A stretch of DNA of 64,000 nt, taken from the NCBI RefSeq assembly GCF_003984625.1, contig NZ_RWKH01000025.1, forward strand, positions 1 to 64,000. The letters run 5' to 3'. Below the pieces are notes generated by a model that was not told where the DNA came from, did no database searches, and saw only the letters and a program-made list of their open reading frames with translations. Positions 1-64,000 of the stretch are shown one piece after another; within the stretch, counting starts at the first letter, position 1; each line of letters starts with the position of its first letter. Both the position numbers and the translations under genes were made by a program. Origin of the DNA: Variovorax sp. DXTD-1 (GTDB lineage Bacteria > Pseudomonadota > Gammaproteobacteria > Burkholderiales > Burkholderiaceae_C).

Positions 1-120
<120 letters not shown>

Positions 121-170
121 TCAACGTATGCAGATGGGTTGCAAACCTGCCGTTGCAACCCCCCAAAAAC

Positions 171-245
<75 letters not shown>

Positions 246-284
246 TTTGTCTAACCAATCGCTTCCGGCGTCGAACCGGGTCTC

Positions 285-358
285 TGGAGCGGGAGACGGG
301 AATCGAACCCGCGTCATCAGCTTGGAAGGCTGGGGTTCTACCATTGAACTACTCCCGC
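285..358 (-). tRNA. tRNA-Gly (anticodon TCC)
   Basis: This 74-nt cloverleaf has a GCGGGAG/CTCCCGC acceptor stem, the anticodon loop CTTCCAA (TCC), the T-arm GGTTCGATTCC and an encoded CCA. It lies between tRNA-Tyr and tRNA-Thr, as in other tufB operons. Confidence 0.96.
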
Positions 359-424
359 ATTCGGGGGCACTCAAAGGCACCCAAAGCGCTAGATCCAATC
401 GCTCTTAGAAACCAAATTCATCGC

Positions 425-510
425 TGGTGGAGAGGGCTGGATTCGAACCAGCGTACTCGTAAGAGGGCAGATTTACAGTCTGCTGCCATTAACCACTCGG
501 CCACCTCTCC
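425..510 (-). tRNA. tRNA-Tyr (anticodon GTA)
   Basis: This is an 86-nt class II tRNA with a long variable arm. It has a GGAGAGG/CCTCTCC acceptor stem, the anticodon loop CTGTAAA (GTA), the T-arm GGTTCGAATCC and an encoded CCA. It is the first gene of the tRNA-tuf cluster. Confidence 0.96.
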
Positions 511-522
511 GGCGAACCTCGA

Positions 523-528
523 AATATA
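523..528 (-). promoter_or_regulatory. Candidate -10 element of the tRNA-tuf transcript
   Basis: TATATT on the minus strand lies 12 nt before the mature 5' end of tRNA-Tyr, in the short gap after ung. No convincing -35 hexamer is visible at 16-18 nt, so the assignment rests on the -10 match and its position. Confidence 0.4.
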
Positions 529-614
529 GCACGGTTTTGTGACTTCACAGAACCTCCAGCACCAATAAGACGCGGGAACTGCACGAGGCGAACTGGCGGG
601 AATTATCCGCGAAA

Positions 615-1322
615 TCAGCCGCCCTGCTGGCGCGCCTCCCTCCAGGCACGCGCTTCGCCGAAATGCCCGCAGCCGATGAAGGGCACCGGCGGGCGCATCG
701 CGGAAAGCGGCGAGGGGTGGTTCGACATCAACACCTTGTGGCGGTTGATGTCGATCAACGCGCGCTTGCTTTGCGCATGCGAGCCCCACAGCATAAAAAC
801 AACAGGTTTTGCGCCGTCTGATACATGCCGGATGACTGCATCGGTCAGCACTTCCCAACCGCGCCCTGAATGGCTGGCCGGCTGCCCCTCCTCCACCGTG
901 AGGCAGGTGTTGAGCAGCAGCACCCCGTGGGTCGCCCACTTCACCAGGCTGCCGCCGGGGTTGGGAAACGGCGGCGGGGGCGTTCCGAGGTCGCGCTGAA
1001 GCTCCTTGAAGATGTTGCGCAGCGACGGCGGCAGTGCCACCCCGGGCGCCACCGAAAAGGCCAGCCCCTCCGCCTGGCCTCGTCCGTGGTACGGGTCCTG
1101 GCCCAGAATCACCACGCGCACGTCTTCGGGCGGCGTCAGCTCCAGTGCCCGCAGCGGCTGGGGCGGAAAGACCACGGCACCAGCGTCGAGGCGCTCGCGC
1201 AAGAAGCCCAGCAGCTTCTGCCCCACGGCGCCGCCGAAGAACCCGTCGACCAGCGGCTGCCAGCCCGGCGCCACCGGCCAGTCGGCAGGATCGCTGCTCG
1301 ACAACTGATCGGGCCGGCTCAT
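615..1322 (-). CDS. ung: Uracil-DNA glycosylase, family 1
   Basis: The 235-residue protein matches the usual length of family-1 uracil-DNA glycosylases, which excise uracil from DNA as the first step of base-excision repair. The water-activating motif GQDPYHG is at 74-80 (Asp76), and the second active-site motif HPSPLSA starts at His202. The ATG at 1322 overlaps the trpC stop by 4 nt (ATGA), so ung is translationally coupled as the last gene of the trp operon. The family call is firm. Its place in a trp operon is a chromosomal-neighbour effect with no obvious functional link. Confidence 0.96.
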
Positions 1323-2119
1323 CTGAACAATGCGGCGAGAGCCTCGCCCGGCTCCTTGGCGCGCATGAACGCTTCGCCGACCAGGAAGGCGTGAACGCCG
1401 GCCGCGCGCAAGGTGGCGACGTCTTCACGCGTGGCAATGCCCGACTCCGTTACGGCGAGCCGATCGGCCGGCAACCGCGGCAGCAGGTCGATGGTGGCCT
1501 GGATCGAGACCTCGAAGTTGCGCAGGTTGCGGTTGTTCACGCCGATGAGCGGCGTCTTGAGCTTGAGCGCGCGGTCGAGCTCGGCCGCATCGTGCACTTC
1601 GACCAGCACCGCCATGCCCAGCCCGCGCGCGATGGCTTCGTAGTCCTTCATCTGCGCATCGTCGAGGCAGGCCGCAATCAAGAGAATGGCGTCGGCGCCC
1701 ATCGCGCGCGATTCATAGACCTGGTAGGGGTCGACGATGAAATCCTTGCGCAGCACCGGCAAGTCGCAAGAGGCACGCGCCTGCTTGAGGTAGTCGACGC
1801 CGCCCTGGAAAAACTGCTTGTCGGTCAGCACCGAAAGACACGCCGCGCTGATTTCGCCATCGCCCTCCGCATAGCTCTGCGCAATGTCGGCCGGAATGAA
1901 GTCTTCGCGCAGCACGCCCTTGCTCGGGCTCGCCTTCTTGACCTCGGCAATCACCGCGGCCTGCCCGGCGGTGATCTTGGCGCGCAGGGCGCCCTCGAAA
2001 TCACGCGTCAGCACGCGGCTCTCGGCGTCGAACCGCACGGCTTCGAGCGGGCTTTTCTTCTGCGCCGCGGCAATTTCCTGCCGCTTGACCGCAATGATCT
2101 TGTCGAGGATGTCGGACAT
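1319..2119 (-). CDS. trpC: Indole-3-glycerol phosphate synthase
   Basis: The 266-residue single-domain TIM-barrel enzyme closes the ring of CdRP to indole-3-glycerol phosphate in tryptophan synthesis. Family signatures visible are [11 protein letters not shown] (catalytic Lys about 61-62), [15 protein letters not shown] and VTESGI near the C terminus. It is not fused to trpF. The gene lies 26 nt downstream of trpD and overlaps ung by 4 nt, consistent with one transcript. Confidence 0.97.
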
Positions 2120-2145
2120 GTTCTGTATTCGTCTTTAGCGGTTGT

Positions 2146-3168
2146 TCAAACCGTTGTGGAAGCCTTGACCAGTTCGGCCAGCTTGTTCCGCGCTGCGCCC
2201 GAGGCCACGGCTTCGCGCGCGCGCTCGATGCCGGCGGCCATCGAATCGGCCACGTTGGCGGCATACAGGGCCGCGCCTGCGTTCAGCAGCACGATGTCGA
2301 GCGCCGGGCCGGCCTGATTGTCGAGCACCCCCAGCAGCATGGCCTTCGACTGCTCGGGCGTTTCCACGCGCAGCGTGCGGTTGCTCGACATGGCAAAGCC
2401 GAAGTCTTCAGGATGCAGTTCGTACTCGCGAATTTCGCCGTCCTTGAGTTCGCCCACCATGGTTGCAGCGCCGAGTGAAATTTCGTCCATGCCGTCGCGT
2501 CCGTACACCACCAGGGCGTGCTCGGTGCCGAGCCGCTGCAGCGCGCGCACCTGAATGCCCACCAGGTCGGGGTGGAACACGCCCATCAGGATGTTCGGCG
2601 CGCCCGCCGGATTGGTCAGCGGCCCCAGGATGTTGAAGATCGTCTTGATGCCGAGCTCCTTGCGCACCGGCGCCACGTTCTTCATGGCCGGATGGTGGTT
2701 GGGCGCGAACATGAAGCCGATACCCACCTCTTCGATGGAGCGCGCAATCTGCTCCGGCTGCAGGTTGATGTTCACGCCGAGCGATTCCAGCACGTCGGCG
2801 CTGCCCGACTTGCTCGACACGCTGCGCCCGCCATGCTTGCTCACCTTGGCGCCGGCCGCGGCCGCCACGAACATCGAGCACGTCGAGATGTTGAAGGTGT
2901 GCGAGCCGTCGCCGCCCGTGCCGACGATGTCGACCAGGTGCGTGGTGTCCTTCACCGGCACCTTGGTGGAGACCTCGCGCATCACCTGCGCCGCGGCCGT
3001 GATCTCGCCGATGGTTTCCTTCTTGACGCGCAGGCCCGTGATCAGCGCCGCCATCATCACCGGCGAGCACTCGCCGCTCATGATGAGCCGCACGATGTGC
3101 AGCATTTCGTCGTGGAACACCTCGCGGTGCTCGATGGTGCGCTGCAGCGCTTCCTGGGGGGTGATCAT
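2146..3168 (-). CDS. trpD: Anthranilate phosphoribosyltransferase
   Basis: The 340-residue enzyme transfers the phosphoribosyl group of PRPP to anthranilate. GTGGDG at 83-88 binds PRPP and is followed by FNISTC, KHGGR and SSKSGSAD, all typical of TrpD. The frame stays open further upstream, but the ATG at 3168 is preceded by AGGAG at good spacing and matches the family N terminus ([10 protein letters not shown]). It lies 20 nt downstream of the LysE-family gene in the same operon. Confidence 0.97.
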
Positions 3169-3188
3169 GAAGAGTCTCCTCGGTGTTT

Positions 3189-3848
3189 TCAGGGGCCGAC
3201 GCGGCCGGCCGGCGCGTCCGTGAATGCAAGCTTGAGGCCGAAGCCGATGAACAGCACGCCTGCCGCGCGATCGAGCCAGTGCATGCCCTTCTGGACGGCG
3301 CTTCTGCGCGCCATCCAGCCCGCGAATGCGGCCCATCCCACGACGATGGGAATGGAGTTGAGATTGAACAGCACGCCCAGCAGGACGAAGTAGAGGCTCT
3401 TGTTGTCGGCGTCGGGTGCGATGAACTGCGGCACGAAGGCCAGGAAGAACAAGGCCACCTTGGGGTTCAGCACATTGGTCCAGAAGCCGCCCAGAAAGAC
3501 GTCCTTGAGCCCGCGCTCACCGGATGCCGTAGCAACCTCTTGCAGATCGGAAGAAGGCTTCGCGCGCGACAGCACCATGCGCACGCCAAGGTACAGCAGG
3601 TAAGCCGCGCCCACGTACTTGAGCACCGTGAAGGCGGCTGCCGAGGTGGCCAGCAGCGTGCCGACGCCGACCGCCGCCGCAAAGATATGGACGAAGCAGC
3701 CGGTGAGAACGCCAAACCCACCCACGATGCCGGCGCGCACGCCCGAGCGCAGCGAATTCGTCACGATGTAGAGCACATCCGGCCCCGGCGTCAGGTTCAG
3801 CAGCCAGCCTGCGGCAATGAAAGCGAGCAGATGCGGAAGATCGGGCAT
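3189..3848 (-). CDS. LysE/RhtB-family amino-acid exporter
   Basis: This is a 219-residue hydrophobic inner-membrane protein. Its N terminus reads [16 protein letters not shown], the LysE/RhtB signature, and about six membrane segments are separated by short loops, the usual size for the family. Members export amino acids such as lysine, threonine or homoserine. AAGGAG precedes the ATG at 3848. It sits between a threonine aldolase gene and trpD inside the trp operon. Its substrate cannot be read from sequence; threonine, glycine or an aromatic compound would each fit the neighbours. Confidence 0.9.
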
Positions 3849-3872
3849 CGCGGGCTCCTTGGTTCCCTGGTG

Positions 3873-4931
3873 TCAGGCGTTGAAGAAGCCGCGGATGGCG
3901 GCAACCGCGCGATCCACGCCCGCCGCATCCACGTCGAGATGCGTCACGAAGCGCAGCCGATAGAGCCCGGTCGCAAGAATGCCCTGCTGGTTGAGGTGCG
4001 CCAGCAGTTCCGAAGAACGCGCCTGCGCCGCCCCCGTCAGGTCGACGAAAACGATGTTGGTGTGCGGCGCCTCGACCTTCAGGCCTTCGATGCCTTCAAG
4101 CCCCTGCGCCAGGCGCTGCGCGAGCGCGTGGTCATCGGCCAGCCGGTCGACGTGGTGGTCGAGCGCGTGCGATGCCGCCGCCGCAAGCAGGCCTGCCTGC
4201 CGCATGCCGCCGCCCGCCATCTTGCGGATGCGATGCGCCCGCGCAATGAACTCGCGCGACCCCACCAGCGCCGAGCCGATCGGCGCGCCCAGGCCCTTGC
4301 TGAAGCAGACCGACACGCTGTCGAAGCACTGGGCAATGCGGCGGGCTTCGGCCCGTATGTCGCTGCGCTTGTTCAGCGCGGCCTGCGCCGTTGCCGCATT
4401 GAAAAGACGCGCACCGTCCAAATGCCGCTGCAACCCCTTGCTCTTCGCAAGATCGGTCGCCGCCTGAACGTAGTCGAAGGGCAGCAGCTTGCCGCCCAGC
4501 GTGTTCTCCAGCGCCAGCAGCTTCGTGCGCGCGAAGTGCGCGTCGTCGGGCTTGATGGCGGCTTCGATCTGCGCCAGCGGCAGCGTGCCGTCGGGCGCAT
4601 GGTCGAGCGGCTGCGGCTGCACGCTGCCGAACACCGCGGCGCCGCCGCCCTCCCACCGATAGCAGTGCGCCTGCTGGCCGACGATGTATTCGTCACCCCG
4701 CCCGCAGTGCGAAAGAATGGCGCACAGGTTGCTCTGCGTGCCGGTCGGCACGAACAGCGCCGCCTCGAAGCCCAGCAGCGCCGCGATCTTTTCCTGCAGC
4801 GCATTCATGCTCGGATCGGTGCCGAACACGTCGTCGCCGAGCGGCGCCGCCATCATGGCCTCGCGCATTGCCGGGGTGGGTTGGGTGACGGTGTCGCTGC
4901 GCAGGTCGACGATGGAGGAGCGGTCGGTCAT
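3873..4931 (-). CDS. ltaE: Low-specificity L-threonine aldolase (PLP enzyme)
   Basis: The 352-residue fold-type I PLP enzyme cleaves L-threonine or L-allo-threonine to glycine and acetaldehyde. Visible landmarks are VDLRSDTVTQPT at the N terminus, the cofactor Asp in HLDGARLFNA, and the Schiff-base lysine in FSKGLGAPIGS (Lys212). The length is normal for the family. The ATG at 4931 lies only 5 nt after the trpG stop, so it is part of the trp transcript. Family assignment is strong; exact substrate preference is not shown by the sequence. Confidence 0.92.
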   Translation of the reverse strand: MTDRSSIVDLRSDTVTQPTPAMREAMMAAPLGDDVFGTDPSMNALQEKIAALLGFEAALFVPTGTQSNLCAILSHCGRGDEYIVGQQAHCYRWEGGGAAVFGSVQPQPLDHAPDGTLPLAQIEAAIKPDDAHFARTKLLALENTLGGKLLPFDYVQAATDLAKSKGLQRHLDGARLFNAATAQAALNKRSDIRAEARRIAQCFDSVSVCFSKGLGAPIGSALVGSREFIARAHRIRKMAGGGMRQAGLLAAAASHALDHHVDRLADDHALAQRLAQGLEGIEGLKVEAPHTNIVFVDLTGAAQARSSELLAHLNQQGILATGLYRLRFVTHLDVDAAGVDRAVAAIRGFFNA

Positions 4932-4936
4932 GGCGG

Positions 4937-5521
4937 TCAGTCCAAAAAGTTCTTGAGCATGGCGTGGCCGTGCTCGGTGAGGATCGATTCAGGATGGAAC
5001 TGCACGCCTTCGATGCGCACGTCATGCGCAAACCCGGTGTGCCGCACGCCCATGATCTCGCCGTCGTCGGTCCATGCGGTAATCGCCAATTCCTTCGGGC
5101 AGCTCTCGCGCTCGATGGAAAGCGAGTGGTACCGGTTGACGACGAACTTCTCGGGCAGCCCCGCAAACACGCCCTCTTGCGTGGTCGTGATCTCGCTGGT
5201 CTTGCCGTGCATGAGTTGCTGCGCGCGGATGATCTTGCCGCCGAAGGCCGCGCCGATGGCCTGGTGCCCGAGGCACACACCCAGAATCGGCAGCTTGCCC
5301 GCAAAGGCCTCGATGGCCGCCACCGAGACGCCCGCTTCCGCCGGCGAGCAAGGCCCCGGCGACACCACGAGGCGCGTGACGCCCGAGGCGATCAGCTCGC
5401 CGATCTGCGCCACGGTGATCTCGTCGTTGCGGTGCACCTGCACATCCGCACCCAGCTCGCCAAAGTACTGGACGATGTTGTAGGTGAACGAATCGTAGTT
5501 GTCGATCATCAGCAGTTTCAT
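4937..5521 (-). CDS. trpG: Anthranilate synthase component II (glutamine amidotransferase)
   Basis: The 194-residue class-I glutamine amidotransferase supplies ammonia to TrpE. The catalytic nucleophile is Cys83 in GVCLGHQ, and the His/Glu pair is in FHPES (about 176-178). The oxyanion region SPGP is at 54-57. The ATG overlaps the stop of the upstream GxxExxY gene by 4 nt. Such proteins often also serve PabB in folate synthesis; no separate pabA is seen in the window. Confidence 0.96.
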
Positions 5522-5910
5522 GGCTTGCTCACAATCCGGTGCACGCCCTTGACGACAGGGAACACGTTGAAGTTGATCAGAAGGCCCAGCTTGAGGCCCG
5601 AGAGACGCAGCGCGGCAAGCACCTGCGCGCGGTGCAGGTCGGTCAGCACGTCGACCGCCTTGAGCTCCACGATGACCGACTGCTCGACCACGAAGCCCGC
5701 GCGGTACACCTCGCCGAGCGAACGGCCCTTGTAGCTGGCCGACAGCGCCACGTCGCGCGTGAAGCCGATCTCGCGCTCGGCGAGTTCGATGGCCAATGCC
5801 GCGGCATAGGCGTCTTCACTCAGGCCCGTGCCGAGCACGCGCTGAACCTCGACGGCAGCGCCGATGATCTCGTGCGAAAAATCGTTCTGAATATCGGATG
5901 CGTTGCTCAT
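5518..5910 (-). CDS. GxxExxY-family protein inserted between trpE and trpG
   Basis: This 130-residue protein carries the family motif GLSEDAY at 29-35, preceded by [18 protein letters not shown] nuclease-like core, [17 protein letters not shown], resembles PD-(D/E)XK folds with an ExK pair. The C terminus LGLLINFNV is typical of the family, whose function is not established. It overlaps trpE (stop) and trpG (start) by 4 nt each, so it is translated as an integral part of the trp operon. The family call is firm; any role in tryptophan synthesis is unproven. Confidence 0.9.
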
Positions 5911-7409
5911 TCCAGGCCTTCCTCGACCAGTTCGGCGGCGCGCAGCAGTGCGCGCGCCTTGGCTTCAGTTTCTTTCCATTCCAGCTCGGGCACCGAGTCG
6001 GCGACCACGCCGGCCGCAGCCTGCACGTGCAGCATCTGGTCCTTCACGATGCCCGTGCGAATGGCAATGGCCACGTCCATGTCGCCCGCGTAGCTGATGT
6101 AGCCGCACGCGCCGCCGTAGAGGCCGCGCTTGGTGGGCTCCAGCTGGTCGATGAGCTCCATCGCATGCACCTTGGGGGCACCAGTCAGCGTGCCCGCCGG
6201 GAACGTGGCCTTGAGCACGTCGATCGCGGTCATGCCGTCCTTCAGCGTGCCCTCGACATTGCTCACGATGTGCATCACGTGGCTGTAGCGCTCCACCGCA
6301 AACGCCTCGGTCACCTTCACGGTGCCGGTCTTGGCGATGCGGCCAATGTCGTTGCGCGCAAGGTCGATCAGCATCACGTGCTCGGCGCGCTCCTTCGGAT
6401 CGTTGATGAGCTCTTCCTCGGCCGCCTTGTCGAGCTCCAGCGAAGCGCCACGCGGCCGTGTACCGGCCAGCGGGCGGATGGTGATCTTCTGCTCGCCCTC
6501 GCCCGTGTTCTCCTGGCGCACCAGGATCTCGGGCGAAGCGCCCACCACGTGGAAGTCGCCCAGATGGTAGTAGTACATGTACGGCGACGGATTGAGCGAG
6601 CGCAGCGCGCGGTACAGCGACAGCGGCGACTCGGTGTACCGCTTGCTGATGCGCTGCCCCACCTGCACCTGCATGAAGTCGCCGGCGGCAATCATGTCCT
6701 TGGCGCGCTCCACGGCGGCCAGGTAGTCGGCCTTGGCAAAGCTGCGCTCGGGCGGATGCGGCTGCGTGGGCTTCACGATCGGCGCGCTCACCGAATACTT
6801 GAGCTTTTCCTTCAGTTCGCGCAGGCGGCGCTTGCCTGCCGCATAGGCCTCGGGCTGCTTCGGATCGGCATAGACGATCAAATACAGCTTGCCCGACAGG
6901 TTGTCGATGACAGCGAGCTCTTCGCATTGCAGCAGCAGGATGTCGGGGCAGCCCAGCGTATCGGGCGGGCAGCTTTTTTCGAGCTTGCGCTCGATGTGGC
7001 GCACCGTGTCGTAACCGAAGTAGCCCGCAAGGCCGCCGCAGAAGCGCGGAAGTCCCGGCCGCAGCGCCACTTTGAAGCGCTTCTGGTATTCGGCGATGAA
7101 ATCCAGCGGATTGCCCGCGGCGGTTTCGACCACCTGCCCGTCGGTCACCACCTCGGTCACGGCCTCCGCGCCAAAACCGCTGGCGCGCAGCAGCGTGCGT
7201 GCGGGCAGCCCGATGAAGCTGTAGCGCCCGAAGCGCTCGCCGCCCACCACCGATTCGAGCAAAAAGCTGTGCTTGCCGCCGCCCTGCGAGTGGGCCAGCT
7301 TGAGATAGAGGGAAAGCGGTGTCTCGAGGTCGGCAAAGGCCTCGGCCATCAGCGGAATGCGGTTGTAGCCCTGGGCGCTGAGGCTCTTGAATTCAAGTTC
7401 GGTGATCAC
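5907..7409 (-). CDS. trpE: Anthranilate synthase component I
   Basis: The 500-residue chorismate-utilising enzyme makes anthranilate with TrpG. It shows the C-terminal catalytic signatures SPYMYYYHLGDFHVVGASPE, IRPLAGTRPRG, MLIDLARND and FPAGTLTGAPK. The N-terminal region contains LESVVGGERFGRYSFIG. I place the start at the GTG at 7409 (VITELEFKSL), which has GGAG about 9 nt upstream. A TTG five codons further upstream is in frame but overlaps that Shine-Dalgarno sequence. It is the first gene of the operon. Confidence 0.96.
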   Translation of the reverse strand: MITELEFKSLSAQGYNRIPLMAEAFADLETPLSLYLKLAHSQGGGKHSFLLESVVGGERFGRYSFIGLPARTLLRASGFGAEAVTEVVTDGQVVETAAGNPLDFIAEYQKRFKVALRPGLPRFCGGLAGYFGYDTVRHIERKLEKSCPPDTLGCPDILLLQCEELAVIDNLSGKLYLIVYADPKQPEAYAAGKRRLRELKEKLKYSVSAPIVKPTQPHPPERSFAKADYLAAVERAKDMIAAGDFMQVQVGQRISKRYTESPLSLYRALRSLNPSPYMYYYHLGDFHVVGASPEILVRQENTGEGEQKITIRPLAGTRPRGASLELDKAAEEELINDPKERAEHVMLIDLARNDIGRIAKTGTVKVTEAFAVERYSHVMHIVSNVEGTLKDGMTAIDVLKATFPAGTLTGAPKVHAMELIDQLEPTKRGLYGGACGYISYAGDMDVAIAIRTGIVKDQMLHVQAAAGVVADSVPELEWKETEAKARALLRAAELVEEGLE

Positions 7410-7733
7410 GGATTCGTTCTCCAATTGCCTCGCGGCGCTTCTTGGCCGGTGGCAAGGTCATTCACTGGTGGTCCGGCGTCAGCAGCGATCCGGTACCGCG
7501 GGCGCACGGCGTGCGCCGTGCAATCAAACAGTCAGCGATGTATGGCTACGCCAGGGCCAGGCTCCCCGGCTGCCTTGACCTGTTTGAATGATGTGATGAA
7601 CGAACATGGAGCGTGGAGTTTAGCCCACGAAAACGCCGCCGCGTGCAGCGGCCGCCTTCAGGGTTCCCCCGAAGGTTGGAAGTAAAACGAAAAGATACAT
7701 TCGAACGATCGTTCGCAAATCGAGGAGTTCCAC
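7410..7733. other. Divergent intergenic region between trpE and the chalcone-isomerase-like gene
   Basis: No gene is supported in these 324 nt. The region must hold the trpE promoter (minus strand) and that of the gene at 7734 (plus strand). Two inverted repeats are visible. One is an 8-bp stem GCACGGCG/CGCCGTGC with a 2-nt loop at 7503-7520. The other is the perfect palindrome at 7702-7715. No Trp-rich leader peptide with a start codon was found, so attenuation is not supported. Confidence 0.6.
7702..7715. promoter_or_regulatory. Perfect 14-bp palindrome, candidate operator
   Basis: CGAACGATCGTTCG is a perfect dyad ending 18 nt before the TTG start of the next gene, just upstream of its GAGGAG ribosome-binding site. 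The GAACG-N-CGTTC style resembles operators of TetR-type repressors. That regulator class is an inference; none is encoded nearby. Confidence 0.45.
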
Positions 7734-8333
7734 TTGCCCGCCTTTTCACTCTCGCCCCTGCTCTCCCGCCTTGCCCTGCTGGCCTGCGCCGCCACCGCAC
7801 TCGGCGCATCGGCCGCGCAGGTCGACGTTGCCGGCGTCAAGCTGAACGACACCCTCGACCTGCGCGGCAGCCCCCTGCAGCTCAACGGCGCGGGCGTGCG
7901 CTACAAGGCCGTGTTCAAGGTGTACACCGCCGGCCTCTACGTGGGAAAGAAAGTCTCCACGCCGGAAGAAGCGCTGGCGACGCCGGGTCCCAAGCGCGTG
8001 GCCATCACGATGCTGCGCGACATCGAGGCCAATGAACTCGGCAAGCTCTTCACGAAGGGCGTGGAAGAGAACTCGCCCAAGAGCGAGATGGTCAATCTCA
8101 TTCCGGGGCTGCTGCGCATGGGCCAGATGTTCGCCGACCAGAAGCAGCTGAAGGCCGGCGACACCTTCACCATCGACTGGCTGCCCGGAACCGGCACGCT
8201 GATTACCGTGCGCGGCGTGCCGCAGCCCGATCCGATCAAGGAGCAGGCGTTCTTCAACGCGCTGCTGCGCATCTGGCTCGGCCCCGTACCGGCGGACTGG
8301 AAACTCAAGGACGCGCTGCTCGGAAAGCAATAG
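7734..8333 (+). CDS. Chalcone-isomerase-like domain protein, periplasmic
   Basis: The 199-residue protein has an N-terminal Sec signal peptide (hydrophobic LLSRLALLACAATALGASA, likely cleaved near residue 27). One chalcone-isomerase-like domain follows (VRYKAVFKVYTAGLYVGKK, then LGKLFTKGVEENSP and a C-terminal NALLRIWLGPVPAD). Bacterial members of this domain family have no assigned enzymatic role, and plant-type catalytic function should not be assumed. The start is TTG at 7734, supported by GAGGAG 6 nt upstream; no ATG alternative keeps the signal peptide. It is monocistronic and convergent with gph. Confidence 0.85.
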   Translation: MPAFSLSPLLSRLALLACAATALGASAAQVDVAGVKLNDTLDLRGSPLQLNGAGVRYKAVFKVYTAGLYVGKKVSTPEEALATPGPKRVAITMLRDIEANELGKLFTKGVEENSPKSEMVNLIPGLLRMGQMFADQKQLKAGDTFTIDWLPGTGTLITVRGVPQPDPIKEQAFFNALLRIWLGPVPADWKLKDALLGKQ

Positions 8334-8367
8334 CCCGCCAACCAGGCCGCTCCCGCCGCGCGTTTTC

Positions 8368-9096
8368 TCAGGCCCTCGTGCGGCCCAGCTCGGCCAGCGA
8401 ATCCAGGAAGCCATCGGCGTCCACGCCGCGCACCGGTTCGCCATGGTTGTAGCCGTAGGTCACCAGCACCACCGGGCATCCAGCGGCACGCGCGGCCCTG
8501 GCGTCGTTGCTCGAGTCGCCGATCATCAGCGTGCGCGCGGGATCGGTGCCCAGCGCCTCGCAGGTCTTCAAGAGCGGCAGCGGGTCCGGTTTCTTGCGGG
8601 CAAAGGCATCGCCGCCGAATGCAAATTCGAAGAATCCGTCGAGCCCCTTCGCGGCCAGCAACGGCTTCGCGAACGACGTCGGCTTGTTGGTGAGGCACGC
8701 CAGGCGCAGGCCACGCGCCCGCAGCGCCTTCAGGCCTTCGGCCACGCCCGGGTACACCGCCGAGTGCTGCCCGTTGATGGCCAGGTAGTGATGCTGGTAG
8801 CGCTCCCACGCCCGATCGAAAAGCGCCTGCGCCCCTGCGTGCAGCGCATCACCGTTGGCAGCACGAGCCGCGCCATCGCCGGACGCCAGCACATGCGCGA
8901 GCGCGGAAAGGATCAGATGCTCCGAACCCTTGCCCACCATCTTTTCGATGGCGGCCGCCGGCACCGGCGGCAGCGAAAGATCGTCGAGCATGTAGTTCAG
9001 CGACACCGCGAAATCGCCGAGCGTGTCGACCATGGTGCCGTCGAGATCGACGATGGCGGCATCGAAGCGAGCGAAGTCGAAGCTGGGAGGGTTCAC
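8368..9096 (-). CDS. gph: Phosphoglycolate phosphatase (HAD superfamily)
   Basis: The 242-residue HAD hydrolase dephosphorylates 2-phosphoglycolate. It shows motif I IVDLDGTMVDT (nucleophile Asp17, Asp19), motif II CLTNKP, motif III lysine in ARKKPDPLPLL, and motif IV MIGDSSNDARAARAAG. The helical cap between motifs I and II is of Gph/PGP size. The start is GTG at 9096 with only a weak ribosome-binding site. The gene is divergent from the giant-protein gene. Related HAD phosphatases such as MupP are hard to separate by eye, so the substrate is less certain than the fold. Confidence 0.85.
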   Translation of the reverse strand: MNPPSFDFARFDAAIVDLDGTMVDTLGDFAVSLNYMLDDLSLPPVPAAAIEKMVGKGSEHLILSALAHVLASGDGAARAANGDALHAGAQALFDRAWERYQHHYLAINGQHSAVYPGVAEGLKALRARGLRLACLTNKPTSFAKPLLAAKGLDGFFEFAFGGDAFARKKPDPLPLLKTCEALGTDPARTLMIGDSSNDARAARAAGCPVVLVTYGYNHGEPVRGVDADGFLDSLAELGRTRA

Positions 9097-9531
9097 AACT
9101 GCAAATCAAGGAAGGTTGGGGAATTGCCGCTCCCCATGGGGCTGAAAGCAGCCGGCCCGGCCATTTTCGTTCATCCGATTGCAAGCATCGAATGCAAATT
9201 TAATACCTAACTACTACTCTCCTTGATTGGCGAGTGTTTGCACGCGATTCGCACGATTACCTGACTTCCGAGTCATGGGCAAAGCCCGACGCCTCCCGTT
9301 GGAGTGGGAATATTTCACAAATGCGTTGCTTTTTTGAGGCTCGACTTCAACCCAGGCAAAGTTGTTTTCTTGTTTGTTAACAATACCTTGGCATCACCGA
9401 CACGGATCGCGTTACAAAAAACTGGTCGAACACCAGATGTAACTGAAGGTTGGTCGCCCAAAATCGCGCCGCCGTTAGCAATTACTTCGGCTGTGAAACC
9501 GTTTCGCAGCCGCGGTCAGCCGAACACCCTC
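9097..9531. other. Long AT-richer divergent intergenic region upstream of the giant-protein operon
   Basis: No gene is supported in these 435 nt, although the reading frame of the downstream giant gene stays open back to a GTG at 9304. Composition is clearly richer in A/T than the flanking coding DNA. It contains a TTTAAT hexamer (9199-9204) and the perfect palindrome TTGTTAACAA (9374-9383). The promoters of gph and of the giant operon should lie here. A leader RNA of up to about 300 nt is possible. Confidence 0.55.
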
Positions 9532-12500
9532 ATGCCCAAGCTCAACTTTCTCCGCCCTCGCACCCACCGGTTTGCCCTGGAGAGCCGGCAGCTCTTCGAC
9601 GGTGCCGCCTTCGTCGAAGCTGCGGCCCATGCGGATTCGGCGCCCGCCGATGCGCACCATGCACCCGCGGCGGAATCGCCCGCGCCCGCGCCCGCGCCCG
9701 CGCCGGCCCAGCCTGCGCGTGAGTCCATGGCCGAGCGGGCCAGCGCCGAGCCCGCGCAGCCGGCGGCCGCGTCAGCGCCCCACGAGGTGTATGTCGTGGA
9801 CCAGAACATTGCCAACTGGCAGCAGCTCGCCGCGGCGGTGCCGCAAGGGGCCCAATTGATCGTGCTGGACTCCGGCTCTTCCGGCGTTCAGCAGCTCGCC
9901 GTCGCGCTCAGCGGCCAGACCGGCATTACGGCATTGCACATCCTGAGCCACGGCAGCACGGGCGAAATCACGCTGGGGAACGAACAGGTCGACACGGCCT
10001 CTCTCGGCGGCTCGGCGGACGCCTGGCGCGCCATCGGCGCGAGCCTGAGCGCGGATGCCGACATCCTGCTCTACGGCTGCGACGTGGCGGCCGACGGCGC
10101 CCAGTTCTCGCAAGCACTCGCCAGCCTGACCGGCGCCGACGTGGCCTCGTCCACCGACGCCACCGGTGCCACGGCGCGCGGGGCGGACTGGGCGCTCGAA
10201 TCCGCCACCGGCGCCATCGAGACGCGCAGCTTCGCCGCCGCCGATTTCGACGGCCTGATGGCCGCGCCGACGGTGGCGACCACCGCCACCCGCCTGACCG
10301 TGGCGGAGCCGAGCGACCTCAACCAGGCGGGTGCGGACCGCGCCACCCTGAGCGGCTGGACCATCACCGACGACGGTTCGGGCAACGTGACGGTCACCGT
10401 GGTCGTGGAAAACCCGTCCGTGGGCACGCTGTCCTCGGCCAGCACCACCGGCGTGAGCGCCATTGCCGGTGGCTTCAGCTTCACGGGCAGCGTGGCGAAC
10501 GCGAATGCCTGGGTGAACCAGCTGGTGTTCACCTCGGCCGACGTCGAACTCGGCACCACGGCCGCCAACACGCGCATCCTCGTGAACGTCACCGATTCCG
10601 AGTCGCCGGCGCTGAACGCGAGCCGCGCCCTCGACGTGACGGTCACCCCTTCGAACGACCCGGTGATCGTCGCCGACGCCACGCAGGCCGTCGCCGAAAT
10701 CGGCAGCACCACGATCACGCTCGCGACGCTGAATGCGATCGACCCCGAGGTGGCGCACGGCACCCAGGAACCAAGCCAGATCGTGTACGGGCTCACGGCC
10801 GCTCCGGTCCACGGCTACCTGACGGTCGGCGGCACGCGCCTGGGCATCGGCAGCGTGTTCACGCAGCAGGACGTGATCGATGGCCGGGTGGTCTACGTCC
10901 ACACGGCCACGGGCGCCAACCAGAACACGCAGGACAGCTTCGCCGTGCAGGTCAACGACGGCGCGACGCTGTCGAACCGCTCCGACACGGCCACCATCAC
11001 GCTGAACGTCACACCCCAGAACCAGGCACCGACCGTGAGCGGCTCGGGCAACATCCTCGAAGGCCAGCCGGCCAATGCGCTCGACAGCGGCGGCAATCCC
11101 GCTTCGGTGGTCGGTAACTTCATCGTGGCGCAGGGCGGCGGCGATGACGATGCATCGGCACTCACGGTGAGGCTGACCAGCCTGCCCACCGACGGAACCC
11201 TGTTCTTCGGCGGCGCGGTGACCATCGGCGGCGTCGCGCAGACGATCGCCAACCGGGCCGTGACACAGGCCGACATCGACGCGGGCTTCGTCTTCGCCTA
11301 CGCCGACCGCGGCAACCTGACCTATGGCAACAACGGCAACCGCGACGCCAACCCGGCAACCGGCTATCCGTTCGACGACGGCTTCGGCGTCGAGATCGCC
11401 GACGCCGGCGGCGGCGCCGGTTCCGGCGCGGCACTGACCGCCAGCACGACCATCGAGCTGACCATCCGGCCGACCAACGACGATCCGGCCCTGGTGCCTG
11501 CCAGCACCCTTGAGGCCACCGTCACTGCCGCGGGCAACGTCAACGGCCCCTACATGGTGACACTGACTGCAGCCATGCTGAATGTGTCGGACGTCGACTC
11601 GAGCGACAACCGCCTGACCATCGCGGTGGTTTCGCAAGCCGGCATGAACCAGGGCCGCCTGCTGCTGAACGGACGGGAGCTGCCGAACGGCGGCACCTTC
11701 ACGGTGGCCGACATCAAGGCCGGCCGCGTGCAGTATGTGCAGCAGCTCGGGGCCAACGCGGGCGACATCGACCAGTTCCAGTTCCAGGTCCGCGACAACA
11801 CCACGAGCGTGCGCTGGAACGCGGACGGCACGCCGATCCAGCGCGACGGCGGCCAATACGACGACGGCGGAACAACGGGCGACTACAGCGACGACACCCT
11901 GCGGACCTTCAACTTCACGATCAACCTCGCGGAAACGCCCGCGGGCAACGGCGGTGCGCTGGTTCCGCTGGACAACACGGCCACGCATGCCGACTCCAGC
12001 TATGCCGGCACCAATACCGCCGGCAACTCGCGCGGCAACCTCAGCGAAGGGGGGACCATCGTGCTGTCGGGCACCGGTGCCGACTTCAGTGCCACGCCCG
12101 GGCTGAGCTATACGGTCGAGGGCGTCGACCCCCAGCAGGTGGTCTACACCGTGCTGGGCTTCAGCGGCGGCAGCGACGGCGAATGGAACGGCGTGCTGCA
12201 GCGCTTCGATGCGGCGAGCAACAGCTGGGTCGACCTGGGCGTCTTCGACACCTTCACGCAGGCCGACCTCAACGCCAACCGGGTCCGCTTCGTGCACGAC
12301 GGCGACAGCGAAGACTTCGAATCGAGCGTGCAGCTGTCGGCGTCGGCCGGCGTGCTGGTCAGCGACGGCAACGGCGGCGTGCAGGCGGACTCCTGGGTCA
12401 CGAGCTTCAGCTTCTACGCGACGCCGGTCAACGATGCGCCCGTCACCACCGGCTCCTCCAATACGGTCATCCCCGAAGGCAGCACGGCCTACATCACGAC

Positions 12501-15500
12501 CGGCCAGATCCAGATCAGCGACCCGGACGATGCGGTCAGCGAGGGCTACCTGGAAGGCTCCGCCACGGCGCCGGGCGGCGGCGACAACTACGCCTTCAAC
12601 AACGCCCCGAGCGGCAACGACGCGCTGCGGTTCCAGGTGGTATCGCTCCCGCCGGGCGGCACGCTGGAGTATTTCAACGGCACCAGCTGGGTTGCCGTCA
12701 CCACCGCCCAGCTGATCAATGCGTCGTTGATCACCGGTTCGGCCGGCACCACCGGCCTGCGCTTCGTGAGCGACGGCTCGGAGCTGCGCAGCACGAGCTT
12801 CGACGTGGTCGCGGTCGACCGCTGGGGCGCGACCTCGAACACCGCGACCGTGACGATCCAGATCACCAACGTCAACGATGCACCGCAGATCGCCGCCGAC
12901 CCGACGCAGACCGATCCGGAGCCCTCGTCCAACAACGAGCCGCTGACCGTGGCCGAGGGCGGCTACGCGCAGATCACGACGGCCATGCTCTCGGCCTTCG
13001 ATCCCGACAGCACCACCACGCAGGTGCAGTACACCATCACCACGGCCGCGGCGCGGGGCAGCATCGCTTATTCGACCGATGGCGTCACGTTCCTGCGGCT
13101 GGGCGCCGGTTCCGCTTTCACAGAAGCCGACGTGCGTGCGGGCCGCATCTACTACCTGCACGGCGGCACTGAATCGAACGGCGCCGTCTACCCAGGGTCG
13201 CCGACCGATTCCTTCCGCTTCAGCCTCGGCGACGGCGACAAGGAGCAACAGAACAACCAGTTCTGGATCTACGTCACGCCGGCCAACGATGCGCCTGTGG
13301 TGAGCGGGCCCACGGAACCGATTCCGGTCGACAGCGCCACCGGCGCCAACAACCCGGTGCCGGGCTTCAGCGTGGCCGATCCCGACATGGATACGCCGCA
13401 GGCCGGGGAAACCGACTTCGTGCAGGTCACGGTGCGGCTGCTCGACGCCAATGGCAATGCCTTCACTGCAGGCGACTATGCGGGCGTGACCATCGGCGCG
13501 GCCGGCACTGCCACGATCGACACCGACAAGAACGGCGCCGGCGACTACCTGACGCTGCGCGGCACGCGCGCCGAAATCAACGCGGCGCTGGCTACGCTGA
13601 CCGTGACCTTCAACACCGACCGCGACGTGGCCTACCAGGTCCAGGTCATCGCCGACGACCGGCTGCGCGACGAGGCGAGCGGCGCCCTGGAAACGGGCGC
13701 CAACGGCGGCCCGGTGAACGAATCCGATCCGGCCGGCAGCGCCGGCATCGCGATCCCGGCCACCGAATACGACTGGTACAGCGCGACGGTACCGACCACG
13801 GGCGCCATCACCGGCAACATGTCGGCCGCCTCGGTGCGCATCTTCGCCTCGAGCGAAAACGACCCGGGCGTACTGCAGGCCCCGCCCTCGGCCAACGTGG
13901 TCGAAGACCAGGCGAGCTACATCGGCGGCGGCTTCGTCGTGAGCGATCCCGAATCCGCGGCCTTCGATACACCGATCACGGTGACTCTCTCGGTACCGAG
14001 CGGCACGCTCGGCATCGGCGGGGCCGGCGCGCAGGGCAGCTTCACGCCGGGCGGCGGCCAGGCCGTCACGATCACCGGCGACAACACCGGCACGCTGGTC
14101 CTCACCGGCCGGGCGAGCGACATCGAGGCGCTGCTCAACAGCGGCGCCTCAACCGGCCTGACCTACCGCAGCGCAGCCAACGTCAACCACGACACCAACG
14201 GCGGCGCCGGCGGCGACGTCACGCTCACGGTCTCCTTCGACGATGCGGGTTCGCGCATCGGCGACGACACCGGCAGCGGCAGCGTCGCGAACAACCCGGC
14301 CAACGTGACGATGGCGCTGACGATCGCGCCGGTGAACGACGCGCCGACAGTCACGCTCAATGGCGCCACGCCGAGTACGCCCCTCGTGCTGACCGGCGGC
14401 GCCACCCCGACGGCGGTGCCCGGCTTCGTGGTCGGCGACGTCGACGTCACTGGCGACATCGACAACGGTTCGGACTCCGACGTCACCGACGGCGAAACCG
14501 ACTTCCTGCAGGTCACGATCCGCATCACCGATGCGGCCGGCGTCCCCTTGGCCGCAAGCGCCTACAGCGGCACGAGCAGCATCACGATCGAGTCGAGCAA
14601 CGCAGGCTCGGGTGTCGTGATCGACCCGACCTTCGACGGCACCGACAGCGCGCTCGTCATCAGCGGCACGCGAGCCCAGGTGCAGGCCTATCTCGACGGC
14701 CTGCGCGTCGCGCTGACCGGCGGCCTCGCCAACGGCGACCAGACCTACCGTGTCGAAGTCATCGTCGACGACCGTGTACGCGACGGCGGCGGCAGCGTCA
14801 CCGGCGCCAACGGCGGCCAGAACAACAACGCGGGCAACGGCACCATCGTGCCGCCGGCCACGCCGATCGATCCCTATGCGGCCACGCCGGGCGGACTCAC
14901 GAGCAACGTGGCTTCCACCTATCGCACGCTGTTCCCCTCGTCGATCAACGACCCGGCGCACATCGCGGCCGGCAACCTCGCCGTCGGCGAAGGCGGCGGC
15001 AGCGTCACGATCACGGGCATCACCGTGACCGACCAGGACGCGCTGGAGACCAGCGTCCTGACCGCCACGGTGTCGGTGCCCGCGGGCTTCACGATCACGG
15101 CCATCGGCGCGGGCAGCGGCGGCAACGCCGCGATCGCGGGCGACGGCCGCTCGGTCACGATCACGGGCACGCTGGCCGAGATCAACAGCCGCATCAACAC
15201 CATCGCGGTGCAGCTGCCCGACGCACCGGGCGACGCCACGCGCTCGGACTGGAACGGCGCCTTCGACGTGATCGTCGTGGTCGACGACGAGGGCAACACG
15301 GGCGGCCGTCCTGCCACCTTGGCGGGGGGCGACAACAACACGACCGGCACCTTCCAGTACCAGGACGGCATTGCAGCCGACCTCATCACCACGCGCACCT
15401 TCAGCTTCACCGTCAATCCGCTCAACGATGCGCCGAACGTCGTCAACGGCAACACCGAGACCCTCGCGGCTGTGAACGAGGACGTGGGCACCTCGGCGGC

Positions 15501-18500
15501 CGGCGCCACGGTCGGTGCGCTGTTCAGCGGCCATTTCGCCGACGCGGTCGACAGCATCGACAACACCAACAGTGGCAGCGGCGGCAGCGCATCCGACAGC
15601 TTCTGGGGCGTGGCCATCACCGGCCTCGCGCTCGATCCCGCGCAGGGCACGTGGCAGTACTCGCTCGACGGATCGACCTGGACCGCGGTCGGCGCGCGCA
15701 GCGACGCGAATGCGCTGGTGCTCGCCTCGAGCGCGCAGCTGCGCTTCGTGCCGGCAGCCAACTTCCACGGCACGCCGAATGCGCTAACGGTGCGCCTGGT
15801 CGAAACAGATGCCAACAGCGACAGCGCCACGACCGACCCGGTCTCCGGCGCGGTCGTGAACGTGTCCGGCGCCGGCAATGGCGGCACGACCGTCTACAGC
15901 GCCACCACGGTGGTGCTGTCGACCAGCGTGGCCAACGTGAACGACCGGCCGACCGCGGCCGATGCCGTCCTCACCACCGGCATCGAAGACCAGCAAGGCC
16001 AACCCGCACCCGCCGCCACCGCTGCCAGCCTGTTCGGCGCCGGCTACGGCGACGCCACGGACGACCAGCGCGCGATCACCGGCGGAGCCAATGCGTCGAC
16101 CACGTTCGGCGGTATCGCGATCGTTGGCAACGCTGCGACCGCGGCCCAGGGCACCTGGCAGTACTCGACCGACGGCACGACCTGGACGAACGTGCCCACC
16201 GGTGCTTCCGACAGCGATGCGCTCCTGCTCGCGCCCGATGCGCAATTGCGCTTCGTGCCGGCCGCAAACTACAACGGCGCACCGGGCAGCCTGATCGTGC
16301 GCATATCCGACGCGCCGGTGAGCACCAGCACCGGCGCGGACATCAGCGCCACCACCGGTGCCCAGACCAGCCAGTGGTCCCTCACGCGCACGCTCTCGAC
16401 CACCGTGGTACCGCGCAACGATGCGCCGGCGCTCACCGGAACGACCGGTGCAACCGGCATCGAGAACGGCCAGACCGGCAGCGGCACCAGCATTCCACCG
16501 GTGGCGCTGCTCACCGGCGGCGGCGTGGCCGACCTCGACCTCGCGACCACGCCGGGCCTGGCCACCGGCACTTTCGGCGCCGGCCGCATCACCGTGAGCC
16601 TCGACGGCTACCAGCCCGGCGATGTGCTGTCGGTCGATCCGGCCGCGCTGCCTGCGGGCGTCACGGTGTCGGGCGGCAACGGCGCGCCGTTGATCGTGCA
16701 GTTCGTCGCCGGCACCACGGTGGCCGAGGTGCAGGCGGTGCTCGATGGGCTGCGCTACAGCAGCACGAGCGACAACCCGACCAACTACGGCGCCGACCCC
16801 GACCGCGTCTACACCATCGTCATCAACGACGGCAACAACACGCAGGCCGGAGGCGATGCGGGCGGACCCGCGCTCGACAGCAACGTGCTGACCGGAACGC
16901 TCGCGATCGCGGCCACGAACGATGCGCCGACGGCCAACGACGACACCCACAGCATCACCGAAGACACGGTCTCGGTCGGCAGCAATGTCATTGCGGGCCG
17001 CGTCGGCACCACAGGCCAAGGCGATACCGACCCCGACAACACCGTGCTGACCGTGACCGGCCTGCGCACGGGCGCCGAAACCGGCAGCGGGACCACGGGC
17101 AGCGTGGGCGCGGCGCTGGCGGGCACCTACGGCAGCGTGGTGCTCAATGCCGACGGCAGCTACACCTACACGCTCGACAACACCAACCCGCGCGTACAGG
17201 CGCTGACGGCTGGCGAGACGCTGGTCGAGGTCTATACCTACACCATCTCCGATGGCGCCGGCGGCACCGACACGGCCCAGCTCACCATCACGATCACCGG
17301 CGCCGCGAACAACGGCCCGGCCGACGACCTGCCTGCCATCGTGGTGAACGATGCGAACGGGGCCGCCACCGGCGAGCTCAGCGTCGACGAGGCCGGCCTC
17401 ACGAGCGCCGGCGACACCCGCGAGACGGCCGGCAGCACCTTCGCCATCAGCGCGGCGGACGGCCTGGCCTCGATCACGGTCAACGGCACCTCGTTCACGC
17501 TCGCGCAGCTGCAGGCCGCCACGCCCGGCGCGCCGCTGACCATCGCCACCGCCGACGGCGTGCTCAACATCACCGGCTTCACCCCGACCAGCACGGTGGG
17601 CAGCCTCACGACCGCCGGCACGGTGAGCTACAGCTACACGCTCGCGCAGCAGCAGGACCACACCGGCGGAGAGGTCACCGATCCGTTCGCGCTGACCGTG
17701 ACCGACCGCGACGGCGACGTCGCGAACGGCACGCTCACGGTGCTGATCGTCGACGACGTGCCGGTGGCGGTCAACGACACCAACAGCATCGGCGAAGACG
17801 CGGCACCGAACACCGTCAGCGGCGACCTGAAAACCGGCCCTACCGGCGATACCGATGGTGCCGACAACGGCAACGGTGTCCCCGTCTCCGAAGTGAAGTT
17901 CAACGGCACGACAGGCACGGTGGGTCTTCCGCTCGCAACGGCCTACGGCAGCATCGTCGTCAACGCGAACGGAACCTATACCTACACGCTCGACAACGAC
18001 AACGCCGCCGTCAATGCCCTGAAGGACGGCGAGACGCTGACCGAAACGGTGAACTACACCATCACCGATGCCGACGGCGACGCTTCCTCCGCCACGCTCA
18101 CGATCACCATCCATGGCCGCACCGACGTGGCCGGCGGACCGTCGATCGTGGCGGTCGACGGCAACGGCGCCGCCGCGGGCCAAACCGAGGTGCACGAGAG
18201 CGGCCTGACCGACGGCGCCGGCGGCACCGACCCGCGCGAAACCAGCAACGGCACCATCGCCATCGAGGCGGCCGACGGACTGACGTCGGTCACGGTCGGC
18301 GGCACTGCGCTGACGGTGGCGCAGCTGCAGGCGCTCGGCACCACGCCGGTCACCATCGACACCGGCGAGGGCACGCTGGTGCTCACGGGCTTCACGGCGA
18401 CCAGCTCGGTCGGCGGCGTGCCCACGGCCGGTACGCTGAGCTACACCTACACGCTCAAGAACCCGATCGACCAGCCCGGCGCGAGCGAGAGCTTCGATCC

Positions 18501-20397
18501 GGTCGCGCTGCAGGTCAACGACGCGGGCGGCGGCTCGAGCACCGGCACGCTGCTGGTGCGCATCGTCGACGACGTGCCGGTGGCGGTGAACGACACGGCC
18601 ATCATCACCGAGGATGCGGCCCCCAACACCGTGAGCGGCGCCGTCAACGCCAACGACACGAACGGCGCCGACGACGCCAATGGCGTGCCGGTCACCGGCG
18701 TGAGCTTCGGCGGCACGGCCGGCAGCCTGGGCTCGCCGCTGGCCATGGTCTACGGCAGCATCGTCGTGAACGCGGACGGCAGCTACACCTACACGCTCGA
18801 CAACACCAACCCCGCGGTGCAGCGCCTGGTGCCCGGCGAGACGCTGACCGACACGGCCAGCTACACCATCACCGATGCCGACGGCGATACCTCGACGGCC
18901 ACCATCACCATCACGATCGGCGGCGCCAACGACGGCGTGGTGCTCGAGCTGACCGACGGCAACGGCCCCGACGGCACCGGCCATGCCACCGTCTCCGAGC
19001 GCGGGCTGGGCGACGGCAGCGACCCGAGCGAGACGACCACCGGCCGCTTCGTGATCCGCACGCCCGACGGGCTCGGCAGCATCGACGTGGGCGGCACGAC
19101 CGTGACGCCGGCGCAGTTGGCGAACCTCGGTACCACGCCGGTCACCATCGTCACCGACAAGGGCACCATCACGCTGACCGGCTGCGACCCGGCAACGGGC
19201 GCCGTCAGCTACAGCTACACGCTGAGCCAGCGCCAGCCGCATGGCGGCGGCGAGGTGACGGACGACATTGCCGTGACCGTACGCGACCGCGACGGCGACA
19301 GCACCACGGGCACCCTGCGCGTGCTGGTGATCGACGACGTACCCACCGCACGCGACGACGCGGCTTCGGTCGGTACCACGCGGCCCGACGCCACCTCGGT
19401 GGGCGGCAACCTGTTCGGGCCGAACGGCCGCGGACCCGGCGACGTCGGCGACCGCATCGGTGCCGATTTCGTGGCCGAGCCCGTGACCGGTTTCTCCTTC
19501 GAAGGGCGGCCCGGCGTCATCGGCGGCGCGCCGCTGGCCGGCGCCTACGGCACGCTGCAGCTGAACGCGGACGGCAGCTACACCTATGCGGTTGACGGCA
19601 ACAACTCGCGCGTGTCCTCGCTCGGCGACGGCCAGACGCTGACCGAGGTGTTCAGCTACACCATCACCGATGCCGACGGCAGCACGAGCACGGCGCAACT
19701 GGTGGTGACGATTCGCGGCGCTTCGCAGTTCCGTCCGCTCACGAGTGACCAAGTCCTCCCGAACGAGCTCCTGTACCGGCAGCGCTACATCGCGCAGGCC
19801 ATGGTGCCGACACTGTTCGTGGAGTTCTCGGTGCAAGAGTCGCAACGGATGAGCCAGGATGCGCTGGCGTCGATCGCTTCGCGCGTGGCGGGCGGCGTCT
19901 ACAGCTCGATCGACAGGAACCGGGTCTTCGGCATCGGGCAGGAGATGAGCAACACCGAGCATGTGAGCCGCGACGGCATCGGATCGTCGGCGCGTCTGCT
20001 GGAGGAAATCCGGCAGGTGCTGGCACTGCGCGGGCTGGATGCCGGGCTGCCGGACGGCGGCAACGCACTGTTCGGCGATTTCCCCGGCTTTGCCGCACCC
20101 GCAGAAGCACCCGCCGAAGCGCCGGCGCAGCGCCAGCAACCGGCTGGCGAGCGCATCGTGGTGCCCGGCGCGGCAACCTCGGCCGCGCCGCTCGCCGAGC
20201 GTGCGCAGCATGCGGAAGCCATCCGGCTGCCTGCCGCAGCCGGCGGCACCGGGCATTCCGCGGAGCCGGCGCAGGCCGCGCGCTCCTTCTCCAGCCGGCT
20301 GGCTGCGAGCGCAGGCGAACGCGGCACGGTGCGCGACGTTGTGCGCGTGCAGCAGCAGGAAGCGGTGCGCGTCAAAGTGCCCGCAGCCCAGTCATGA
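9532..20397 (+). CDS. Giant repetitive surface/secreted protein: DUF4347, Ig/cadherin-like, T1SS-143 and VCBS repeats
   Basis: From the ATG at 9532 the product has 3,621 residues. Residues 1-20 contain LESRQLFDGAAF, a variant of the LEPR-XLL signature of giant exported proteins, followed by an Ala/Pro linker. DUF4347 spans about 85-244, with HILSHGSTG (His140) and DILLYGCDVA (Cys183). About a dozen Ig/cadherin-like modules follow, joined by NDAP-type linkers. Then come T1SS-143 and VCBS modules (ADGSYTYTLD, YTITDADGD) to about residue 3400. The last 220 residues are non-repetitive and Ala/Pro-rich. There are no RTX nonapeptides. A TolC-like gene overlaps its stop, so it is probably the substrate of the downstream export genes and acts as an adhesin or cell-surface/matrix protein. 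An in-frame GTG at 9304 would add 76 residues unlike any family member and is less likely. Start certainty is moderate, since no strong ribosome-binding site is visible. Confidence 0.85.
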   Translation: MPKLNFLRPRTHRFALESRQLFDGAAFVEAAAHADSAPADAHHAPAAESPAPAPAPAPAQPARESMAERASAEPAQPAAASAPHEVYVVDQNIANWQQLAAAVPQGAQLIVLDSGSSGVQQLAVALSGQTGITALHILSHGSTGEITLGNEQVDTASLGGSADAWRAIGASLSADADILLYGCDVAADGAQFSQALASLTGADVASSTDATGATARGADWALESATGAIETRSFAAADFDGLMAAPTVATTATRLTVAEPSDLNQAGADRATLSGWTITDDGSGNVTVTVVVENPSVGTLSSASTTGVSAIAGGFSFTGSVANANAWVNQLVFTSADVELGTTAANTRILVNVTDSESPALNASRALDVTVTPSNDPVIVADATQAVAEIGSTTITLATLNAIDPEVAHGTQEPSQIVYGLTAAPVHGYLTVGGTRLGIGSVFTQQDVIDGRVVYVHTATGANQNTQDSFAVQVNDGATLSNRSDTATITLNVTPQNQAPTVSGSGNILEGQPANALDSGGNPASVVGNFIVAQGGGDDDASALTVRLTSLPTDGTLFFGGAVTIGGVAQTIANRAVTQADIDAGFVFAYADRGNLTYGNNGNRDANPATGYPFDDGFGVEIADAGGGAGSGAALTASTTIELTIRPTNDDPALVPASTLEATVTAAGNVNGPYMVTLTAAMLNVSDVDSSDNRLTIAVVSQAGMNQGRLLLNGRELPNGGTFTVADIKAGRVQYVQQLGANAGDIDQFQFQVRDNTTSVRWNADGTPIQRDGGQYDDGGTTGDYSDDTLRTFNFTINLAETPAGNGGALVPLDNTATHADSSYAGTNTAGNSRGNLSEGGTIVLSGTGADFSATPGLSYTVEGVDPQQVVYTVLGFSGGSDGEWNGVLQRFDAASNSWVDLGVFDTFTQADLNANRVRFVHDGDSEDFESSVQLSASAGVLVSDGNGGVQADSWVTSFSFYATPVNDAPVTTGSSNTVIPEGSTAYITTGQIQISDPDDAVSEGYLEGSATAPGGGDNYAFNNAPSGNDALRFQVVSLPPGGTLEYFNGTSWVAVTTAQLINASLITGSAGTTGLRFVSDGSELRSTSFDVVAVDRWGATSNTATVTIQITNVNDAPQIAADPTQTDPEPSSNNEPLTVAEGGYAQITTAMLSAFDPDSTTTQVQYTITTAAARGSIAYSTDGVTFLRLGAGSAFTEADVRAGRIYYLHGGTESNGAVYPGSPTDSFRFSLGDGDKEQQNNQFWIYVTPANDAPVVSGPTEPIPVDSATGANNPVPGFSVADPDMDTPQAGETDFVQVTVRLLDANGNAFTAGDYAGVTIGAAGTATIDTDKNGAGDYLTLRGTRAEINAALATLTVTFNTDRDVAYQVQVIADDRLRDEASGALETGANGGPVNESDPAGSAGIAIPATEYDWYSATVPTTGAITGNMSAASVRIFASSENDPGVLQAPPSANVVEDQASYIGGGFVVSDPESAAFDTPITVTLSVPSGTLGIGGAGAQGSFTPGGGQAVTITGDNTGTLVLTGRASDIEALLNSGASTGLTYRSAANVNHDTNGGAGGDVTLTVSFDDAGSRIGDDTGSGSVANNPANVTMALTIAPVNDAPTVTLNGATPSTPLVLTGGATPTAVPGFVVGDVDVTGDIDNGSDSDVTDGETDFLQVTIRITDAAGVPLAASAYSGTSSITIESSNAGSGVVIDPTFDGTDSALVISGTRAQVQAYLDGLRVALTGGLANGDQTYRVEVIVDDRVRDGGGSVTGANGGQNNNAGNGTIVPPATPIDPYAATPGGLTSNVASTYRTLFPSSINDPAHIAAGNLAVGEGGGSVTITGITVTDQDALETSVLTATVSVPAGFTITAIGAGSGGNAAIAGDGRSVTITGTLAEINSRINTIAVQLPDAPGDATRSDWNGAFDVIVVVDDEGNTGGRPATLAGGDNNTTGTFQYQDGIAADLITTRTFSFTVNPLNDAPNVVNGNTETLAAVNEDVGTSAAGATVGALFSGHFADAVDSIDNTNSGSGGSASDSFWGVAITGLALDPAQGTWQYSLDGSTWTAVGARSDANALVLASSAQLRFVPAANFHGTPNALTVRLVETDANSDSATTDPVSGAVVNVSGAGNGGTTVYSATTVVLSTSVANVNDRPTAADAVLTTGIEDQQGQPAPAATAASLFGAGYGDATDDQRAITGGANASTTFGGIAIVGNAATAAQGTWQYSTDGTTWTNVPTGASDSDALLLAPDAQLRFVPAANYNGAPGSLIVRISDAPVSTSTGADISATTGAQTSQWSLTRTLSTTVVPRNDAPALTGTTGATGIENGQTGSGTSIPPVALLTGGGVADLDLATTPGLATGTFGAGRITVSLDGYQPGDVLSVDPAALPAGVTVSGGNGAPLIVQFVAGTTVAEVQAVLDGLRYSSTSDNPTNYGADPDRVYTIVINDGNNTQAGGDAGGPALDSNVLTGTLAIAATNDAPTANDDTHSITEDTVSVGSNVIAGRVGTTGQGDTDPDNTVLTVTGLRTGAETGSGTTGSVGAALAGTYGSVVLNADGSYTYTLDNTNPRVQALTAGETLVEVYTYTISDGAGGTDTAQLTITITGAANNGPADDLPAIVVNDANGAATGELSVDEAGLTSAGDTRETAGSTFAISAADGLASITVNGTSFTLAQLQAATPGAPLTIATADGVLNITGFTPTSTVGSLTTAGTVSYSYTLAQQQDHTGGEVTDPFALTVTDRDGDVANGTLTVLIVDDVPVAVNDTNSIGEDAAPNTVSGDLKTGPTGDTDGADNGNGVPVSEVKFNGTTGTVGLPLATAYGSIVVNANGTYTYTLDNDNAAVNALKDGETLTETVNYTITDADGDASSATLTITIHGRTDVAGGPSIVAVDGNGAAAGQTEVHESGLTDGAGGTDPRETSNGTIAIEAADGLTSVTVGGTALTVAQLQALGTTPVTIDTGEGTLVLTGFTATSSVGGVPTAGTLSYTYTLKNPIDQPGASESFDPVALQVNDAGGGSSTGTLLVRIVDDVPVAVNDTAIITEDAAPNTVSGAVNANDTNGADDANGVPVTGVSFGGTAGSLGSPLAMVYGSIVVNADGSYTYTLDNTNPAVQRLVPGETLTDTASYTITDADGDTSTATITITIGGANDGVVLELTDGNGPDGTGHATVSERGLGDGSDPSETTTGRFVIRTPDGLGSIDVGGTTVTPAQLANLGTTPVTIVTDKGTITLTGCDPATGAVSYSYTLSQRQPHGGGEVTDDIAVTVRDRDGDSTTGTLRVLVIDDVPTARDDAASVGTTRPDATSVGGNLFGPNGRGPGDVGDRIGADFVAEPVTGFSFEGRPGVIGGAPLAGAYGTLQLNADGSYTYAVDGNNSRVSSLGDGQTLTEVFSYTITDADGSTSTAQLVVTIRGASQFRPLTSDQVLPNELLYRQRYIAQAMVPTLFVEFSVQESQRMSQDALASIASRVAGGVYSSIDRNRVFGIGQEMSNTEHVSRDGIGSSARLLEEIRQVLALRGLDAGLPDGGNALFGDFPGFAAPAEAPAEAPAQRQQPAGERIVVPGAATSAAPLAERAQHAEAIRLPAAAGGTGHSAEPAQAARSFSSRLAASAGERGTVRDVVRVQQQEAVRVKVPAAQS
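16925..19725 (+). repeat. Tandem ~270-residue supramodules (T1SS-143 + VCBS) within the giant gene
   Basis: The VCBS motif recurs with its SYTYTLD-type core encoded near 17158, 17971, 18778 and 19579, a spacing of about 801-813 nt. Between successive copies lies a T1SS-143-type module beginning with an SVDEAGL-like sequence and ending in IVDDVPVAVND. The units are similar at the DNA level, so the tract could expand or contract by recombination and could mis-assemble. Confidence 0.8.
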
Positions 20398-20450
20398 AAC
20401 CGGCCACCGCACGGCCCGCCATCGAACCACCCTTCAGAACCGACAACCCA

Positions 20451-22352
20451 ATGACCGAAACACTCAACGTGAAGAAATCGAAACTCCCCGGCGCCCCCAC
20501 TTGGGCGGCCGCGGCCATTGCCGTGCTGCTGGCGGGTTGCAGCGTCAATCCCGTGCAGGTCACGCCGGAGGAAGTCGCGCAGCGCGTGCAGAGCGACCAG
20601 GCCCAGATGTACAAGGGCCAGGCGCCGGTCTCCGCGCCCATCAGCTACTCCGATGCGCTGGCGCGTGCGCTCAAGTACAACCTGGACTACCGCCTCAAGC
20701 TGATGGAGAGCGCGCTCGCACGCGGCCTGCTCGACGTGTCGGCCACCGACATGCTGCCCAAGCTGGTGGCCGACGCGGGCTACAACGACCGCAGCAACGA
20801 TTCCGGCGGCACCAGCATCGGCATTGAAGACCGCGTGGTGAGCCTGCGCCCCTCGACCTCCGAGCAACGCTCGCACTACTACGGCCGCGCTACGCTGTCG
20901 TGGAACGCGCTCGATTTCGGCCTGGCCTACTTCCGCGCCAAGCAGGCGGCCGACGAAGTCAACATCGCCGAGGAGCGCCGCCGCAAGATTTTGCAAAACA
21001 TCGTGCAGGACGTGCGCAACGCCTACTGGCGCGCGCTGGGCGCGCAACGCCTGCTCGCCGAGGCCGACCAGCTCGCCGTCCGCATCGAAGACGCGCTGGG
21101 CAAGTCGCGCGAGGCCGAGCGTGCCGGCGTGCTGCCGCCGACGCAAGGCCTGGCCTACCAGCGCGCCCTGCTCGACGCGATGTCGCTGGTCAACGCCAAG
21201 CGCCAGGAAATGCAGTTCGCCAAGCGCGAACTCGCGGCACTCATGAGCCTGCCGCCCGGCACCCAGTTCACGCTGGTGGACAGCCCGATGGGCCAGCACG
21301 CGCCCGCCACGCTGGACATCGACAAGCTCGAACGCACCGCGCTGGAAAACCGCCCCGAGCTGCGCGAGGAAGACTACAAGGCGCGCGTGGGCGTCAATGA
21401 AACCAGGAAGCAGATCGCGGCCCTGTTCCCGAGCCTGAACCTCTACGGCGGCCCGCGCTACAACTCCAACGACCTGCTCTACAACAACAGCTGGACCGAC
21501 GTCGGCGTGAGCGTCTCGATGGACCTGTTCCGCCTGGCGGCCATTCCGGCGATCAACCGCACCAACGAAGCGCGCCTGCGCAACGACGAGGCGCGGCGCC
21601 TGGCGCTTTCGATGGCCGTGATCACGCAGGTGCGCGTGTCGGCCGAGCGCTACAAGCTCGCGCTGGTCGACCAGGAACTCGCGGCCGAGTCGAGCCGCGT
21701 CGACCAGCGCCTGGCGAGCGTCTCGCGCGCCGGCAGCAGCAACCGGCTGGAAAGCGAACTGGAGTCCCTCCGCACCGATTCGCGCGCACTCGTTTCGCGC
21801 TTCCAGCTCTCCACCGCTTACGCCGCAACGCAGGCCTCGTATGCCCGCGTGCTGAACTCGGTGGGCATCGACCTGCTGCCCGACACCGTGACCGGCACCG
21901 ACATTCCGACCCTGGCCAGCGCCATCGACAAGAGCCTGCTCGAAGGCGAGAAGGTCGTGTTCGTCCGTACGGCCGCCGTGCAGACGCCCAGCCGCCCGAT
22001 CGCGGTGCGCGTGCAAAACCTCCCCACCGGCGTGAACGAGGCTGCGGTGCGCAGCGCCGTCGAGCGCATCGTCTCGCGCAACGAACTGCAGACCGCGCAG
22101 GGCGGCGACGCACTGGTGCTGACGCTGGCATTCGAGCGCATGGAATCGCGCGCCACGACGCGTGCGCAGTGGCGCGTCACCGTGGCCGAGCCCGGTGGCC
22201 GCCGGCTGCTGTCGCAGAGCTACGTGAGCTTCTTGCCGAATGCCCCGAGCGAGAGCGCACTCGGCGCCTTCGCGGAGGCGGCCACGCTGTCGGTCATTTC
22301 CGATCTGCGCCGCCTTGCAAGCACCAGCGCTTCAGTCGCGCAAAAGCCGTGA
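20451..22352 (+). CDS. TolC-like outer-membrane efflux lipoprotein
   Basis: The 633-residue protein has a lipoprotein signal (KKSK, hydrophobic stretch, LLAGC with Cys30). A TolC/OEP-type domain follows, rich in long Ala/Glu/Arg helices (for example YWRALGAQRLLAEADQLAVR), in two halves. The final 130 residues (from about 505) are an extra domain not found in standard TolC. It should form the outer-membrane channel for the giant protein. An in-frame ATG at 20394 overlaps the previous stop (ATGA) and would favour coupling, but would put the lipobox Cys at residue 49. I prefer 20451; neither start has a clear ribosome-binding site. Confidence 0.85.
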   Translation: MTETLNVKKSKLPGAPTWAAAAIAVLLAGCSVNPVQVTPEEVAQRVQSDQAQMYKGQAPVSAPISYSDALARALKYNLDYRLKLMESALARGLLDVSATDMLPKLVADAGYNDRSNDSGGTSIGIEDRVVSLRPSTSEQRSHYYGRATLSWNALDFGLAYFRAKQAADEVNIAEERRRKILQNIVQDVRNAYWRALGAQRLLAEADQLAVRIEDALGKSREAERAGVLPPTQGLAYQRALLDAMSLVNAKRQEMQFAKRELAALMSLPPGTQFTLVDSPMGQHAPATLDIDKLERTALENRPELREEDYKARVGVNETRKQIAALFPSLNLYGGPRYNSNDLLYNNSWTDVGVSVSMDLFRLAAIPAINRTNEARLRNDEARRLALSMAVITQVRVSAERYKLALVDQELAAESSRVDQRLASVSRAGSSNRLESELESLRTDSRALVSRFQLSTAYAATQASYARVLNSVGIDLLPDTVTGTDIPTLASAIDKSLLEGEKVVFVRTAAVQTPSRPIAVRVQNLPTGVNEAAVRSAVERIVSRNELQTAQGGDALVLTLAFERMESRATTRAQWRVTVAEPGGRRLLSQSYVSFLPNAPSESALGAFAEAATLSVISDLRRLASTSASVAQKP

Positions 22353-23137
22353 AGCGGCCCGCCAGAGCATTCGGCCTGCTGGTCGCTTCGATCTGCGGCC
22401 TCGGCATCGGCCTGCAGCAAGCCGCCGCCCAGACGGCACCGCCCCGCGCGCCGGCCCAGAGCACGGCCAGCGCCGCGGCGCCGGTGCGCTTTCTCGTGGT
22501 GGCCTCGCAAGAGAGCATTCTCTCGGCCTCGACCGCCGGGCGCTTCGCCAAGGTGCAGGCGAACCTGGGCGACACGGTTCGCGCCGGACAGCTGCTGGCC
22601 GCCTTCGACTGCGCCGAGTTCCAGGCCCGCCGCGATGCGGCGCGCGCCGAGGCCGAATCGGCCCGCGTGCAGTACGAAGCCAAGTTGAAGCTGCAAGGCC
22701 TGCAGTCGGCGGCGGAGGTCGAGGTCGAACTCGCCGCCGCCAACGTCAACAAGGCCCAGAGCCAGATCCGCATCTTCGATGCGCAGCTCGGCCAGTGCGC
22801 TTTCGTGGCGCCCTTTGCAGGCAAAGTCGCGCGCGTGCACGTGAAGGTGGGGCAAGGCGTGAACCCCGGCGCGCCGGTGGTCGAACTGGTGGGCAACGGC
22901 CCGCTCAAGGCGCGCATGAACGTGCCTTCGCAATGGCTCGCATGGCTCAAGGTGGGCGACCGCCTCCAGGGCACGGTGGACGAAACCGCCAGCGCCTGCG
23001 ACCTGAAGGTGACGCGCGTCGCCGGCCGCGTCGATGCGGTGAGCCAGACGGTCGAGATCGAGACCGAACTCGCCGGCGGCACCGCCCAGGTGCTGCCCGG
23101 CATGAGCGGCCAGATCCGCGCGCCGGCCGGACGGTGA
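22349..23137 (+). CDS. Periplasmic adaptor (membrane-fusion) protein, short HlyD/RND type
   Basis: The 262-residue protein begins with a signal peptide (RAFGLLVASICGLGIGLQQAAAQ). It continues with a split lipoyl/barrel-sandwich domain (GRFAKVQANLGDTVRAGQLLA and FVAPFAGKVARVHVKVGQGV). A helical hairpin lies between the halves (about 85-140), followed by a beta-barrel region. It should bridge the inner-membrane parts to the TolC-like channel. The GTG at 22349 overlaps the preceding TGA (GTGA); the frame is open upstream but only as antisense-like noise over the TolC gene. At 262 residues it is shorter than canonical HlyD. Confidence 0.85.
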   Translation: MKRPARAFGLLVASICGLGIGLQQAAAQTAPPRAPAQSTASAAAPVRFLVVASQESILSASTAGRFAKVQANLGDTVRAGQLLAAFDCAEFQARRDAARAEAESARVQYEAKLKLQGLQSAAEVEVELAAANVNKAQSQIRIFDAQLGQCAFVAPFAGKVARVHVKVGQGVNPGAPVVELVGNGPLKARMNVPSQWLAWLKVGDRLQGTVDETASACDLKVTRVAGRVDAVSQTVEIETELAGGTAQVLPGMSGQIRAPAGR

Positions 23138-23168
23138 GCCGCGCCGTGCTCCGTCGAAAAACACGACC

Positions 23169-24521
23169 GTGACCGACCTGGCTTTTCACGCGCTCGCCGC
23201 GAAGGTGCGCGCGGCCACCCGCGCGGCCGACCTGGCCTTTGTCATCTGCAACGAGACCCATGCGCTCGCCGGCTACCGGCAGGCGGCGCTGGTCGGCTAC
23301 TTCGGCGCGCGCCGCACCCGGCTGGTCGGCCATTCGGGGCTGGCCGACGTCGAGGCCGATTCGCCCTATGCGCTCTGGCTGGCCGAGCTGGCCGACCACC
23401 TGCGCCCGCGGTTCGATGCGCTGCCGCCGGCCGCGCGCGTGCTCTCGCTGGCGCCCTCGATGCTGCCCCCGGCGCTGGCCGCGTCCTGGGCCGACTGGCT
23501 GCCCGACCATGTCTGGGTGCTGCCGCTCATCGGCCCCGACGGCCAGACCCGCGCCGTGCTGTTCCTCGCACGCGAGAACCCGTGGCCCACCGAATTCGGC
23601 GCCGATGCGCCCGAGTACCTGCTGCTGCAGGCCGCGGCAACCTACGGCCACGCCTGGTGGGCGCTGACCGGCCGCCGGCGCTCGCTCGGCACGCTCTGGC
23701 AGGGCCTCTGGTCCCGAAGGGCGCTGCGCTGGTCGCTGTTCCTGCTGCCGCTGGTGCTGCTGGCGCCGGTGCGCGAATACGCGCTGGTGCAGGCCGAGGT
23801 CATCTCGCTGCGCAGCCAGGTGATCGCCTCGCCGCGCGATGGCGTCATCAGGCGCATCACCGTGCAGCCCAATACGCCGGTCGAGGCGGACCAGGTGATT
23901 GCCGAACTCGACGACACCACGCTCTTCAACCGCCTGGCGGTGGCCGAGGCGGCGTTGGCAAGCGCGCGGCTCGAACTGCACCAGGCGTCGCAGCGCGCGA
24001 TCGAATCGCAGACCGCCAAGGCCGAGCTCAACCTGGCCGAAGGCAAGCTGCGCGAGCGCGAGGTCGACGTGGCATCGCTGCAGCGCGAGGTGGCCCAGCT
24101 CTCGATCAAGGCGCCGGCCAAGGGCGTGTTCGTTTATTCCGACCCCGACGACTGGGCCGGCCGCCCGGTGCAGACCGGCGAACGCGTTGGCCTCCTGGCC
24201 GACCCCGCTTCGCTGGGCGTGCAGGCCTGGGCGCCGGTCAGCGAGGCCGTCAACCTGGCGCCGGGCGCGCCGATGACGCTGTTCCTGCGCGTGGCGCCGC
24301 TCGATCCCGTCTCCGCGCGGCTCGACTATGCGGGCTACCAGGCGGTCGAGGCCCCCAACGGCGTGGCGAGCTACCAATTGCGCGGCCATATCGACGAAAA
24401 GACGCAGGTCGCCCGCATCGGGCTGCGCGGCACCGCGCGCGTGTCGGGCGACTGGACCGTGCTGGGCTACCTGATGTTCCGGCGCCCCTTCGCCGCGGTG
24501 CGGGAGTGGTGCGGATGCTGA
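23169..24521 (+). CDS. HlyD-family adaptor with cytoplasmic GAF-like domain
   Basis: The 450-residue protein has three parts. Residues 1-175 resemble a GAF domain (YRQAALVGYFG, PYALWLAELADHL, WVLPLIGPDGQTRAVLFLAREN). One membrane segment follows at about 187-205 (LRWSLFLLPLVLLAPVREYA). The rest is a HlyD-type adaptor with a lipoyl half (VIASPRDGVIRRITVQPNTPVEADQ), a coiled-coil hairpin (about 255-310) and a second half (LSIKAPAKGVFVY). The start is GTG at 23169, 31 nt after the previous gene; the stop overlaps the next gene by 7 nt. The GAF-like part would lie in the cytosol and could sense a ligand. That role is inference. Confidence 0.83.
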   Translation: MTDLAFHALAAKVRAATRAADLAFVICNETHALAGYRQAALVGYFGARRTRLVGHSGLADVEADSPYALWLAELADHLRPRFDALPPAARVLSLAPSMLPPALAASWADWLPDHVWVLPLIGPDGQTRAVLFLARENPWPTEFGADAPEYLLLQAAATYGHAWWALTGRRRSLGTLWQGLWSRRALRWSLFLLPLVLLAPVREYALVQAEVISLRSQVIASPRDGVIRRITVQPNTPVEADQVIAELDDTTLFNRLAVAEAALASARLELHQASQRAIESQTAKAELNLAEGKLREREVDVASLQREVAQLSIKAPAKGVFVYSDPDDWAGRPVQTGERVGLLADPASLGVQAWAPVSEAVNLAPGAPMTLFLRVAPLDPVSARLDYAGYQAVEAPNGVASYQLRGHIDEKTQVARIGLRGTARVSGDWTVLGYLMFRRPFAAVREWCGC

Positions 24522-26608
24522 GCCCGGCGGCCGCAGGGCCCGCACCGTGGCCCGACTTGCGCGAGGAACTGCAGATCCATCCGACCGGTGCGAACCGCGA
24601 CGGATCGCCGGCCTGGCACATCTGCGACCCGGTACGCAATCTGTTCTTCCGCATCGGCTGGCTCGAGTTCGAATTCCTGCAGCGCTGGCGGCTCGCCGAT
24701 GCGCAGCGCATCGCGAGCGAGGTCGCCGAGGCCACCACGCTCGCGCCCGCGCCCGACGACGTGGCCGAGTTCCAGGGCTTTCTCGCCCGCCACCAGCTGC
24801 TGCGCGCGGCGCGCCAGAAACCGCCGATGCCCGCCTGGCGCTGGCTGCTCAACAACTACCTGTTCGTGCGCATCCCGCTGGTGCGGCCCGCGCTCTGGCT
24901 GGAGCGGCTCCTGCCCTGGGTCAGCTGGCTGTTCACCCGCTGGTTCCTCGGGCTCACGGCGTTCGCTGCGCTCGCAGGCCTGGTGCTCGCGGCGCGCCAG
25001 TGGGACACCGTCGAGGCCAATCTGCGCGGGGCGCTGAGCTGGGAAGGCGTGCTCGGCTTTGCCGGCGCGCTGATCGTTTCCAAGCTGCTGCACGAGCTCG
25101 GCCATGCGCTCGTCTCGACACGGCACGGCGTGCGCGTGGGCCACATGGGCGTCGCGCTGCTGGTGATGTGGCCCATGGCCTATACCGACACGGGCGAGAG
25201 CTGGAAGCTCGAGCGCTCGCGCCATCGCTTGGCCATCGCCTCGGCCGGCATCGCGTCCGAGCTGGTGCTGGCGGCGTGGTCCACCTTGCTGTGGGCCTTT
25301 CTGCCCGACGGTGACCTGCGCAATGCGCTGTTCTTTCTGGCGACCACGGCCTGGGTGCTGACGCTGCTGGTGAACGCCAGCCCTTTCATGCGCTTCGACG
25401 GCTACTACATGCTCACCGACGCGCTCGACTTCCCGGGCCTGCACGAACGCGCGGGGCTGCAGGCCAAGCGCTTCCTGCGGCGCTGGCTGCTCGGCCTCGA
25501 CGAGCCGCCGGCGGAAACGCTCTCGCCAGGCTTCCGGCGCTTTCTGGTCGCCTTTGCCTTCGCCACCTGGATCTACCGGCTGGTGCTGTTCATCGGCATT
25601 GCGGTCGTCGTGTACCACGCCTTCTTCAAGGCCCTGGGCGTTCTCCTGTTCTTCGTCGAGCTCGCGGTCTTCGTCGGCCGCCCCGTCGCCGCGGAGTTCC
25701 GGGTGTGGATGCAGCGCAGGGCCGAGATCCCGCACCGGCGCAAGATGGCCTGGCTGCTGGCGCTCGCCGCGATGGCGCTGGTGCTCTGGGTGCCCTGGCG
25801 TGCCGGCATCACCGCGCCGGGCGTGCTCAAGGCCGGCTCGGAGCAGCCCGTGTATTCCCCCTTCGCGGCCCGCGTGACGGCGGTGGACATCACCAACGGG
25901 CTCGACGTCGAGCCCGGACGCCCCTTGCTCACGCTCGATGCGCCCACCCAGGCGGGCGAGCGCGACAAGGCGCGTGCGCTGGCCCATGCCTACGCCCGCG
26001 CCGCGCGCGGTTCGCTCGGGCTGGCCGAGGGCCCGGCTGCGCAGCTGGCCGTGGCGGAGCAGCAGGCGAGCCGATGGGAGGCCGAGGGCCGCGCGCGCGA
26101 GGCGGAACTGCTCCGGCTGCGGCTCGTGGCTTCGCACAGCGGCGAAGTCCGCGACCTCGACCCGCTCGTGGGCCGGGACACATGGCTGGGCCCGTCGCAG
26201 CTCATCGCGATGGTGGTGGACGGTCGGCGGTGGCGCGTCGAGGCGCTGGTGCCGGAACACGACCGCCAGCGGCTGTCGCTCGACAGCGAAGCCACCGTGA
26301 TCGTGAAGGGGCGCACGCGCAAGCTGCAGGGGAAGGTGCGCGCCATCGACAGCAGCCCCGTCAAGCGGCTGCCGCACCTGCTGCTCGCGCAGGACCACGG
26401 CGGACCGATCGCGCTCAATCCCACCCGGCCCAAGACCGAACTGCGGCCGGCCGACGCCTGGTTCCGCGTGCTCGTGGAAGGGGAATCGGACACCCCCCTC
26501 GCGGCGGTGCGCGAGGTGAAGGTGCATTTCGAAGGTACCCGCGAGAGCATTGCCCACCACTGGACCGACAGTGCGCTGTCGGTGCTGATCCAGCAGGCGG
26601 GCTTCTAG
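24515..26608 (+). CDS. M50-type membrane metalloprotease fused to an adaptor domain
   Basis: The 697-residue protein starts at the ATG at 24515, overlapping the previous stop (ATGCTGA). Residues 10-105 resemble a PqqD/RRE winged-helix domain (WHICDPVRNLFFRIG...FLARHQLLRA). Residues 140-430 hold about eight membrane segments. The site-2-protease zinc motif HELGH is at 193-197 and NASPFMRFDGYYML at 287-300 (Asp295 as third ligand). After the last membrane segment comes a periplasmic lipoyl/HlyD-like part (PVYSPFAARVTAVDITNGLDVEPG). The metal ligands are intact, so it may be an active intramembrane protease, or use the fold for export. It is the last gene of the export operon. Confidence 0.85.
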   Translation: MLSPAAAGPAPWPDLREELQIHPTGANRDGSPAWHICDPVRNLFFRIGWLEFEFLQRWRLADAQRIASEVAEATTLAPAPDDVAEFQGFLARHQLLRAARQKPPMPAWRWLLNNYLFVRIPLVRPALWLERLLPWVSWLFTRWFLGLTAFAALAGLVLAARQWDTVEANLRGALSWEGVLGFAGALIVSKLLHELGHALVSTRHGVRVGHMGVALLVMWPMAYTDTGESWKLERSRHRLAIASAGIASELVLAAWSTLLWAFLPDGDLRNALFFLATTAWVLTLLVNASPFMRFDGYYMLTDALDFPGLHERAGLQAKRFLRRWLLGLDEPPAETLSPGFRRFLVAFAFATWIYRLVLFIGIAVVVYHAFFKALGVLLFFVELAVFVGRPVAAEFRVWMQRRAEIPHRRKMAWLLALAAMALVLWVPWRAGITAPGVLKAGSEQPVYSPFAARVTAVDITNGLDVEPGRPLLTLDAPTQAGERDKARALAHAYARAARGSLGLAEGPAAQLAVAEQQASRWEAEGRAREAELLRLRLVASHSGEVRDLDPLVGRDTWLGPSQLIAMVVDGRRWRVEALVPEHDRQRLSLDSEATVIVKGRTRKLQGKVRAIDSSPVKRLPHLLLAQDHGGPIALNPTRPKTELRPADAWFRVLVEGESDTPLAAVREVKVHFEGTRESIAHHWTDSALSVLIQQAGF

Positions 26609-26621
26609 CGGGGCTAGCGTC

Positions 26622-27104
26622 TTACGTGGTGGCGCGCATCTGGTCGCGCAACTGCTTGATCTGGTCGTGGTTGCGCTGGGCGCCTTCCGCCTGCTGCTGG
26701 ATGATTGCGCGCACGTCGGCGGGCAGGTCTTCCTTCAGCGCCTTGCGGTAGCGCGCCACGGCGGCGTCTTCACCGCGCTCGCATTCCTCCAGCATCGAGA
26801 GCGCGCTGTTCGCGCCGACCGAACCCTTCACATGCACCCAGCCGCGATGCATGGCACCGCTCACGGTGCCGCCGTCGTCGGGCGAGCCGCCGAAGCGCCT
26901 GATGAGCTGAACCAGCTCGCCGGCCGCCTTGGCGCATTCCGCGGAGCGGTTCTGGAACACCTGCTTGAGTTGCGGAGAATCCACTTCCTCCGCGCAGGCC
27001 CGGAAACCGTATTCACCATCGCGCGTGTTCTCGAGCAGATCGTTCAGCACCTCGACAACGTCTCCGCTGTTCGCGGTTTCAGCAGTGTTCGTGTAGTTGG
27101 CCAT
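26622..27104 (-). CDS. PA2169-type four-helix-bundle protein (DUF2383, ferritin-like)
   Basis: The 160-residue protein consists of four predicted amphipathic helices, with the family features ENTRDGEYGFRACAEEV and LEECERGEDAAVARYRKAL (regular Glu/His-type positions as in ferritin-like bundles). PA2169-family proteins are often stress-associated and their reaction is unknown. The ATG at 27104 is preceded by AAGGAG; an upstream open extension lacks that support. It is convergent with the M50 gene, 13 nt away. Confidence 0.85.
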   Translation of the reverse strand: MANYTNTAETANSGDVVEVLNDLLENTRDGEYGFRACAEEVDSPQLKQVFQNRSAECAKAAGELVQLIRRFGGSPDDGGTVSGAMHRGWVHVKGSVGANSALSMLEECERGEDAAVARYRKALKEDLPADVRAIIQQQAEGAQRNHDQIKQLRDQMRATT

Positions 27105-27287
27105 GGAATGACTCCTTCGCTTTGCCTCGTGAAGAGGCGGGTTGAAAAAACTGCCGCGCATGCATGCCCGAATGCGGCCGCATTGCGCTGGTCCCGGTAC
27201 AAATGGTGTTCGCGCGGACCGGGAGCGGTGTCGGCTTCGCCCGACGTCGCCTGTAGGGGTTCTTCGGGCCAACGATGCCGCTTCGGT

Positions 27288-27566
27288 TCACTCTTCGCGG
27301 AACGGCTTTTCGGGGCGTCCGGGCTGGCTGTAGGGCGAACTCCCGTGGTTGTCGGTTTCGCCCACGCCGGCATCGCCCGGCGTTGGCGGCTTGCGCTCGC
27401 CTGTGATTGCGGGGCCGTCGTTGGGGCCGACGGGATCGCCGTTCTCCGCGGGCGTCTTGGCCTCGCGCTTCATGCTTTTCTCTGCGGGTGTGGGCTTGCG
27501 GTATGCGGCCGAACTCGCCGCTTCATCCGGCGCGGCGGGCCTGTGCGTCGTTGTCGATCTGGTCAC
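27288..27566 (-). CDS. Small hydrophilic hypothetical protein (92 residues)
   Basis: The product is low-complexity and rich in Pro, Gly, Lys, Glu and Thr, with no membrane segment or known domain; it is probably disordered. The start is GTG at 27566, with AAAGGA about 7 nt upstream. A longer in-frame extension to 27710 lacks a ribosome-binding site. It lies upstream of the DUF2383 gene on the same strand and is divergent from the gene at 27761. I do not recognise a function. Confidence 0.55.
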   Translation of the reverse strand: MTRSTTTHRPAAPDEAASSAAYRKPTPAEKSMKREAKTPAENGDPVGPNDGPAITGERKPPTPGDAGVGETDNHGSSPYSQPGRPEKPFREE

Positions 27567-27760
27567 GCTGTGTCCTTTCGAAAACTTCACCGTGCGCCGC
27601 GCCAGCTCTGCCGTGCGTAGGAAAGCGTCGCATCTTCGGCGCAAGCGCCCGGCAATCGGGCAAGCAGGCACGCAACCGGCGCAAGGACGGTGTTCCTGCC
27701 TACAGCACACCGTGGTGTTGCGCGCGAAAAAAGAGGCTTCAGTTTTCGAGGATTCGATTC

Positions 27761-28120
27761 ATGGCCAACGATGTATCGCGCTCCGCGCCTCGCCCTCTGC
27801 GAAAGTACGGTGTTGCTGCCGCATTGCTGCTCTCTGTGGCGGCAGTGGGCGCACAGCCCACCGGCAACCCGAAGGGGACACGCGCGCCCCCCATCAGCGA
27901 TTCAGCCGAACCGCAGGGTGCGCGCCCCGCAGACCAGCCTCGCGGCTCCATCGACCAGGGCCCGCTGGGCTCGGACAAGGGGCCCGCCGCCGCACGCACG
28001 CAAACCTCGCGTCCGCCCTCGACCGCCACGCCGGGGGGCATTGCGCCTTCTCGCGACGGCGACCCTTCCAAGGAGCAGCGCGGCAGCGACAAGCGGCATG
28101 CGCGGCCCGCGCCCCAATAG
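27761..28120 (+). CDS. Small exported hypothetical protein
   Basis: The 119-residue protein has a clear Sec signal peptide (PLRKYGVAAALLLSVAAVGA, cleavage near residue 32). A disordered Pro/Gly/Arg/Ser-rich mature part of about 87 residues follows, without recognisable domains or cysteines. GAGGA lies about 9 nt before the ATG. The next gene begins right after it on the same strand. Function unknown. Confidence 0.6.
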   Translation: MANDVSRSAPRPLRKYGVAAALLLSVAAVGAQPTGNPKGTRAPPISDSAEPQGARPADQPRGSIDQGPLGSDKGPAAARTQTSRPPSTATPGGIAPSRDGDPSKEQRGSDKRHARPAPQ

Positions 28121-28138
28121 ATGAACAGCGAGCCAAAC

Positions 28139-28366
28139 ATGACTTCCACTACCCAGATCGATGCACGCGTCGTCGGCCCCATGGAATTTCGCGCGGGCGA
28201 CGGCCCGCAACTGAAGATTCCGGAAGGCAACTGCCAGATTCTGATGGCGGACGACAGCGTCGTCATCACGTGGACCGAGAACGGCCAGTCGCTGACCGCC
28301 GCCATACCAAGGATCGAGTTCGACCGCTACATCCAGGACGGTGCGATCGTGCTGGGGAGGGGTTGA
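28139..28366 (+). CDS. Small hypothetical protein (75 residues)
   Basis: This is a compact, soluble, beta-rich-looking product (QILMADDSVVITWTENGQSL), with no signal peptide. An in-frame ATG at 28121 directly abuts the previous stop and would add six residues; the choice between the two is open. It probably shares a transcript with the exported protein upstream. I do not recognise the family. Confidence 0.6.
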   Translation: MTSTTQIDARVVGPMEFRAGDGPQLKIPEGNCQILMADDSVVITWTENGQSLTAAIPRIEFDRYIQDGAIVLGRG

Positions 28367-28380
28367 ACACCCTCCTCTGC

Positions 28381-28833
28381 TCAATCGCGCACCCTGGCCG
28401 CCGTGTCGATCGCCTGGGTGTACGAGGCGGCTTCTTCTTCGGTCATGGAGCCTTCCAGTTCCGCCAGTTCGAGCCGCTCGAAATCATAGGAAATCCATTC
28501 GAACAGGTGGGACTTCGGCATGTCGTCGAGGCTTTCGCAATCGCTCCACGATTGCAGCCGCGTGGGAGCGCTTTCCAGCAGCATGCGCAGGTACAGCGCC
28601 CGGGCAACCTTGATCTCGGCAATCTGGCGCGGGTCGTCGATGACGACGCGCAATTCAGCGAGCGCCTGCTCGCAGTGCAGCACGCGGCGGTGAGCCTCGC
28701 CCAGGAGTGCTTCGGCCTCATCGGGCGCATTCGCCCTTGCCTGCCAGGCGCGGGCGAACTCGCGCGCAATGCGGGCGTAGGCAAGCTGCTGAAGGCTCTG
28801 GAGCGCGCAATCGAGTTGGCGTTGCATGGTCAT
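28381..28833 (-). CDS. Hypothetical helical protein (150 residues)
   Basis: The sequence is almost entirely alpha-helical and charged, with repeated Leu/Ala positions (ALQSLQQLAYARIAREFARA), an acidic C-terminal third, no membrane segment and two cysteines. The start at 28833 has GGTGGA about 8 nt upstream; a GTG at 28845 is also in frame. It is convergent with the gene at 28139, 14 nt away. I do not recognise it. Confidence 0.55.
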   Translation of the reverse strand: MTMQRQLDCALQSLQQLAYARIAREFARAWQARANAPDEAEALLGEAHRRVLHCEQALAELRVVIDDPRQIAEIKVARALYLRMLLESAPTRLQSWSDCESLDDMPKSHLFEWISYDFERLELAELEGSMTEEEAASYTQAIDTAARVRD

Positions 28834-28856
28834 GGCCGTATCCACCCAACCCCGCT

Positions 28857-29255
28857 TCAGGCGGCTCTGTCTTCGCCGTCTTCTTCGTCTTCGGGCTCGC
28901 CCGCCTCATCGGCCAGTTCGTCCGGCATGCCGGCATCTTCCTGATCGATGGATGCGGCCACGTCGGCCGCGCTGCCAGGAACGATGCCCACGCGGTCCGG
29001 CAGGATGTCTGCGTCGGGCGCCACCGGCGGTGCGTCGGCCGATGCGCGCTCGCCGGTTCCTTCGGCGTCGCTGCTGCTTTCATGCGCCACCGGCAGCGCG
29101 CCTTCGGCGGCATCTTCAGGAATGACGGAACGCTCGCGCGAGGTGCGCACATCGCTTGCGCTGTCGCTCGTGTCGCTGGGGCCAAGGCTGTCGACGTCCG
29201 TTCCCTTCGGTTCCGCCGGCGGATAGTCGCCTCCCAGGATGCTGCTCGTGGCCAT
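28857..29255 (-). CDS. Acidic disordered hypothetical protein
   Basis: The 132-residue product is rich in Asp, Glu, Ser and Ala (for example ADEAGEPEDEEDGEDRAA at the end), with no hydrophobic segment or domain. It is expected to be disordered. I chose the ATG at 29255 (MATSSILGGDYPPAE). The frame is open to 29375, but that extension has a different, basic composition. It lies 23 nt upstream of the helical protein gene and is probably co-transcribed. Function unknown. Confidence 0.5.
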   Translation of the reverse strand: MATSSILGGDYPPAEPKGTDVDSLGPSDTSDSASDVRTSRERSVIPEDAAEGALPVAHESSSDAEGTGERASADAPPVAPDADILPDRVGIVPGSAADVAASIDQEDAGMPDELADEAGEPEDEEDGEDRAA

Positions 29256-29446
29256 GGCTTTGTTCACTTCATGAAAAACGTTGATGAACGCAAGGGCTGA
29301 TTCCTCACGTGCTTCAGACTGGATAGCCGAGGCCTGCTTGCGCGTAGGAAATCCGCGCGTCCGGGGCGCAGTCATTCACGGAGATTGCGCATCGGCAGTG
29401 GGTACCCTGGTCCATCGAGGCTCCGAGCAAGGGCGAGGTCCAGAGC

Positions 29447-29647
29447 ATGGACCGGGGCACCGCAAGACAGCTCAAGCGCGACATCGACAGCGTGAGCGTC
29501 GGCCCGCGCGCAACGCTGCAGGTGTATGAGCACGCGATGTTCAGGGACCGCACCGTCAACTTCCCCGCCAACAGCCGCGAAGGCGGCCTCATGCGCAAGC
29601 TGGGCTTTGGCGGACGAATCGAGGCGATGAAGCTCAGCTGCTCCTGA
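29447..29647 (+). CDS. Short beta/gamma-crystallin-like protein, possibly a truncated gene
   Basis: The 66-residue product resembles the end of a beta/gamma-crystallin-type fold (VGPRATLQVYEHAMFRDRTV followed by LMRKLGFGGRIEAMKLSC). The same frame stays open back to 29348 without an ATG. That upstream stretch reads like the mature part of an exported protein (GAQSFTEIAHRQWVPWSI). A stop at 29345 cuts it off from any signal peptide. It may therefore be a remnant, or a short protein starting at the ATG at 29447, which has GAGG about 8 nt upstream. Confidence 0.4.
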   Translation: MDRGTARQLKRDIDSVSVGPRATLQVYEHAMFRDRTVNFPANSREGGLMRKLGFGGRIEAMKLSCS

Positions 29648-29677
29648 GCGGGGCCGTTGAGGCCGGCGCAACAAGCC

Positions 29678-30349
29678 TCAGGCTTGCGCTTCTGTCAGGG
29701 CCTGCGCGGCCACCACCGCTTCGGTGCGGTTGCGCACATTGAGCGCGCGAAAGATGGCTGCAAGGTGAATCTTGACCGTGCCCTCGCTGATGCCCAGGCT
29801 GCGCCCGATGAGCTTGTTGGGCTTGCCCTGCGACAGCAGCTGCAGCACCTCCACCTGGCGCTCGGTGAGCACGCTGCGCAGGTGCTCCAGCGTTGCCGCT
29901 GATGCGCCCGCGGCGCCGTTCTGCGTGGGCGCCACGCCGGCCACAATGCCTGGCGGCAGCGCCGTCAGCATCATCGGCGGCACATACACGCCGCCCGCCA
30001 GCACCAGCCGCACGGCCGAGAGCATTACCTCGGGCGAATAGGCCTTGGGAATGAAGCCGAGCACGCCGCGCTCGAGAGCGCTTCGCATGATGGCGGGGTC
30101 TTCGTAGCCGGACAGCACGATCACCGGCACGGCCGGGTGGCGGCGGCGAATCTCGTCGATGTGGGCCTGGCCATCTGCACCGGGCATGTTGAGATCGATC
30201 AGGGCCAGATCGAGCTCGTCGTTGGCGCCGGCAAGCAATTCGTCGACGCTCATGGCCAGGACGAATTCAATGCCGGGCTCGAGCTCCGACAACTTGGCCT
30301 TGACCGCCTCGATGACGAGCCGGTGGTCGTCGGCGATCAGAATTTTCAT
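29678..30349 (-). CDS. Response regulator, NarL/LuxR family
   Basis: The 223-residue regulator has an N-terminal receiver domain (ILIADDH, phospho-acceptor Asp52 in ALIDLNMPG, Lys in GFIPKAY). A C-terminal LuxR-type helix-turn-helix follows (LTERQVEVLQLLSQGKPNKLIGRSLGISEGTVKIHL). The ATG at 30349 fits the family N terminus; upstream open sequence belongs to no known domain. No partner histidine kinase is encoded nearby. It is divergent from tssL, separated by 247 nt, so it could regulate the T6SS. That is an inference from position only. Confidence 0.9.
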   Translation of the reverse strand: MKILIADDHRLVIEAVKAKLSELEPGIEFVLAMSVDELLAGANDELDLALIDLNMPGADGQAHIDEIRRRHPAVPVIVLSGYEDPAIMRSALERGVLGFIPKAYSPEVMLSAVRLVLAGGVYVPPMMLTALPPGIVAGVAPTQNGAAGASAATLEHLRSVLTERQVEVLQLLSQGKPNKLIGRSLGISEGTVKIHLAAIFRALNVRNRTEAVVAAQALTEAQA

Positions 30350-30596
30350 GGCGTGTCCCAGTGTCCCAGCGTGCGTTGAATTCAGCGGAAGCCGAAGATA
30401 CCGGCGATTGCCCCGCGCAGCAATACCGCATCTACCCACGAACGGCATAGACCCCAAGCGATATGGCGCCCGCCGCGCCTCGTTTGGAAGAATGAATGCC
30501 CATTCGAAGGAACCGGGGACATAGGCATGCGCCACTGCTGCAGACGCCGGTGCAAGGCATCCTTCACCACGCAAGCGCAGTGAGCGGGGCACAATC

Positions 30597-31937
30597 ATGG
30601 CCCGCCTGCTCGACAGTTTTTCGGCCTTCATCTCGTTCGGCCTCGCCCTTGATGCATCCATTGCGGCATCGACTGCCGGCGGCCTCGCCGCGCTTTCCCA
30701 TGATGCTGCACAGCAACAGGCGCGCCGCCTGCTCGACGAAGCGCGCGCCGCGGCCGGAGCATCGGGCACGCCCGCGGGGCAGGTCGAGTCCGCCGCGTTT
30801 GCCATGGTGGCCTGGATCGACGAAATCCTCGCGCGCCATCCCGGTGCCGGAGCCGATGCTGCGCCGCTGCAGATGCAGCTCTTCAATTCGAACAACGCCG
30901 CCAGCGAGTTCTTCCATCACCTCTCAGCCCTGACCGCGCAGGACGACGAGGTGCGCGAGGTCTACTGGCATGCGCTGGTGCACGGCTTCAAGGGCCAGTA
31001 TTACTTCGAGACCGGCGACCAGGGCGAGCTCGGCAAGCTGAAGGAGCTGCACAGCCGGCAATTGCGGCTCCAGCCGCTGGCGCTCGGCAGTCTGGTGCAG
31101 GACCACATCACGCCGCAGCCCTATCGCGTGGCCGATCCGCCCGGCCCCTACGACACGCGGCGCCGCGACCGTGCGCTGCTGCGGGCCACGGCTTCGCTCA
31201 CGCTGCTGCTGCCCCTGCTCTACCTCCTGTGGTGGCAGTGGCTCGCCGGCCCCTCCACCGCCGAGCCGCCCCTGGCCGGACGCATCGAGCAGCATCTGCA
31301 AAGCTACGCATGCGCGGATCTCGCCGCCACCGCCCGCAAGGACGGGAGCCTGCGCGTGAGCGGCTTCGTCTCGCTGCCGGCGGACCTGGAACGGGTCGAG
31401 CGCGAAGTGGCCGCAATACCCGGCGCGGGGTCGCCCACCTTCGACGTCGAACTGCGCGCGTGGCCGCATTGCGAAGTCTCGGCAATCCTCAAGCCCTACC
31501 AGCTGCGCAACCGGGAGAAGGCCCTGGGACTGGCAATGGACGTTCCCACCGCCACGAACAGCGAGCTGCGCGAAGGCGACAAGGTGCGCGTGCAGGTGTC
31601 CGCACCCGGCCACGACAGCTACCTGTGGGTCGACTACTACACCGCCGACGGTTCCGTGATGCACCTCAACGCCGGGCAGTCGGCCACGCGGCTGCGCGCC
31701 GGTGAAAAGCTCGAATTGGGGCGCGACATTCCCTCGAGCTGGCTCGTGGGCCCACCGTTCGGCCGCGTGCTGGTCACGGCGGTTTCCTCGCCGTTGCCGC
31801 TCGCCGCCATTGCCGACCGGCCGCCCTTCGAGCTCGCCTCGGCCTATCTGCTGCGGCTGCGCGAAGCGCTTGCGGCCGGCAAGGGAAGCGAGCGGCTGGT
31901 GGCCGACTTCGTGTTTCTGGAAACCGTCCCGCGCTGA
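30597..31937 (+). CDS. tssL: T6SS membrane protein TssL (DotU/IcmH) with periplasmic DUF4384-like tail
   Basis: The 446-residue protein has three parts. Residues 1-180 are the cytoplasmic DotU domain (AAFAMVAWIDEILA, FNSNNAASEFFHHL, YWHALVHGFKGQYY). A membrane anchor lies at about 195-216. The periplasmic part ends in a DUF4384-like domain (LREGDKVRVQVSAPGHDSYLWVDYYTADG, about 325-435). TssL joins TssM and TssJ in the trans-envelope complex. The tail replaces the OmpA-like peptidoglycan-binding domain of some TssL proteins. It is the first plus-strand T6SS gene; the ATG at 30597 has GGGG upstream. Confidence 0.9.
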   Translation: MARLLDSFSAFISFGLALDASIAASTAGGLAALSHDAAQQQARRLLDEARAAAGASGTPAGQVESAAFAMVAWIDEILARHPGAGADAAPLQMQLFNSNNAASEFFHHLSALTAQDDEVREVYWHALVHGFKGQYYFETGDQGELGKLKELHSRQLRLQPLALGSLVQDHITPQPYRVADPPGPYDTRRRDRALLRATASLTLLLPLLYLLWWQWLAGPSTAEPPLAGRIEQHLQSYACADLAATARKDGSLRVSGFVSLPADLERVEREVAAIPGAGSPTFDVELRAWPHCEVSAILKPYQLRNREKALGLAMDVPTATNSELREGDKVRVQVSAPGHDSYLWVDYYTADGSVMHLNAGQSATRLRAGEKLELGRDIPSSWLVGPPFGRVLVTAVSSPLPLAAIADRPPFELASAYLLRLREALAAGKGSERLVADFVFLETVPR

Positions 31938-31966
31938 AACGCCGGGAAGAACGCGACGCCACCGCC

Positions 31967-33082
31967 ATGACCGCCGTTCTCTCGCCCGTGCATCTCTTCT
32001 GGCTCCTGCTTGCGCTGTGCCTGGTGGGGTTCGCGCTGCTGTACGGCATGGTTCGCGATGCGGGCCGCGGTGCGCGCCGGCGTGCGCTGCGGCGGCGCAT
32101 CGACGCGCTCGGCCCCTGGGCCGCCGGGGCCGACGAAGCCGCCATCCCGGCCATCAACGAAGCCATGTCGCGCGCCCGGCAGGCCCTTCGCCAGCCACCG
32201 CGGCCACGCGACGCGCCGGTGCCGTGGTTTCTCTTCCTGGGCGACGTGGCGGCCAATCTGCCGGGACTGCTTGCGGCCGCCGGCGCCGAATGCCTTCCGC
32301 CACCGGACAGCGAGCCCTTCGGCGAACCCTACTGGCGCTGGTGGCTGACGGGTTCCATGGCCGCCATCGAACTACACCCGGCCGCTGTGAGCGACAAGGC
32401 CAACGAGCCGCACACGCGCGGCCTCTGGTTGCAGGCGCTGCTGGCGCTGGCCGAGCGACGCGAGCGCTTGCCGCTCAACGGCTTGGTGGTGTGCGTTGCA
32501 GCCAGCGAGCTGCTGCGCACGGACACCGCAAGCATGAAGCACCTGGCAGCCAGGATGCGGCGCCTGCTCGACGAGGCCGGCGACACCCTGCGCCTGCAGT
32601 TGCCCGTCTATCTTGTCGTGACCGGGCTTGAACGATTGGCCGGCTATGCCGCGCTGCGCGGCGCATTGCCGCCCGAAGTGCTGGCGCAAGCCGTCGGCCA
32701 TCGTCTGGCCGAGCCGCTCGCCGCCAACGACACCGCCGCCGCGCGGCTCGATGCCGTGTTCGACCCCTTGGCGCAGCAACTGCATGCGCTGCGCATGGCC
32801 CTGCTGCGAGAACAGCCGAGCGCATCGGGCCGGCTCGCGATCCATGAATTCATCGAGGCGATGCGCGCGCTGCAACCCGCACTTCGCCAGGTTGCCGATG
32901 CCTTGTTCGAAGGCCATGGCCGCGGTTCGCGCGGGCCGCGGTGGCGCGGCCTCTATTTCACGGCCGCCGCATCGGGCGGGGCCGGCGGCGCGTTCACGGC
33001 CGACCTGTTCGGGCGCTTCCTGCCCGCCGACCAGCCGCTCGTGCGGCCTGGGCGCCCGCCGAACGCGAACACGCCGCCATGA
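31967..33082 (+). CDS. Short TssM/IcmF-like membrane protein
   Basis: The 371-residue protein has one N-terminal membrane segment (FWLLLALCLVGFALLYGMV). A region resembling the N-terminal cytoplasmic part of TssM follows (VPWFLFLGDVAANLPGLL, RWWLTGSMAAIELHP, LPLNGLVVCVAASELL, LPVYLVVTGLERLAGY). The P-loop expected after PWFLFLG is absent (DVAANLPG at 93-100), and the large periplasmic IcmF C-terminal domains are missing. It cannot replace a normal 1,100-1,200-residue TssM. It may be an accessory protein or a dedicated fragment. It follows tssL by 29 nt and converges with tssJ. Confidence 0.75.
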   Translation: MTAVLSPVHLFWLLLALCLVGFALLYGMVRDAGRGARRRALRRRIDALGPWAAGADEAAIPAINEAMSRARQALRQPPRPRDAPVPWFLFLGDVAANLPGLLAAAGAECLPPPDSEPFGEPYWRWWLTGSMAAIELHPAAVSDKANEPHTRGLWLQALLALAERRERLPLNGLVVCVAASELLRTDTASMKHLAARMRRLLDEAGDTLRLQLPVYLVVTGLERLAGYAALRGALPPEVLAQAVGHRLAEPLAANDTAAARLDAVFDPLAQQLHALRMALLREQPSASGRLAIHEFIEAMRALQPALRQVADALFEGHGRGSRGPRWRGLYFTAAASGGAGGAFTADLFGRFLPADQPLVRPGRPPNANTPP

Positions 33083-33087
33083 AACGG

Positions 33088-33600
33088 CTACTTGCTCTCG
33101 ATGCGGATCTGTCGGGCGCCGAAGGTCACCGTCATGGCCTGGGCCTTGCCGGTTTGCACGGGGCGCACTTCGCGCCAGCGCGCACGGTCGAGGTCACGGA
33201 ACGCCGCCATCACGCCGATGGCCTTGGCATCGGGCGGCAGGGTGAGGTCGAGCTTGCGGGTCTCGCCGGGGCGCAGCAGCACCTCTTCGCGCTGGACGAG
33301 CTCTGCGCCCAGCGTGGCCTGGTCTTTTTCGAACAGCGAGAAGAAGTCCGCACCTTCGAACGGGCCAGGCGACTTCAATGCATAGACGCGCACCGTGAGC
33401 GGCGAAGCGCGGCCGCGCGCGTCGGGGTTGGCATCGGCACCTGCAACCAGCGTGATCGACACCGTCGTGACCACGGGCTTGGGTGCGCAGCCTGCGAGCA
33501 GCACACCCGTCAACACCAGGCCCGAGGCCAGTGCAAGGCGCCGCGAGACCGCAGCGAAAGAGCGTCCATAGGACGAATGGTGTGTACCCAGCGTGCGCAT
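33088..33600 (-). CDS. tssJ: T6SS outer-membrane lipoprotein TssJ
   Basis: The 170-residue lipoprotein has a signal sequence ending in the lipobox LLAGC (Cys38). The TssJ beta-sandwich follows (SPLTVRVYALKSPGPFEGADFFSLFEKD, RKLDLTLPPDAKAIGVMAAFRDL). TssJ anchors TssM to the outer membrane. The ATG at 33600 has AAGGGA 7 nt upstream. It is divergent from tssA and convergent with the TssM-like gene, 5 nt apart. Confidence 0.93.
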   Translation of the reverse strand: MRTLGTHHSSYGRSFAAVSRRLALASGLVLTGVLLAGCAPKPVVTTVSITLVAGADANPDARGRASPLTVRVYALKSPGPFEGADFFSLFEKDQATLGAELVQREEVLLRPGETRKLDLTLPPDAKAIGVMAAFRDLDRARWREVRPVQTGKAQAMTVTFGARQIRIESK

Positions 33601-33671
33601 GCTATTCCCTTCGTTGCATTGACCGGTTCTGCTGCATCTTTGATTATCACCAGCCAACTCGAACAGGCAAC

Positions 33672-34703
33672 ATGCTGACCAACGAACTTGTCGAAGCCCT
33701 GCTCACGCCCATCGGCGAGGCATCGCCGTGCGGCGACGATCTGGAGTACGACGCTGCCTTTACCGCGCTCACCACCGCAGCGCAGGGCAAGCCCGAGCAA
33801 CAGTTCGGCGACACCGTCATTGCCGCGGTGGAGCCCGAGTGGCGCGAGGTGGCCGAACAGTCCGACGCGATCCTGCGCCGCAGCAAGGACGTGCGCGCCG
33901 CCGTGCTGTTGCTGCGCGCTGCCACGCGGTTGCAGGGACTCGCAGGTTTCGTTGCCGGGCTCGAACTGCTCACCCGCCTGCTCGACAAGTTCTGGGACGG
34001 CATACATCCAAAGCTCGATGCCGAGGACGACAACGATCCCACCATGCGCCTGAACGCGCTCGCGCCGCTCGGCGACGAGACGATGGTCCTGCGCGACCTG
34101 TACGACGCGCAGGTGGGCGTGGCGCCGGGCGTGGGCGCAATCCGCGTGCGCGACATCGCGGTGGCCAACAACGCGTTGAACGCGGTCGGGGGTGAAGCCA
34201 CCTATTCGCCGGCACAGATCCAGGGCGGGCTCGAAGCGCTCCATGCCGAGCGGCCCGAGCTGATCCAGGCCGCCATGGGCGTGCCCGGCCTGGTCGAGAA
34301 GCTGCAAGCCCTGCTGGTCGAGCGCACAGGCCGCTCCGACGCGATCGACCTCTCTGCGTTGCGCACCATCGGCCGCATGCTGCAGAAAGCCTGCAGCGCC
34401 GCCATCGGTGCGCCCGAGGAAGCCGGCGCCACCGAAGAAACGCAGGGCGATGCCCCGCAAGCCGGCGGTACGCCGCGGCCCGCGGCGGCGCGCGGCGAGA
34501 TCCAGAGCCGGCAGGACGCACTGCAGATGCTGGACCGCGTGATCCGCTTTCTCGAGCAGACCGAGCCCGGCAATCCCGCGCCGCTCCTGATCGAGCGCGC
34601 CAAGAAGCTCATCGGCGTGAGCTTTCTCGAAATCATGGCCAACCTCGCACCCGGCGCGCTGGACACGATCGAAACCGTGACCGGCAAGCGCCCCTCCGAG
34701 TAG
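33672..34703 (+). CDS. tssA: T6SS baseplate/cap protein TssA
   Basis: The 343-residue protein begins with the ImpA N-terminal domain (LLTPIGEASPCGDDLEYD, about 1-150) and has a helical C-terminal region (RQDALQMLDRVIRFLEQTEPGNPAPLLIERAKKL) used for ring formation. TssA helps baseplate assembly and sheath priming. I take the ATG at 33672, which matches the family N terminus. It starts the tssA-tssB-tssC-hcp run. Confidence 0.93.
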   Translation: MLTNELVEALLTPIGEASPCGDDLEYDAAFTALTTAAQGKPEQQFGDTVIAAVEPEWREVAEQSDAILRRSKDVRAAVLLLRAATRLQGLAGFVAGLELLTRLLDKFWDGIHPKLDAEDDNDPTMRLNALAPLGDETMVLRDLYDAQVGVAPGVGAIRVRDIAVANNALNAVGGEATYSPAQIQGGLEALHAERPELIQAAMGVPGLVEKLQALLVERTGRSDAIDLSALRTIGRMLQKACSAAIGAPEEAGATEETQGDAPQAGGTPRPAAARGEIQSRQDALQMLDRVIRFLEQTEPGNPAPLLIERAKKLIGVSFLEIMANLAPGALDTIETVTGKRPSE

Positions 34704-34773
34704 CCGTCTTTTCCCGCACCCTTTTTTTCCTGTTGATCGAACCGCCCCATCTACCCCCGCAAGGAGCATTGCC

Positions 34774-35289
34774 ATGGCCAAGAGCAGTCAGAAATTCATC
34801 GCCCGCAACCGGGCGCCACGCGTGCAGATCGAATACGACGTGGAACTCTACGGCGCCGAGAAGAAGATCCAGCTGCCGTTCGTGATGGGCGTGCTGGCCG
34901 ACCTGTCGGGCAAGCCGGCCGATCCGCTCGCACCCGTGGCCGACCGCAAGTTCCTCGAGTTCGACGTCGACAACTTCGACTCGCGCATGAAGGCCATGAA
35001 GCCGCGCGCCGCGTTTGCCGTGGAGAACTCGCTGACCGGCGAAGGCGAACTCAAGGTCGAGCTCACCTTCGAGAACATGGAAGATTTCTCGCCCGCCGCC
35101 GTGGCCAGGAAGGTCGGCGCGCTCGACAAGCTGCTCGAGGCGCGCACCCAGCTCTCGAACCTCGTGACCTACATGGACGGCAAGAACGGCGCCGAGGAAC
35201 TGCTGGCCAAGGTGCTGGAAGACCCGGCCCTTCTGCAGTCGCTGGCCGCCACCGCCAAGCCGGAGGACGGCAGCAAGCCGGCCGCCTGA
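34774..35289 (+). CDS. tssB: T6SS contractile sheath small subunit TssB
   Basis: The 171-residue protein matches VipA/ImpB (RAPRVQIEYDVELYGAEKKIQLPFVMGVLADLSG and LEFDVDNFDSRMKAMKPR). It forms the contractile sheath with TssC. AAGGAG precedes the ATG. It lies 70 nt after tssA and 41 nt before tssC. Confidence 0.97.
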   Translation: MAKSSQKFIARNRAPRVQIEYDVELYGAEKKIQLPFVMGVLADLSGKPADPLAPVADRKFLEFDVDNFDSRMKAMKPRAAFAVENSLTGEGELKVELTFENMEDFSPAAVARKVGALDKLLEARTQLSNLVTYMDGKNGAEELLAKVLEDPALLQSLAATAKPEDGSKPAA

Positions 35290-35330
35290 ACCCCAACACC
35301 TGACACACCGGACCACGAGGAGAAACCACC

Positions 35331-36824
35331 ATGGCCGAAGCACTCGAGCAGAGCGCACTCAAAGACGTCGCTTATGCGGGCAGCGACTTTTCGTCGCTCC
35401 TGCAAAAGGAATTCAAGCCGCGCAGCGACGAAGCCAAGAGCGCCGTCGAAGCCGCGGTGCTCACGCTCGCGCAGCAGGCGCTGAGCAACAGCACCGTGAT
35501 CGGCAAGGACGTGACCAAGTCGATCCAGGCCATGATCGCCGCGATCGACGCCAAGCTGACCGACCAGGTCAACAAGATCATTCACCACCCCGACTACCAG
35601 AAGCTGGAGAGTGCGTGGCGCGGCCTGCACTACATGGTCAACAACACCGAAACCGACGAGCATCTGAAGATCCGGGTGATGGACATTTCGAAAACGGACC
35701 TCGCCAAGAGCCTGAAGAAGTTCAAGGGCGCGGCCTGGGACCAGAGCCCGATGTTCAAGAAGATCTACGAACAGGAATACGGCCAGTTCGGCGGCGAGCC
35801 CTTCGGCGCGCTGGTGGGCGACTACCACTTCGACCAGAGCCCGCCCGATATCGAACTGCTCGGCGAGATGGCCAAGATTGCCGCCTCGGCGCATGCACCC
35901 TTCATCACCGGCGCAAGCCCCAACCTGATGCAGATGGAATCGTGGCAGGAGCTCGCCAACCCGCGCGACCTGACCAAGATCTTTCTCACGCCCGAGTACG
36001 CCGGCTGGCGGTCGCTGCGCGATTCCGACGACGCCAAGTACCTGGGCCTTTGCATGCCGCGCTTCCTGGCGCGCACGCCCTACGGCGCCAACACCAACCC
36101 GGTGGAGGAGTTCGACTTCGAGGAAGACACCGCCGGCGCCGACCACAGCAAGTACGCCTGGGCCAACGCGGCGTATGCGATGGCCACCAACATCAACCGC
36201 TCCTACAAGCTCTACGGCTGGGGATCGCGCATCCGCGGCATCGAGTCGGGCGGCGCGGTGGAGAACCTGCCGCTGCACACCTTCCCGAGCGACGACGGCG
36301 GCGTGGACCAGAAGTGTCCGACCGAGATCGCCATCAGCGACCGGCGCGAGGCGGAACTGTCGAAGGCCGGCCTGCTCTCGCTCATCCACCGCAAGAACTC
36401 CGACTTCGCGGCCTTCATCGGGGCGCAGTCGCTGCACAAGCCGGCCGAGTACGACGACCCGGATGCCACGGCCAACGCCAACCTGGCGGCCCGCCTGCCC
36501 TACCTCTTTGCCTGCAACCGCTTCGCGCACTACCTGAAGTGCATCGTGCGCGACAAGGTCGGCAGCTTCAAGGAGCGCGACGACATGCAGCGCTGGCTCA
36601 ACAAATGGATCATGAACTACGTGGACGGCGACCCCGTCAACTCCTCCGAAGAGACCAAGGCCAGGAAGCCCCTGGCCGCGGCCGAGGTGGTGGTGGAGGA
36701 GGTCGAGGGCAACCCCGGCTACTACACCTCCAAGTTCTTCCTGCGCCCGCACTACCAGCTCGAAGGCCTCACGGTGTCGCTGCGGCTGGTATCGAAGCTG
36801 CCCTCGGCCAAGGGCGGCAAGTAA
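35331..36824 (+). CDS. tssC: T6SS contractile sheath large subunit TssC
   Basis: The 497-residue protein is of normal TssC/VipB length. Family sequences include ESAWRGLHYMVNNTETDEHLKIRV, FGALVGDYHF and GGAVENLPLHTFPSDDG, plus a C-terminal NPGYYTSKFFLRPHYQLEGLTVSLRLVS. It builds the sheath with TssB and is depolymerised by TssH. GAGGAG lies upstream of the ATG. Confidence 0.97.
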   Translation: MAEALEQSALKDVAYAGSDFSSLLQKEFKPRSDEAKSAVEAAVLTLAQQALSNSTVIGKDVTKSIQAMIAAIDAKLTDQVNKIIHHPDYQKLESAWRGLHYMVNNTETDEHLKIRVMDISKTDLAKSLKKFKGAAWDQSPMFKKIYEQEYGQFGGEPFGALVGDYHFDQSPPDIELLGEMAKIAASAHAPFITGASPNLMQMESWQELANPRDLTKIFLTPEYAGWRSLRDSDDAKYLGLCMPRFLARTPYGANTNPVEEFDFEEDTAGADHSKYAWANAAYAMATNINRSYKLYGWGSRIRGIESGGAVENLPLHTFPSDDGGVDQKCPTEIAISDRREAELSKAGLLSLIHRKNSDFAAFIGAQSLHKPAEYDDPDATANANLAARLPYLFACNRFAHYLKCIVRDKVGSFKERDDMQRWLNKWIMNYVDGDPVNSSEETKARKPLAAAEVVVEEVEGNPGYYTSKFFLRPHYQLEGLTVSLRLVSKLPSAKGGK

Positions 36825-36966
36825 CGGGCGGCATATGCCATCGGCGCGCCTTTGAAAACGGGGGCCGCCACTCGTTCTCTCCATAGCTCCCGGGCACCGC
36901 CAATCAGGCACCGCACGGAAGCCCTTTTTTTCTCTGACTCGCACACACAACTGAAAGGTAAGCATC

Positions 36967-37449
36967 ATGGCTGCAGACATGTTTTTGAAGCTCGAGGGCG
37001 TCGACGGTGAATCCAAGGACGATTCGCACAAGAAGGAAATCGACGTTCTCTCCTGGAGCTGGGGCGCCAGCCAATCCGGCACCGGCCATGTCGGCGGCGG
37101 CTCGGGCGCGGGCAAGGTAAGCGTGCAGGACCTCTCGGTCACCAAGTACGTGGACGCCTCCTCGCACCTGCTGCTGCTCGATTGCTGCAACGGCCAGCAC
37201 ATCAAGAAGGGCACGCTGGTGGTCCGCAAGGCCGGGGCCACGCCGCTCGAATACATCAAGCTCACGATGGAAGACATCATCGTCAGCAACATTCACACCG
37301 GCGGCAGCGGCGGCGAAGACCGCCTGACCGAAACCGTCACGCTGAACTTCTCGAAGTTCAAGTACGAGTACACGCCGCAGAAGGCCGACGGTTCCGGCGA
37401 CGGCACCAAGGAAACCGGCTGGGACATCGCCGCCAACAAGAAGGTCTGA
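36967..37449 (+). CDS. hcp: T6SS inner-tube protein Hcp
   Basis: The 160-residue Hcp-family protein (MAADMFLKLEGVDGESKD, IDVLSWSWGASQSG, TETVTLNFSKFKYEYTPQ) forms hexameric rings stacked into the secreted tube. GAAAGG precedes the ATG. It lies 142 nt downstream of tssC. A strong GC hairpin follows its stop codon, which may help make Hcp more abundant than the downstream product. Confidence 0.97.
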   Translation: MAADMFLKLEGVDGESKDDSHKKEIDVLSWSWGASQSGTGHVGGGSGAGKVSVQDLSVTKYVDASSHLLLLDCCNGQHIKKGTLVVRKAGATPLEYIKLTMEDIIVSNIHTGGSGGEDRLTETVTLNFSKFKYEYTPQKADGSGDGTKETGWDIAANKKV

Positions 37450-37462
37450 GGCACCTCGCGCC

Positions 37463-37488
37463 GCGGCCGCCCGGTGGACGGCGGCCGC
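37463..37488 (+). terminator. Strong GC hairpin after hcp (possible partial terminator or mRNA stabiliser)
   Basis: GCGGCCGCC (37463-37471) pairs perfectly with GGCGGCCGC (37480-37488) around an 8-nt loop, 13 nt after the hcp stop. There is no T tract behind it, so it is not a classical intrinsic terminator. It more likely protects hcp mRNA or lowers read-through to the next gene. Confidence 0.5.
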
Positions 37489-37517
37489 CCCCTTGACCTT
37501 CCAGCTGGAGACACGCG

Positions 37518-38078
37518 ATGGCCACACTCAACGCCAAGGTCCTTCAGTGGGCCAGCGCACAGCTCGGCAAACAGATCGGCGCAGGCGAATGCTGGGACCT
37601 GGCCAACAAGGCCCTGGGCCAGGCCGGCGCCGGCACCTCGTCGGATTTCGGCCCCATGGGCGCCGACGACGATTACATCTGGGGCGACGAAGTCGCGCTC
37701 AAGGATGCGCTTCCCGGCGACATCCTGCAGTACCGCGACTACGAGATGACGACGACCACCACGACCGACGTCACCTTTGCCGACGACTCGGGCTGGACCG
37801 ACAGTCCCTATGTGACGGTCGGCCACTCGCACCACACCTCGATTCTTTCCAAGAACCCGGGCACCGGCGCCATCACGGTGCTGGAGCAGAACCACCTGGG
37901 CAACAAGGAGGCCGTGCGTTCCAGCACGATCCGCTGGAAGGGCAGCTCCACCTCGACCACCACCCGCAAGCCGATGAAGCGGCAGGACAACGGCAAGATG
38001 GAGTCGGCTCTCGTGGTGGTCACGGTGGACGTGACGGTGACCGGCACGCTCAAGGCCTACCGTCCGAAAAAACCCTAG
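37518..38078 (+). CDS. Putative T6SS effector with CHAP/NlpC-P60-like cysteine hydrolase features
   Basis: The 186-residue protein sits directly after hcp. GAGECWDLANKAL (Cys25), LPGDILQYRDYE (about 65-76) and VGHSHHTSIL (His103/105/106) followed by VLEQN resemble the Cys-His-polar triad layout of CHAP/NlpC-P60 amidases, which cut peptidoglycan peptides. It has no signal peptide, as expected for a cargo delivered with Hcp. The C-terminal half is Thr/Ser/Lys-rich. No immunity gene follows; the next gene is convergent pppA, overlapping by 4 nt. The fold call is by motif only. Confidence 0.65.
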   Translation: MATLNAKVLQWASAQLGKQIGAGECWDLANKALGQAGAGTSSDFGPMGADDDYIWGDEVALKDALPGDILQYRDYEMTTTTTTDVTFADDSGWTDSPYVTVGHSHHTSILSKNPGTGAITVLEQNHLGNKEAVRSSTIRWKGSSTSTTTRKPMKRQDNGKMESALVVVTVDVTVTGTLKAYRPKKP

Positions 38079-38902
38079 TCCGCCGGTTTCCCGTTCGCCT
38101 CGATGGCCGCGGGCATCGTCTCTTCCCCGGCCGCCGGCATCAGGCGCGTGGCGTCGTCGACGTCATCGGGAATCACCCACAGCGTGAGCGCCGTGTAGTT
38201 GTCGTGCCCCGGCTTGGCGTGCGCCTTGATCTGCGCGTCGAGCTGCTCGGTCCATTGGCTGGGCGTGCGCGAAGCATGCAACGTGTCGACCAGGCACTCG
38301 TCGCCCAGCGGCTCCCACACGCCGTCGCTGCACAAGAGCAGCACGTCACCCGGCATCAGGCGCATGCGGTCGGACACCGTGATGTCGGGAGCCTCCTCTA
38401 CCGAGCCGAGTGCCGAGAGCAGCATGTTGCGTTGCGGATGCAGGCGCGCGCCTTCCTCGTCGAGCATGCCGCCGGCGACCATCTGCTGCACCAGGCTGTG
38501 ATCGGTGGTGCGCGCCACGATCGCGCCGCCGCGGAACAGGTAGGCGCGGCTGTCGCCGCTGTGAACCCATGCGAGCGCCTGGCTCTCCAGGTCGATGGCC
38601 GCAAAGACCACCGTGGAGCGCATGCCGGCAAGCTTGCCGCCTTCGGACTGCCGGGCCACCACGTCGCGGTTGGCCTGTTCGACCAGCGTGCGCAATGTGA
38701 ATTCGTCCAGCCCCGGCGCCGCCGAGAAGCCGCCCAGCACGCTGCTGCGCGCCGTTGCCGCCGCCACATCGCCGCCGCCATGGCCGCCCGCGCCGTCGGC
38801 CACCAGGCAGGCGACGTAGCGCTCGTCGTGCCAGTGGCCGTGGACGTCCTCGTTGTAGTTGCGGCCGCCCTGCCGGGACAGCGTGACGATTTCTATTTCC
38901 AA
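38075..38902 (-). CDS. pppA: T6SS-associated PP2C-type Ser/Thr phosphatase PppA
   Basis: The 275-residue PP2C phosphatase has the metal-binding motifs RNYNEDVHG, VADGAGGHGGGD, SGDSRAYLF, CSDGVWEPL and HDNYTALTLWV. PppA reverses phosphorylation of the FHA protein TagH/Fha by PpkA, turning T6SS firing off. The start is TTG at 38902 with GAGG about 8 nt upstream. It is the last gene of the minus-strand T6SS run, just after tagH. Confidence 0.92.
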   Translation of the reverse strand: MEIEIVTLSRQGGRNYNEDVHGHWHDERYVACLVADGAGGHGGGDVAAATARSSVLGGFSAAPGLDEFTLRTLVEQANRDVVARQSEGGKLAGMRSTVVFAAIDLESQALAWVHSGDSRAYLFRGGAIVARTTDHSLVQQMVAGGMLDEEGARLHPQRNMLLSALGSVEEAPDITVSDRMRLMPGDVLLLCSDGVWEPLGDECLVDTLHASRTPSQWTEQLDAQIKAHAKPGHDNYTALTLWVIPDDVDDATRLMPAAGEETMPAAIEANGKPAD

Positions 38903-38958
38903 GCGGGGTGCCTCGCGTTTGCTGGTGCTGTTGTACTTGTGCCTGGGGGGAACGCTCT

Positions 38959-40626
38959 TCAGGTGTCCGACTTGAGGCGCGCCATCTGCTCTTCGTAGGC
39001 CTCGAGGAAGGCCTTGCCGAAGAGGTTGTGGAAGTCGTCTTCCGCCTCGCTCGCAATGCCACCGTAGAGCGCCACGAACTGGTCCCAGAGCTTGGCCTTG
39101 CGGTTGGCGGTGAACAGCGCGTCGAGCGCCGACTTCGCGCTGATCTTCTTCTCGAGCTCGTCGGGCTCGAAGCGCGCGATGACGTGCGCCAGCGCCGCGC
39201 GCATGCCCACCATCACGCCGAACTGGTGCGCGCGCAGGTCGTTGAACGCATCGCGCATCGCGGCCTCCGGCGGCATGAAGCCGCGCACCCCGGGGCCCAA
39301 CAGGTGGGCCAGCGCGACCTCGACGGTCGGCGAGAACTTGAGCGGGTTGTTGGCCTGCGAGGCGATCATCGTGACCTCGGCGCGCACCTCGCGCTTGAAC
39401 TCCTGGCGCGTGAGCAGGAGTTGCAGCGTGCCCTCGGTGGCGCTGCGCAGGATTGAGCCGATGCGCTCCATGAGGCCGGGCGTGAGCATCTCGGGCGCCT
39501 GGTGCGTGCTGGCCAGGCCGCGCAGGAAGGCGGCGAGCAGTTCGTCGTCGGAGGCCGTGCGCGAGGCCGCGGCGGGCGCCCGCTGGACGGGCGGCGGTGG
39601 CGGCGGTGGCGGCGGCGGTGGCTCGAACGGCCGGCTGGCGACCTCGGGGCCGCTGATGCGGATCGGCTGGCCCGTGATGTCGTCGAACTGCGGCAGCGCT
39701 TCCACCGGCGCGGCGGCCAGTGGCGCAGGCGGCGGTGGCGTGACGGCCCTGGGCGGCGTGAAGCCGAACTGGTCGATCGGCACATGGTCCGAGCGAGGCG
39801 TCGGCGTGGCCGGTGCCGCGCTCTGCAACGCGGCCAGCGGATCGGCGGAAGAAGCCGTGTTCGGCTGCAGCAGCGGATCGGCCAGCGGCGACAGCGCGAG
39901 CGGATCACCGCCGATTCCGCCACCACCGCCCATGCCGCCGAAAAGCTCGTCGATGCCGGCTGCCTTGCCATGCGCGGGCGGTGCGCCGAGGTCGGAGAAA
40001 TCGAGCGCAGCGAGGCCCGCGGCCGGCGCGGAGGACGGCGTGGGCCCGAGCAGGCTGGCGAATGGATCGACCTGCGCAGCCTGCGCGTTGCGCGAGCCGC
40101 TTTCCATCGGGTCGGGAAAGAGCAGCGCATCCGCGCTCTCGGGCGCGGCGGCCCTCGCGCCGGACACAGGGCCCGCACCGGCCGCGGCAGGTGCCGGCGA
40201 TCCGAGCCCCGCAAGCAGGTCGGCAAAGGGATCGTCGCTCGTGCTGGCCTGGGGGGCTGCGCCGAGCGGCGGCGACATCACGGTGTTGGGAATGGCCAAT
40301 GCCGGTGGCGCGGCCGCGCTCATGCGCACGCTGAGCTCGAAGCTGCCCACGACCAGCCGCGCGCCATCGGTGAGCGGCGCCTCCTTGCCCGAGCCCAGCG
40401 ACACGCCGTTGCACTGCATCGGATTGCTGCCACGGTCGATGACGAAGTACTGGCCGTCGCGGCACAGCACCTGTGCATGCACGCGCGAGACCGTGCGGTC
40501 CGGGTCGTCGAGCACCAGCGTGTTGGTGTCGGCACGTCCGATGGTGCCCCCGTTGGGCCCGAAATCGGCAGCGATGGGCTGCCCCGCCGGAGCGCCTTGC
40601 CGGGTGATGACAGCGATATGGATCAT
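38959..40626 (-). CDS. tagH: T6SS FHA-domain scaffold protein TagH
   Basis: The 555-residue protein has an N-terminal FHA domain (about 1-100; GGTIGRADTNTLVLDDPDRTVSRVHA with the phosphothreonine-binding Arg/Ser/His). A 250-residue Pro/Ala linker follows, including a run of about ten prolines, then the T6SS-FHA C-terminal domain (about 370-555). TagH binds phosphorylated partners and activates assembly. It lies upstream of pppA, but the cognate ppkA kinase is not in the window. Confidence 0.92.
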   Translation of the reverse strand: MIHIAVITRQGAPAGQPIAADFGPNGGTIGRADTNTLVLDDPDRTVSRVHAQVLCRDGQYFVIDRGSNPMQCNGVSLGSGKEAPLTDGARLVVGSFELSVRMSAAAPPALAIPNTVMSPPLGAAPQASTSDDPFADLLAGLGSPAPAAAGAGPVSGARAAAPESADALLFPDPMESGSRNAQAAQVDPFASLLGPTPSSAPAAGLAALDFSDLGAPPAHGKAAGIDELFGGMGGGGGIGGDPLALSPLADPLLQPNTASSADPLAALQSAAPATPTPRSDHVPIDQFGFTPPRAVTPPPPAPLAAAPVEALPQFDDITGQPIRISGPEVASRPFEPPPPPPPPPPPVQRAPAAASRTASDDELLAAFLRGLASTHQAPEMLTPGLMERIGSILRSATEGTLQLLLTRQEFKREVRAEVTMIASQANNPLKFSPTVEVALAHLLGPGVRGFMPPEAAMRDAFNDLRAHQFGVMVGMRAALAHVIARFEPDELEKKISAKSALDALFTANRKAKLWDQFVALYGGIASEAEDDFHNLFGKAFLEAYEEQMARLKSDT

Positions 40627-40819
40627 GAATCGGCCCCCGAGGCTCTAGGCCTGTCTACGCCCCAAAACAACCCACGCATGCGCGGGCGAAAAAACTCAGA
40701 AGGAGTATTCATTCCGTGGGGCGGGTTGGCAATCTCGCCTTAAGAGGTATGCCATTGCAGCCAGGCCGCGACGGCGGTGAAGATCGATGCGGCGAGGATG
40801 CAGGGAGTCCGCATGGTGC

Positions 40820-43186
40820 TCAGGCTTCCATGGCGTCGAGCCAGCGCCGTTGCCGCCATGCCGGCGCGGCGACGGGAAACAACGGCGTTCCGGGTTGCAG
40901 CAGGCACAGGTGCTGGGCCGCCGCCGCGCGCTGGCGCTGGTGGCCGTGGCGCAGCACGCGCACGCAATGCGTCTCGTCCGGCGGCCGCCCCAGGAAATAT
41001 CGGACCCCGGGCGTGAAGATATGGCCGTCCGCCTGCCACCAACGCGCGATCGCCTGGACGTCGGGCCACGGCAGATCGGCGTCTTCGTCTTCGGCGACCT
41101 TGTCGTCGTCCGGATCGTCCGTGAGTCCCCTGCTGCCGCGTCCGGCCGATGCGCCCGCACGCGAGGAGGCCTGCACCGAAAGGCCGGTGATCGTGCGCAG
41201 CGCCTCGCCCGCGATGCGCGCCGACGCGGGGTCGTCCAGCTGGCGCATCAGCCACGGCACGAGCTGCGCATCGCCCGCGGTACCGCAAGCCTCGATGAGA
41301 CGGCGCAGTGCCGGGCGGCCCTCGGAGCCCTGGACGGCCTGCGTCATCTGCCCCAGCACATGGCGCACTCGCGGCAGATCTGCGGCACGCAGGAACAGCG
41401 CCAGCGCCTCGGGTGCCTCGGCCGTCGCGCCGCCCGCCATCTGTTCGAGCACATCGAGCGCCGGATGCGCTTCCCCCAGCATCAAGGCGGCGCACGCGGC
41501 GCGAAAACGCACCTGCGTGCTCCCGTGAGCCAGGTTCTCGCGCACGCGATCGATGCAGTCCGCCACGCCGACCTCGCCCGCCAGCTGCAGCGCGCGGGCA
41601 CGAACCGCATCGTCGCTGTCGTCCAGGAGCGCCCACAGCAAATCGCCGGGCGGCGTGCGGTGCAGGTGCATGGCGGCGGCGGCGAGGTAACGCGCCAGCG
41701 GTGCGCCCGCCGTCGCCATCTTCACCACGAGCCCCCGCAGGGCATTGCTGGACACCCAGCCGAATGCGTCCACCAGGCTCGCATCGCAAACGCCGTCCGC
41801 GACCTCGACGCCCGCGGCCGCCGCCAGCACCTCCCGCAGCTGCGTCGCGTCGCCCGATTCCACCGCCAGCACCGTGGGCGCGAACAGCCCGCCAGGCCCC
41901 GCATCCGCGGCGCACGCGATGCAGGCGCTCCAGCCCTCGGCATCGGTGGTGCGCAACAGCGCGATGTGCGCATCGATGCGCTCGTCGAAGCCCGCCAGTC
42001 GCGCGAGCGTCTCCCGCCCGCCGGCCAGGCGCGGGCGATGCTGCGCGAGCCATGCAAGCTCGTGCGGCAGTCGTTCGATCTGCCGAGCGACCACGGCGCG
42101 CGCCGACGCCGTCGCCACGCCGCCCGCGCGAACGAAGGCCCGGAATGGCGGCGTCCGCGCGCCGTCGGCGGGCCCGATCAGGCAGGCACCGCGCATTTCC
42201 CCTTCCGACGACGACTCGCACACCGCGACCGCGCCCGGTGCGTAGCCCCAGTACATCCCATGCGCGCTGACGATCACCTGCAAGGGCAAGGTGGCGCACC
42301 CCACGTCGCCGGTGAATGCCGGCAGATGGATGCACGGCAGGCCGTCACGCCAGGCCCGGTACTGCCGTGCAAGCAGTGCCGTCGACTCCCATGCTCGGTA
42401 ACGCTCGCCGTTGATGTCGGTGATGCGCCATTCGATCTGCGCCTCGGTTGCGCCGGCCACGTGCAGCGCCGCATCGATCGCGCGCTGCAGGCCTCTGCCC
42501 ACCGAATAGCGGTCCGTGCGCAGGCTGTCGGGCTCCCGCGCCTGGGCCGCGCCCAGCACGCAGGCCATCGCGGGTTCGCGGAACGGTCCCGAGACGCGCC
42601 CCGTCAGGAAGAAGGCCGCCGCCTCGCCGGGAATCAGCCCGAAGGGGTTGGCTGCTTCGTGCAGGCGCCCGCTATCGTGCAGGCGATCGCGGTCCTCGTC
42701 GTTCAGCATCGAATCGACGCCGCCGATCAGCGCCGCGTCGATCTCGTTGCGCGCCAGCAGTGCGTCGGCCGCCTCCAGGGCGCCCGCGCTCGAGGCGTGG
42801 CCTTCCAGCAGCACGCGCGAGTGCGGTGAAGGCCGCAGGCCCAGGCTGCGCATCGCGCGCGCGATGAAGGCACGGCCGGTTCCGTCCTGCGTGACCGCGT
42901 GGTTGCGGAACGGCTCGGGCAAGGCCACGAACAACGCGCAGCGCGCCATGTCGCCGGCATAGACGCCCAGGCACTCGCGCACCGCGCGCAACAGCAGCTT
43001 GCGCAGCCAGGCTTCGTGCGACGGCTTCAGCTTGCCCGCGGCGGGGATGGGCGCCGCCAGCAGCGGTTCGCCGGTGTTGGGCAGCACGGCCTCGATGCCG
43101 CTCAGGCCGGCCCGGATGGCCGCGCAGGTCTGCGCAGCGTCCATGCCGACGGCCGTGACGCATCCGGTGGCGTAGATCAGTTGCAT
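40820..43186 (-). CDS. Fusion of a ketosynthase-like (thiolase-fold) domain and a TIGR02270-type HEAT-repeat domain
   Basis: The 788-residue protein joins two T6SS-associated modules. Residues 1-340 have the 3-oxoacyl-ACP synthase fold (LLEGHASSAGALEAADALL, ALIGGVDSM, NPFGLIPGEAAAFFLTGR). The nucleophilic Cys position reads His130 (EGHASSAG), and the downstream GH-type motif reads TGDVGCAT, so it should not condense acyl groups. From about 370 to the end are TIGR02270 sequences with HEAT-like helices (LAWLAQHRPRLAG, ALLDDSDDAVRARALQLAGEVG) and a C-terminal VRYFLGRPPDETHCVRVLRHG. It probably acts as a scaffold or chaperone for effectors. A 24-nt gap separates it from the DUF2169 gene upstream. 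Confidence 0.8.
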   Translation of the reverse strand: MQLIYATGCVTAVGMDAAQTCAAIRAGLSGIEAVLPNTGEPLLAAPIPAAGKLKPSHEAWLRKLLLRAVRECLGVYAGDMARCALFVALPEPFRNHAVTQDGTGRAFIARAMRSLGLRPSPHSRVLLEGHASSAGALEAADALLARNEIDAALIGGVDSMLNDEDRDRLHDSGRLHEAANPFGLIPGEAAAFFLTGRVSGPFREPAMACVLGAAQAREPDSLRTDRYSVGRGLQRAIDAALHVAGATEAQIEWRITDINGERYRAWESTALLARQYRAWRDGLPCIHLPAFTGDVGCATLPLQVIVSAHGMYWGYAPGAVAVCESSSEGEMRGACLIGPADGARTPPFRAFVRAGGVATASARAVVARQIERLPHELAWLAQHRPRLAGGRETLARLAGFDERIDAHIALLRTTDAEGWSACIACAADAGPGGLFAPTVLAVESGDATQLREVLAAAAGVEVADGVCDASLVDAFGWVSSNALRGLVVKMATAGAPLARYLAAAAMHLHRTPPGDLLWALLDDSDDAVRARALQLAGEVGVADCIDRVRENLAHGSTQVRFRAACAALMLGEAHPALDVLEQMAGGATAEAPEALALFLRAADLPRVRHVLGQMTQAVQGSEGRPALRRLIEACGTAGDAQLVPWLMRQLDDPASARIAGEALRTITGLSVQASSRAGASAGRGSRGLTDDPDDDKVAEDEDADLPWPDVQAIARWWQADGHIFTPGVRYFLGRPPDETHCVRVLRHGHQRQRAAAAQHLCLLQPGTPLFPVAAPAWRQRRWLDAMEA

Positions 43187-43210
43187 GGCAGCCGACTTGT
43201 TTCAGCCGCC

Positions 43211-44290
43211 TCACTCGGCGAGCGCCGGCGCGGCGCGGCCGACATAGCGCTTGCCACGGCGTTGCGCGCGCAGCCAGCCCGGCGAGGCATCGCCGATGAC
43301 GATCTCACGCACCAGCCCGAGTGAGCGCAGGCCGGTCAGGCAGTGCCGCGCCAGCACGGACACAGTGCGCGCCTCAGCATCCACATACACCGTGTCCACG
43401 CGCAGGCGGTGCTGCGCAATCCCGGTGGAATGCAGCACGGTGACGCCGATGTCGGGAGCCGGCATGCGAAATCCCCAGAGTCCCTCGGGCGTGAGATTGG
43501 CCAGTTGCACCTCTTCGTGCGCCATCGCGTGCGGCCACTGCTGGTCGAGCGGCGCGCATTGCGCGAATCGCGGATCGAGATCGAGCGGCGGCAAAGGCCA
43601 GCGGGAATCCGTCCAGGTCTTGTCGTAGGTCCCGGCGTGGTGGATGCGCGGCGTCCAGTTGGGCGCGATGGCGCCGAAGCCGGACACCGGGAACGCGGCG
43701 TCGGAGGCGTTCATCCTTTGCCCGAAGGGTCCGATGTTGGGCAGGTCGGTGGTCACCGCCGGGTCCGACGAAGGCGCGCCGCGCCAGCCCACGCCCACGG
43801 GGTTCTCCGTGTGGCATGCGGTCACCGCGTCCGCGTCGTCGCTCACGCTGCCGCCGAATGCGCGCTCGTAGCGCAGCGGCATGGCCGTGAAGGGTTGCGG
43901 CGACGACACCCGGGTGCCCGTGAGCCCGACCCGCTGCCGGTCGCCCGTGACGGTGAGTACCTTGCGCCACGCGCCGACGCGCACGCCCGCGGCCATCTCC
44001 GTCACCGCCTCGCCATGCGGAGCGTGAGCGGTGGCGTTCACGATGAAGTCGACCGCGGGCTTCGCCACGCTCGCGGCACTGGCCCGCCGCAGCGACGAGC
44101 GGCCCGGCACGCCATTCGGCTCGTCGCCCAGCGGCGGCGGTGGCTGCACGGGCAAGGGGAAGGGCTCGCCGGTTTCGTCGACGCCGTAGGTCGCACACAC
44201 GAGGATGCAGAAGAACAACTGCCCCTCGCGGTCCATCAGCAGCATGCACTGCTGCGCGAACGGCGTGAGGTTCAAGATTGTGGGCGTCAT
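43211..44290 (-). CDS. DUF2169 protein (putative T6SS effector adaptor)
   Basis: The 359-residue protein has DUF2169 signatures (FAQQCMLLMDREGQLFFCILVCATYGV at the start, MPLRYERAFGG, NPVGVGW, IAPNWTPRIHHAGTYDKTW). DUF2169 genes recur next to PAAR-like DUF4150 genes and are proposed to help load them. No signal peptide or membrane segment is visible. It lies between the small paralogs and the ketosynthase-HEAT gene in the vgrG1 island. The family call is strong; the adaptor role is inference. Confidence 0.85.
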   Translation of the reverse strand: MTPTILNLTPFAQQCMLLMDREGQLFFCILVCATYGVDETGEPFPLPVQPPPPLGDEPNGVPGRSSLRRASAASVAKPAVDFIVNATAHAPHGEAVTEMAAGVRVGAWRKVLTVTGDRQRVGLTGTRVSSPQPFTAMPLRYERAFGGSVSDDADAVTACHTENPVGVGWRGAPSSDPAVTTDLPNIGPFGQRMNASDAAFPVSGFGAIAPNWTPRIHHAGTYDKTWTDSRWPLPPLDLDPRFAQCAPLDQQWPHAMAHEEVQLANLTPEGLWGFRMPAPDIGVTVLHSTGIAQHRLRVDTVYVDAEARTVSVLARHCLTGLRSLGLVREIVIGDASPGWLRAQRRGKRYVGRAAPALAE

Positions 44291-44313
44291 GCGTGGGGCC
44301 TCGTCTCAGGGCT

Positions 44314-44808
44314 TCAGGTCCAGCGGCCGGCACCATCCAGCCCGACCGGCCAGTACGGCATGGCCGACAGCAGCTCGGCGGTGGCCATGTCTCCTTCGTC
44401 GACCACCCATTGCAGCAGGAAGGATTCGGGTCCGACCGGCGGCGCTTCCTTGGCATTGAGCTCGGCACAGGCGAGCCAGTACTTGCGGATGACCGCGACC
44501 GTGTTCGGGTCCGACACCGGCCCCGCCGGAAACTCGGCCCAGTTCGCGACCCGCGCCTGCTTGGCAGAACCCAGCTCCTCCTCCAGCGACTCGTTGCGGT
44601 AGGCCCACCACTCGATCGCCTCGTCGAGCACCTTCTTCAGTTCCTTGCGGTACTTGGCAAAGAGTGCACGGTGCGCGGCCGAGGCCTCGCCGCGCGCGGG
44701 CGACAGGTAGACGACGGTCGCGCCGCTCAGCGCCAGGTCGCGCGGCGCAACGAGCAGCCTCGCGATCCCGTCGTTCATGCCTTCTTCCGTCATGTATTTG
44801 GGTGTCAT
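44314..44808 (-). CDS. Small T6SS-island protein B, paralog of the gene at 44862-45341
   Basis: The 164-residue protein shares the pattern GPVSDPNTVAVIRKYWLACAELN with its neighbour, and has a similar end (YWPVGLDGAGRWT versus TPLGLDKKERWI). No signal peptide or metal motif is present. The ATG at 44808 has AAGGGAA upstream; the frame is open further but in unrelated sequence. Position after a PAAR-like toxin gene suggests immunity or accessory function. I do not recognise a named family. Confidence 0.65.
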   Translation of the reverse strand: MTPKYMTEEGMNDGIARLLVAPRDLALSGATVVYLSPARGEASAAHRALFAKYRKELKKVLDEAIEWWAYRNESLEEELGSAKQARVANWAEFPAGPVSDPNTVAVIRKYWLACAELNAKEAPPVGPESFLLQWVVDEGDMATAELLSAMPYWPVGLDGAGRWT

Positions 44809-44861
44809 GGAAATTCCCTTGGTTCGTCGTGAATACCTGTGCGAACGGCGCGCCGGCATCT

Positions 44862-45341
44862 TCAGATCCAGCGCTCTTTCTTGTCGAGACCCAGGGGCGT
44901 GAAGACGAAGTCCGCCATGAACTCCGCCAGGTCTTCCACCCGGTTCGGCAGCATCTCGATCAGCAGCTCGCGCGGTTCGACCGGCCCCTCCAACGTCTCG
45001 AGGTCGGCCTGCTCGTCCTCGTCGTCCACGTCCTCGCTGCCCCAGTCGGCCTCGTCGGATTCGTCGAGGTCGTCCTCGTCGCCGTCGTCGTCCTCGAACT
45101 CCTCCGCCGCGTCGTTGAGCTGCTGGCACGCCAGCGCATACTTGCGAAAGACCTCGATCACGAACGGATGCGACACCGGCCCGAGCGGCCAGCGCCGGTC
45201 GACAGCATCCTGCGCGGCCTCTGCATCGGCGCCGGCCTGCGTCTCACCCAGCAGCAGCGCCTGCCACCACGCCAGCGCGAGGGCCCTGGCCTGCCGCAAC
45301 TCGACGACGTAGTCGTCGAACAATTCCTTGTAGTCGCTCAT
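44862..45341 (-). CDS. Small acidic T6SS-island protein A, candidate immunity protein
   Basis: The 159-residue protein lies directly after the nuclease-like toxin gene. It carries a very acidic central stretch (about residues 80-118, mostly Asp/Glu) and the shared motif GPVSHPFVIEVFRKYALACQQLN. The second ATG (45341) is chosen because GAAGGAG lies 6 nt upstream of it; the ATG at 45347 abuts that sequence. The acidity matches the strongly basic toxin domain, so direct neutralisation is plausible but unproven. Confidence 0.65.
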   Translation of the reverse strand: MSDYKELFDDYVVELRQARALALAWWQALLLGETQAGADAEAAQDAVDRRWPLGPVSHPFVIEVFRKYALACQQLNDAAEEFEDDDGDEDDLDESDEADWGSEDVDDEDEQADLETLEGPVEPRELLIEMLPNRVEDLAEFMADFVFTPLGLDKKERWI

Positions 45342-45377
45342 CGGCATCTCCTTCGGTCCGGTTGATTGATAGCCTGC

Positions 45378-46139
45378 TTACTTGATCTTTTTCAGGAAGG
45401 CGTTCACGCGCGCTGTTCCGTGCCTTCTGGACACCGTGCCGCCTTGCTTGCCAGAGCAGGGCCGGCAGTGGCCCTTGGACGTGGCCCCGGTCGACTTGGC
45501 CCATTCCTTGAACTTGGCCACGGCGTTGCACCCGCCCAGATACCACGCGACGATCAGCGGTGGCTGATGGTCGGGCACGGTCGCGTTGCGCCACTTGCAC
45601 TTCCAGCATTTCTTGCCCGCGATCTTCTTGCGCTGCGCTGCATTGGGCTTGCCTTCCTTGGGGCGCTTGTAGCGGTTCTTGCAGGGCTGGGTCCCATCCC
45701 AGCCATGAGCGTTCGACACGCGCACCAGCGCGGCGGGCTCGATGATTCCCACCGGCGGCGTCGCGCAGTTCTGCCCCATCGGATCGCCGTGGCGACACAC
45801 GCCCTTGCCCTCGACCTTGACGGTGTGCGACCAGTTGGAGAAGACCGCCTTGCCCTTGGTCTTGTGCGTGACCACGTTGCCTCCCTGCGTGCCCGCCTCG
45901 TTGCCGGTGCTGGTGCTGACCTCCGACGCATCCTCGAGCGCGGTCGGCTCGCCGTCGATCAGCACCGAACTGCTGCCCTTGGACAGATCCGATGCGCTGC
46001 ACACGTTCACGTACGGCACGGGCACCGGGCCGCCCGGCGGGGGCGGGGGCGTCAGGCACACGTCGCCGGGCGCAATGCCCTTGCCGCCGCTTCCTTTGTG
46101 GAAAAGGCCCATGCCTTCGGCGTAGACGGTCAGCGACAT
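45378..46139 (-). CDS. PAAR-like (DUF4150) effector with C-terminal zinc/HNH-like nuclease toxin
   Basis: The 253-residue protein has a DUF4150 PAAR-like tip domain (1-145; IAPGDVCLTPPPPPGGPVPVPYVN, CRHGDPMGQNCATPP). A very basic C-terminal domain follows (150-253) with Cys178/Cys181, DHQPP (Asp190-His191), Cys204 and HCRPC (Cys225/Cys228). The CxxC...DH...CxxC layout suggests a zinc-stabilised HNH-type nuclease delivered on the VgrG1 spike. The ATG at 46139 matches the family start. The neighbours are DUF6484 upstream and the acidic protein A downstream. The nuclease call is by motif only. Confidence 0.75.
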   Translation of the reverse strand: MSLTVYAEGMGLFHKGSGGKGIAPGDVCLTPPPPPGGPVPVPYVNVCSASDLSKGSSSVLIDGEPTALEDASEVSTSTGNEAGTQGGNVVTHKTKGKAVFSNWSHTVKVEGKGVCRHGDPMGQNCATPPVGIIEPAALVRVSNAHGWDGTQPCKNRYKRPKEGKPNAAQRKKIAGKKCWKCKWRNATVPDHQPPLIVAWYLGGCNAVAKFKEWAKSTGATSKGHCRPCSGKQGGTVSRRHGTARVNAFLKKIK

Positions 46140-46168
46140 CGCAGCATCACCGGTGGTCGGGCTGGCGC

Positions 46169-46636
46169 TCAGTTGAGCTCGATGGACCCGCCCTTGAGCG
46201 CGTTCACCCCGGTGGCGCGGGTCTGCACGAAATGCCCGTCGATCAGCACCTTGCCCGCCCGCGTGAGCGTGATGCTGGAACTGCCGCACCGCAGCACGAT
46301 GCGCTCGCGCGCCGACAGCACCAGCCGGCCGTTGTCCGCCTGTGCATGCACCGCGTCCGACGGCCCTTCCTGCATCGGCAGCACGCGCCCCAAGATCAAT
46401 GGCCGCTGCGGGTCGCCGCCGTCGAAGGCCACCACCACGTCGCGACCCACGTCCTCCTCGCCCAGATGCACCGTGGTGCGCGCGCACAGCGGCGAATCGT
46501 CGTCCGGCATGCGCACCCAGGGCCCCGCACCGGTCAGAGCGGCGAGGCGGGCCACCCGCACGCCCAGCCGCATTGCGCCAGGGTTGTCGCCGGTGGCGGG
46601 CATCAACCGCGCCAGCGCCTCATCGCGTCCGCTCAT
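46169..46636 (-). CDS. DUF6484 protein of the VgrG1 island
   Basis: The 155-residue protein has an OB-like region similar to the VgrG gp5 base (PDDDSPLCARTTVHLGEEDVGRDVVVAFDGGDPQRPLILGRVLP). A short beta-rich end follows (ERIVLRCGSSSITLTRAGKVLIDG). It probably sits at or mimics the spike and assists cargo loading. GGAGGTG precedes the ATG at 46636. It starts 11 nt after vgrG1. Confidence 0.75.
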   Translation of the reverse strand: MSGRDEALARLMPATGDNPGAMRLGVRVARLAALTGAGPWVRMPDDDSPLCARTTVHLGEEDVGRDVVVAFDGGDPQRPLILGRVLPMQEGPSDAVHAQADNGRLVLSARERIVLRCGSSSITLTRAGKVLIDGHFVQTRATGVNALKGGSIELN

Positions 46637-46646
46637 GTCACCTCCT

Positions 46647-49049
46647 TCAGTTGTGGGTGATCTTCGAACCCTTGACCACCACATTGCCCGAGGCCTTGAC
46701 GTTCACCGCGCCGGAGCCCTCGATGAGGATGTCCTTGCCCTTGATCGTGATGGAGCCGTCCTTCTTCATCACGATGCTCGCGCTGCCCGTGGTCAGCGAG
46801 ATCTCCTCGCCGGCATCGACCACGAACTTCTTGCCCACGCTGACCGTGTCGTCCTTGTCGATGCTGGACGAGCGGCCCGCGCCCACCGTCATCGAGGCAT
46901 CGCTGCCCACGTTGATCGCGAACTTGGCACCGACCCTGATCGCGCGGTTCGCGCCGATGGACTCGGTCTGGTCGGTGCCGATGGTCACGTTCTGCGTGGC
47001 CCCCACGTTGATCGTCTGGCTCGCCCCCACCGTCACCGCCTGCATCGCCCCCACCGTGACCTCCTGCGCCGCGCCGACGGTGATGGTCTCGTTGATCCCC
47101 ACCGAATGCGTACGCTGCAACGCCACCGTCGCCGTCTCGCTCGCGCCCACGGTGATCGACCGGTTCGATCCGATGGAAATCGTCTCGTTGCTCCCCACCG
47201 TCTCCGTGCGGTTCACTCCGATCGCGATGGTCTCGTTGTTGCCGACCTGCTCCGAGCGGTTCAGGCCGATGGCGATGGTCTCGTTGTTGTCGACCGTCTC
47301 GGTGCGGTCGTGCTTGACGTGCGTGGTCTCGTCGTGGTCCACGGTCTTGGTGCGGTCGTGGCCCACCCAGTGGGTCTCGTCGTTCTCGACCTCGATGTCC
47401 TGGTTCTTCTCGGCGTGCAGGTACACCTGCTCGGAACCTTTCTTGTCCTCGAAGCGGAACTCGTTGCAGTTCGAGGCGCTGCCCTTGGGCGTGGAGCGCG
47501 TGCGAAAGCCGCTCTGCGTGTGCGACCCGAACGGGATCGGCTGGTCGTCGTTGTAGACGCGGCCCACGATGATCGGCCGGTCGGGGTCGCCGTTCAGGAA
47601 ATCGACGATCACCTCCTGCCCGATGCGCGGAATGAAATACCCGCCCCAGCCCTTGCCCGCCCACGGCTGCGACACGCGCACCCAGCAAGTCGACTTCTCG
47701 TCGCTCTTGTCGTAGCGGTCCCAGTGGAAGTGCACCTTCACGCGGCCGAAGTCGTCGGCGTGGATCTCCTCGCCGGCCGGCCCCACCACGATGGCCGACT
47801 GCGGCCCGGGCATGACGACACGCGGCGTGAGGCGCGGCGGACGGAACGGCACGTCGACCGGAATCGCGGTGATCAGGAAGGCGCTGGTGCCCTGCAGGTC
47901 GGTGCGCAGCGCGGGCGCGTCGGCGATCAGCGCCTCCATCGCGGGCCGCGCCTGGGCGTTCACGGCATCGTCGTCGAGCGCCTCGCGCAGCGCCTGCTCG
48001 ACGGGCATCCTCGGCGTGGCATGGGGAATGCTCTCGTAGCCGGGGTGGCTCGCCGCGAAGGTGCAGGCCGCGATCACGTAGTCGCCATCCCGAGTGCCGT
48101 CGGGGTCGCCCTCGAAGGTGAAGCTGCGCCCCGCCGCCACGTCGGGCCAGGTGGTGAGCGCCCAGTGGCGCTGGCGGCGCGCAGCGATCTCTTCGCCGCG
48201 CAGCTTGCCCTTGTCGTCCGCATCCCCGCCCGTGAAGTAGCCGCCCGCGAACTCGAAGGCCTCGAATTCGGCCAGCTCGTGCTTGTCGGGCTGGCCGCCG
48301 GTGGCCTCCAGCTTCTTCTTGATGGCCTTGAAGTCGCTGTCGCACGAGGCGTAGGTGCCGGTGTCGAACTGGCGCGCGCTCACCCAGCGCGAGATCTCGT
48401 TGTGGCGCGCCTCGGTGGTGTCGCTGGCCACGTGGCGCAGCGTGCCTTCCACGGGCAGCTTGTCGTGCGCGATGTCGCTCGCGTCCGACAGGTGCATGGT
48501 GCCGGGCGCGTCGTGCGAATCGAACCAGTAGTAAATGCCTTCGTCCTCGAGCAGGCGCGAGAGGAACCGGTAGTCGCTTTCCTGGTGCTGCACGCAGTAG
48601 CGCCTGGGCGTGTGGGTGCCGATGACGTTACCGGCCTTGGTCTTCTTGAAGCGCTTGATCGGGCTGTCTTCAAAGACGGCGTCGAGCACCTCGAGCACCT
48701 TCTTGTCCTGCAGGATGCGCGAGTTGGTGCGCTTGGTGAGCAGCCAGAACCACGAGCGCAGGCCGATGCGGTATTCGAAGTGGCGCCCCACGTGGCCGGC
48801 GCGCTCGAAGCGCACGGCGTGGCCCTGGCAGTGGCGCTCGTGCGCGCCGCCGTCCTTGTCCTGGAATTCGATGACCACGTCGAACGCGCGCCCGAGGATG
48901 TCCTTGGCATCGAGCGCATGGTTCTTCGACAGCACAGTGAGTTCGTAGGTGGACGCGCGCGCGAGCGCTTCATGGCCCACGATGCGCCAGAACATCAGTT
49001 CGCCGTTGGCGGGCGAATCGCTTTCGATGCGGAATTCGTGATCGGCCAT
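46647..49049 (-). CDS. vgrG: T6SS spike protein VgrG (copy 1)
   Basis: The 800-residue protein has a gp27-like head (MADHEFRIESDSPANGEL; DSPIKRFKKTK; RRYCVQHQESDYRFLSRLLEDEGIYYWF) and a gp5 OB region (GRVKVHFHWDRYDKSDEKSTCWVRVSQPWAG, IPRIGQEVIVDFLNGDPDRP). A long beta-helical needle of about 27 octads is followed by a short end (AVNVKASGNVVVKGSKITHN). No fused effector domain is present. It heads the island carrying DUF6484 and the PAAR-like nuclease. The head is nearly identical to copy 2. Confidence 0.95.
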   Translation of the reverse strand: MADHEFRIESDSPANGELMFWRIVGHEALARASTYELTVLSKNHALDAKDILGRAFDVVIEFQDKDGGAHERHCQGHAVRFERAGHVGRHFEYRIGLRSWFWLLTKRTNSRILQDKKVLEVLDAVFEDSPIKRFKKTKAGNVIGTHTPRRYCVQHQESDYRFLSRLLEDEGIYYWFDSHDAPGTMHLSDASDIAHDKLPVEGTLRHVASDTTEARHNEISRWVSARQFDTGTYASCDSDFKAIKKKLEATGGQPDKHELAEFEAFEFAGGYFTGGDADDKGKLRGEEIAARRQRHWALTTWPDVAAGRSFTFEGDPDGTRDGDYVIAACTFAASHPGYESIPHATPRMPVEQALREALDDDAVNAQARPAMEALIADAPALRTDLQGTSAFLITAIPVDVPFRPPRLTPRVVMPGPQSAIVVGPAGEEIHADDFGRVKVHFHWDRYDKSDEKSTCWVRVSQPWAGKGWGGYFIPRIGQEVIVDFLNGDPDRPIIVGRVYNDDQPIPFGSHTQSGFRTRSTPKGSASNCNEFRFEDKKGSEQVYLHAEKNQDIEVENDETHWVGHDRTKTVDHDETTHVKHDRTETVDNNETIAIGLNRSEQVGNNETIAIGVNRTETVGSNETISIGSNRSITVGASETATVALQRTHSVGINETITVGAAQEVTVGAMQAVTVGASQTINVGATQNVTIGTDQTESIGANRAIRVGAKFAINVGSDASMTVGAGRSSSIDKDDTVSVGKKFVVDAGEEISLTTGSASIVMKKDGSITIKGKDILIEGSGAVNVKASGNVVVKGSKITHN
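46715..47360 (-). repeat. 24-bp (8-residue) repeat tract, needle of VgrG copy 1
   Basis: About 27 consecutive octads of the pattern xNxTxxVG (for example NNETIAIG, VNRTETVG, SNETISIG) form the beta-helix. The period is visible in the protein without gaps. Edges are approximate. Confidence 0.75.
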
Positions 49050-49113
49050 GGCTTGGAACTCATGCTGATATTCGTGCCGTGGGATGCCCTGGCAATCGCT
49101 CCAAGCCGTTGCG

Positions 49114-49509
49114 TCAAGGCGCCAGCAACAGCACCTTCACCTGGCTCGGCACGATACGGCAGCCGGGGATATTGGTGCTGTTCTGCAGCGACACGCTGGT
49201 GAGCCGCGTTGCGGGCATACCCTTGACGATGACGGTGAATGCGGCGGTCAGATGGCGGCAGGGTCCCATCACCATGCCCGATGCAACGCCGGTCGCCAAC
49301 CCGGCGTTATCGCCGTTCGACATCGGAATGGTCGTAGCCATGTTGTGCGCCGGCGTACCCCCGAAGAGCACGGTCGGCACGTTCGGTATCGCCGTCGGTC
49401 CCATCGCGATGTTCGGATACGGAAGCGGCACGGGACCTGCTGGGCTCGGCGTCAGGCATACATCGGGGAATGCGAAGTCCATTCCCATCATCTGGCTGTT
49501 GGCGAACAT
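49114..49509 (-). CDS. PAAR-like DUF4150 tip protein without toxin domain
   Basis: The 131-residue protein consists only of the DUF4150 domain (FPDVCLTPSPAGPVPLPYPNIA, TVLFGGTPAHNMATTIPMSNGDNAG, SGMVMGPCRHLTAAFTVIVKGMPATR). Such proteins cap the VgrG spike. With no extension it carries no effector of its own. GGAG precedes the ATG at 49509. It ends the vgrG2 island, 64 nt before vgrG1. Confidence 0.88.
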   Translation of the reverse strand: MFANSQMMGMDFAFPDVCLTPSPAGPVPLPYPNIAMGPTAIPNVPTVLFGGTPAHNMATTIPMSNGDNAGLATGVASGMVMGPCRHLTAAFTVIVKGMPATRLTSVSLQNSTNIPGCRIVPSQVKVLLLAP

Positions 49510-49528
49510 GTCTTTTCTCCTTCAGCCG

Positions 49529-50191
49529 CTATCCAAAATGGATCTGCTTGCCGTCCGACTTGACAAGTTCGTCGGCGGTCACGATGACGTTCTCGCCGTG
49601 CATCCTCATCAGGTGCTCCGAGCGGTAGTCGGCGGTTCCGCAGCTCAGCAGGTCCGCCCCCTCAACGTGGCGCACCGTGATCTGGCTGGTCTGCGTCAGC
49701 CGCTCGAAGTACGACTCCATGCGGCTGCCGGCGACAGAGACGCTGGCGATGGCCGCCGTGAACGCCTTGCCGAACACCGAAGCCACCTGGAGGAAAAGCC
49801 GCGCTTTCGAGGCCTTTACCGTGAGGCCTCGAACGTCCACACTGAACTCCTCCGGTGTGCGGATCGCCACACCCTCCTTGGCGGACAGCGCGAGCGTACC
49901 TTCAGACTGGATCGTCGCATCGCGGCCAAGCGACAGCTGGAGCGGCTGCGTGCCCGGCCGATCGAGAACGGCCATGACATAGGTGCCTTCTTCGCCGAGG
50001 CTCGCAAGCCACACCCGATCGTCAACGGCCGGCCTTACCAGGCAACTTACGGCACATTGCGCGCGCACCAGGCCTTGGCCGGTACGCACGCTGATGCCGC
50101 CTTCGGAGGCATGCACGCTATCGACAATGCCGACCAACTGGTAAGGCAAGGTCGCAAGACGCGTCGTGAGATCGGGTGTATAGGTCTGCAT
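49529..50191 (-). CDS. DUF3540 protein of the VgrG2 island
   Basis: The 220-residue protein resembles DUF3540. It has an OB-like first half (LVGIVDSVHASEGGISVRTGQGLVRAQCAVSCLVRP...DRVWLASLGEEGTYVMAVLDR) and a helical second half ending in HGENVIVTADELVKSDGKQIHFG. It is associated with VgrG/PAAR-like proteins, but its exact role is not known. AGGAG precedes the ATG at 50191, directly after the pentapeptide gene stop. Confidence 0.8.
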   Translation of the reverse strand: MQTYTPDLTTRLATLPYQLVGIVDSVHASEGGISVRTGQGLVRAQCAVSCLVRPAVDDRVWLASLGEEGTYVMAVLDRPGTQPLQLSLGRDATIQSEGTLALSAKEGVAIRTPEEFSVDVRGLTVKASKARLFLQVASVFGKAFTAAIASVSVAGSRMESYFERLTQTSQITVRHVEGADLLSCGTADYRSEHLMRMHGENVIVTADELVKSDGKQIHFG

Positions 50192-50192
50192 G

Positions 50193-51263
50193 TCAAGACT
50201 CCTGGGATTCGAGTTCGGGCACGTCGACAGCGCGCCATTGCTGGGCTTCGGCCAGTTCGGGATCGTTCTCAAGTGCGCGCAACCTGTCGGTGAACTGGCA
50301 GTACTCCTCGCTCATGCCGTGCAGGTTGGCCCGAAACATCGAGGCGCCGCGGAAATCGCAGTCCGCGAGCTTCGAGCCTGAAAAATCAGCGTAGGTCAGC
50401 ACAGTGCGCGAGAAATCGGTGTTCGCGCATTGCGAATGGCTGAACCCACTCTGGTACAGGTCCGCGCCCGACAGGTTCACTTCGGAAAGCTCGGCTTTCG
50501 CAAAGATGGACTGCGGGGCTTTCGCGCCGGAGAAGTTTGCGTTGGCAATCACGGCCTCCAGAAAGATGGCATTGGCCAGCAGCGCGCCGGAGAAATCCGC
50601 GCGCACGAGCTTGGCCGCGCAGAAGTTGCATTGCGCGAGGTTCGCACCAGCGAGATTGCAGTCCGTCAGGTCGGCCTGCATGAAGTTGGTGAGCCGCAGG
50701 TCCAGTCCGCTCAGCTGGCAACCCGAAAGATTGGCCTCGATGAGCATCACGTTCTCGAACGAGGTGCCGGCCATCAAGGCATGGCGCATGTCCGCCTTCA
50801 TCATGACCACCTTGATGAGACGCGAATCGGAGAAATCGGGCGCGTCGAAGCGGCACTCGACGAACATCGTGCGGTCCAACGTTGTTGCGCTGAAGTTCGT
50901 CTCGACGATCAGGCACTCCGCAAAAGCCGCCGTCGTGAGGCTGGCTCCGGCGAGAACGGCCTGGGTGAAGTCGCAGTTGGCGAGTTTTGCCCCGAGCAGG
51001 CCGCTTTGCCGCAAGTCCGTTTTCCGGAACCTGCTTTCGTGGGCGCCGGTCAGCTGCAGGTTCGCATGCGCGAGGCATGCCTCGTCAAAGCTGCAGCGGA
51101 TGAAGGTGCACTCGCCGAGGTCCGCACCGGTCATGTCGGCGCCGCGAAAGTCGACGTCCTCGAACAGCCCGCCGGACAGGTCCGCTTCGCTCAGTGCGGC
51201 GCCGGCGAAGCCTTGCTTGCGGATCGCTTCGCCGTCTTGCACGCGCGCTACGAGGTCGCTCAT
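50193..51263 (-). CDS. Pentapeptide-repeat protein of the VgrG2 island
   Basis: The 356-residue protein is made almost entirely of A(D/N)Lxx repeats (GADLGECTF, ANLQLTGAH, ANFSGAKAP, ADFSGSKLA), predicting a right-handed quadrilateral beta-helix of about 60 coils. It has no signal peptide. Its start overlaps the stop of the DUF2169-pentapeptide gene (ATGA). Its role is unknown; candidates are a structural extension of the tip complex, a DNA-mimic effector, or an immunity-type protein. Confidence 0.85.
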   Translation of the reverse strand: MSDLVARVQDGEAIRKQGFAGAALSEADLSGGLFEDVDFRGADMTGADLGECTFIRCSFDEACLAHANLQLTGAHESRFRKTDLRQSGLLGAKLANCDFTQAVLAGASLTTAAFAECLIVETNFSATTLDRTMFVECRFDAPDFSDSRLIKVVMMKADMRHALMAGTSFENVMLIEANLSGCQLSGLDLRLTNFMQADLTDCNLAGANLAQCNFCAAKLVRADFSGALLANAIFLEAVIANANFSGAKAPQSIFAKAELSEVNLSGADLYQSGFSHSQCANTDFSRTVLTYADFSGSKLADCDFRGASMFRANLHGMSEEYCQFTDRLRALENDPELAEAQQWRAVDVPELESQES

Positions 51264-53938
51264 GGGGTGGCCCCGTCTGCATTGGCCAGCGCACGCGCGC
51301 CAGTCCATTTGGGCAAGATGCGTGCACGCTTCACATGAGCCCCGTCGAACCGCGTTGCGGTGTCGATGCGGATGCGGGCGATATCGGCCCTGAAGAGATT
51401 GGCGAACCTGAAATCGCAGCCCGGTGCGCTGGCGTTCTGGAATACCGCGCTCATCAGGTTTGCCGACGCGAATACCGATTGATCCATGTTCGCCCGCACG
51501 AAGCAGGCCTGGGGCATGTCGGCCTGGTAGAAATTGGCCGCGCGAAGATCCGCCAGCGAGAAGTCCGCCCCATGCCCCTTGGCCCATCGGAAGTCGGCTT
51601 TGGCAAGGGCCGCGGAGCGGAAGTTCGCCGAGCTCACATCCGAATGGCTGAAGTCCGTGCCGCGCAGATCGCAAGATTCGACAAAGCAGCACTTGGACAT
51701 CCGCGCATGCGCAAACCGGGCGCCCGAAAGCCGAACGCCCACGAAGCCGGTGCCGTCCAGATGCGCGCCTGAAAAATCGGCATCACCCAAGTCGCACTCC
51801 AGGAATGTGCAGCGGATGAACTCGGCATTCGCGGCAACCACGCCGTGCAGGTTGAGCTTCAGGAAATGAGTCTGACCGGCCTTGGCGCCGGAAATGTCCA
51901 CTTTGTCCAGCACCGTTTCCAGCAGCACGATGCCATGCATGGACACACCGCGCAGGGTGCAGGAATGCAGCTGGGTCTTCTCCAGGGTGGCGCGCGACAT
52001 GACGGTCCCGTCGAAGCTCGCGCCGACCGCGACAGCAAGGCTCAGATTGGCCCCCGCGAGGCTCGCCCCATTGAACTGCGTGCCTTTGAGGCTCGTGCGT
52101 ACCAGCACCGCGTCATCCATCAGGCAGCCTTGCAGGTTGGTGCCGTCGAGATTCGCGCTTTCCAGAAAGGCCGACGAAAAATCGGCACCGCGAAGGTCCA
52201 GGCCGGACAGATCAGCGCCGGTGAGGTTCACGTTGGCAAAGCTCTTGCCCGCCGCATAACGCTCCTGTATGCGTTCGCGCAAGCGCCGGGCGATGTCCGC
52301 GCCCAGCCGCGGAGCCGGACTCTGGTGCTGGGCAATCTTGCGATAGCCCTCCCTCCCGCCCTCCTCGGCGTTCTTGAGCATGCCGCGGAAAGCCGGATCC
52401 TGCAGGTAGACATCGACGTCCTTGTAGCTCGCATCGCCCGGCTCGAAGCCATCGCGGATCCGCGTCAGATCGGCGAGCTCCGCCTTGGCAGAGAATTTTG
52501 GCGGGCCCACCGGCGTCTGCTTCCTCTCGTCGAGGATGACCTGAAAATCCATGCCGAGATTCTTGAAGAGCGCAGCGCTCTGCCTGTCCCGTTCCTCGGA
52601 CTCGGCCGCCGCTTTTTCCCGATCGGCTTTCATCTTCGTCTCGATCTTCTTGAGATAGGCCGGGATTTCAGACACGCTGGGTATTGGCTCCTCGGGCTCC
52701 TGCAGCAACGGGCCGTGCTCATCCGGATCGAGGCCGTAGCTCGCGACCTCGGCGCGCGCCAGCGCGATCTGCCTGGACAGTCCCCGCCGTGCGTTGCGCA
52801 TGCTCCGGTTTCGGGGTTGCAATTGCGCGGTAGCCGCGGCGATGCCGCCGTCGTCGAGCACGAGCCCGGGCGGCAGCAGATCCTCCTCATTGAGGGCTTC
52901 GACACTGGCTTGCCTGTGGTCGCGCCGTTTGTCGAGTACTTGGCGGTAATGCGAGAAAGGCTTGAGCGCGCCGGGCCGATCGATGCCTGCCAAGACATTG
53001 AGCACGTCGGACGCATCGTCCTCGTCCACCTCCGTCATGCCGTGGAATAGCAGGATGACGCGCTCCGCATGGGGAAAGAACCAGGCAGTGGTCAGGCGCA
53101 TCGGCACCTCTTCAAACCGCTCACCCGAAGCGGCTCTGCGATTGACGAAAGTGCGCGTGATCACCCCGGGCAGGTTTCCCGAGAGCACTCGCCTGGAGGG
53201 ATGCAGGTTCTCGAATTCATAGGCTTCATCGCCCGCCATGCGCTCGGAGAGCCACTGGTCTTCGGGTGCGACATTGAAGAACCGCCAATCGAAGTCGGCG
53301 GGCATGCCGGGATACCGCGTCTTCAGCCATGCGTCGTCGTAAGTCCCGGCGCGGCGGGAGCGCTGCGCCCAGGTCTGATCCAATGGAAGGAATGAAGCGG
53401 GCGCCGCGCGCTGATCAGGCGTTGCGATCAGGCGATCCAGGTACTCGACGTTGGGCAAGCGGTGCACGCCGGCACTCTTCTCATCCGTCTTCGATGGCCG
53501 GGTGCCTGTTCCGACCGGATTCGAGGCATCGTCTTCGCCGCCGAATGCGCGCTCCCAGACCAGCGGCATGCGTTCGAAGGGTTGCGGCTGTGTCGGCCGC
53601 CCGTTCACCCAGGCACGGTCGCCGAACACCGCCAGCCGCTTCTCGACTGTGCCGACGCGGGCGCGGACGGCACTCGCGCCAGTCGCGCCGCCGTCCGCCG
53701 GATGGCAAAAGCCGGTCACCAGCCATTCGGCCTGGACCTTCGGCATCACTGCGTCCAGCGCGCCTGCACCGCCCGACTGCTCGGCGAAGAAGGGCCACAT
53801 CGCCAGTTCCGAAATGAGGCACGGCTGCGCGTCGCCAAGACTGGCGAAGACCGCGTTCGTCACCGCAAGGTAGAACCGTCCGCCCTGTTCGAACGGGCGG
53901 GTCAACACACCGCAGTAGCTTGATTTTGCGACGCGCAT
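51260..53938 (-). CDS. DUF2169-pentapeptide repeat fusion protein
   Basis: The 892-residue protein has three parts. Residues 1-330 are a DUF2169 domain (MPLVWERAFGGEDDASNPVGTG, RRAGTYDDAWLKTRYPGMPADF). A charged helical linker follows (about 400-560; LKKIETKMKADREKAAAESEERDRQ). The rest is a long pentapeptide-repeat helix (about 590-870; ANVNLTGADLSGLDLRGADF). It starts 6 nt after vgrG2. The DUF2169 part may dock a PAAR-like cargo while the repeats form a rod. The function is unproven. Confidence 0.85.
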   Translation of the reverse strand: MRVAKSSYCGVLTRPFEQGGRFYLAVTNAVFASLGDAQPCLISELAMWPFFAEQSGGAGALDAVMPKVQAEWLVTGFCHPADGGATGASAVRARVGTVEKRLAVFGDRAWVNGRPTQPQPFERMPLVWERAFGGEDDASNPVGTGTRPSKTDEKSAGVHRLPNVEYLDRLIATPDQRAAPASFLPLDQTWAQRSRRAGTYDDAWLKTRYPGMPADFDWRFFNVAPEDQWLSERMAGDEAYEFENLHPSRRVLSGNLPGVITRTFVNRRAASGERFEEVPMRLTTAWFFPHAERVILLFHGMTEVDEDDASDVLNVLAGIDRPGALKPFSHYRQVLDKRRDHRQASVEALNEEDLLPPGLVLDDGGIAAATAQLQPRNRSMRNARRGLSRQIALARAEVASYGLDPDEHGPLLQEPEEPIPSVSEIPAYLKKIETKMKADREKAAAESEERDRQSAALFKNLGMDFQVILDERKQTPVGPPKFSAKAELADLTRIRDGFEPGDASYKDVDVYLQDPAFRGMLKNAEEGGREGYRKIAQHQSPAPRLGADIARRLRERIQERYAAGKSFANVNLTGADLSGLDLRGADFSSAFLESANLDGTNLQGCLMDDAVLVRTSLKGTQFNGASLAGANLSLAVAVGASFDGTVMSRATLEKTQLHSCTLRGVSMHGIVLLETVLDKVDISGAKAGQTHFLKLNLHGVVAANAEFIRCTFLECDLGDADFSGAHLDGTGFVGVRLSGARFAHARMSKCCFVESCDLRGTDFSHSDVSSANFRSAALAKADFRWAKGHGADFSLADLRAANFYQADMPQACFVRANMDQSVFASANLMSAVFQNASAPGCDFRFANLFRADIARIRIDTATRFDGAHVKRARILPKWTGARALANADGATP

Positions 53939-53944
53939 GGCTGG

Positions 53945-56314
53945 TCAGGTGATCATGGTGATGGCGGCGGCCTTGATGTCGGGGCCGAGCGTCTTGAGCG
54001 ATATGCCGCCGGTGCGCAAGTCCGTGCCCTTCGACTGGATGAACAGCGCCCGGTGCTCGATCTTGCACAGCGAGGCATCGAACTTGGTGGCGTAGTTGCC
54101 CTGGCTGCATGCCCCCTGCTCGGTCTTGAGTCCGACCACACCGAAGACCACGCCGTACTTGTATGAATAGGTAGCGCCCGTCTTCTCGAAGAACTGGTCG
54201 ATGAACTTGTTGCCCCCCGGGGCGATCACGGTGAAACCCGCAGGCGCCGTGATCGTCATCGGCCCCGTCGAGGTGATGTTAGTCGCCCCTGTGACTGTCT
54301 GTGTCAGCGCGCCGTTGACCGTCTCGGTCATTCCGCCGTTCACGGTGCGGGTCTCTCCGCCCGAGATGGTTTCGTCGAGTCCGCCGCTCACCACGCGTTT
54401 CTCTCCGCCGTTGATCGTCTGGTCCATGCCACCGTTCACGGTCTCCTTCATGCCGCCGACGACCTGGCGCTTTTCACCTCCATCGATCTTCTCGTCAAAA
54501 CCAGCGTGGACGGTGCGGTCTTCGCCGCTGTCGATGGTTTCGGAGAAGTGCCCCTTCACGTGCGTCTTGCGGTCGGCGTCGACTTCGAGGGTTTCGTTGT
54601 TGTGGACCTTGGTGGTTCGGTCGTGTCCCACGTCGCGCGTTTCGTCGGCTTCGACTTCGCTGTCGAGGTTCTTCTCGGCGTGCAGGTACACCTGCTCGGC
54701 GCCTTTCCGGTCGTCGAAGCGGAACTCGTTGAAATTGGCTACTCCGCCCTTGGGCGTGGATCGGGTACGAAAGCCGCTCTGCGTGTGCGATTCGAAGGGA
54801 ATGGCTTGGTCGTCGTTATAGACCCGACCCACGATCACAGGGCGGTCGGGGTCGCCGTTGAGAAAATCGACGATCACCTCCTGCCCGATGCGCGGAATGA
54901 AATAGCCGCCCCACCCCTTGCCAGCCCAGGGCTGCGAAACGCGTACCCAGCAGGTTGAGTTTTCGTCCCCGTCGTTGTAGCGGTCCCATTGAAAACGGAC
55001 CTTCACACGGCCGAACTTGTCCGCATGAATCTCCTCGCCAGCAGGGCCGACCACGATCGCGATCTGCGGGCCCGGCATGGTCACGCGCGGCGTGAGGCGC
55101 GGCGCGCGGTACGGACGCTCTACAGGAATCACCGTGAGCAAGAACGCACTGGTGCCGGGCTGCGCGGTGTGCAGCGTGGGCGTGCCGGCGATCAGTTCTT
55201 CGAGCACCTGCAAGGTGTCGGCGTTCACCGCGTCGTCGCGCAACACGTCGGACAGGGCGGCGTAGACCGGTTGCTCGACCGCGCCGGCGGCCACGCTCTC
55301 GTAGCCGGGATGACTGGCCATGAAGGTGCAGGCCGCGATGATGTAGTCGCCATCGCTCGCGCCGTCGGGATCGCCCGCGAACTTGAAGCTGCGGCCTGCG
55401 GCCACGTCGGGCCAGCCGGTCAGTGCCCAATGTCGGTCCCGGCGCGCGTTGAGTTCGTCGCCGCGCAGCTTGGCGCGGTTCTCGGCGTCATCGCCAGTGA
55501 AGTAGCCGCCGGGAAACTCGAACACCTCGAGGCCGGCCAGTTCGTGGCCGCCGGGAACGTCGATCACCGCCCCCAACTTCTTCTTGATTGCTTTGAAGTC
55601 GCTGTCACGGGAGTCGTGCTTGCCGGTGTGAAAGTGGCGCGCGCTCACCCAGCGCGAGATCTCGTTGTAGCGCGCCTCGCTCGCATCGCTGCCCGCATGG
55701 CGCAAGGTGTCGGCCACCGGAAGCTTCTCGTGCGCCATGTCGCTCGCGTCCGACAGGTGCATGGTGCCAGGCGCATCGTGCGCGTCGAACCAGTAATAAA
55801 TACCTTCGTCCTCGAGTAGCCTCGATATGAACTGGTAATCGGTTTCCTGGTGCTGCACGCAGTAGCGCCTGGGGTTGTGAGTGCCGAGGACGTTGTCGGT
55901 CTTGGTCTTCTTGAAGCGCTTGATCGGGCTGTCCTCGAACACCGCATCCATCACCTCCAGCACCGGTTTTTCCTGCAGGATGCGGGAGTTGGCGCGCTTG
56001 GTGAGCAGCCAGAACCATGAGCGCAGCGTGATCCGGTATTCGAAGTGACGGCCCACATGCCCCGCACGAACGAACCGCACTGCATGCCCTTGGCAGTGCC
56101 GCTCGTGCTTGCCGCCATCGGCATCCTGAAACTCGATGACCACGTCGAAAGCGCGCCCGAGAATGTCCTTGGCGTCGAGCGCCCGGTTCTTCGACAGAAC
56201 CGTAAGCTCATAAGCCGAAGGCCGAGCGAGTGCCTCGTGGCCGACGATGCGCCAGAACATCAGCTCCTTGTTGGCAGGTGAATCGCTGTCGATGCGGAAC
56301 TCGTGGTCAGCCAT
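53945..56314 (-). CDS. vgrG: T6SS spike protein VgrG (copy 2)
   Basis: The 789-residue protein has a head and OB region almost the same as copy 1 (MADHEFRIDSDSPANKEL; RRYCVQHQETDYQFISRLLEDEGIYYWF; IPRIGQEVIVDFLNGDPDRP). The needle is about 17 octads (GGMKETVN, GGMDQTIN, GGLDETIS). A distinct C-terminal domain of about 90 residues follows (from GGNKFIDQFFEKTGATYSYKY) that copy 1 lacks and that probably docks its own partners. It follows tssH by 24 nt. Confidence 0.95.
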   Translation of the reverse strand: MADHEFRIDSDSPANKELMFWRIVGHEALARPSAYELTVLSKNRALDAKDILGRAFDVVIEFQDADGGKHERHCQGHAVRFVRAGHVGRHFEYRITLRSWFWLLTKRANSRILQEKPVLEVMDAVFEDSPIKRFKKTKTDNVLGTHNPRRYCVQHQETDYQFISRLLEDEGIYYWFDAHDAPGTMHLSDASDMAHEKLPVADTLRHAGSDASEARYNEISRWVSARHFHTGKHDSRDSDFKAIKKKLGAVIDVPGGHELAGLEVFEFPGGYFTGDDAENRAKLRGDELNARRDRHWALTGWPDVAAGRSFKFAGDPDGASDGDYIIAACTFMASHPGYESVAAGAVEQPVYAALSDVLRDDAVNADTLQVLEELIAGTPTLHTAQPGTSAFLLTVIPVERPYRAPRLTPRVTMPGPQIAIVVGPAGEEIHADKFGRVKVRFQWDRYNDGDENSTCWVRVSQPWAGKGWGGYFIPRIGQEVIVDFLNGDPDRPVIVGRVYNDDQAIPFESHTQSGFRTRSTPKGGVANFNEFRFDDRKGAEQVYLHAEKNLDSEVEADETRDVGHDRTTKVHNNETLEVDADRKTHVKGHFSETIDSGEDRTVHAGFDEKIDGGEKRQVVGGMKETVNGGMDQTINGGEKRVVSGGLDETISGGETRTVNGGMTETVNGALTQTVTGATNITSTGPMTITAPAGFTVIAPGGNKFIDQFFEKTGATYSYKYGVVFGVVGLKTEQGACSQGNYATKFDASLCKIEHRALFIQSKGTDLRTGGISLKTLGPDIKAAAITMIT
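54218..54625 (-). repeat. 24-bp (8-residue) repeat tract, needle of VgrG copy 2
   Basis: About 17 octads of the pattern GGxxxTxN (GGEKRQVV, GGMKETVN, GGMDQTIN, GGEKRVVS, GGLDETIS, GGETRTVN, GGMTETVN) run without gaps. The Gly-Gly start is unlike the needle of copy 1. Edges are approximate. Confidence 0.75.
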
Positions 56315-56338
56315 TTCGGTGGTCTCTCGTTGAAAGCT

Positions 56339-59047
56339 TCAATCAAAGGCGTAGGTGAAGTCGGCGTCCTTCACATCCAGCGCCACGCGGCGGATCTCGC
56401 CGCCCGAGGCCAGCCGCTGCAGGTACTCGACCGAGATGGTGGGCAACACCGTGTTGGTCAGGATCGCGTCAATCACGCGCCCGCCGGACTCCGGGTCCTG
56501 GCAGCGCGCGACCACCTGGTCGACGACCGCGTCGCTGTATTCGAAGGGCACGCCGTGGTTGGTTTCCACACGCTTCTTGATGCGGCCCAGCTGCAGCCGC
56601 ACGATCTTCTTCATCATGTCGGGCGACAGCGGGTAGTAGGGTATGGTGACGATGCGGCCCAGCAGCGCGGGCGGAAACACCTTCATGAGCGGTGCCTTGA
56701 GCGCATCGGCCAGCGCATTCGAATCGGGCAGCAGCTCGGGGTCGCGGCACATGCTCATCACCAACTCGCTGCCGGCGTTGGTGGTGAGCAGGATGATCGT
56801 GTTCTTGAAGTCGATCATGCGGCCCTCGCCGTCTTCCATCCAGCCCTTGTCGAACACCTGGAAGAAGATCTCGTGCACGTCGGGGTGGGCCTTCTCGACC
56901 TCATCGAGCAGCACCACGCTGTAGGGCCGGCGGCGCACGGCTTCGGTCAGGATGCCGCCCTCGCCGTAGCCCACGTAGCCCGGTGGGGCGCCCTTGAGCG
57001 TGGAGACGGTATGCGCCTCCTGGAACTCGCTCATGTTGATGGTGATGATGTTCTGCTCGCCGCCGTAGAGCGCTTCGGCCAGCGCCAGCGCAGTCTCGGT
57101 CTTGCCCACGCCCGAGGTGCCGCAGAGCATGAAGACACCGATCGGTTTTTGCGGGTTGTCCAGCCGCGCGCGAGACGTTTGAATGCGGCGCGCGATCATT
57201 TCCAGGCCGTGCTTCTGGCCGATGACGCGCTGGTTGAGCGTGTCGGCGAGCTTGAGCACCGCCTCGACTTCGTTCTTGACCATGCGGCCGACGGGAATGC
57301 CGGTCCAGTCGGCGACTACCGAGGCCACGGCCTGTTCGTCGACGGAGGGCAGGATGAGTGGCGATTCCCCCTGCACGGCGTGGATCTTGTCTTGCAGTTC
57401 ATGCAGTTCGGCCAGCAGCGCAGTGCGATCTGGAGAAGCGGCAATGCCATTGCCGTCCTGGCCGCCGTCGCTCGATGCCGCCGCGTCCACCGGTTTGCTT
57501 CCCGCGCGCAGCTTGCTGCGCAGATCGAGCAACCGATCGACCAGCCCCTTTTCTTCCTTCCAGCGGGCGTTGAGCGTTTCCAGTTGCCCGTTCGATTCCG
57601 ACAGCAGCGCGGTGACCTGCGCCGCGCGCTTGGTCACGTCGATGCCGATGGTGGCTTCGCGGCCAATGATCTCCTGCTCGACCGTAAGCCCCTCGATGCG
57701 GCGCATGCAGTCTTCCACCTCCGGCGGCGTCGCGTGCTGCGACACCGCCACGCGGGCGCAAGCGGTGTCCAGCAGGCTCACTGCCTTGTCGGGCAGCTGG
57801 CGCGCGGGAATGTAGCGGTGCGACAGCTTCACGGCCGCTTCGATGGCCTCGTCGAGCAGCTGCACGCGGTGGTGCTTCTCGAGCACACTGGCCACGCCGC
57901 GCAGCATCAAAATGGCCTTCACCTCGTCGGGCTCGGGCACTTGCACCACCTGGAAGCGCCGCGTGAGCGCCGGGTCTTTCTCGATGTATTTCTTGTACTC
58001 GGCCCAGGTGGTCGCGCCGATGGTGCGCAGGTTGCCGCGCGCCAGCGCGGGCTTCAGCAGGTTGGCCGCATCGCCCGTGCCGGCCGCGCCGCCCGCGCCC
58101 ACCAGCGTGTGGATCTCATCGATGAAAAGAATGATGGGCGTGGGCGAGCTCTGCACTTCATCGATCACCTGGCGCAGGCGCTGCTCGAACTCGCCCTTCA
58201 TGCTCGCGCCGGCCTGCAACAGGCCGATGTCGAGCGTGAGCAGCTTCACGTCCTTCAGCTGCGGCGGTACGTCGCCGCGCGCAAGGCGTTGCGCAAAGCC
58301 TTCGACCACCGCGGTCTTGCCGACGCCGGCCTCGCCCGTGAGCAAGGGGTTGTTCTGGCGCCGGCGCATCAGGATGTCGACGATCTGGCGGATTTCTTCG
58401 TCGCGCCCGGTCACCGGGTCCATCTCGCCCTTCTTGGCCTTCTCGGTCAGGTCGACCGCGAACTTCTTCAGCGCATCGCCCTTGCCCATGGCGGCCGGCG
58501 CCATCGCGCCCGAGTCTTCGCCCGGCGCGCCGCTGCCCATGCCGGTGCCGTCCTGCGCACGCATCTGCGATTCGGGCGAGGCGTCGCAGATCTTCGCGAA
58601 GTTGTCGGCCAGGTCCTCGACCTTGACCTTCTCGAACTGCTTCGACAGGCCGAACAGCGGATTGCGCAGGCTCTGCGTCTTGAGCATGCCCACCAGGATG
58701 TAGCCGGTGCGCACCTGCGCCTCGCCGAACTGCAGCGTGGCGTAGGTCCAGGCACGCTCGATGGCGTTCTCGATGTGCGGGGAAAAGTCGCTGATGGCGG
58801 TGGCGCCGCGCGGCAGGCGGTCGAGCGCGGCGGTCATGTCCTTGGCAATCACCGAAACGTCGAGCCCGTAGTGCTGGATCACGCGGTGCAGGTCGGAGTC
58901 CTGCGCCTGCAGCAGCTGGGCGAACCAGTGCTCCAGTTCCACATACGGATTGCCCCGCATCTTGCAGAACACCGTGGCGCCTTCGATGGCTTTGTAGGCC
59001 AGCGAGTTGAGTTTGCCGAAAAGGGCGGTGCGGCTGATTTCACTCAT
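56339..59047 (-). CDS. tssH: T6SS ATPase TssH (ClpV)
   Basis: The 902-residue AAA+ unfoldase has a ClpV-type N domain (MSEISRTALFGKLNSLAYKAIEGA) and two ATPase modules. These are Walker A GEAGVGKT with B LFIDEIHT, and Walker A GTSGVGKT with B VVLLDEVEKAHP. It extracts TssC from the contracted sheath for recycling. GGAG precedes the ATG at 59047. It lies 68 nt after the TPR-methyltransferase gene. Confidence 0.96.
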   Translation of the reverse strand: MSEISRTALFGKLNSLAYKAIEGATVFCKMRGNPYVELEHWFAQLLQAQDSDLHRVIQHYGLDVSVIAKDMTAALDRLPRGATAISDFSPHIENAIERAWTYATLQFGEAQVRTGYILVGMLKTQSLRNPLFGLSKQFEKVKVEDLADNFAKICDASPESQMRAQDGTGMGSGAPGEDSGAMAPAAMGKGDALKKFAVDLTEKAKKGEMDPVTGRDEEIRQIVDILMRRRQNNPLLTGEAGVGKTAVVEGFAQRLARGDVPPQLKDVKLLTLDIGLLQAGASMKGEFEQRLRQVIDEVQSSPTPIILFIDEIHTLVGAGGAAGTGDAANLLKPALARGNLRTIGATTWAEYKKYIEKDPALTRRFQVVQVPEPDEVKAILMLRGVASVLEKHHRVQLLDEAIEAAVKLSHRYIPARQLPDKAVSLLDTACARVAVSQHATPPEVEDCMRRIEGLTVEQEIIGREATIGIDVTKRAAQVTALLSESNGQLETLNARWKEEKGLVDRLLDLRSKLRAGSKPVDAAASSDGGQDGNGIAASPDRTALLAELHELQDKIHAVQGESPLILPSVDEQAVASVVADWTGIPVGRMVKNEVEAVLKLADTLNQRVIGQKHGLEMIARRIQTSRARLDNPQKPIGVFMLCGTSGVGKTETALALAEALYGGEQNIITINMSEFQEAHTVSTLKGAPPGYVGYGEGGILTEAVRRRPYSVVLLDEVEKAHPDVHEIFFQVFDKGWMEDGEGRMIDFKNTIILLTTNAGSELVMSMCRDPELLPDSNALADALKAPLMKVFPPALLGRIVTIPYYPLSPDMMKKIVRLQLGRIKKRVETNHGVPFEYSDAVVDQVVARCQDPESGGRVIDAILTNTVLPTISVEYLQRLASGGEIRRVALDVKDADFTYAFD

Positions 59048-59115
59048 GGAAGACTCCGTATCTGTTGAAGACGATTCATGCCGGAAAATTTGAAGTGCTG
59101 CGCGCCGTGCCGGCG

Positions 59116-60450
59116 TCAATGCGCAGGAAGCCTTGCGCTGGCCAGCCACCCCTGCACGTCCTGCCCCGCTTCGCGGCGCGGAACGATCGGCTCGATGCGC
59201 ACCGCACCGAAACCGGCGGCCGCAAGACAGGCCTCGACATGCGCAGCCGCATGGCGGTAGCGGCCGCTGCCTTCGAGCCTGAAGTCGCCACGGCCTCCGG
59301 GCATGGCCTCGACCGTGAACACCACCCCTCCGCCGGGGCGCAGCGCGCGCGCGGCAGCAGCCAGCACCTCGTGCAGGTCGCCGAAGTAGCACAGCGTGTC
59401 AGCCGATATCACCAGGTCGAACCGGCCGGGCTGGGTGTGCAGGTAGTGGGTGAGCTCGGCCTTGTGCAGCACGTCGTAGCCGCCGCGTTGCTCCGCGCGC
59501 TGCAGCATGCCCACCGACAGGTCGCAGCCGGCCAGGTGCGCGGCCCAGGGCCGCAGCAGCGGGGCGCAGAGTCCGGTGCCGCAGCCGGCATCGACCACGG
59601 CCAGATTCGCGGCGGGCGCGCCATGCATTTCCTGCACCGCGCGTGCCACCAGTTCGGGGGCGCGGTAATGCAGCTTCTCCAGGCTCGCATCGAAGCTTCC
59701 GGCGTAGCTGTCGAACACGGTCTCCACATAGCCGTCGCTGGCGCGCGCGGGCGCACGCCCCTCGCAGGCGGCCAGCAGGTGCATGACCACGGGGTTGCCT
59801 GGATCCTCGGCCAGCCACTCCCGGTACATGCCAAGGGCCTGCTCGTTCTCGCCGAGCAGTTCCAGCGCGCGAATCACCTGAGACCGGGCATTCAGGTTGC
59901 GCGGCTGCAACAGCACCGCACGGCTGTTGGCGATCACGCTCTCATGGATGCGGCCCTGCTCCATCAGTGCGATCGACAGGTTGTACCAGGCCTCGCTGAA
60001 TTCCGGCCGCAGTTCGATCGCCTGCCGGCTGAAACGCTCGGCGGCTTGCCAGTGGCCCTTGCGGCGCTCGAGCGAGGCGATGTTGCTCAGCGCATCGGCG
60101 CCCTCGTCGCCTCCTTTCGCGAAGGAGACGCTGTTGCCGTAAGCGCGCATCGCGTCGTCGATGCGGCCGGTCTCGACCAGCAGGTTGCCCAGGTTGTTCC
60201 AGGCGCCGCTCTGCGCGGGTTGCAGCGTGAGCGACCGTCCGATCAACGCGATGCTCTCGTTGCTGCGGCCCTGCGCATGGCGCAGCAGGCCCTGGTAGTG
60301 CAAGGCGTCGGGGTCGGCCGGCGCCGCCTCGAGGATGCGGTCCAGCAATTCACCTGCCGCGTCCGGCTTCTGCGCCTTGATCAGCGCCGCGGCTCGCGCC
60401 AGCGCGGCCGCGTGCGTCATCGTGTCCGGTTGTGCGGGCGACGTGGTCAT
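59116..60450 (-). CDS. TPR-repeat SAM-dependent methyltransferase within the T6SS operon
   Basis: The 444-residue protein has N-terminal TPR units (about 15-240; AWNNLGNLLVETGRIDDAMRAYGN, AWYNLSIALMEQGRIHESV). A class-I methyltransferase follows (about 250-444) with SAM motif I VVDAGCGTGLCAPLL, then CDLSVGMLQRAEQRG, LVISADTLCYFGD and RALRPGGGVVFTVE. The start overlaps the tssG stop (ATGA), so it is co-translated with T6SS genes. The TPR part could bind a T6SS protein as substrate. No target is known from sequence. Confidence 0.85.
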   Translation of the reverse strand: MTTSPAQPDTMTHAAALARAAALIKAQKPDAAGELLDRILEAAPADPDALHYQGLLRHAQGRSNESIALIGRSLTLQPAQSGAWNNLGNLLVETGRIDDAMRAYGNSVSFAKGGDEGADALSNIASLERRKGHWQAAERFSRQAIELRPEFSEAWYNLSIALMEQGRIHESVIANSRAVLLQPRNLNARSQVIRALELLGENEQALGMYREWLAEDPGNPVVMHLLAACEGRAPARASDGYVETVFDSYAGSFDASLEKLHYRAPELVARAVQEMHGAPAANLAVVDAGCGTGLCAPLLRPWAAHLAGCDLSVGMLQRAEQRGGYDVLHKAELTHYLHTQPGRFDLVISADTLCYFGDLHEVLAAAARALRPGGGVVFTVEAMPGGRGDFRLEGSGRYRHAAAHVEACLAAAGFGAVRIEPIVPRREAGQDVQGWLASARLPAH

Positions 60451-61538
60451 GTAGCGGCTCCCACGGTGGCCTGGGCCGTACGGGCGATCGTCGAGCTGTT
60501 GCCGATGCGCACGTCCGCGGCGTCGTTGGCGCGCGTGCGCTGGCCGAGCCATGAGACCCAGCCCAGGCGCGGCGCATTGCCTTTGGCTTGGCCAAGGCGC
60601 GTGACGGGCACCTCGGCCTTCTCGAGCGCCAGCTCGGCGTCCCATTCGAGTTCGTCGCCGAGCAGTTGCTGCATCCAGCGCTGCAGCACCGGCCGCGCGT
60701 TGCCGATCGGCAGGAACATGCGGTACTGCTCGAGCGTGAGCGGGCCGATGTGCAGGCGCACGCGGTGCTGCCGGTCCCACGCACGCGTGCCGAGCATCGC
60801 GCCCATGCCCATCGAGCGCGAACTCTCGCCCTGCCCCAGCCGCGTGAGCTCGCCGGCGGGCAGGCTCATCCAGTGGCCGACCCAGCGCTCCAGCGCCACC
60901 GGCACGCCGAAGTAGCTGCACAGAACCGCTTGCACGCTCTCGGCGTTGTGCACGCGGCGCGCGAGCCAGCCCGAGAAATGAAGGCGGGCATCGTCGTGCA
61001 CCTCGTCGCGCCCTATGCGCCCCGGCGTGCCGATGCCCACGAACGCGCCCACCTGCAGGCGGAAGCGGTCCTCGCCCGGCCGGTCGAGCGCCACCGCGGG
61101 CCGCGCCTGCGCCCATGCGCGATAGAAGTGCAGCGAGAAGCGGTGCAGAAAGCTGTCAAGGAAGGCCAGCCAGGTCGGGTCGCCATGGTTCAGGCTGCGC
61201 TCGCGGATGAAGTCGCTCAGGTGAACCGGCAGCGGGCCGTTGGGGCCGACATAGCTGAAGAAGTGCTGCCGCAGGCGCGGCGGCGAATGCGCGCTTGCCG
61301 GCTCGAAGCGGCTGAAGCTGGCCGGTGCGAACGACAGCGACGGCTCCTGCCCCACGCGCACCGGCTCCGCGCTCGGCAGCAATGCGCGGCCCCAGCGCGG
61401 CGTGGTCGCGGCCACCGACTCCAGCCGGCGCAGCACCGCAAAATAGTCGAACGACCACGGCTCGGCCGACCACTCGCGCAGCGCGGTGTCGACTCTTGTG
61501 GCTACAGAATCTGCCGGGTCCCGCACAGCGGCCTCCAT
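60447..61538 (-). CDS. tssG: T6SS baseplate protein TssG
   Basis: The 363-residue protein matches TssG/ImpH (WSFDYFAVLRRLE, LPSAEPVRVGQEPSLSFAPASF, FFSYVGPNGPLPVHLSDFIRER, IGPLTLEQYRMFLP). TssG is part of the wedge with TssF, TssE and TssK. I choose the ATG at 61538, which overlaps the end of tssF by 37 nt; a GAG-containing ribosome-binding site lies about 8 nt upstream. Longer open sequence upstream lies over tssF and is rejected. Confidence 0.92.
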   Translation of the reverse strand: MEAAVRDPADSVATRVDTALREWSAEPWSFDYFAVLRRLESVAATTPRWGRALLPSAEPVRVGQEPSLSFAPASFSRFEPASAHSPPRLRQHFFSYVGPNGPLPVHLSDFIRERSLNHGDPTWLAFLDSFLHRFSLHFYRAWAQARPAVALDRPGEDRFRLQVGAFVGIGTPGRIGRDEVHDDARLHFSGWLARRVHNAESVQAVLCSYFGVPVALERWVGHWMSLPAGELTRLGQGESSRSMGMGAMLGTRAWDRQHRVRLHIGPLTLEQYRMFLPIGNARPVLQRWMQQLLGDELEWDAELALEKAEVPVTRLGQAKGNAPRLGWVSWLGQRTRANDAADVRIGNSSTIARTAQATVGAAT

Positions 61539-63394
61539 CGCATGGTCTCGCCCTTGCCCGCCACGCGCAGCACGGTCTCGACGAAATGGTTGACCTCCAC
61601 GTGGCGCGCGAGAAAGCGCGCCATCACCGCGCCGAACAGGAACACGCTGTGGCCGTGGAACGCGTCCTTGTCGACCTCGAGCGTCACTTCGAGCCCGCGT
61701 CCGAAGGCGATCGGCCCCTTGAGCGGCAGGCGCCGCGCAACAGGCTTGCTTTTCACCGACAGCAGCCCGCGCACCTGGCCTTGGCGCATCTCGTCGGCAT
61801 GCGTGGCGTAGAGCATCAGCGTTTCGCGCAGCGCGGCGGCACCCTGCTCCGGCGTGCCGTCGGAGATCGAGAGGTAATTGAGCGCGAGGTGATCGACCAC
61901 GCGCCAGCCCAGCCCCTGGCTCACCACCGGCGACACCGGCCGCGACGGGCCGCGCACCATGCGCACGCGCTGCACGGGGAAGGAATCGACGCAATCGAAG
62001 TCGTTGTCGCGGCCCAGCGGCATCAAGAGCGGCAGGTCGCGGTTGGTGCACAGCGCGCTCACCGCGAGCTGCCGGAGCGTGGCCGCATACGGCGCCTGCT
62101 GCGGATCGACGATCTGCATGTAGACCTCGGAGCCGATGTGGCTGCTGCGATGGCCTTCGGTGCGCTGTCGCACCGAAAGCATCCGCGGCTCGCGCGTGGT
62201 CGTGAAGTAGGCCGGGTGGCTGTGCCGCGTGCCGTGGAAGGCCGAGTAGAACGGCCGGAACACCTGTTCGGCCGCCGCGGCATCGGCGCCGGGCGCACCG
62301 TGGCCGATGACCTCGGTGACGGTGTGCACCTCGAAATCCTGCGGCCGCGTGCGGTCGGGCACCAGGTGGAACTGGCTCACGCCTTCGGTCAGCGGCACGC
62401 GGTCGAGCCGCTTGTTGAACAGGTTGACCACCGGCACGCAGTGCAGCTGCACGTTGTCGGCGCTCACCAGCTTTTCGAGCGCCGCATCGCCGCGCGAGAA
62501 CAACAGCACGAGCTCGACGTCGGTGACCGGCATTGCCGCGAGCACCGATTGCAGCCCGGCGATGCGCAGGAACTGGAAGCGCTGCGGAAACGCGAAGTAC
62601 TCCTGCAGCAGGCGAAAGCCCGAGAAGCCGGTGGCCGTGACCGGCAGCAGCGCTTCATCGTCCTCGAAGCCGACGGGCTGGATCGCCGTGGCCGGCAGGT
62701 TCTGCGCCGCGCCCTGCAGTGCGCCAACGGGCGACAGCGGCCGCACCATCACGCCGATGGGCTGGCCCAGCGCGCACTCCTGCAGTTGCCATGCCACGTC
62801 TTCGGCGCCGCCGAGATGCAGCACCAGGTCGTCGAGCGCGATCTGGCTGAAGTTGAGCCCCGCCGTCGCATGCAGCGTGATGCGCAGGCCGCCGCGGATG
62901 GCGCGCGACTGGGGATGCGTTGCAAGCGGCAGATCGGGCGCATAGGTGAAGTACTGGGCGCGCTGGATTTCGATCGGCCAGATGCGAAGTGCGCTCGAGG
63001 TGCGGAACTCGCAGTGCGTGTTCTGCCCCACGGCCTGCCGCGCGCGCAGCCCGGCGCCGCGCGGCAGCTTCGGCCCGGTCGCGAGGTTGGCGTCGTCTAG
63101 ATCGGGCGAGAAGGAGACGATCGCCATCGCCGGCGTGGGCGCGAGGAAATTCGGATAGACGATGTCGAGCAGGTGGCCCGTGAAGCGCGGGTATTCGGCA
63201 TCGAGCTTGAGGTTGACCCGCGCCGACAAGAAGGCCGTGGCCTCGATCAACCGCTCGACGTACGGATCGGCGACCTCCTGGCCTTCGATGCCCAGGCGGT
63301 GCGCGATCTTCGGAAAGGCGCGCGCGAACTCCGAGGAGCTCTCGCGGAAGTAGCGCAGTTCCTGCTCGTACAGGTTCAGCAGCCGAGGGTCCAT
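61502..63394 (-). CDS. tssF: T6SS baseplate protein TssF
   Basis: The 630-residue protein begins MDPRLLNLYEQELRYFRESS and contains DPYVERLIEATAFLSARVNLKLDAEYPRF, typical of TssF/ImpG and of normal length. Together with TssG it forms the baseplate wedge. It starts 7 nt after tssE. Confidence 0.96.
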   Translation of the reverse strand: MDPRLLNLYEQELRYFRESSSEFARAFPKIAHRLGIEGQEVADPYVERLIEATAFLSARVNLKLDAEYPRFTGHLLDIVYPNFLAPTPAMAIVSFSPDLDDANLATGPKLPRGAGLRARQAVGQNTHCEFRTSSALRIWPIEIQRAQYFTYAPDLPLATHPQSRAIRGGLRITLHATAGLNFSQIALDDLVLHLGGAEDVAWQLQECALGQPIGVMVRPLSPVGALQGAAQNLPATAIQPVGFEDDEALLPVTATGFSGFRLLQEYFAFPQRFQFLRIAGLQSVLAAMPVTDVELVLLFSRGDAALEKLVSADNVQLHCVPVVNLFNKRLDRVPLTEGVSQFHLVPDRTRPQDFEVHTVTEVIGHGAPGADAAAAEQVFRPFYSAFHGTRHSHPAYFTTTREPRMLSVRQRTEGHRSSHIGSEVYMQIVDPQQAPYAATLRQLAVSALCTNRDLPLLMPLGRDNDFDCVDSFPVQRVRMVRGPSRPVSPVVSQGLGWRVVDHLALNYLSISDGTPEQGAAALRETLMLYATHADEMRQGQVRGLLSVKSKPVARRLPLKGPIAFGRGLEVTLEVDKDAFHGHSVFLFGAVMARFLARHVEVNHFVETVLRVAGKGETMRWRPLCGTRQIL

Positions 63395-63401
63395 GTCGGA
63401 C

Positions 63402-63917
63402 TTATCTTGGGTTTTGCGCCATGTCCACGATCTCGATGCGTCCTTCTTCCAGGTCTACGCGGCTTCGCATCAGGAACTCGAGCGGCACGGGCTGCGCCCA
63501 CAGCATGCCGCGGATCTGCAGGCCGATGCTGTTGTGCGAGTCGAGTGCCGAGCCTTCCATGACGAGTTCAACTTCGAGAGTGCGGGACAAAATGCGCGGC
63601 TCGAACTGCAGGATTGCGTTCTTCAAAGCCTGTTCCATGCTGACACGCTGCACCGACGAGGTGAACTGGCCAGACAGCATAGGCAATCCGTAGTTGATGA
63701 CCGAGCGTGCGGCGTTCGGGTATTGCTTGTCGTCCATGGCAAGCCCGAAGCCGGTGGCGTTGAAGAGCCAGCTCAGGTCGCGCAGCACCGCCGAGCGCAG
63801 CGCCTGCTTGGTGAGCGTGCGCTTGTCGTCGCTCTCGCGCTTTTCGGTGGGCGCGTTATCGACCAGGCGGTCGAGCAGCGACGGCTGCAGGCGTTCCTGG
63901 GCGGTGAGTTCGGCCAC
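63402..63917 (-). CDS. tssE: T6SS baseplate protein TssE (gp25-like)
   Basis: The 171-residue protein has the gp25-like core (SVINYGLPMLSGQ, AILQFEPRILSRTLEVEL, GMLWAQPVPLEFLMRSRVDLEEG). It starts sheath polymerisation on the baseplate. The start is GTG at 63917, 2 nt after the stop of the upstream gene. Confidence 0.94.
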   Translation of the reverse strand: MAELTAQERLQPSLLDRLVDNAPTEKRESDDKRTLTKQALRSAVLRDLSWLFNATGFGLAMDDKQYPNAARSVINYGLPMLSGQFTSSVQRVSMEQALKNAILQFEPRILSRTLEVELVMEGSALDSHNSIGLQIRGMLWAQPVPLEFLMRSRVDLEEGRIEIVDMAQNPR

Positions 63918-63919
63918 GT

Positions 63920-64000
63920 TCAGCCGCCTGCGTCGCCGGGGCCGTCCTGCGGTGCGGCAGAGGCGCCCGGTGCGAAGAGGATCTCGCGCACGTCCATGAG
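63920..64000 (-). CDS. C-terminal fragment of a T6SS gene upstream of tssE, probably TagJ/ImpE (runs off the right edge)
   Basis: Only the last 26 codons are present. They read LMDVREILFAPG and then an Ala/Gly-rich end. The position just before tssE and this ending are compatible with the accessory protein TagJ (ImpE). The fragment is too short for a firm call. Confidence 0.5.
   Translation of the reverse strand, partial: LMDVREILFAPGASAAPQDGPGDAGG

Follow-up and report, generated by a model that had tools for sequence, protein, structure and literature searches.

A divergent RRE-type domain on an M50 protease-HlyD protein of Variovorax, and an N-terminal tag on giant proteins as its proposed ligand

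The window, a 64,000-nucleotide stretch of DNA from Variovorax sp. DXTD-1, encodes at 24515..26608 of the forward strand a protein of 697 amino acids that joins a divergent RRE/PqqD-type domain to a site-2 (M50) protease and a HlyD-type adaptor. The reading favoured here, held with moderate confidence, is that this receptor, with its RRE domain in the cytoplasm, reads a tag near the N terminus of a giant protein encoded in the same operon; binding, cleavage and exit through TolC are inferred. What has been computed is the fold, the arrangement of domains, the seven membrane helices and intact protease motifs, the five-gene module, and the confinement of strongly tagged giants to receptor-bearing genomes. 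RREs are the leader-peptide readers of RiPP pathways; here, the same fold belongs to a receptor of the export type encoded next to giant adhesin-like proteins, and it is co-distributed with the LEPR-XLL tag type curated by NCBI.

Architecture and topology of the RRE-M50-HlyD protein

The gene starts at ATG 24515, overlapping the stop of the preceding gene, and its translation has three parts, all on the forward strand: an RRE/PqqD-like winged-helix domain (residues ~13-97, 24551..24805), assigned from AF2 models, PDB fold matches and family hits; a membrane part with the site-2 protease (residues 142-400, 24938..25714), assigned from Pfam, NCBIfam, invariant residues and hydropathy; and a HlyD/MacA-like periplasmic adaptor domain (residues ~428-677, 25796..26545), assigned from Pfam, Foldseek and hydropathy. 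The full-length AlphaFold model has a mean pLDDT of 87.9 and a pTM of 0.69. Among named proteins, the closest come from Variovorax and Xenophilus, at 89% identity and below. In all, 79 related loci were collected, and 17 were omitted, having no in-frame start codon, a length outside 640-760 aa, or a frame that looked broken by eye; the remaining 62 were thinned at 88% identity to 48, which form a 49-row alignment with the window protein.

Regarding the protease, PF02163 (M50) is over its Pfam cut-off, which meets the criteria for a site-2 protease. The HExxH and RFDGY motifs, here HELGH (residues 193-197, 25091-25105, forward strand) and RFDGYY (25391-25408, forward strand), are invariant across the alignment, including His193, Glu194, His197 and Asp295. 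Because these four residues are invariant in all 49 rows, the protease is probably active, a conclusion from sequence that leaves cleavage itself an inference.

As for the adaptor, the part qualifies as a HlyD/RND periplasmic adaptor by the criterion of barrel-sandwich and HlyD_3 domains: PF13437 (HlyD_3) scored 41.9 bits, over its cut-off, and HlyD_D23 21.2 bits, below its own; Foldseek searches with the full-length model gave MacA, MexA and AcrA matches for this part, and they were filled by HlyD matches to the point of being uninformative on the RRE domain. Of the eight peaks in the hydropathy profile, seven coincide with helices of the model, and the remaining one, at 205-223, is modelled as a strand hairpin; the adaptor domain is placed after the seventh membrane helix. 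With seven predicted membrane crossings, the N-terminal RRE domain and the C-terminal HlyD domain lie on opposite sides of the membrane; HlyD domains work in the periplasm, and the RRE domain is therefore placed in the cytoplasm.

Fold of the N-terminal domain

The first-pass annotation had assigned 24545-24829, which are residues 11-105 of 697 when counted from ATG 24515, to the PqqD/RRE type on the basis of a beta-strand/three-helix pattern, and the three stretches that it quoted (WHICDPVRNLFFRIG, EFEFLQRW and VAEFQGFLARHQLLRA) are present in frame there. The pattern holds in the models: in the full-length one, strands 20-24, 33-38 and 43-47 are followed by helices 49-56, 63-73 and 80-92, and the domain modelled alone has the same b-b-b-a-a-a order, with a pLDDT of 92.9 and a pTM of 0.83. 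The same three strands and three helices occur in PqqD, lasso B1 (TbiB1), the sactipeptide synthase (presumably CteB), the LynD/TruD heterocyclases and MccB.

Against the PDB, the first nine Foldseek rows for the domain model are all RRE proteins (E 0.009-0.14, probability 0.94-1.00), including TbiB1 with its leader peptide, which takes four of the first five rows, the sactipeptide synthase, and lasso B1 with leader. For so small a domain the E-values are modest (best 0.009, none ≤0.001), and rank, probability and Z were used together. In VIA-align, the best matches are lasso RREs with leaders, namely 6jx3 (Z 11.0, rmsd 2.5, 82 aligned), 5v1v (Z 10.1, rmsd 2.5, 82 aligned) and 5v1u (Z 10.0, rmsd 2.7, 80 aligned); next come the RRE-bearing TigE, sactipeptide synthase, TruD, heterocyclase and MccB at Z 6.4-7.9, and PqqD 3g2b at Z 5.7 (rmsd 2.1, 56 aligned). 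SuiB and the McbBCD complex are also matched, the rows below the lasso RREs lying at Z about 4-8. Because two proteins that are not RREs, GdmN (Z 5.9-6.6) and NO66 (Z 4.9-5.3), rank among these lower rows, only those above Z 8 carry weight.

The sequence evidence comes from the family and not from the window protein, whose sequence alone has no match to the Pfam PqqD family PF05402 even at E 10 (cut-off 23.4 bits); another, separate protein of the Variovorax genome reaches this family at 58.4 bits. Among the 49 aligned relatives, ten match PF05402 at E≤1, the best at 4.1e-8, and six of ten N-terminal fragments match at E≤5, between residues 30 and 105; one fragment, from locus L108, is over the cut-off at 5.6e-9. 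A search of 60 genomes of the order found over-cut-off matches at the N termini of two M50 paralogues (G029:C18 and G016:C2). The NCBIfam models PQQ_PqqD, ScmD, WgkC, ApyI and lasso PqqD match fragments of 4-7 of the 49 relatives; none of these RRE-type models matches the window row.

The HMM-HMM comparison that the first-pass annotation had proposed as a check bore out its assignment. Compared with hhalign to 20 PqqD-type proteins, the 49-row domain alignment gave E 6.3e-8 with a probability of 94.7, and the 38 nearest rows (the 49 minus nine planctomycete/Fibrobacter-type rows and two outlying gamma rows) gave E 2.8e-4 with a probability of 40.8. In a control rerun the 49 rows scored 36.9, above all 150 column-shuffled controls, the best of which reached 16.0; the 38 rows scored 21.2 (probability only 18) against a best shuffled control of 18.6, which is weak when taken alone. 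Searched against PDB sequences, the 49-row profile retrieved sub-threshold rows only, with PqqD 3g2b second at E 0.16. Thus, the outcome that would have refuted the assignment, no profile match together with a fold unlike a winged helix, did not occur, even though the window sequence alone lacks PF05402. Since the top fold rows and the family-level hits agree, the RRE fold is taken as settled; from models and family-level sequence comparison, the domain is almost certainly a divergent winged helix of the RRE/PqqD type.

Gene neighborhood and the five-gene module

The RRE-M50-HlyD gene is the last of five genes on the forward strand: a giant surface-type protein with DUF4347, cadherin/VCBS and T1SS-143 repeats (9532..20397, with the start at ATG 9532 inferred), a TolC-type outer membrane efflux protein (20394..22352, Pfam OEP), a HlyD/RND-type periplasmic adaptor (22349..23137, NCBIfam RND_mfp, whose start at GTG 22349 in a GTGA overlap is inferred), a second HlyD-type adaptor whose N-terminal domain Pfam does not identify (23169..24521), and the receptor. 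Upstream of the module are trp genes and a beta-eliminating lyase; downstream are a response regulator and type VI secretion genes.

Within the sequence fetched for the 79 loci, tblastn recognizes relatives of all five genes in 34 and a relative of the second HlyD in 60; many contigs end early, which limits these counts. Beta-, gamma- and alpha-proteobacteria are represented among the loci with the full module, and transcription of the giant is divergent in rhizobia. In the planctomycete-type loci (L105-L114), the other module genes were mostly not recognizable by tblastn.

This neighborhood bears on the possibility that the module makes an unrecognized RiPP, the RRE domain binding the leader of a small precursor encoded nearby. 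Fusions of an RRE to an M50 protease are indeed described for daptides in passages of PMC10036551, and the best NCBIfam match of the window protein, over residues 56-386, is the daptide protease model daptide_HExxH (NF041824, 1.6e-52). The match stops at 178.9 bits, short of the equivalog cut-off of 300, and the criterion for a daptide protease, 300 bits together with daptide genes nearby, is not met among the ORFs scanned. The 29 ORFs scanned within and near the operon, 15 of which have a family match, include no RiPP-modifying enzyme, and a RiPP biosynthetic gene cluster, which would need such enzymes next to the RRE protein, is therefore not recognized there either. The operon genes overlap or sit 31 bases apart, leaving no room for a precursor gene between the five, an argument that covers the operon itself and not small ORFs before the giant or after the M50 gene. 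A RiPP pathway is thus not indicated, and this explanation is considered very improbable.

N-terminal tags and C-terminal motifs of the giant proteins

The presumed substrate, the giant of the window, has about 3,600 amino acids, and giants elsewhere have open frames of up to 19,427 codons. Wherever the 5' end of a giant is within reach, one motif appears in the first ~150 codons, with the consensus LExR-h-h-[FL]-[DS]-[AG]; examples are LALEQRFMFDGAA, LMELEQRIAFDAAGA, PLEKRLMLDAS, LEKRIVLDGAA and LALEPRxLFDGAA, and in the window the motif reads ALESRQLFDGAAF. Tags were collected from 15 loci, then 19, and then 35 including the window, many other flanks ending before the start of the giant. Two giant-like frames were left out of the count of tagged giants, L056 because its frame starts within repeats and L087 because of masked letters. 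One locus, L149 (genome G098), was considered as a giant without a tag and rejected as such, the tag being present in a different frame from the remainder of the giant. A second LFDGAA match in the window genome (G000:C3, E 0.001) was put down to chance; it lies 122 residues into a 666-aa ORF that looks like a wrong frame.

The tag of the window giant, LESRQLFDGAAF (9577..9612, forward strand), is the proposed ligand of the RRE domain and belongs to the LFDGAA type; by the tag alignment and the tag profile, this region is part of a conserved N-terminal tag on the giants that accompany this receptor. The window giant has no match to the LEPR-XLL model (NF012209) at E≤1, and on sequence its tag is a variant separate from that model. 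LEPR-XLL (LEPR-8K) is likewise an N-terminal LExR tag on giants, and it is found with a sister clade of the receptor: across the order, the pattern [RK]RxLFExLEPRxLLSAD describes most of the LEPR-XLL giants that were fetched, and the M50 paralogue G016:C2, with its over-cut-off PqqD match, adjoins a giant beginning ...EELEPRIMYSADF, which is the LEPR-XLL tag of NCBIfam.

The first-pass annotation had left either end of the giant as a possible ligand, and a C-terminal one cannot be ruled out, since short motifs at the C terminus are likewise common to giants. The window giant carries SFSSRL (20284..20301, forward strand); inspected by eye, [GA]xxSFSxQLxxAA recurs in many window-type giants, and several LEPR-XLL giants have WxxDFVxxLG or PWARDLAxRL. 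Given that the signals of type I secretion are located at the C terminus and that the T1SS-143 repeats of the window giant are over their cut-off, the RRE domain could read the C-terminal motif and leave the N-terminal tag to another part, such as the second HlyD. However, the C-terminal motifs differ between the two groups of giants, to which the N-terminal tag is common, and they are unseen in some clearly tagged giants (L098, L103, L173); moreover, the top fold matches of the RRE domain were solved with leader peptides, which are N-terminal. Reading of the C terminus is regarded as unlikely, and the N-terminal tag remains the preferred ligand.

Co-distribution of the tags with the receptor

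Counting hits to NF012209 at E≤1e-4 as strong, LEPR-XLL occurs in 34 genomes of the order sample, each of which has the receptor, against 73 with the receptor among all 399; in the phylum sample it occurs in 33 of 398, again all with the receptor (91 of 398 overall). With one genome (G049) in both samples, this makes 66 genomes with strong hits, every one of which carries the receptor. At the genus level, all 17 LEPR genera fall within the 39 of 158 with the receptor. The genomes are related, and Fisher values overstate the evidence for the pairing.

Lower thresholds blur the picture: in the order sample the receptor is present in 39 of 40 genomes at E≤1e-3, the exception being a 23-aa frame, and in 46 of 49 at E≤1e-2. 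The model's own cut-off admits 68 genomes, at least 13 of them without the receptor, with open frames of 23-651 aa, and these weaker hits are noisy. As for the 12 distant receptor genomes (L103-L114), five have a LEPR hit at E≤0.01 and seven have none, although in L103, which belongs to the latter, the tag LEKRIVLDGAA lies next to the receptor; in the flanks of L105-L114 a pattern search found no LEPR giant.

On this sequence evidence, it is very likely that the tag pairs with the receptor module. The co-distribution ties it to the module and not to the RRE domain alone, the module usually having a second HlyD as well.

Receptor clades and tag variants

Two clades of the receptor go largely with two variants of the tag, the LFDGAA and the LLSAD types. 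In the order sample, 39 genomes have the window type of receptor, 41 the other clade and eight both, with G159 unclassified; two candidates per genome were scored, so that these sets are lower bounds, and a fragment resembling the window type is also present in G193 and G330, which were assigned to the other clade alone.

A profile of the LFDGAA tag was built from 31 of the 35 tags, after removal of one near-duplicate and of three tags whose cut contained an upstream stop. At E≤1e-5 it finds 38 of the 39 genomes with window-type receptors, including 19 of the 20 that contributed no row to it, and none of the 33 that have the other clade only (G193 reaches 6.8e-4 and G322 0.008). Among receptor-less genomes, 57 of the 326 in the order sample served as a control, with the first 125 candidates scored in seven of the 57, and none had a match at E≤0.01. 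The rows of the profile were chosen by motif, making its invariant columns partly a product of selection, and genomes with and without a row in it are related to each other. LEPR-XLL behaves conversely, with 34 of the 41 other-clade genomes and none of the 31 with the window type only.

In the phylum sample, the LFDGAA tag is found at E≤1e-3 in 51 of the 58 genomes that have the receptor and lack LEPR-XLL (two of the 51, G000 and G093, gave rows to the profile); thus 84 of the 91 receptor genomes carry one tag or the other, and seven of the 58 neither. Five of the 33 LEPR genomes (G434, G449, G461, G484, G568), with LEPR scores of 24-27 bits, have no clear receptor of the other clade.

This covariation is what a purely structural role of the domain leaves unexplained. 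It has to be considered that the domain is a former RRE reduced to a scaffold of the complex, which would dock, for instance, on the second HlyD or on the protease and bind no peptide any longer: winged helices are frequent docking modules, the window sequence is divergent and without a Pfam hit, and strand 2, the following turn, helix 1 and helix 3 contain all positions conserved at ≥90%, with none in b3, the strand to which peptides add in other RREs. Nevertheless, the domain is kept in 49 of 49 aligned proteins, and docking alone would not account for tag variant and receptor clade changing together; such a role is judged improbable, if marginally less so than reading of the C terminus. That the RRE domain is the reader of the N-terminal tag is considered reasonably likely, in the absence of binding data.

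Proposed mechanism and relation to known systems

In the proposed mechanism, the cytoplasmic RRE domain would pick up the LExR-type tag, here LESRQLFDGAAF, near the N terminus of the giant. By RRE precedent, in which the peptide adds as a strand to b3 and sits against helix 3, the tag would be held in the groove between the two. Its binding would bring the N terminus of the giant to the protease and to the HlyD/TolC channel; the protease would then probably remove the tag, cutting near it, and the HlyD part would couple to TolC, so that the giant could exit through the channel. Cleavage of the tag is inferred by analogy, without cleavage data, and is put at even chances; export through this particular TolC is likewise an inference.

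The closest known system is that of daptides. According to PMC10036551, the class-defining RREs are N-terminal fusions with a site-2 protease, and leader removal is the work of MpaP, an RRE-dependent intramembrane peptidase; L(-7) and M(-4) of the leader are reported as essential for a step that requires a separate RRE protein, MpaB. Other M50 proteases of RiPP pathways, EpeP, TglG and TmoG, are listed in a review (PMC10885120). The window protein shares with MpaP/DapP (NF041824) the order of RRE and M50 intramembrane protease and a short substrate tag; it differs in its HlyD domain and in its presumed substrate, a giant protein and not a short peptide; its match stays below the daptide cut-off, and its module has no modifying enzymes among the ORFs scanned. 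PqqD and the other known RREs serve RiPP or PQQ biosynthesis, whereas the window RRE sits on an export receptor.

The relation of many tags to one protease recalls GlyGly-CTERM/rhombosortase and PEP-CTERM/exosortase, in which the tag is co-distributed with one membrane family; for the former, PMC3237569 describes a short terminal tag of many substrates that follows one family of membrane proteins. Unlike those tags, the window type is N-terminal and not a membrane anchor, and its protease partner, an M50 metalloprotease, carries a domain of the peptide-binding type as well as an efflux adaptor. With type I secretion (HlyB/HlyD/TolC) the module shares HlyD-type adaptors, TolC and a giant, repeat-rich cargo with T1SS-143 repeats; in contrast to that system, the 29 ORFs scanned include no gene for an ABC ATPase, so that within this neighborhood, to which the search was confined, the criterion of a dedicated ABC ATPase beside the module fails, and the Pfam list of the giant contains no calcium-binding RTX repeat family. 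A literature search over titles, abstract starts and passages gave, among the matches listed, neither a LEPR-RRE-M50 pairing nor a partner for LEPR-XLL; one LEPR-XLL giant is mentioned in PMC10868602.

In conclusion, and more tentatively, the LExR-type N-terminal tags of giant proteins may be the address labels of a widespread sorting and export route through TolC without a dedicated ABC transporter, in which each variant would be read and cut by its own receptor, clade and tag having changed together; this wider proposal is possible, but its odds are put at somewhat below even. If the reading is true, it would name the receptor of the LEPR-XLL tag and extend the function of RREs to the sorting of large proteins, and how LEPR giants leave the cell would become a testable question.

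Surroundings of the module and its second HlyD protein

As for the second HlyD protein of the module (23169-24521), a relative was present in 60 of the 79 related loci; its N-terminal domain of about 200 residues, for which Pfam gave no match, could be a sensor domain. Upstream of the module, the minus strand carries TrpC-, TrpD- and TrpE-type genes and that of a beta-eliminating lyase (1319-7424); downstream lie the gene of a PA2169-family four-helix-bundle protein (26622-27113) and type VI secretion genes for TssL-type and IcmF-type proteins, TssA and the sheath large subunit (30597-36824).

Giant proteins and their proposed receptors

Besides the N-terminal tag, the giant proteins have a C-terminal motif in common, recognised by eye at 20284-20301 of the window and at the C-termini in the related loci L036-L175 and L249-L266: it reads [GA]xxSFSxQLxxAA in giants of the window type, and WxxDFVxxLG or PWARDLAxRL in several giants with the LEPR-XLL tag. 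Matches to LEPR-XLL were also contained in very long open frames of up to 19,427 codons (genome G458, contig C115, near 112865-112924, and others). In the related locus L272 (G098:C1, near 2439954), the tag of the giant gene is out of frame with the remaining coding sequence, which is either a frameshift or an assembly error.

Regarding the proposed receptors, the clearest PqqD domain was that of the planctomycete and Fibrobacter M50-HlyD proteins (loci L105-L114). Several of the genomes bearing these proteins had no detected LEPR tag; therefore, these M50-HlyD proteins may read a different tag.
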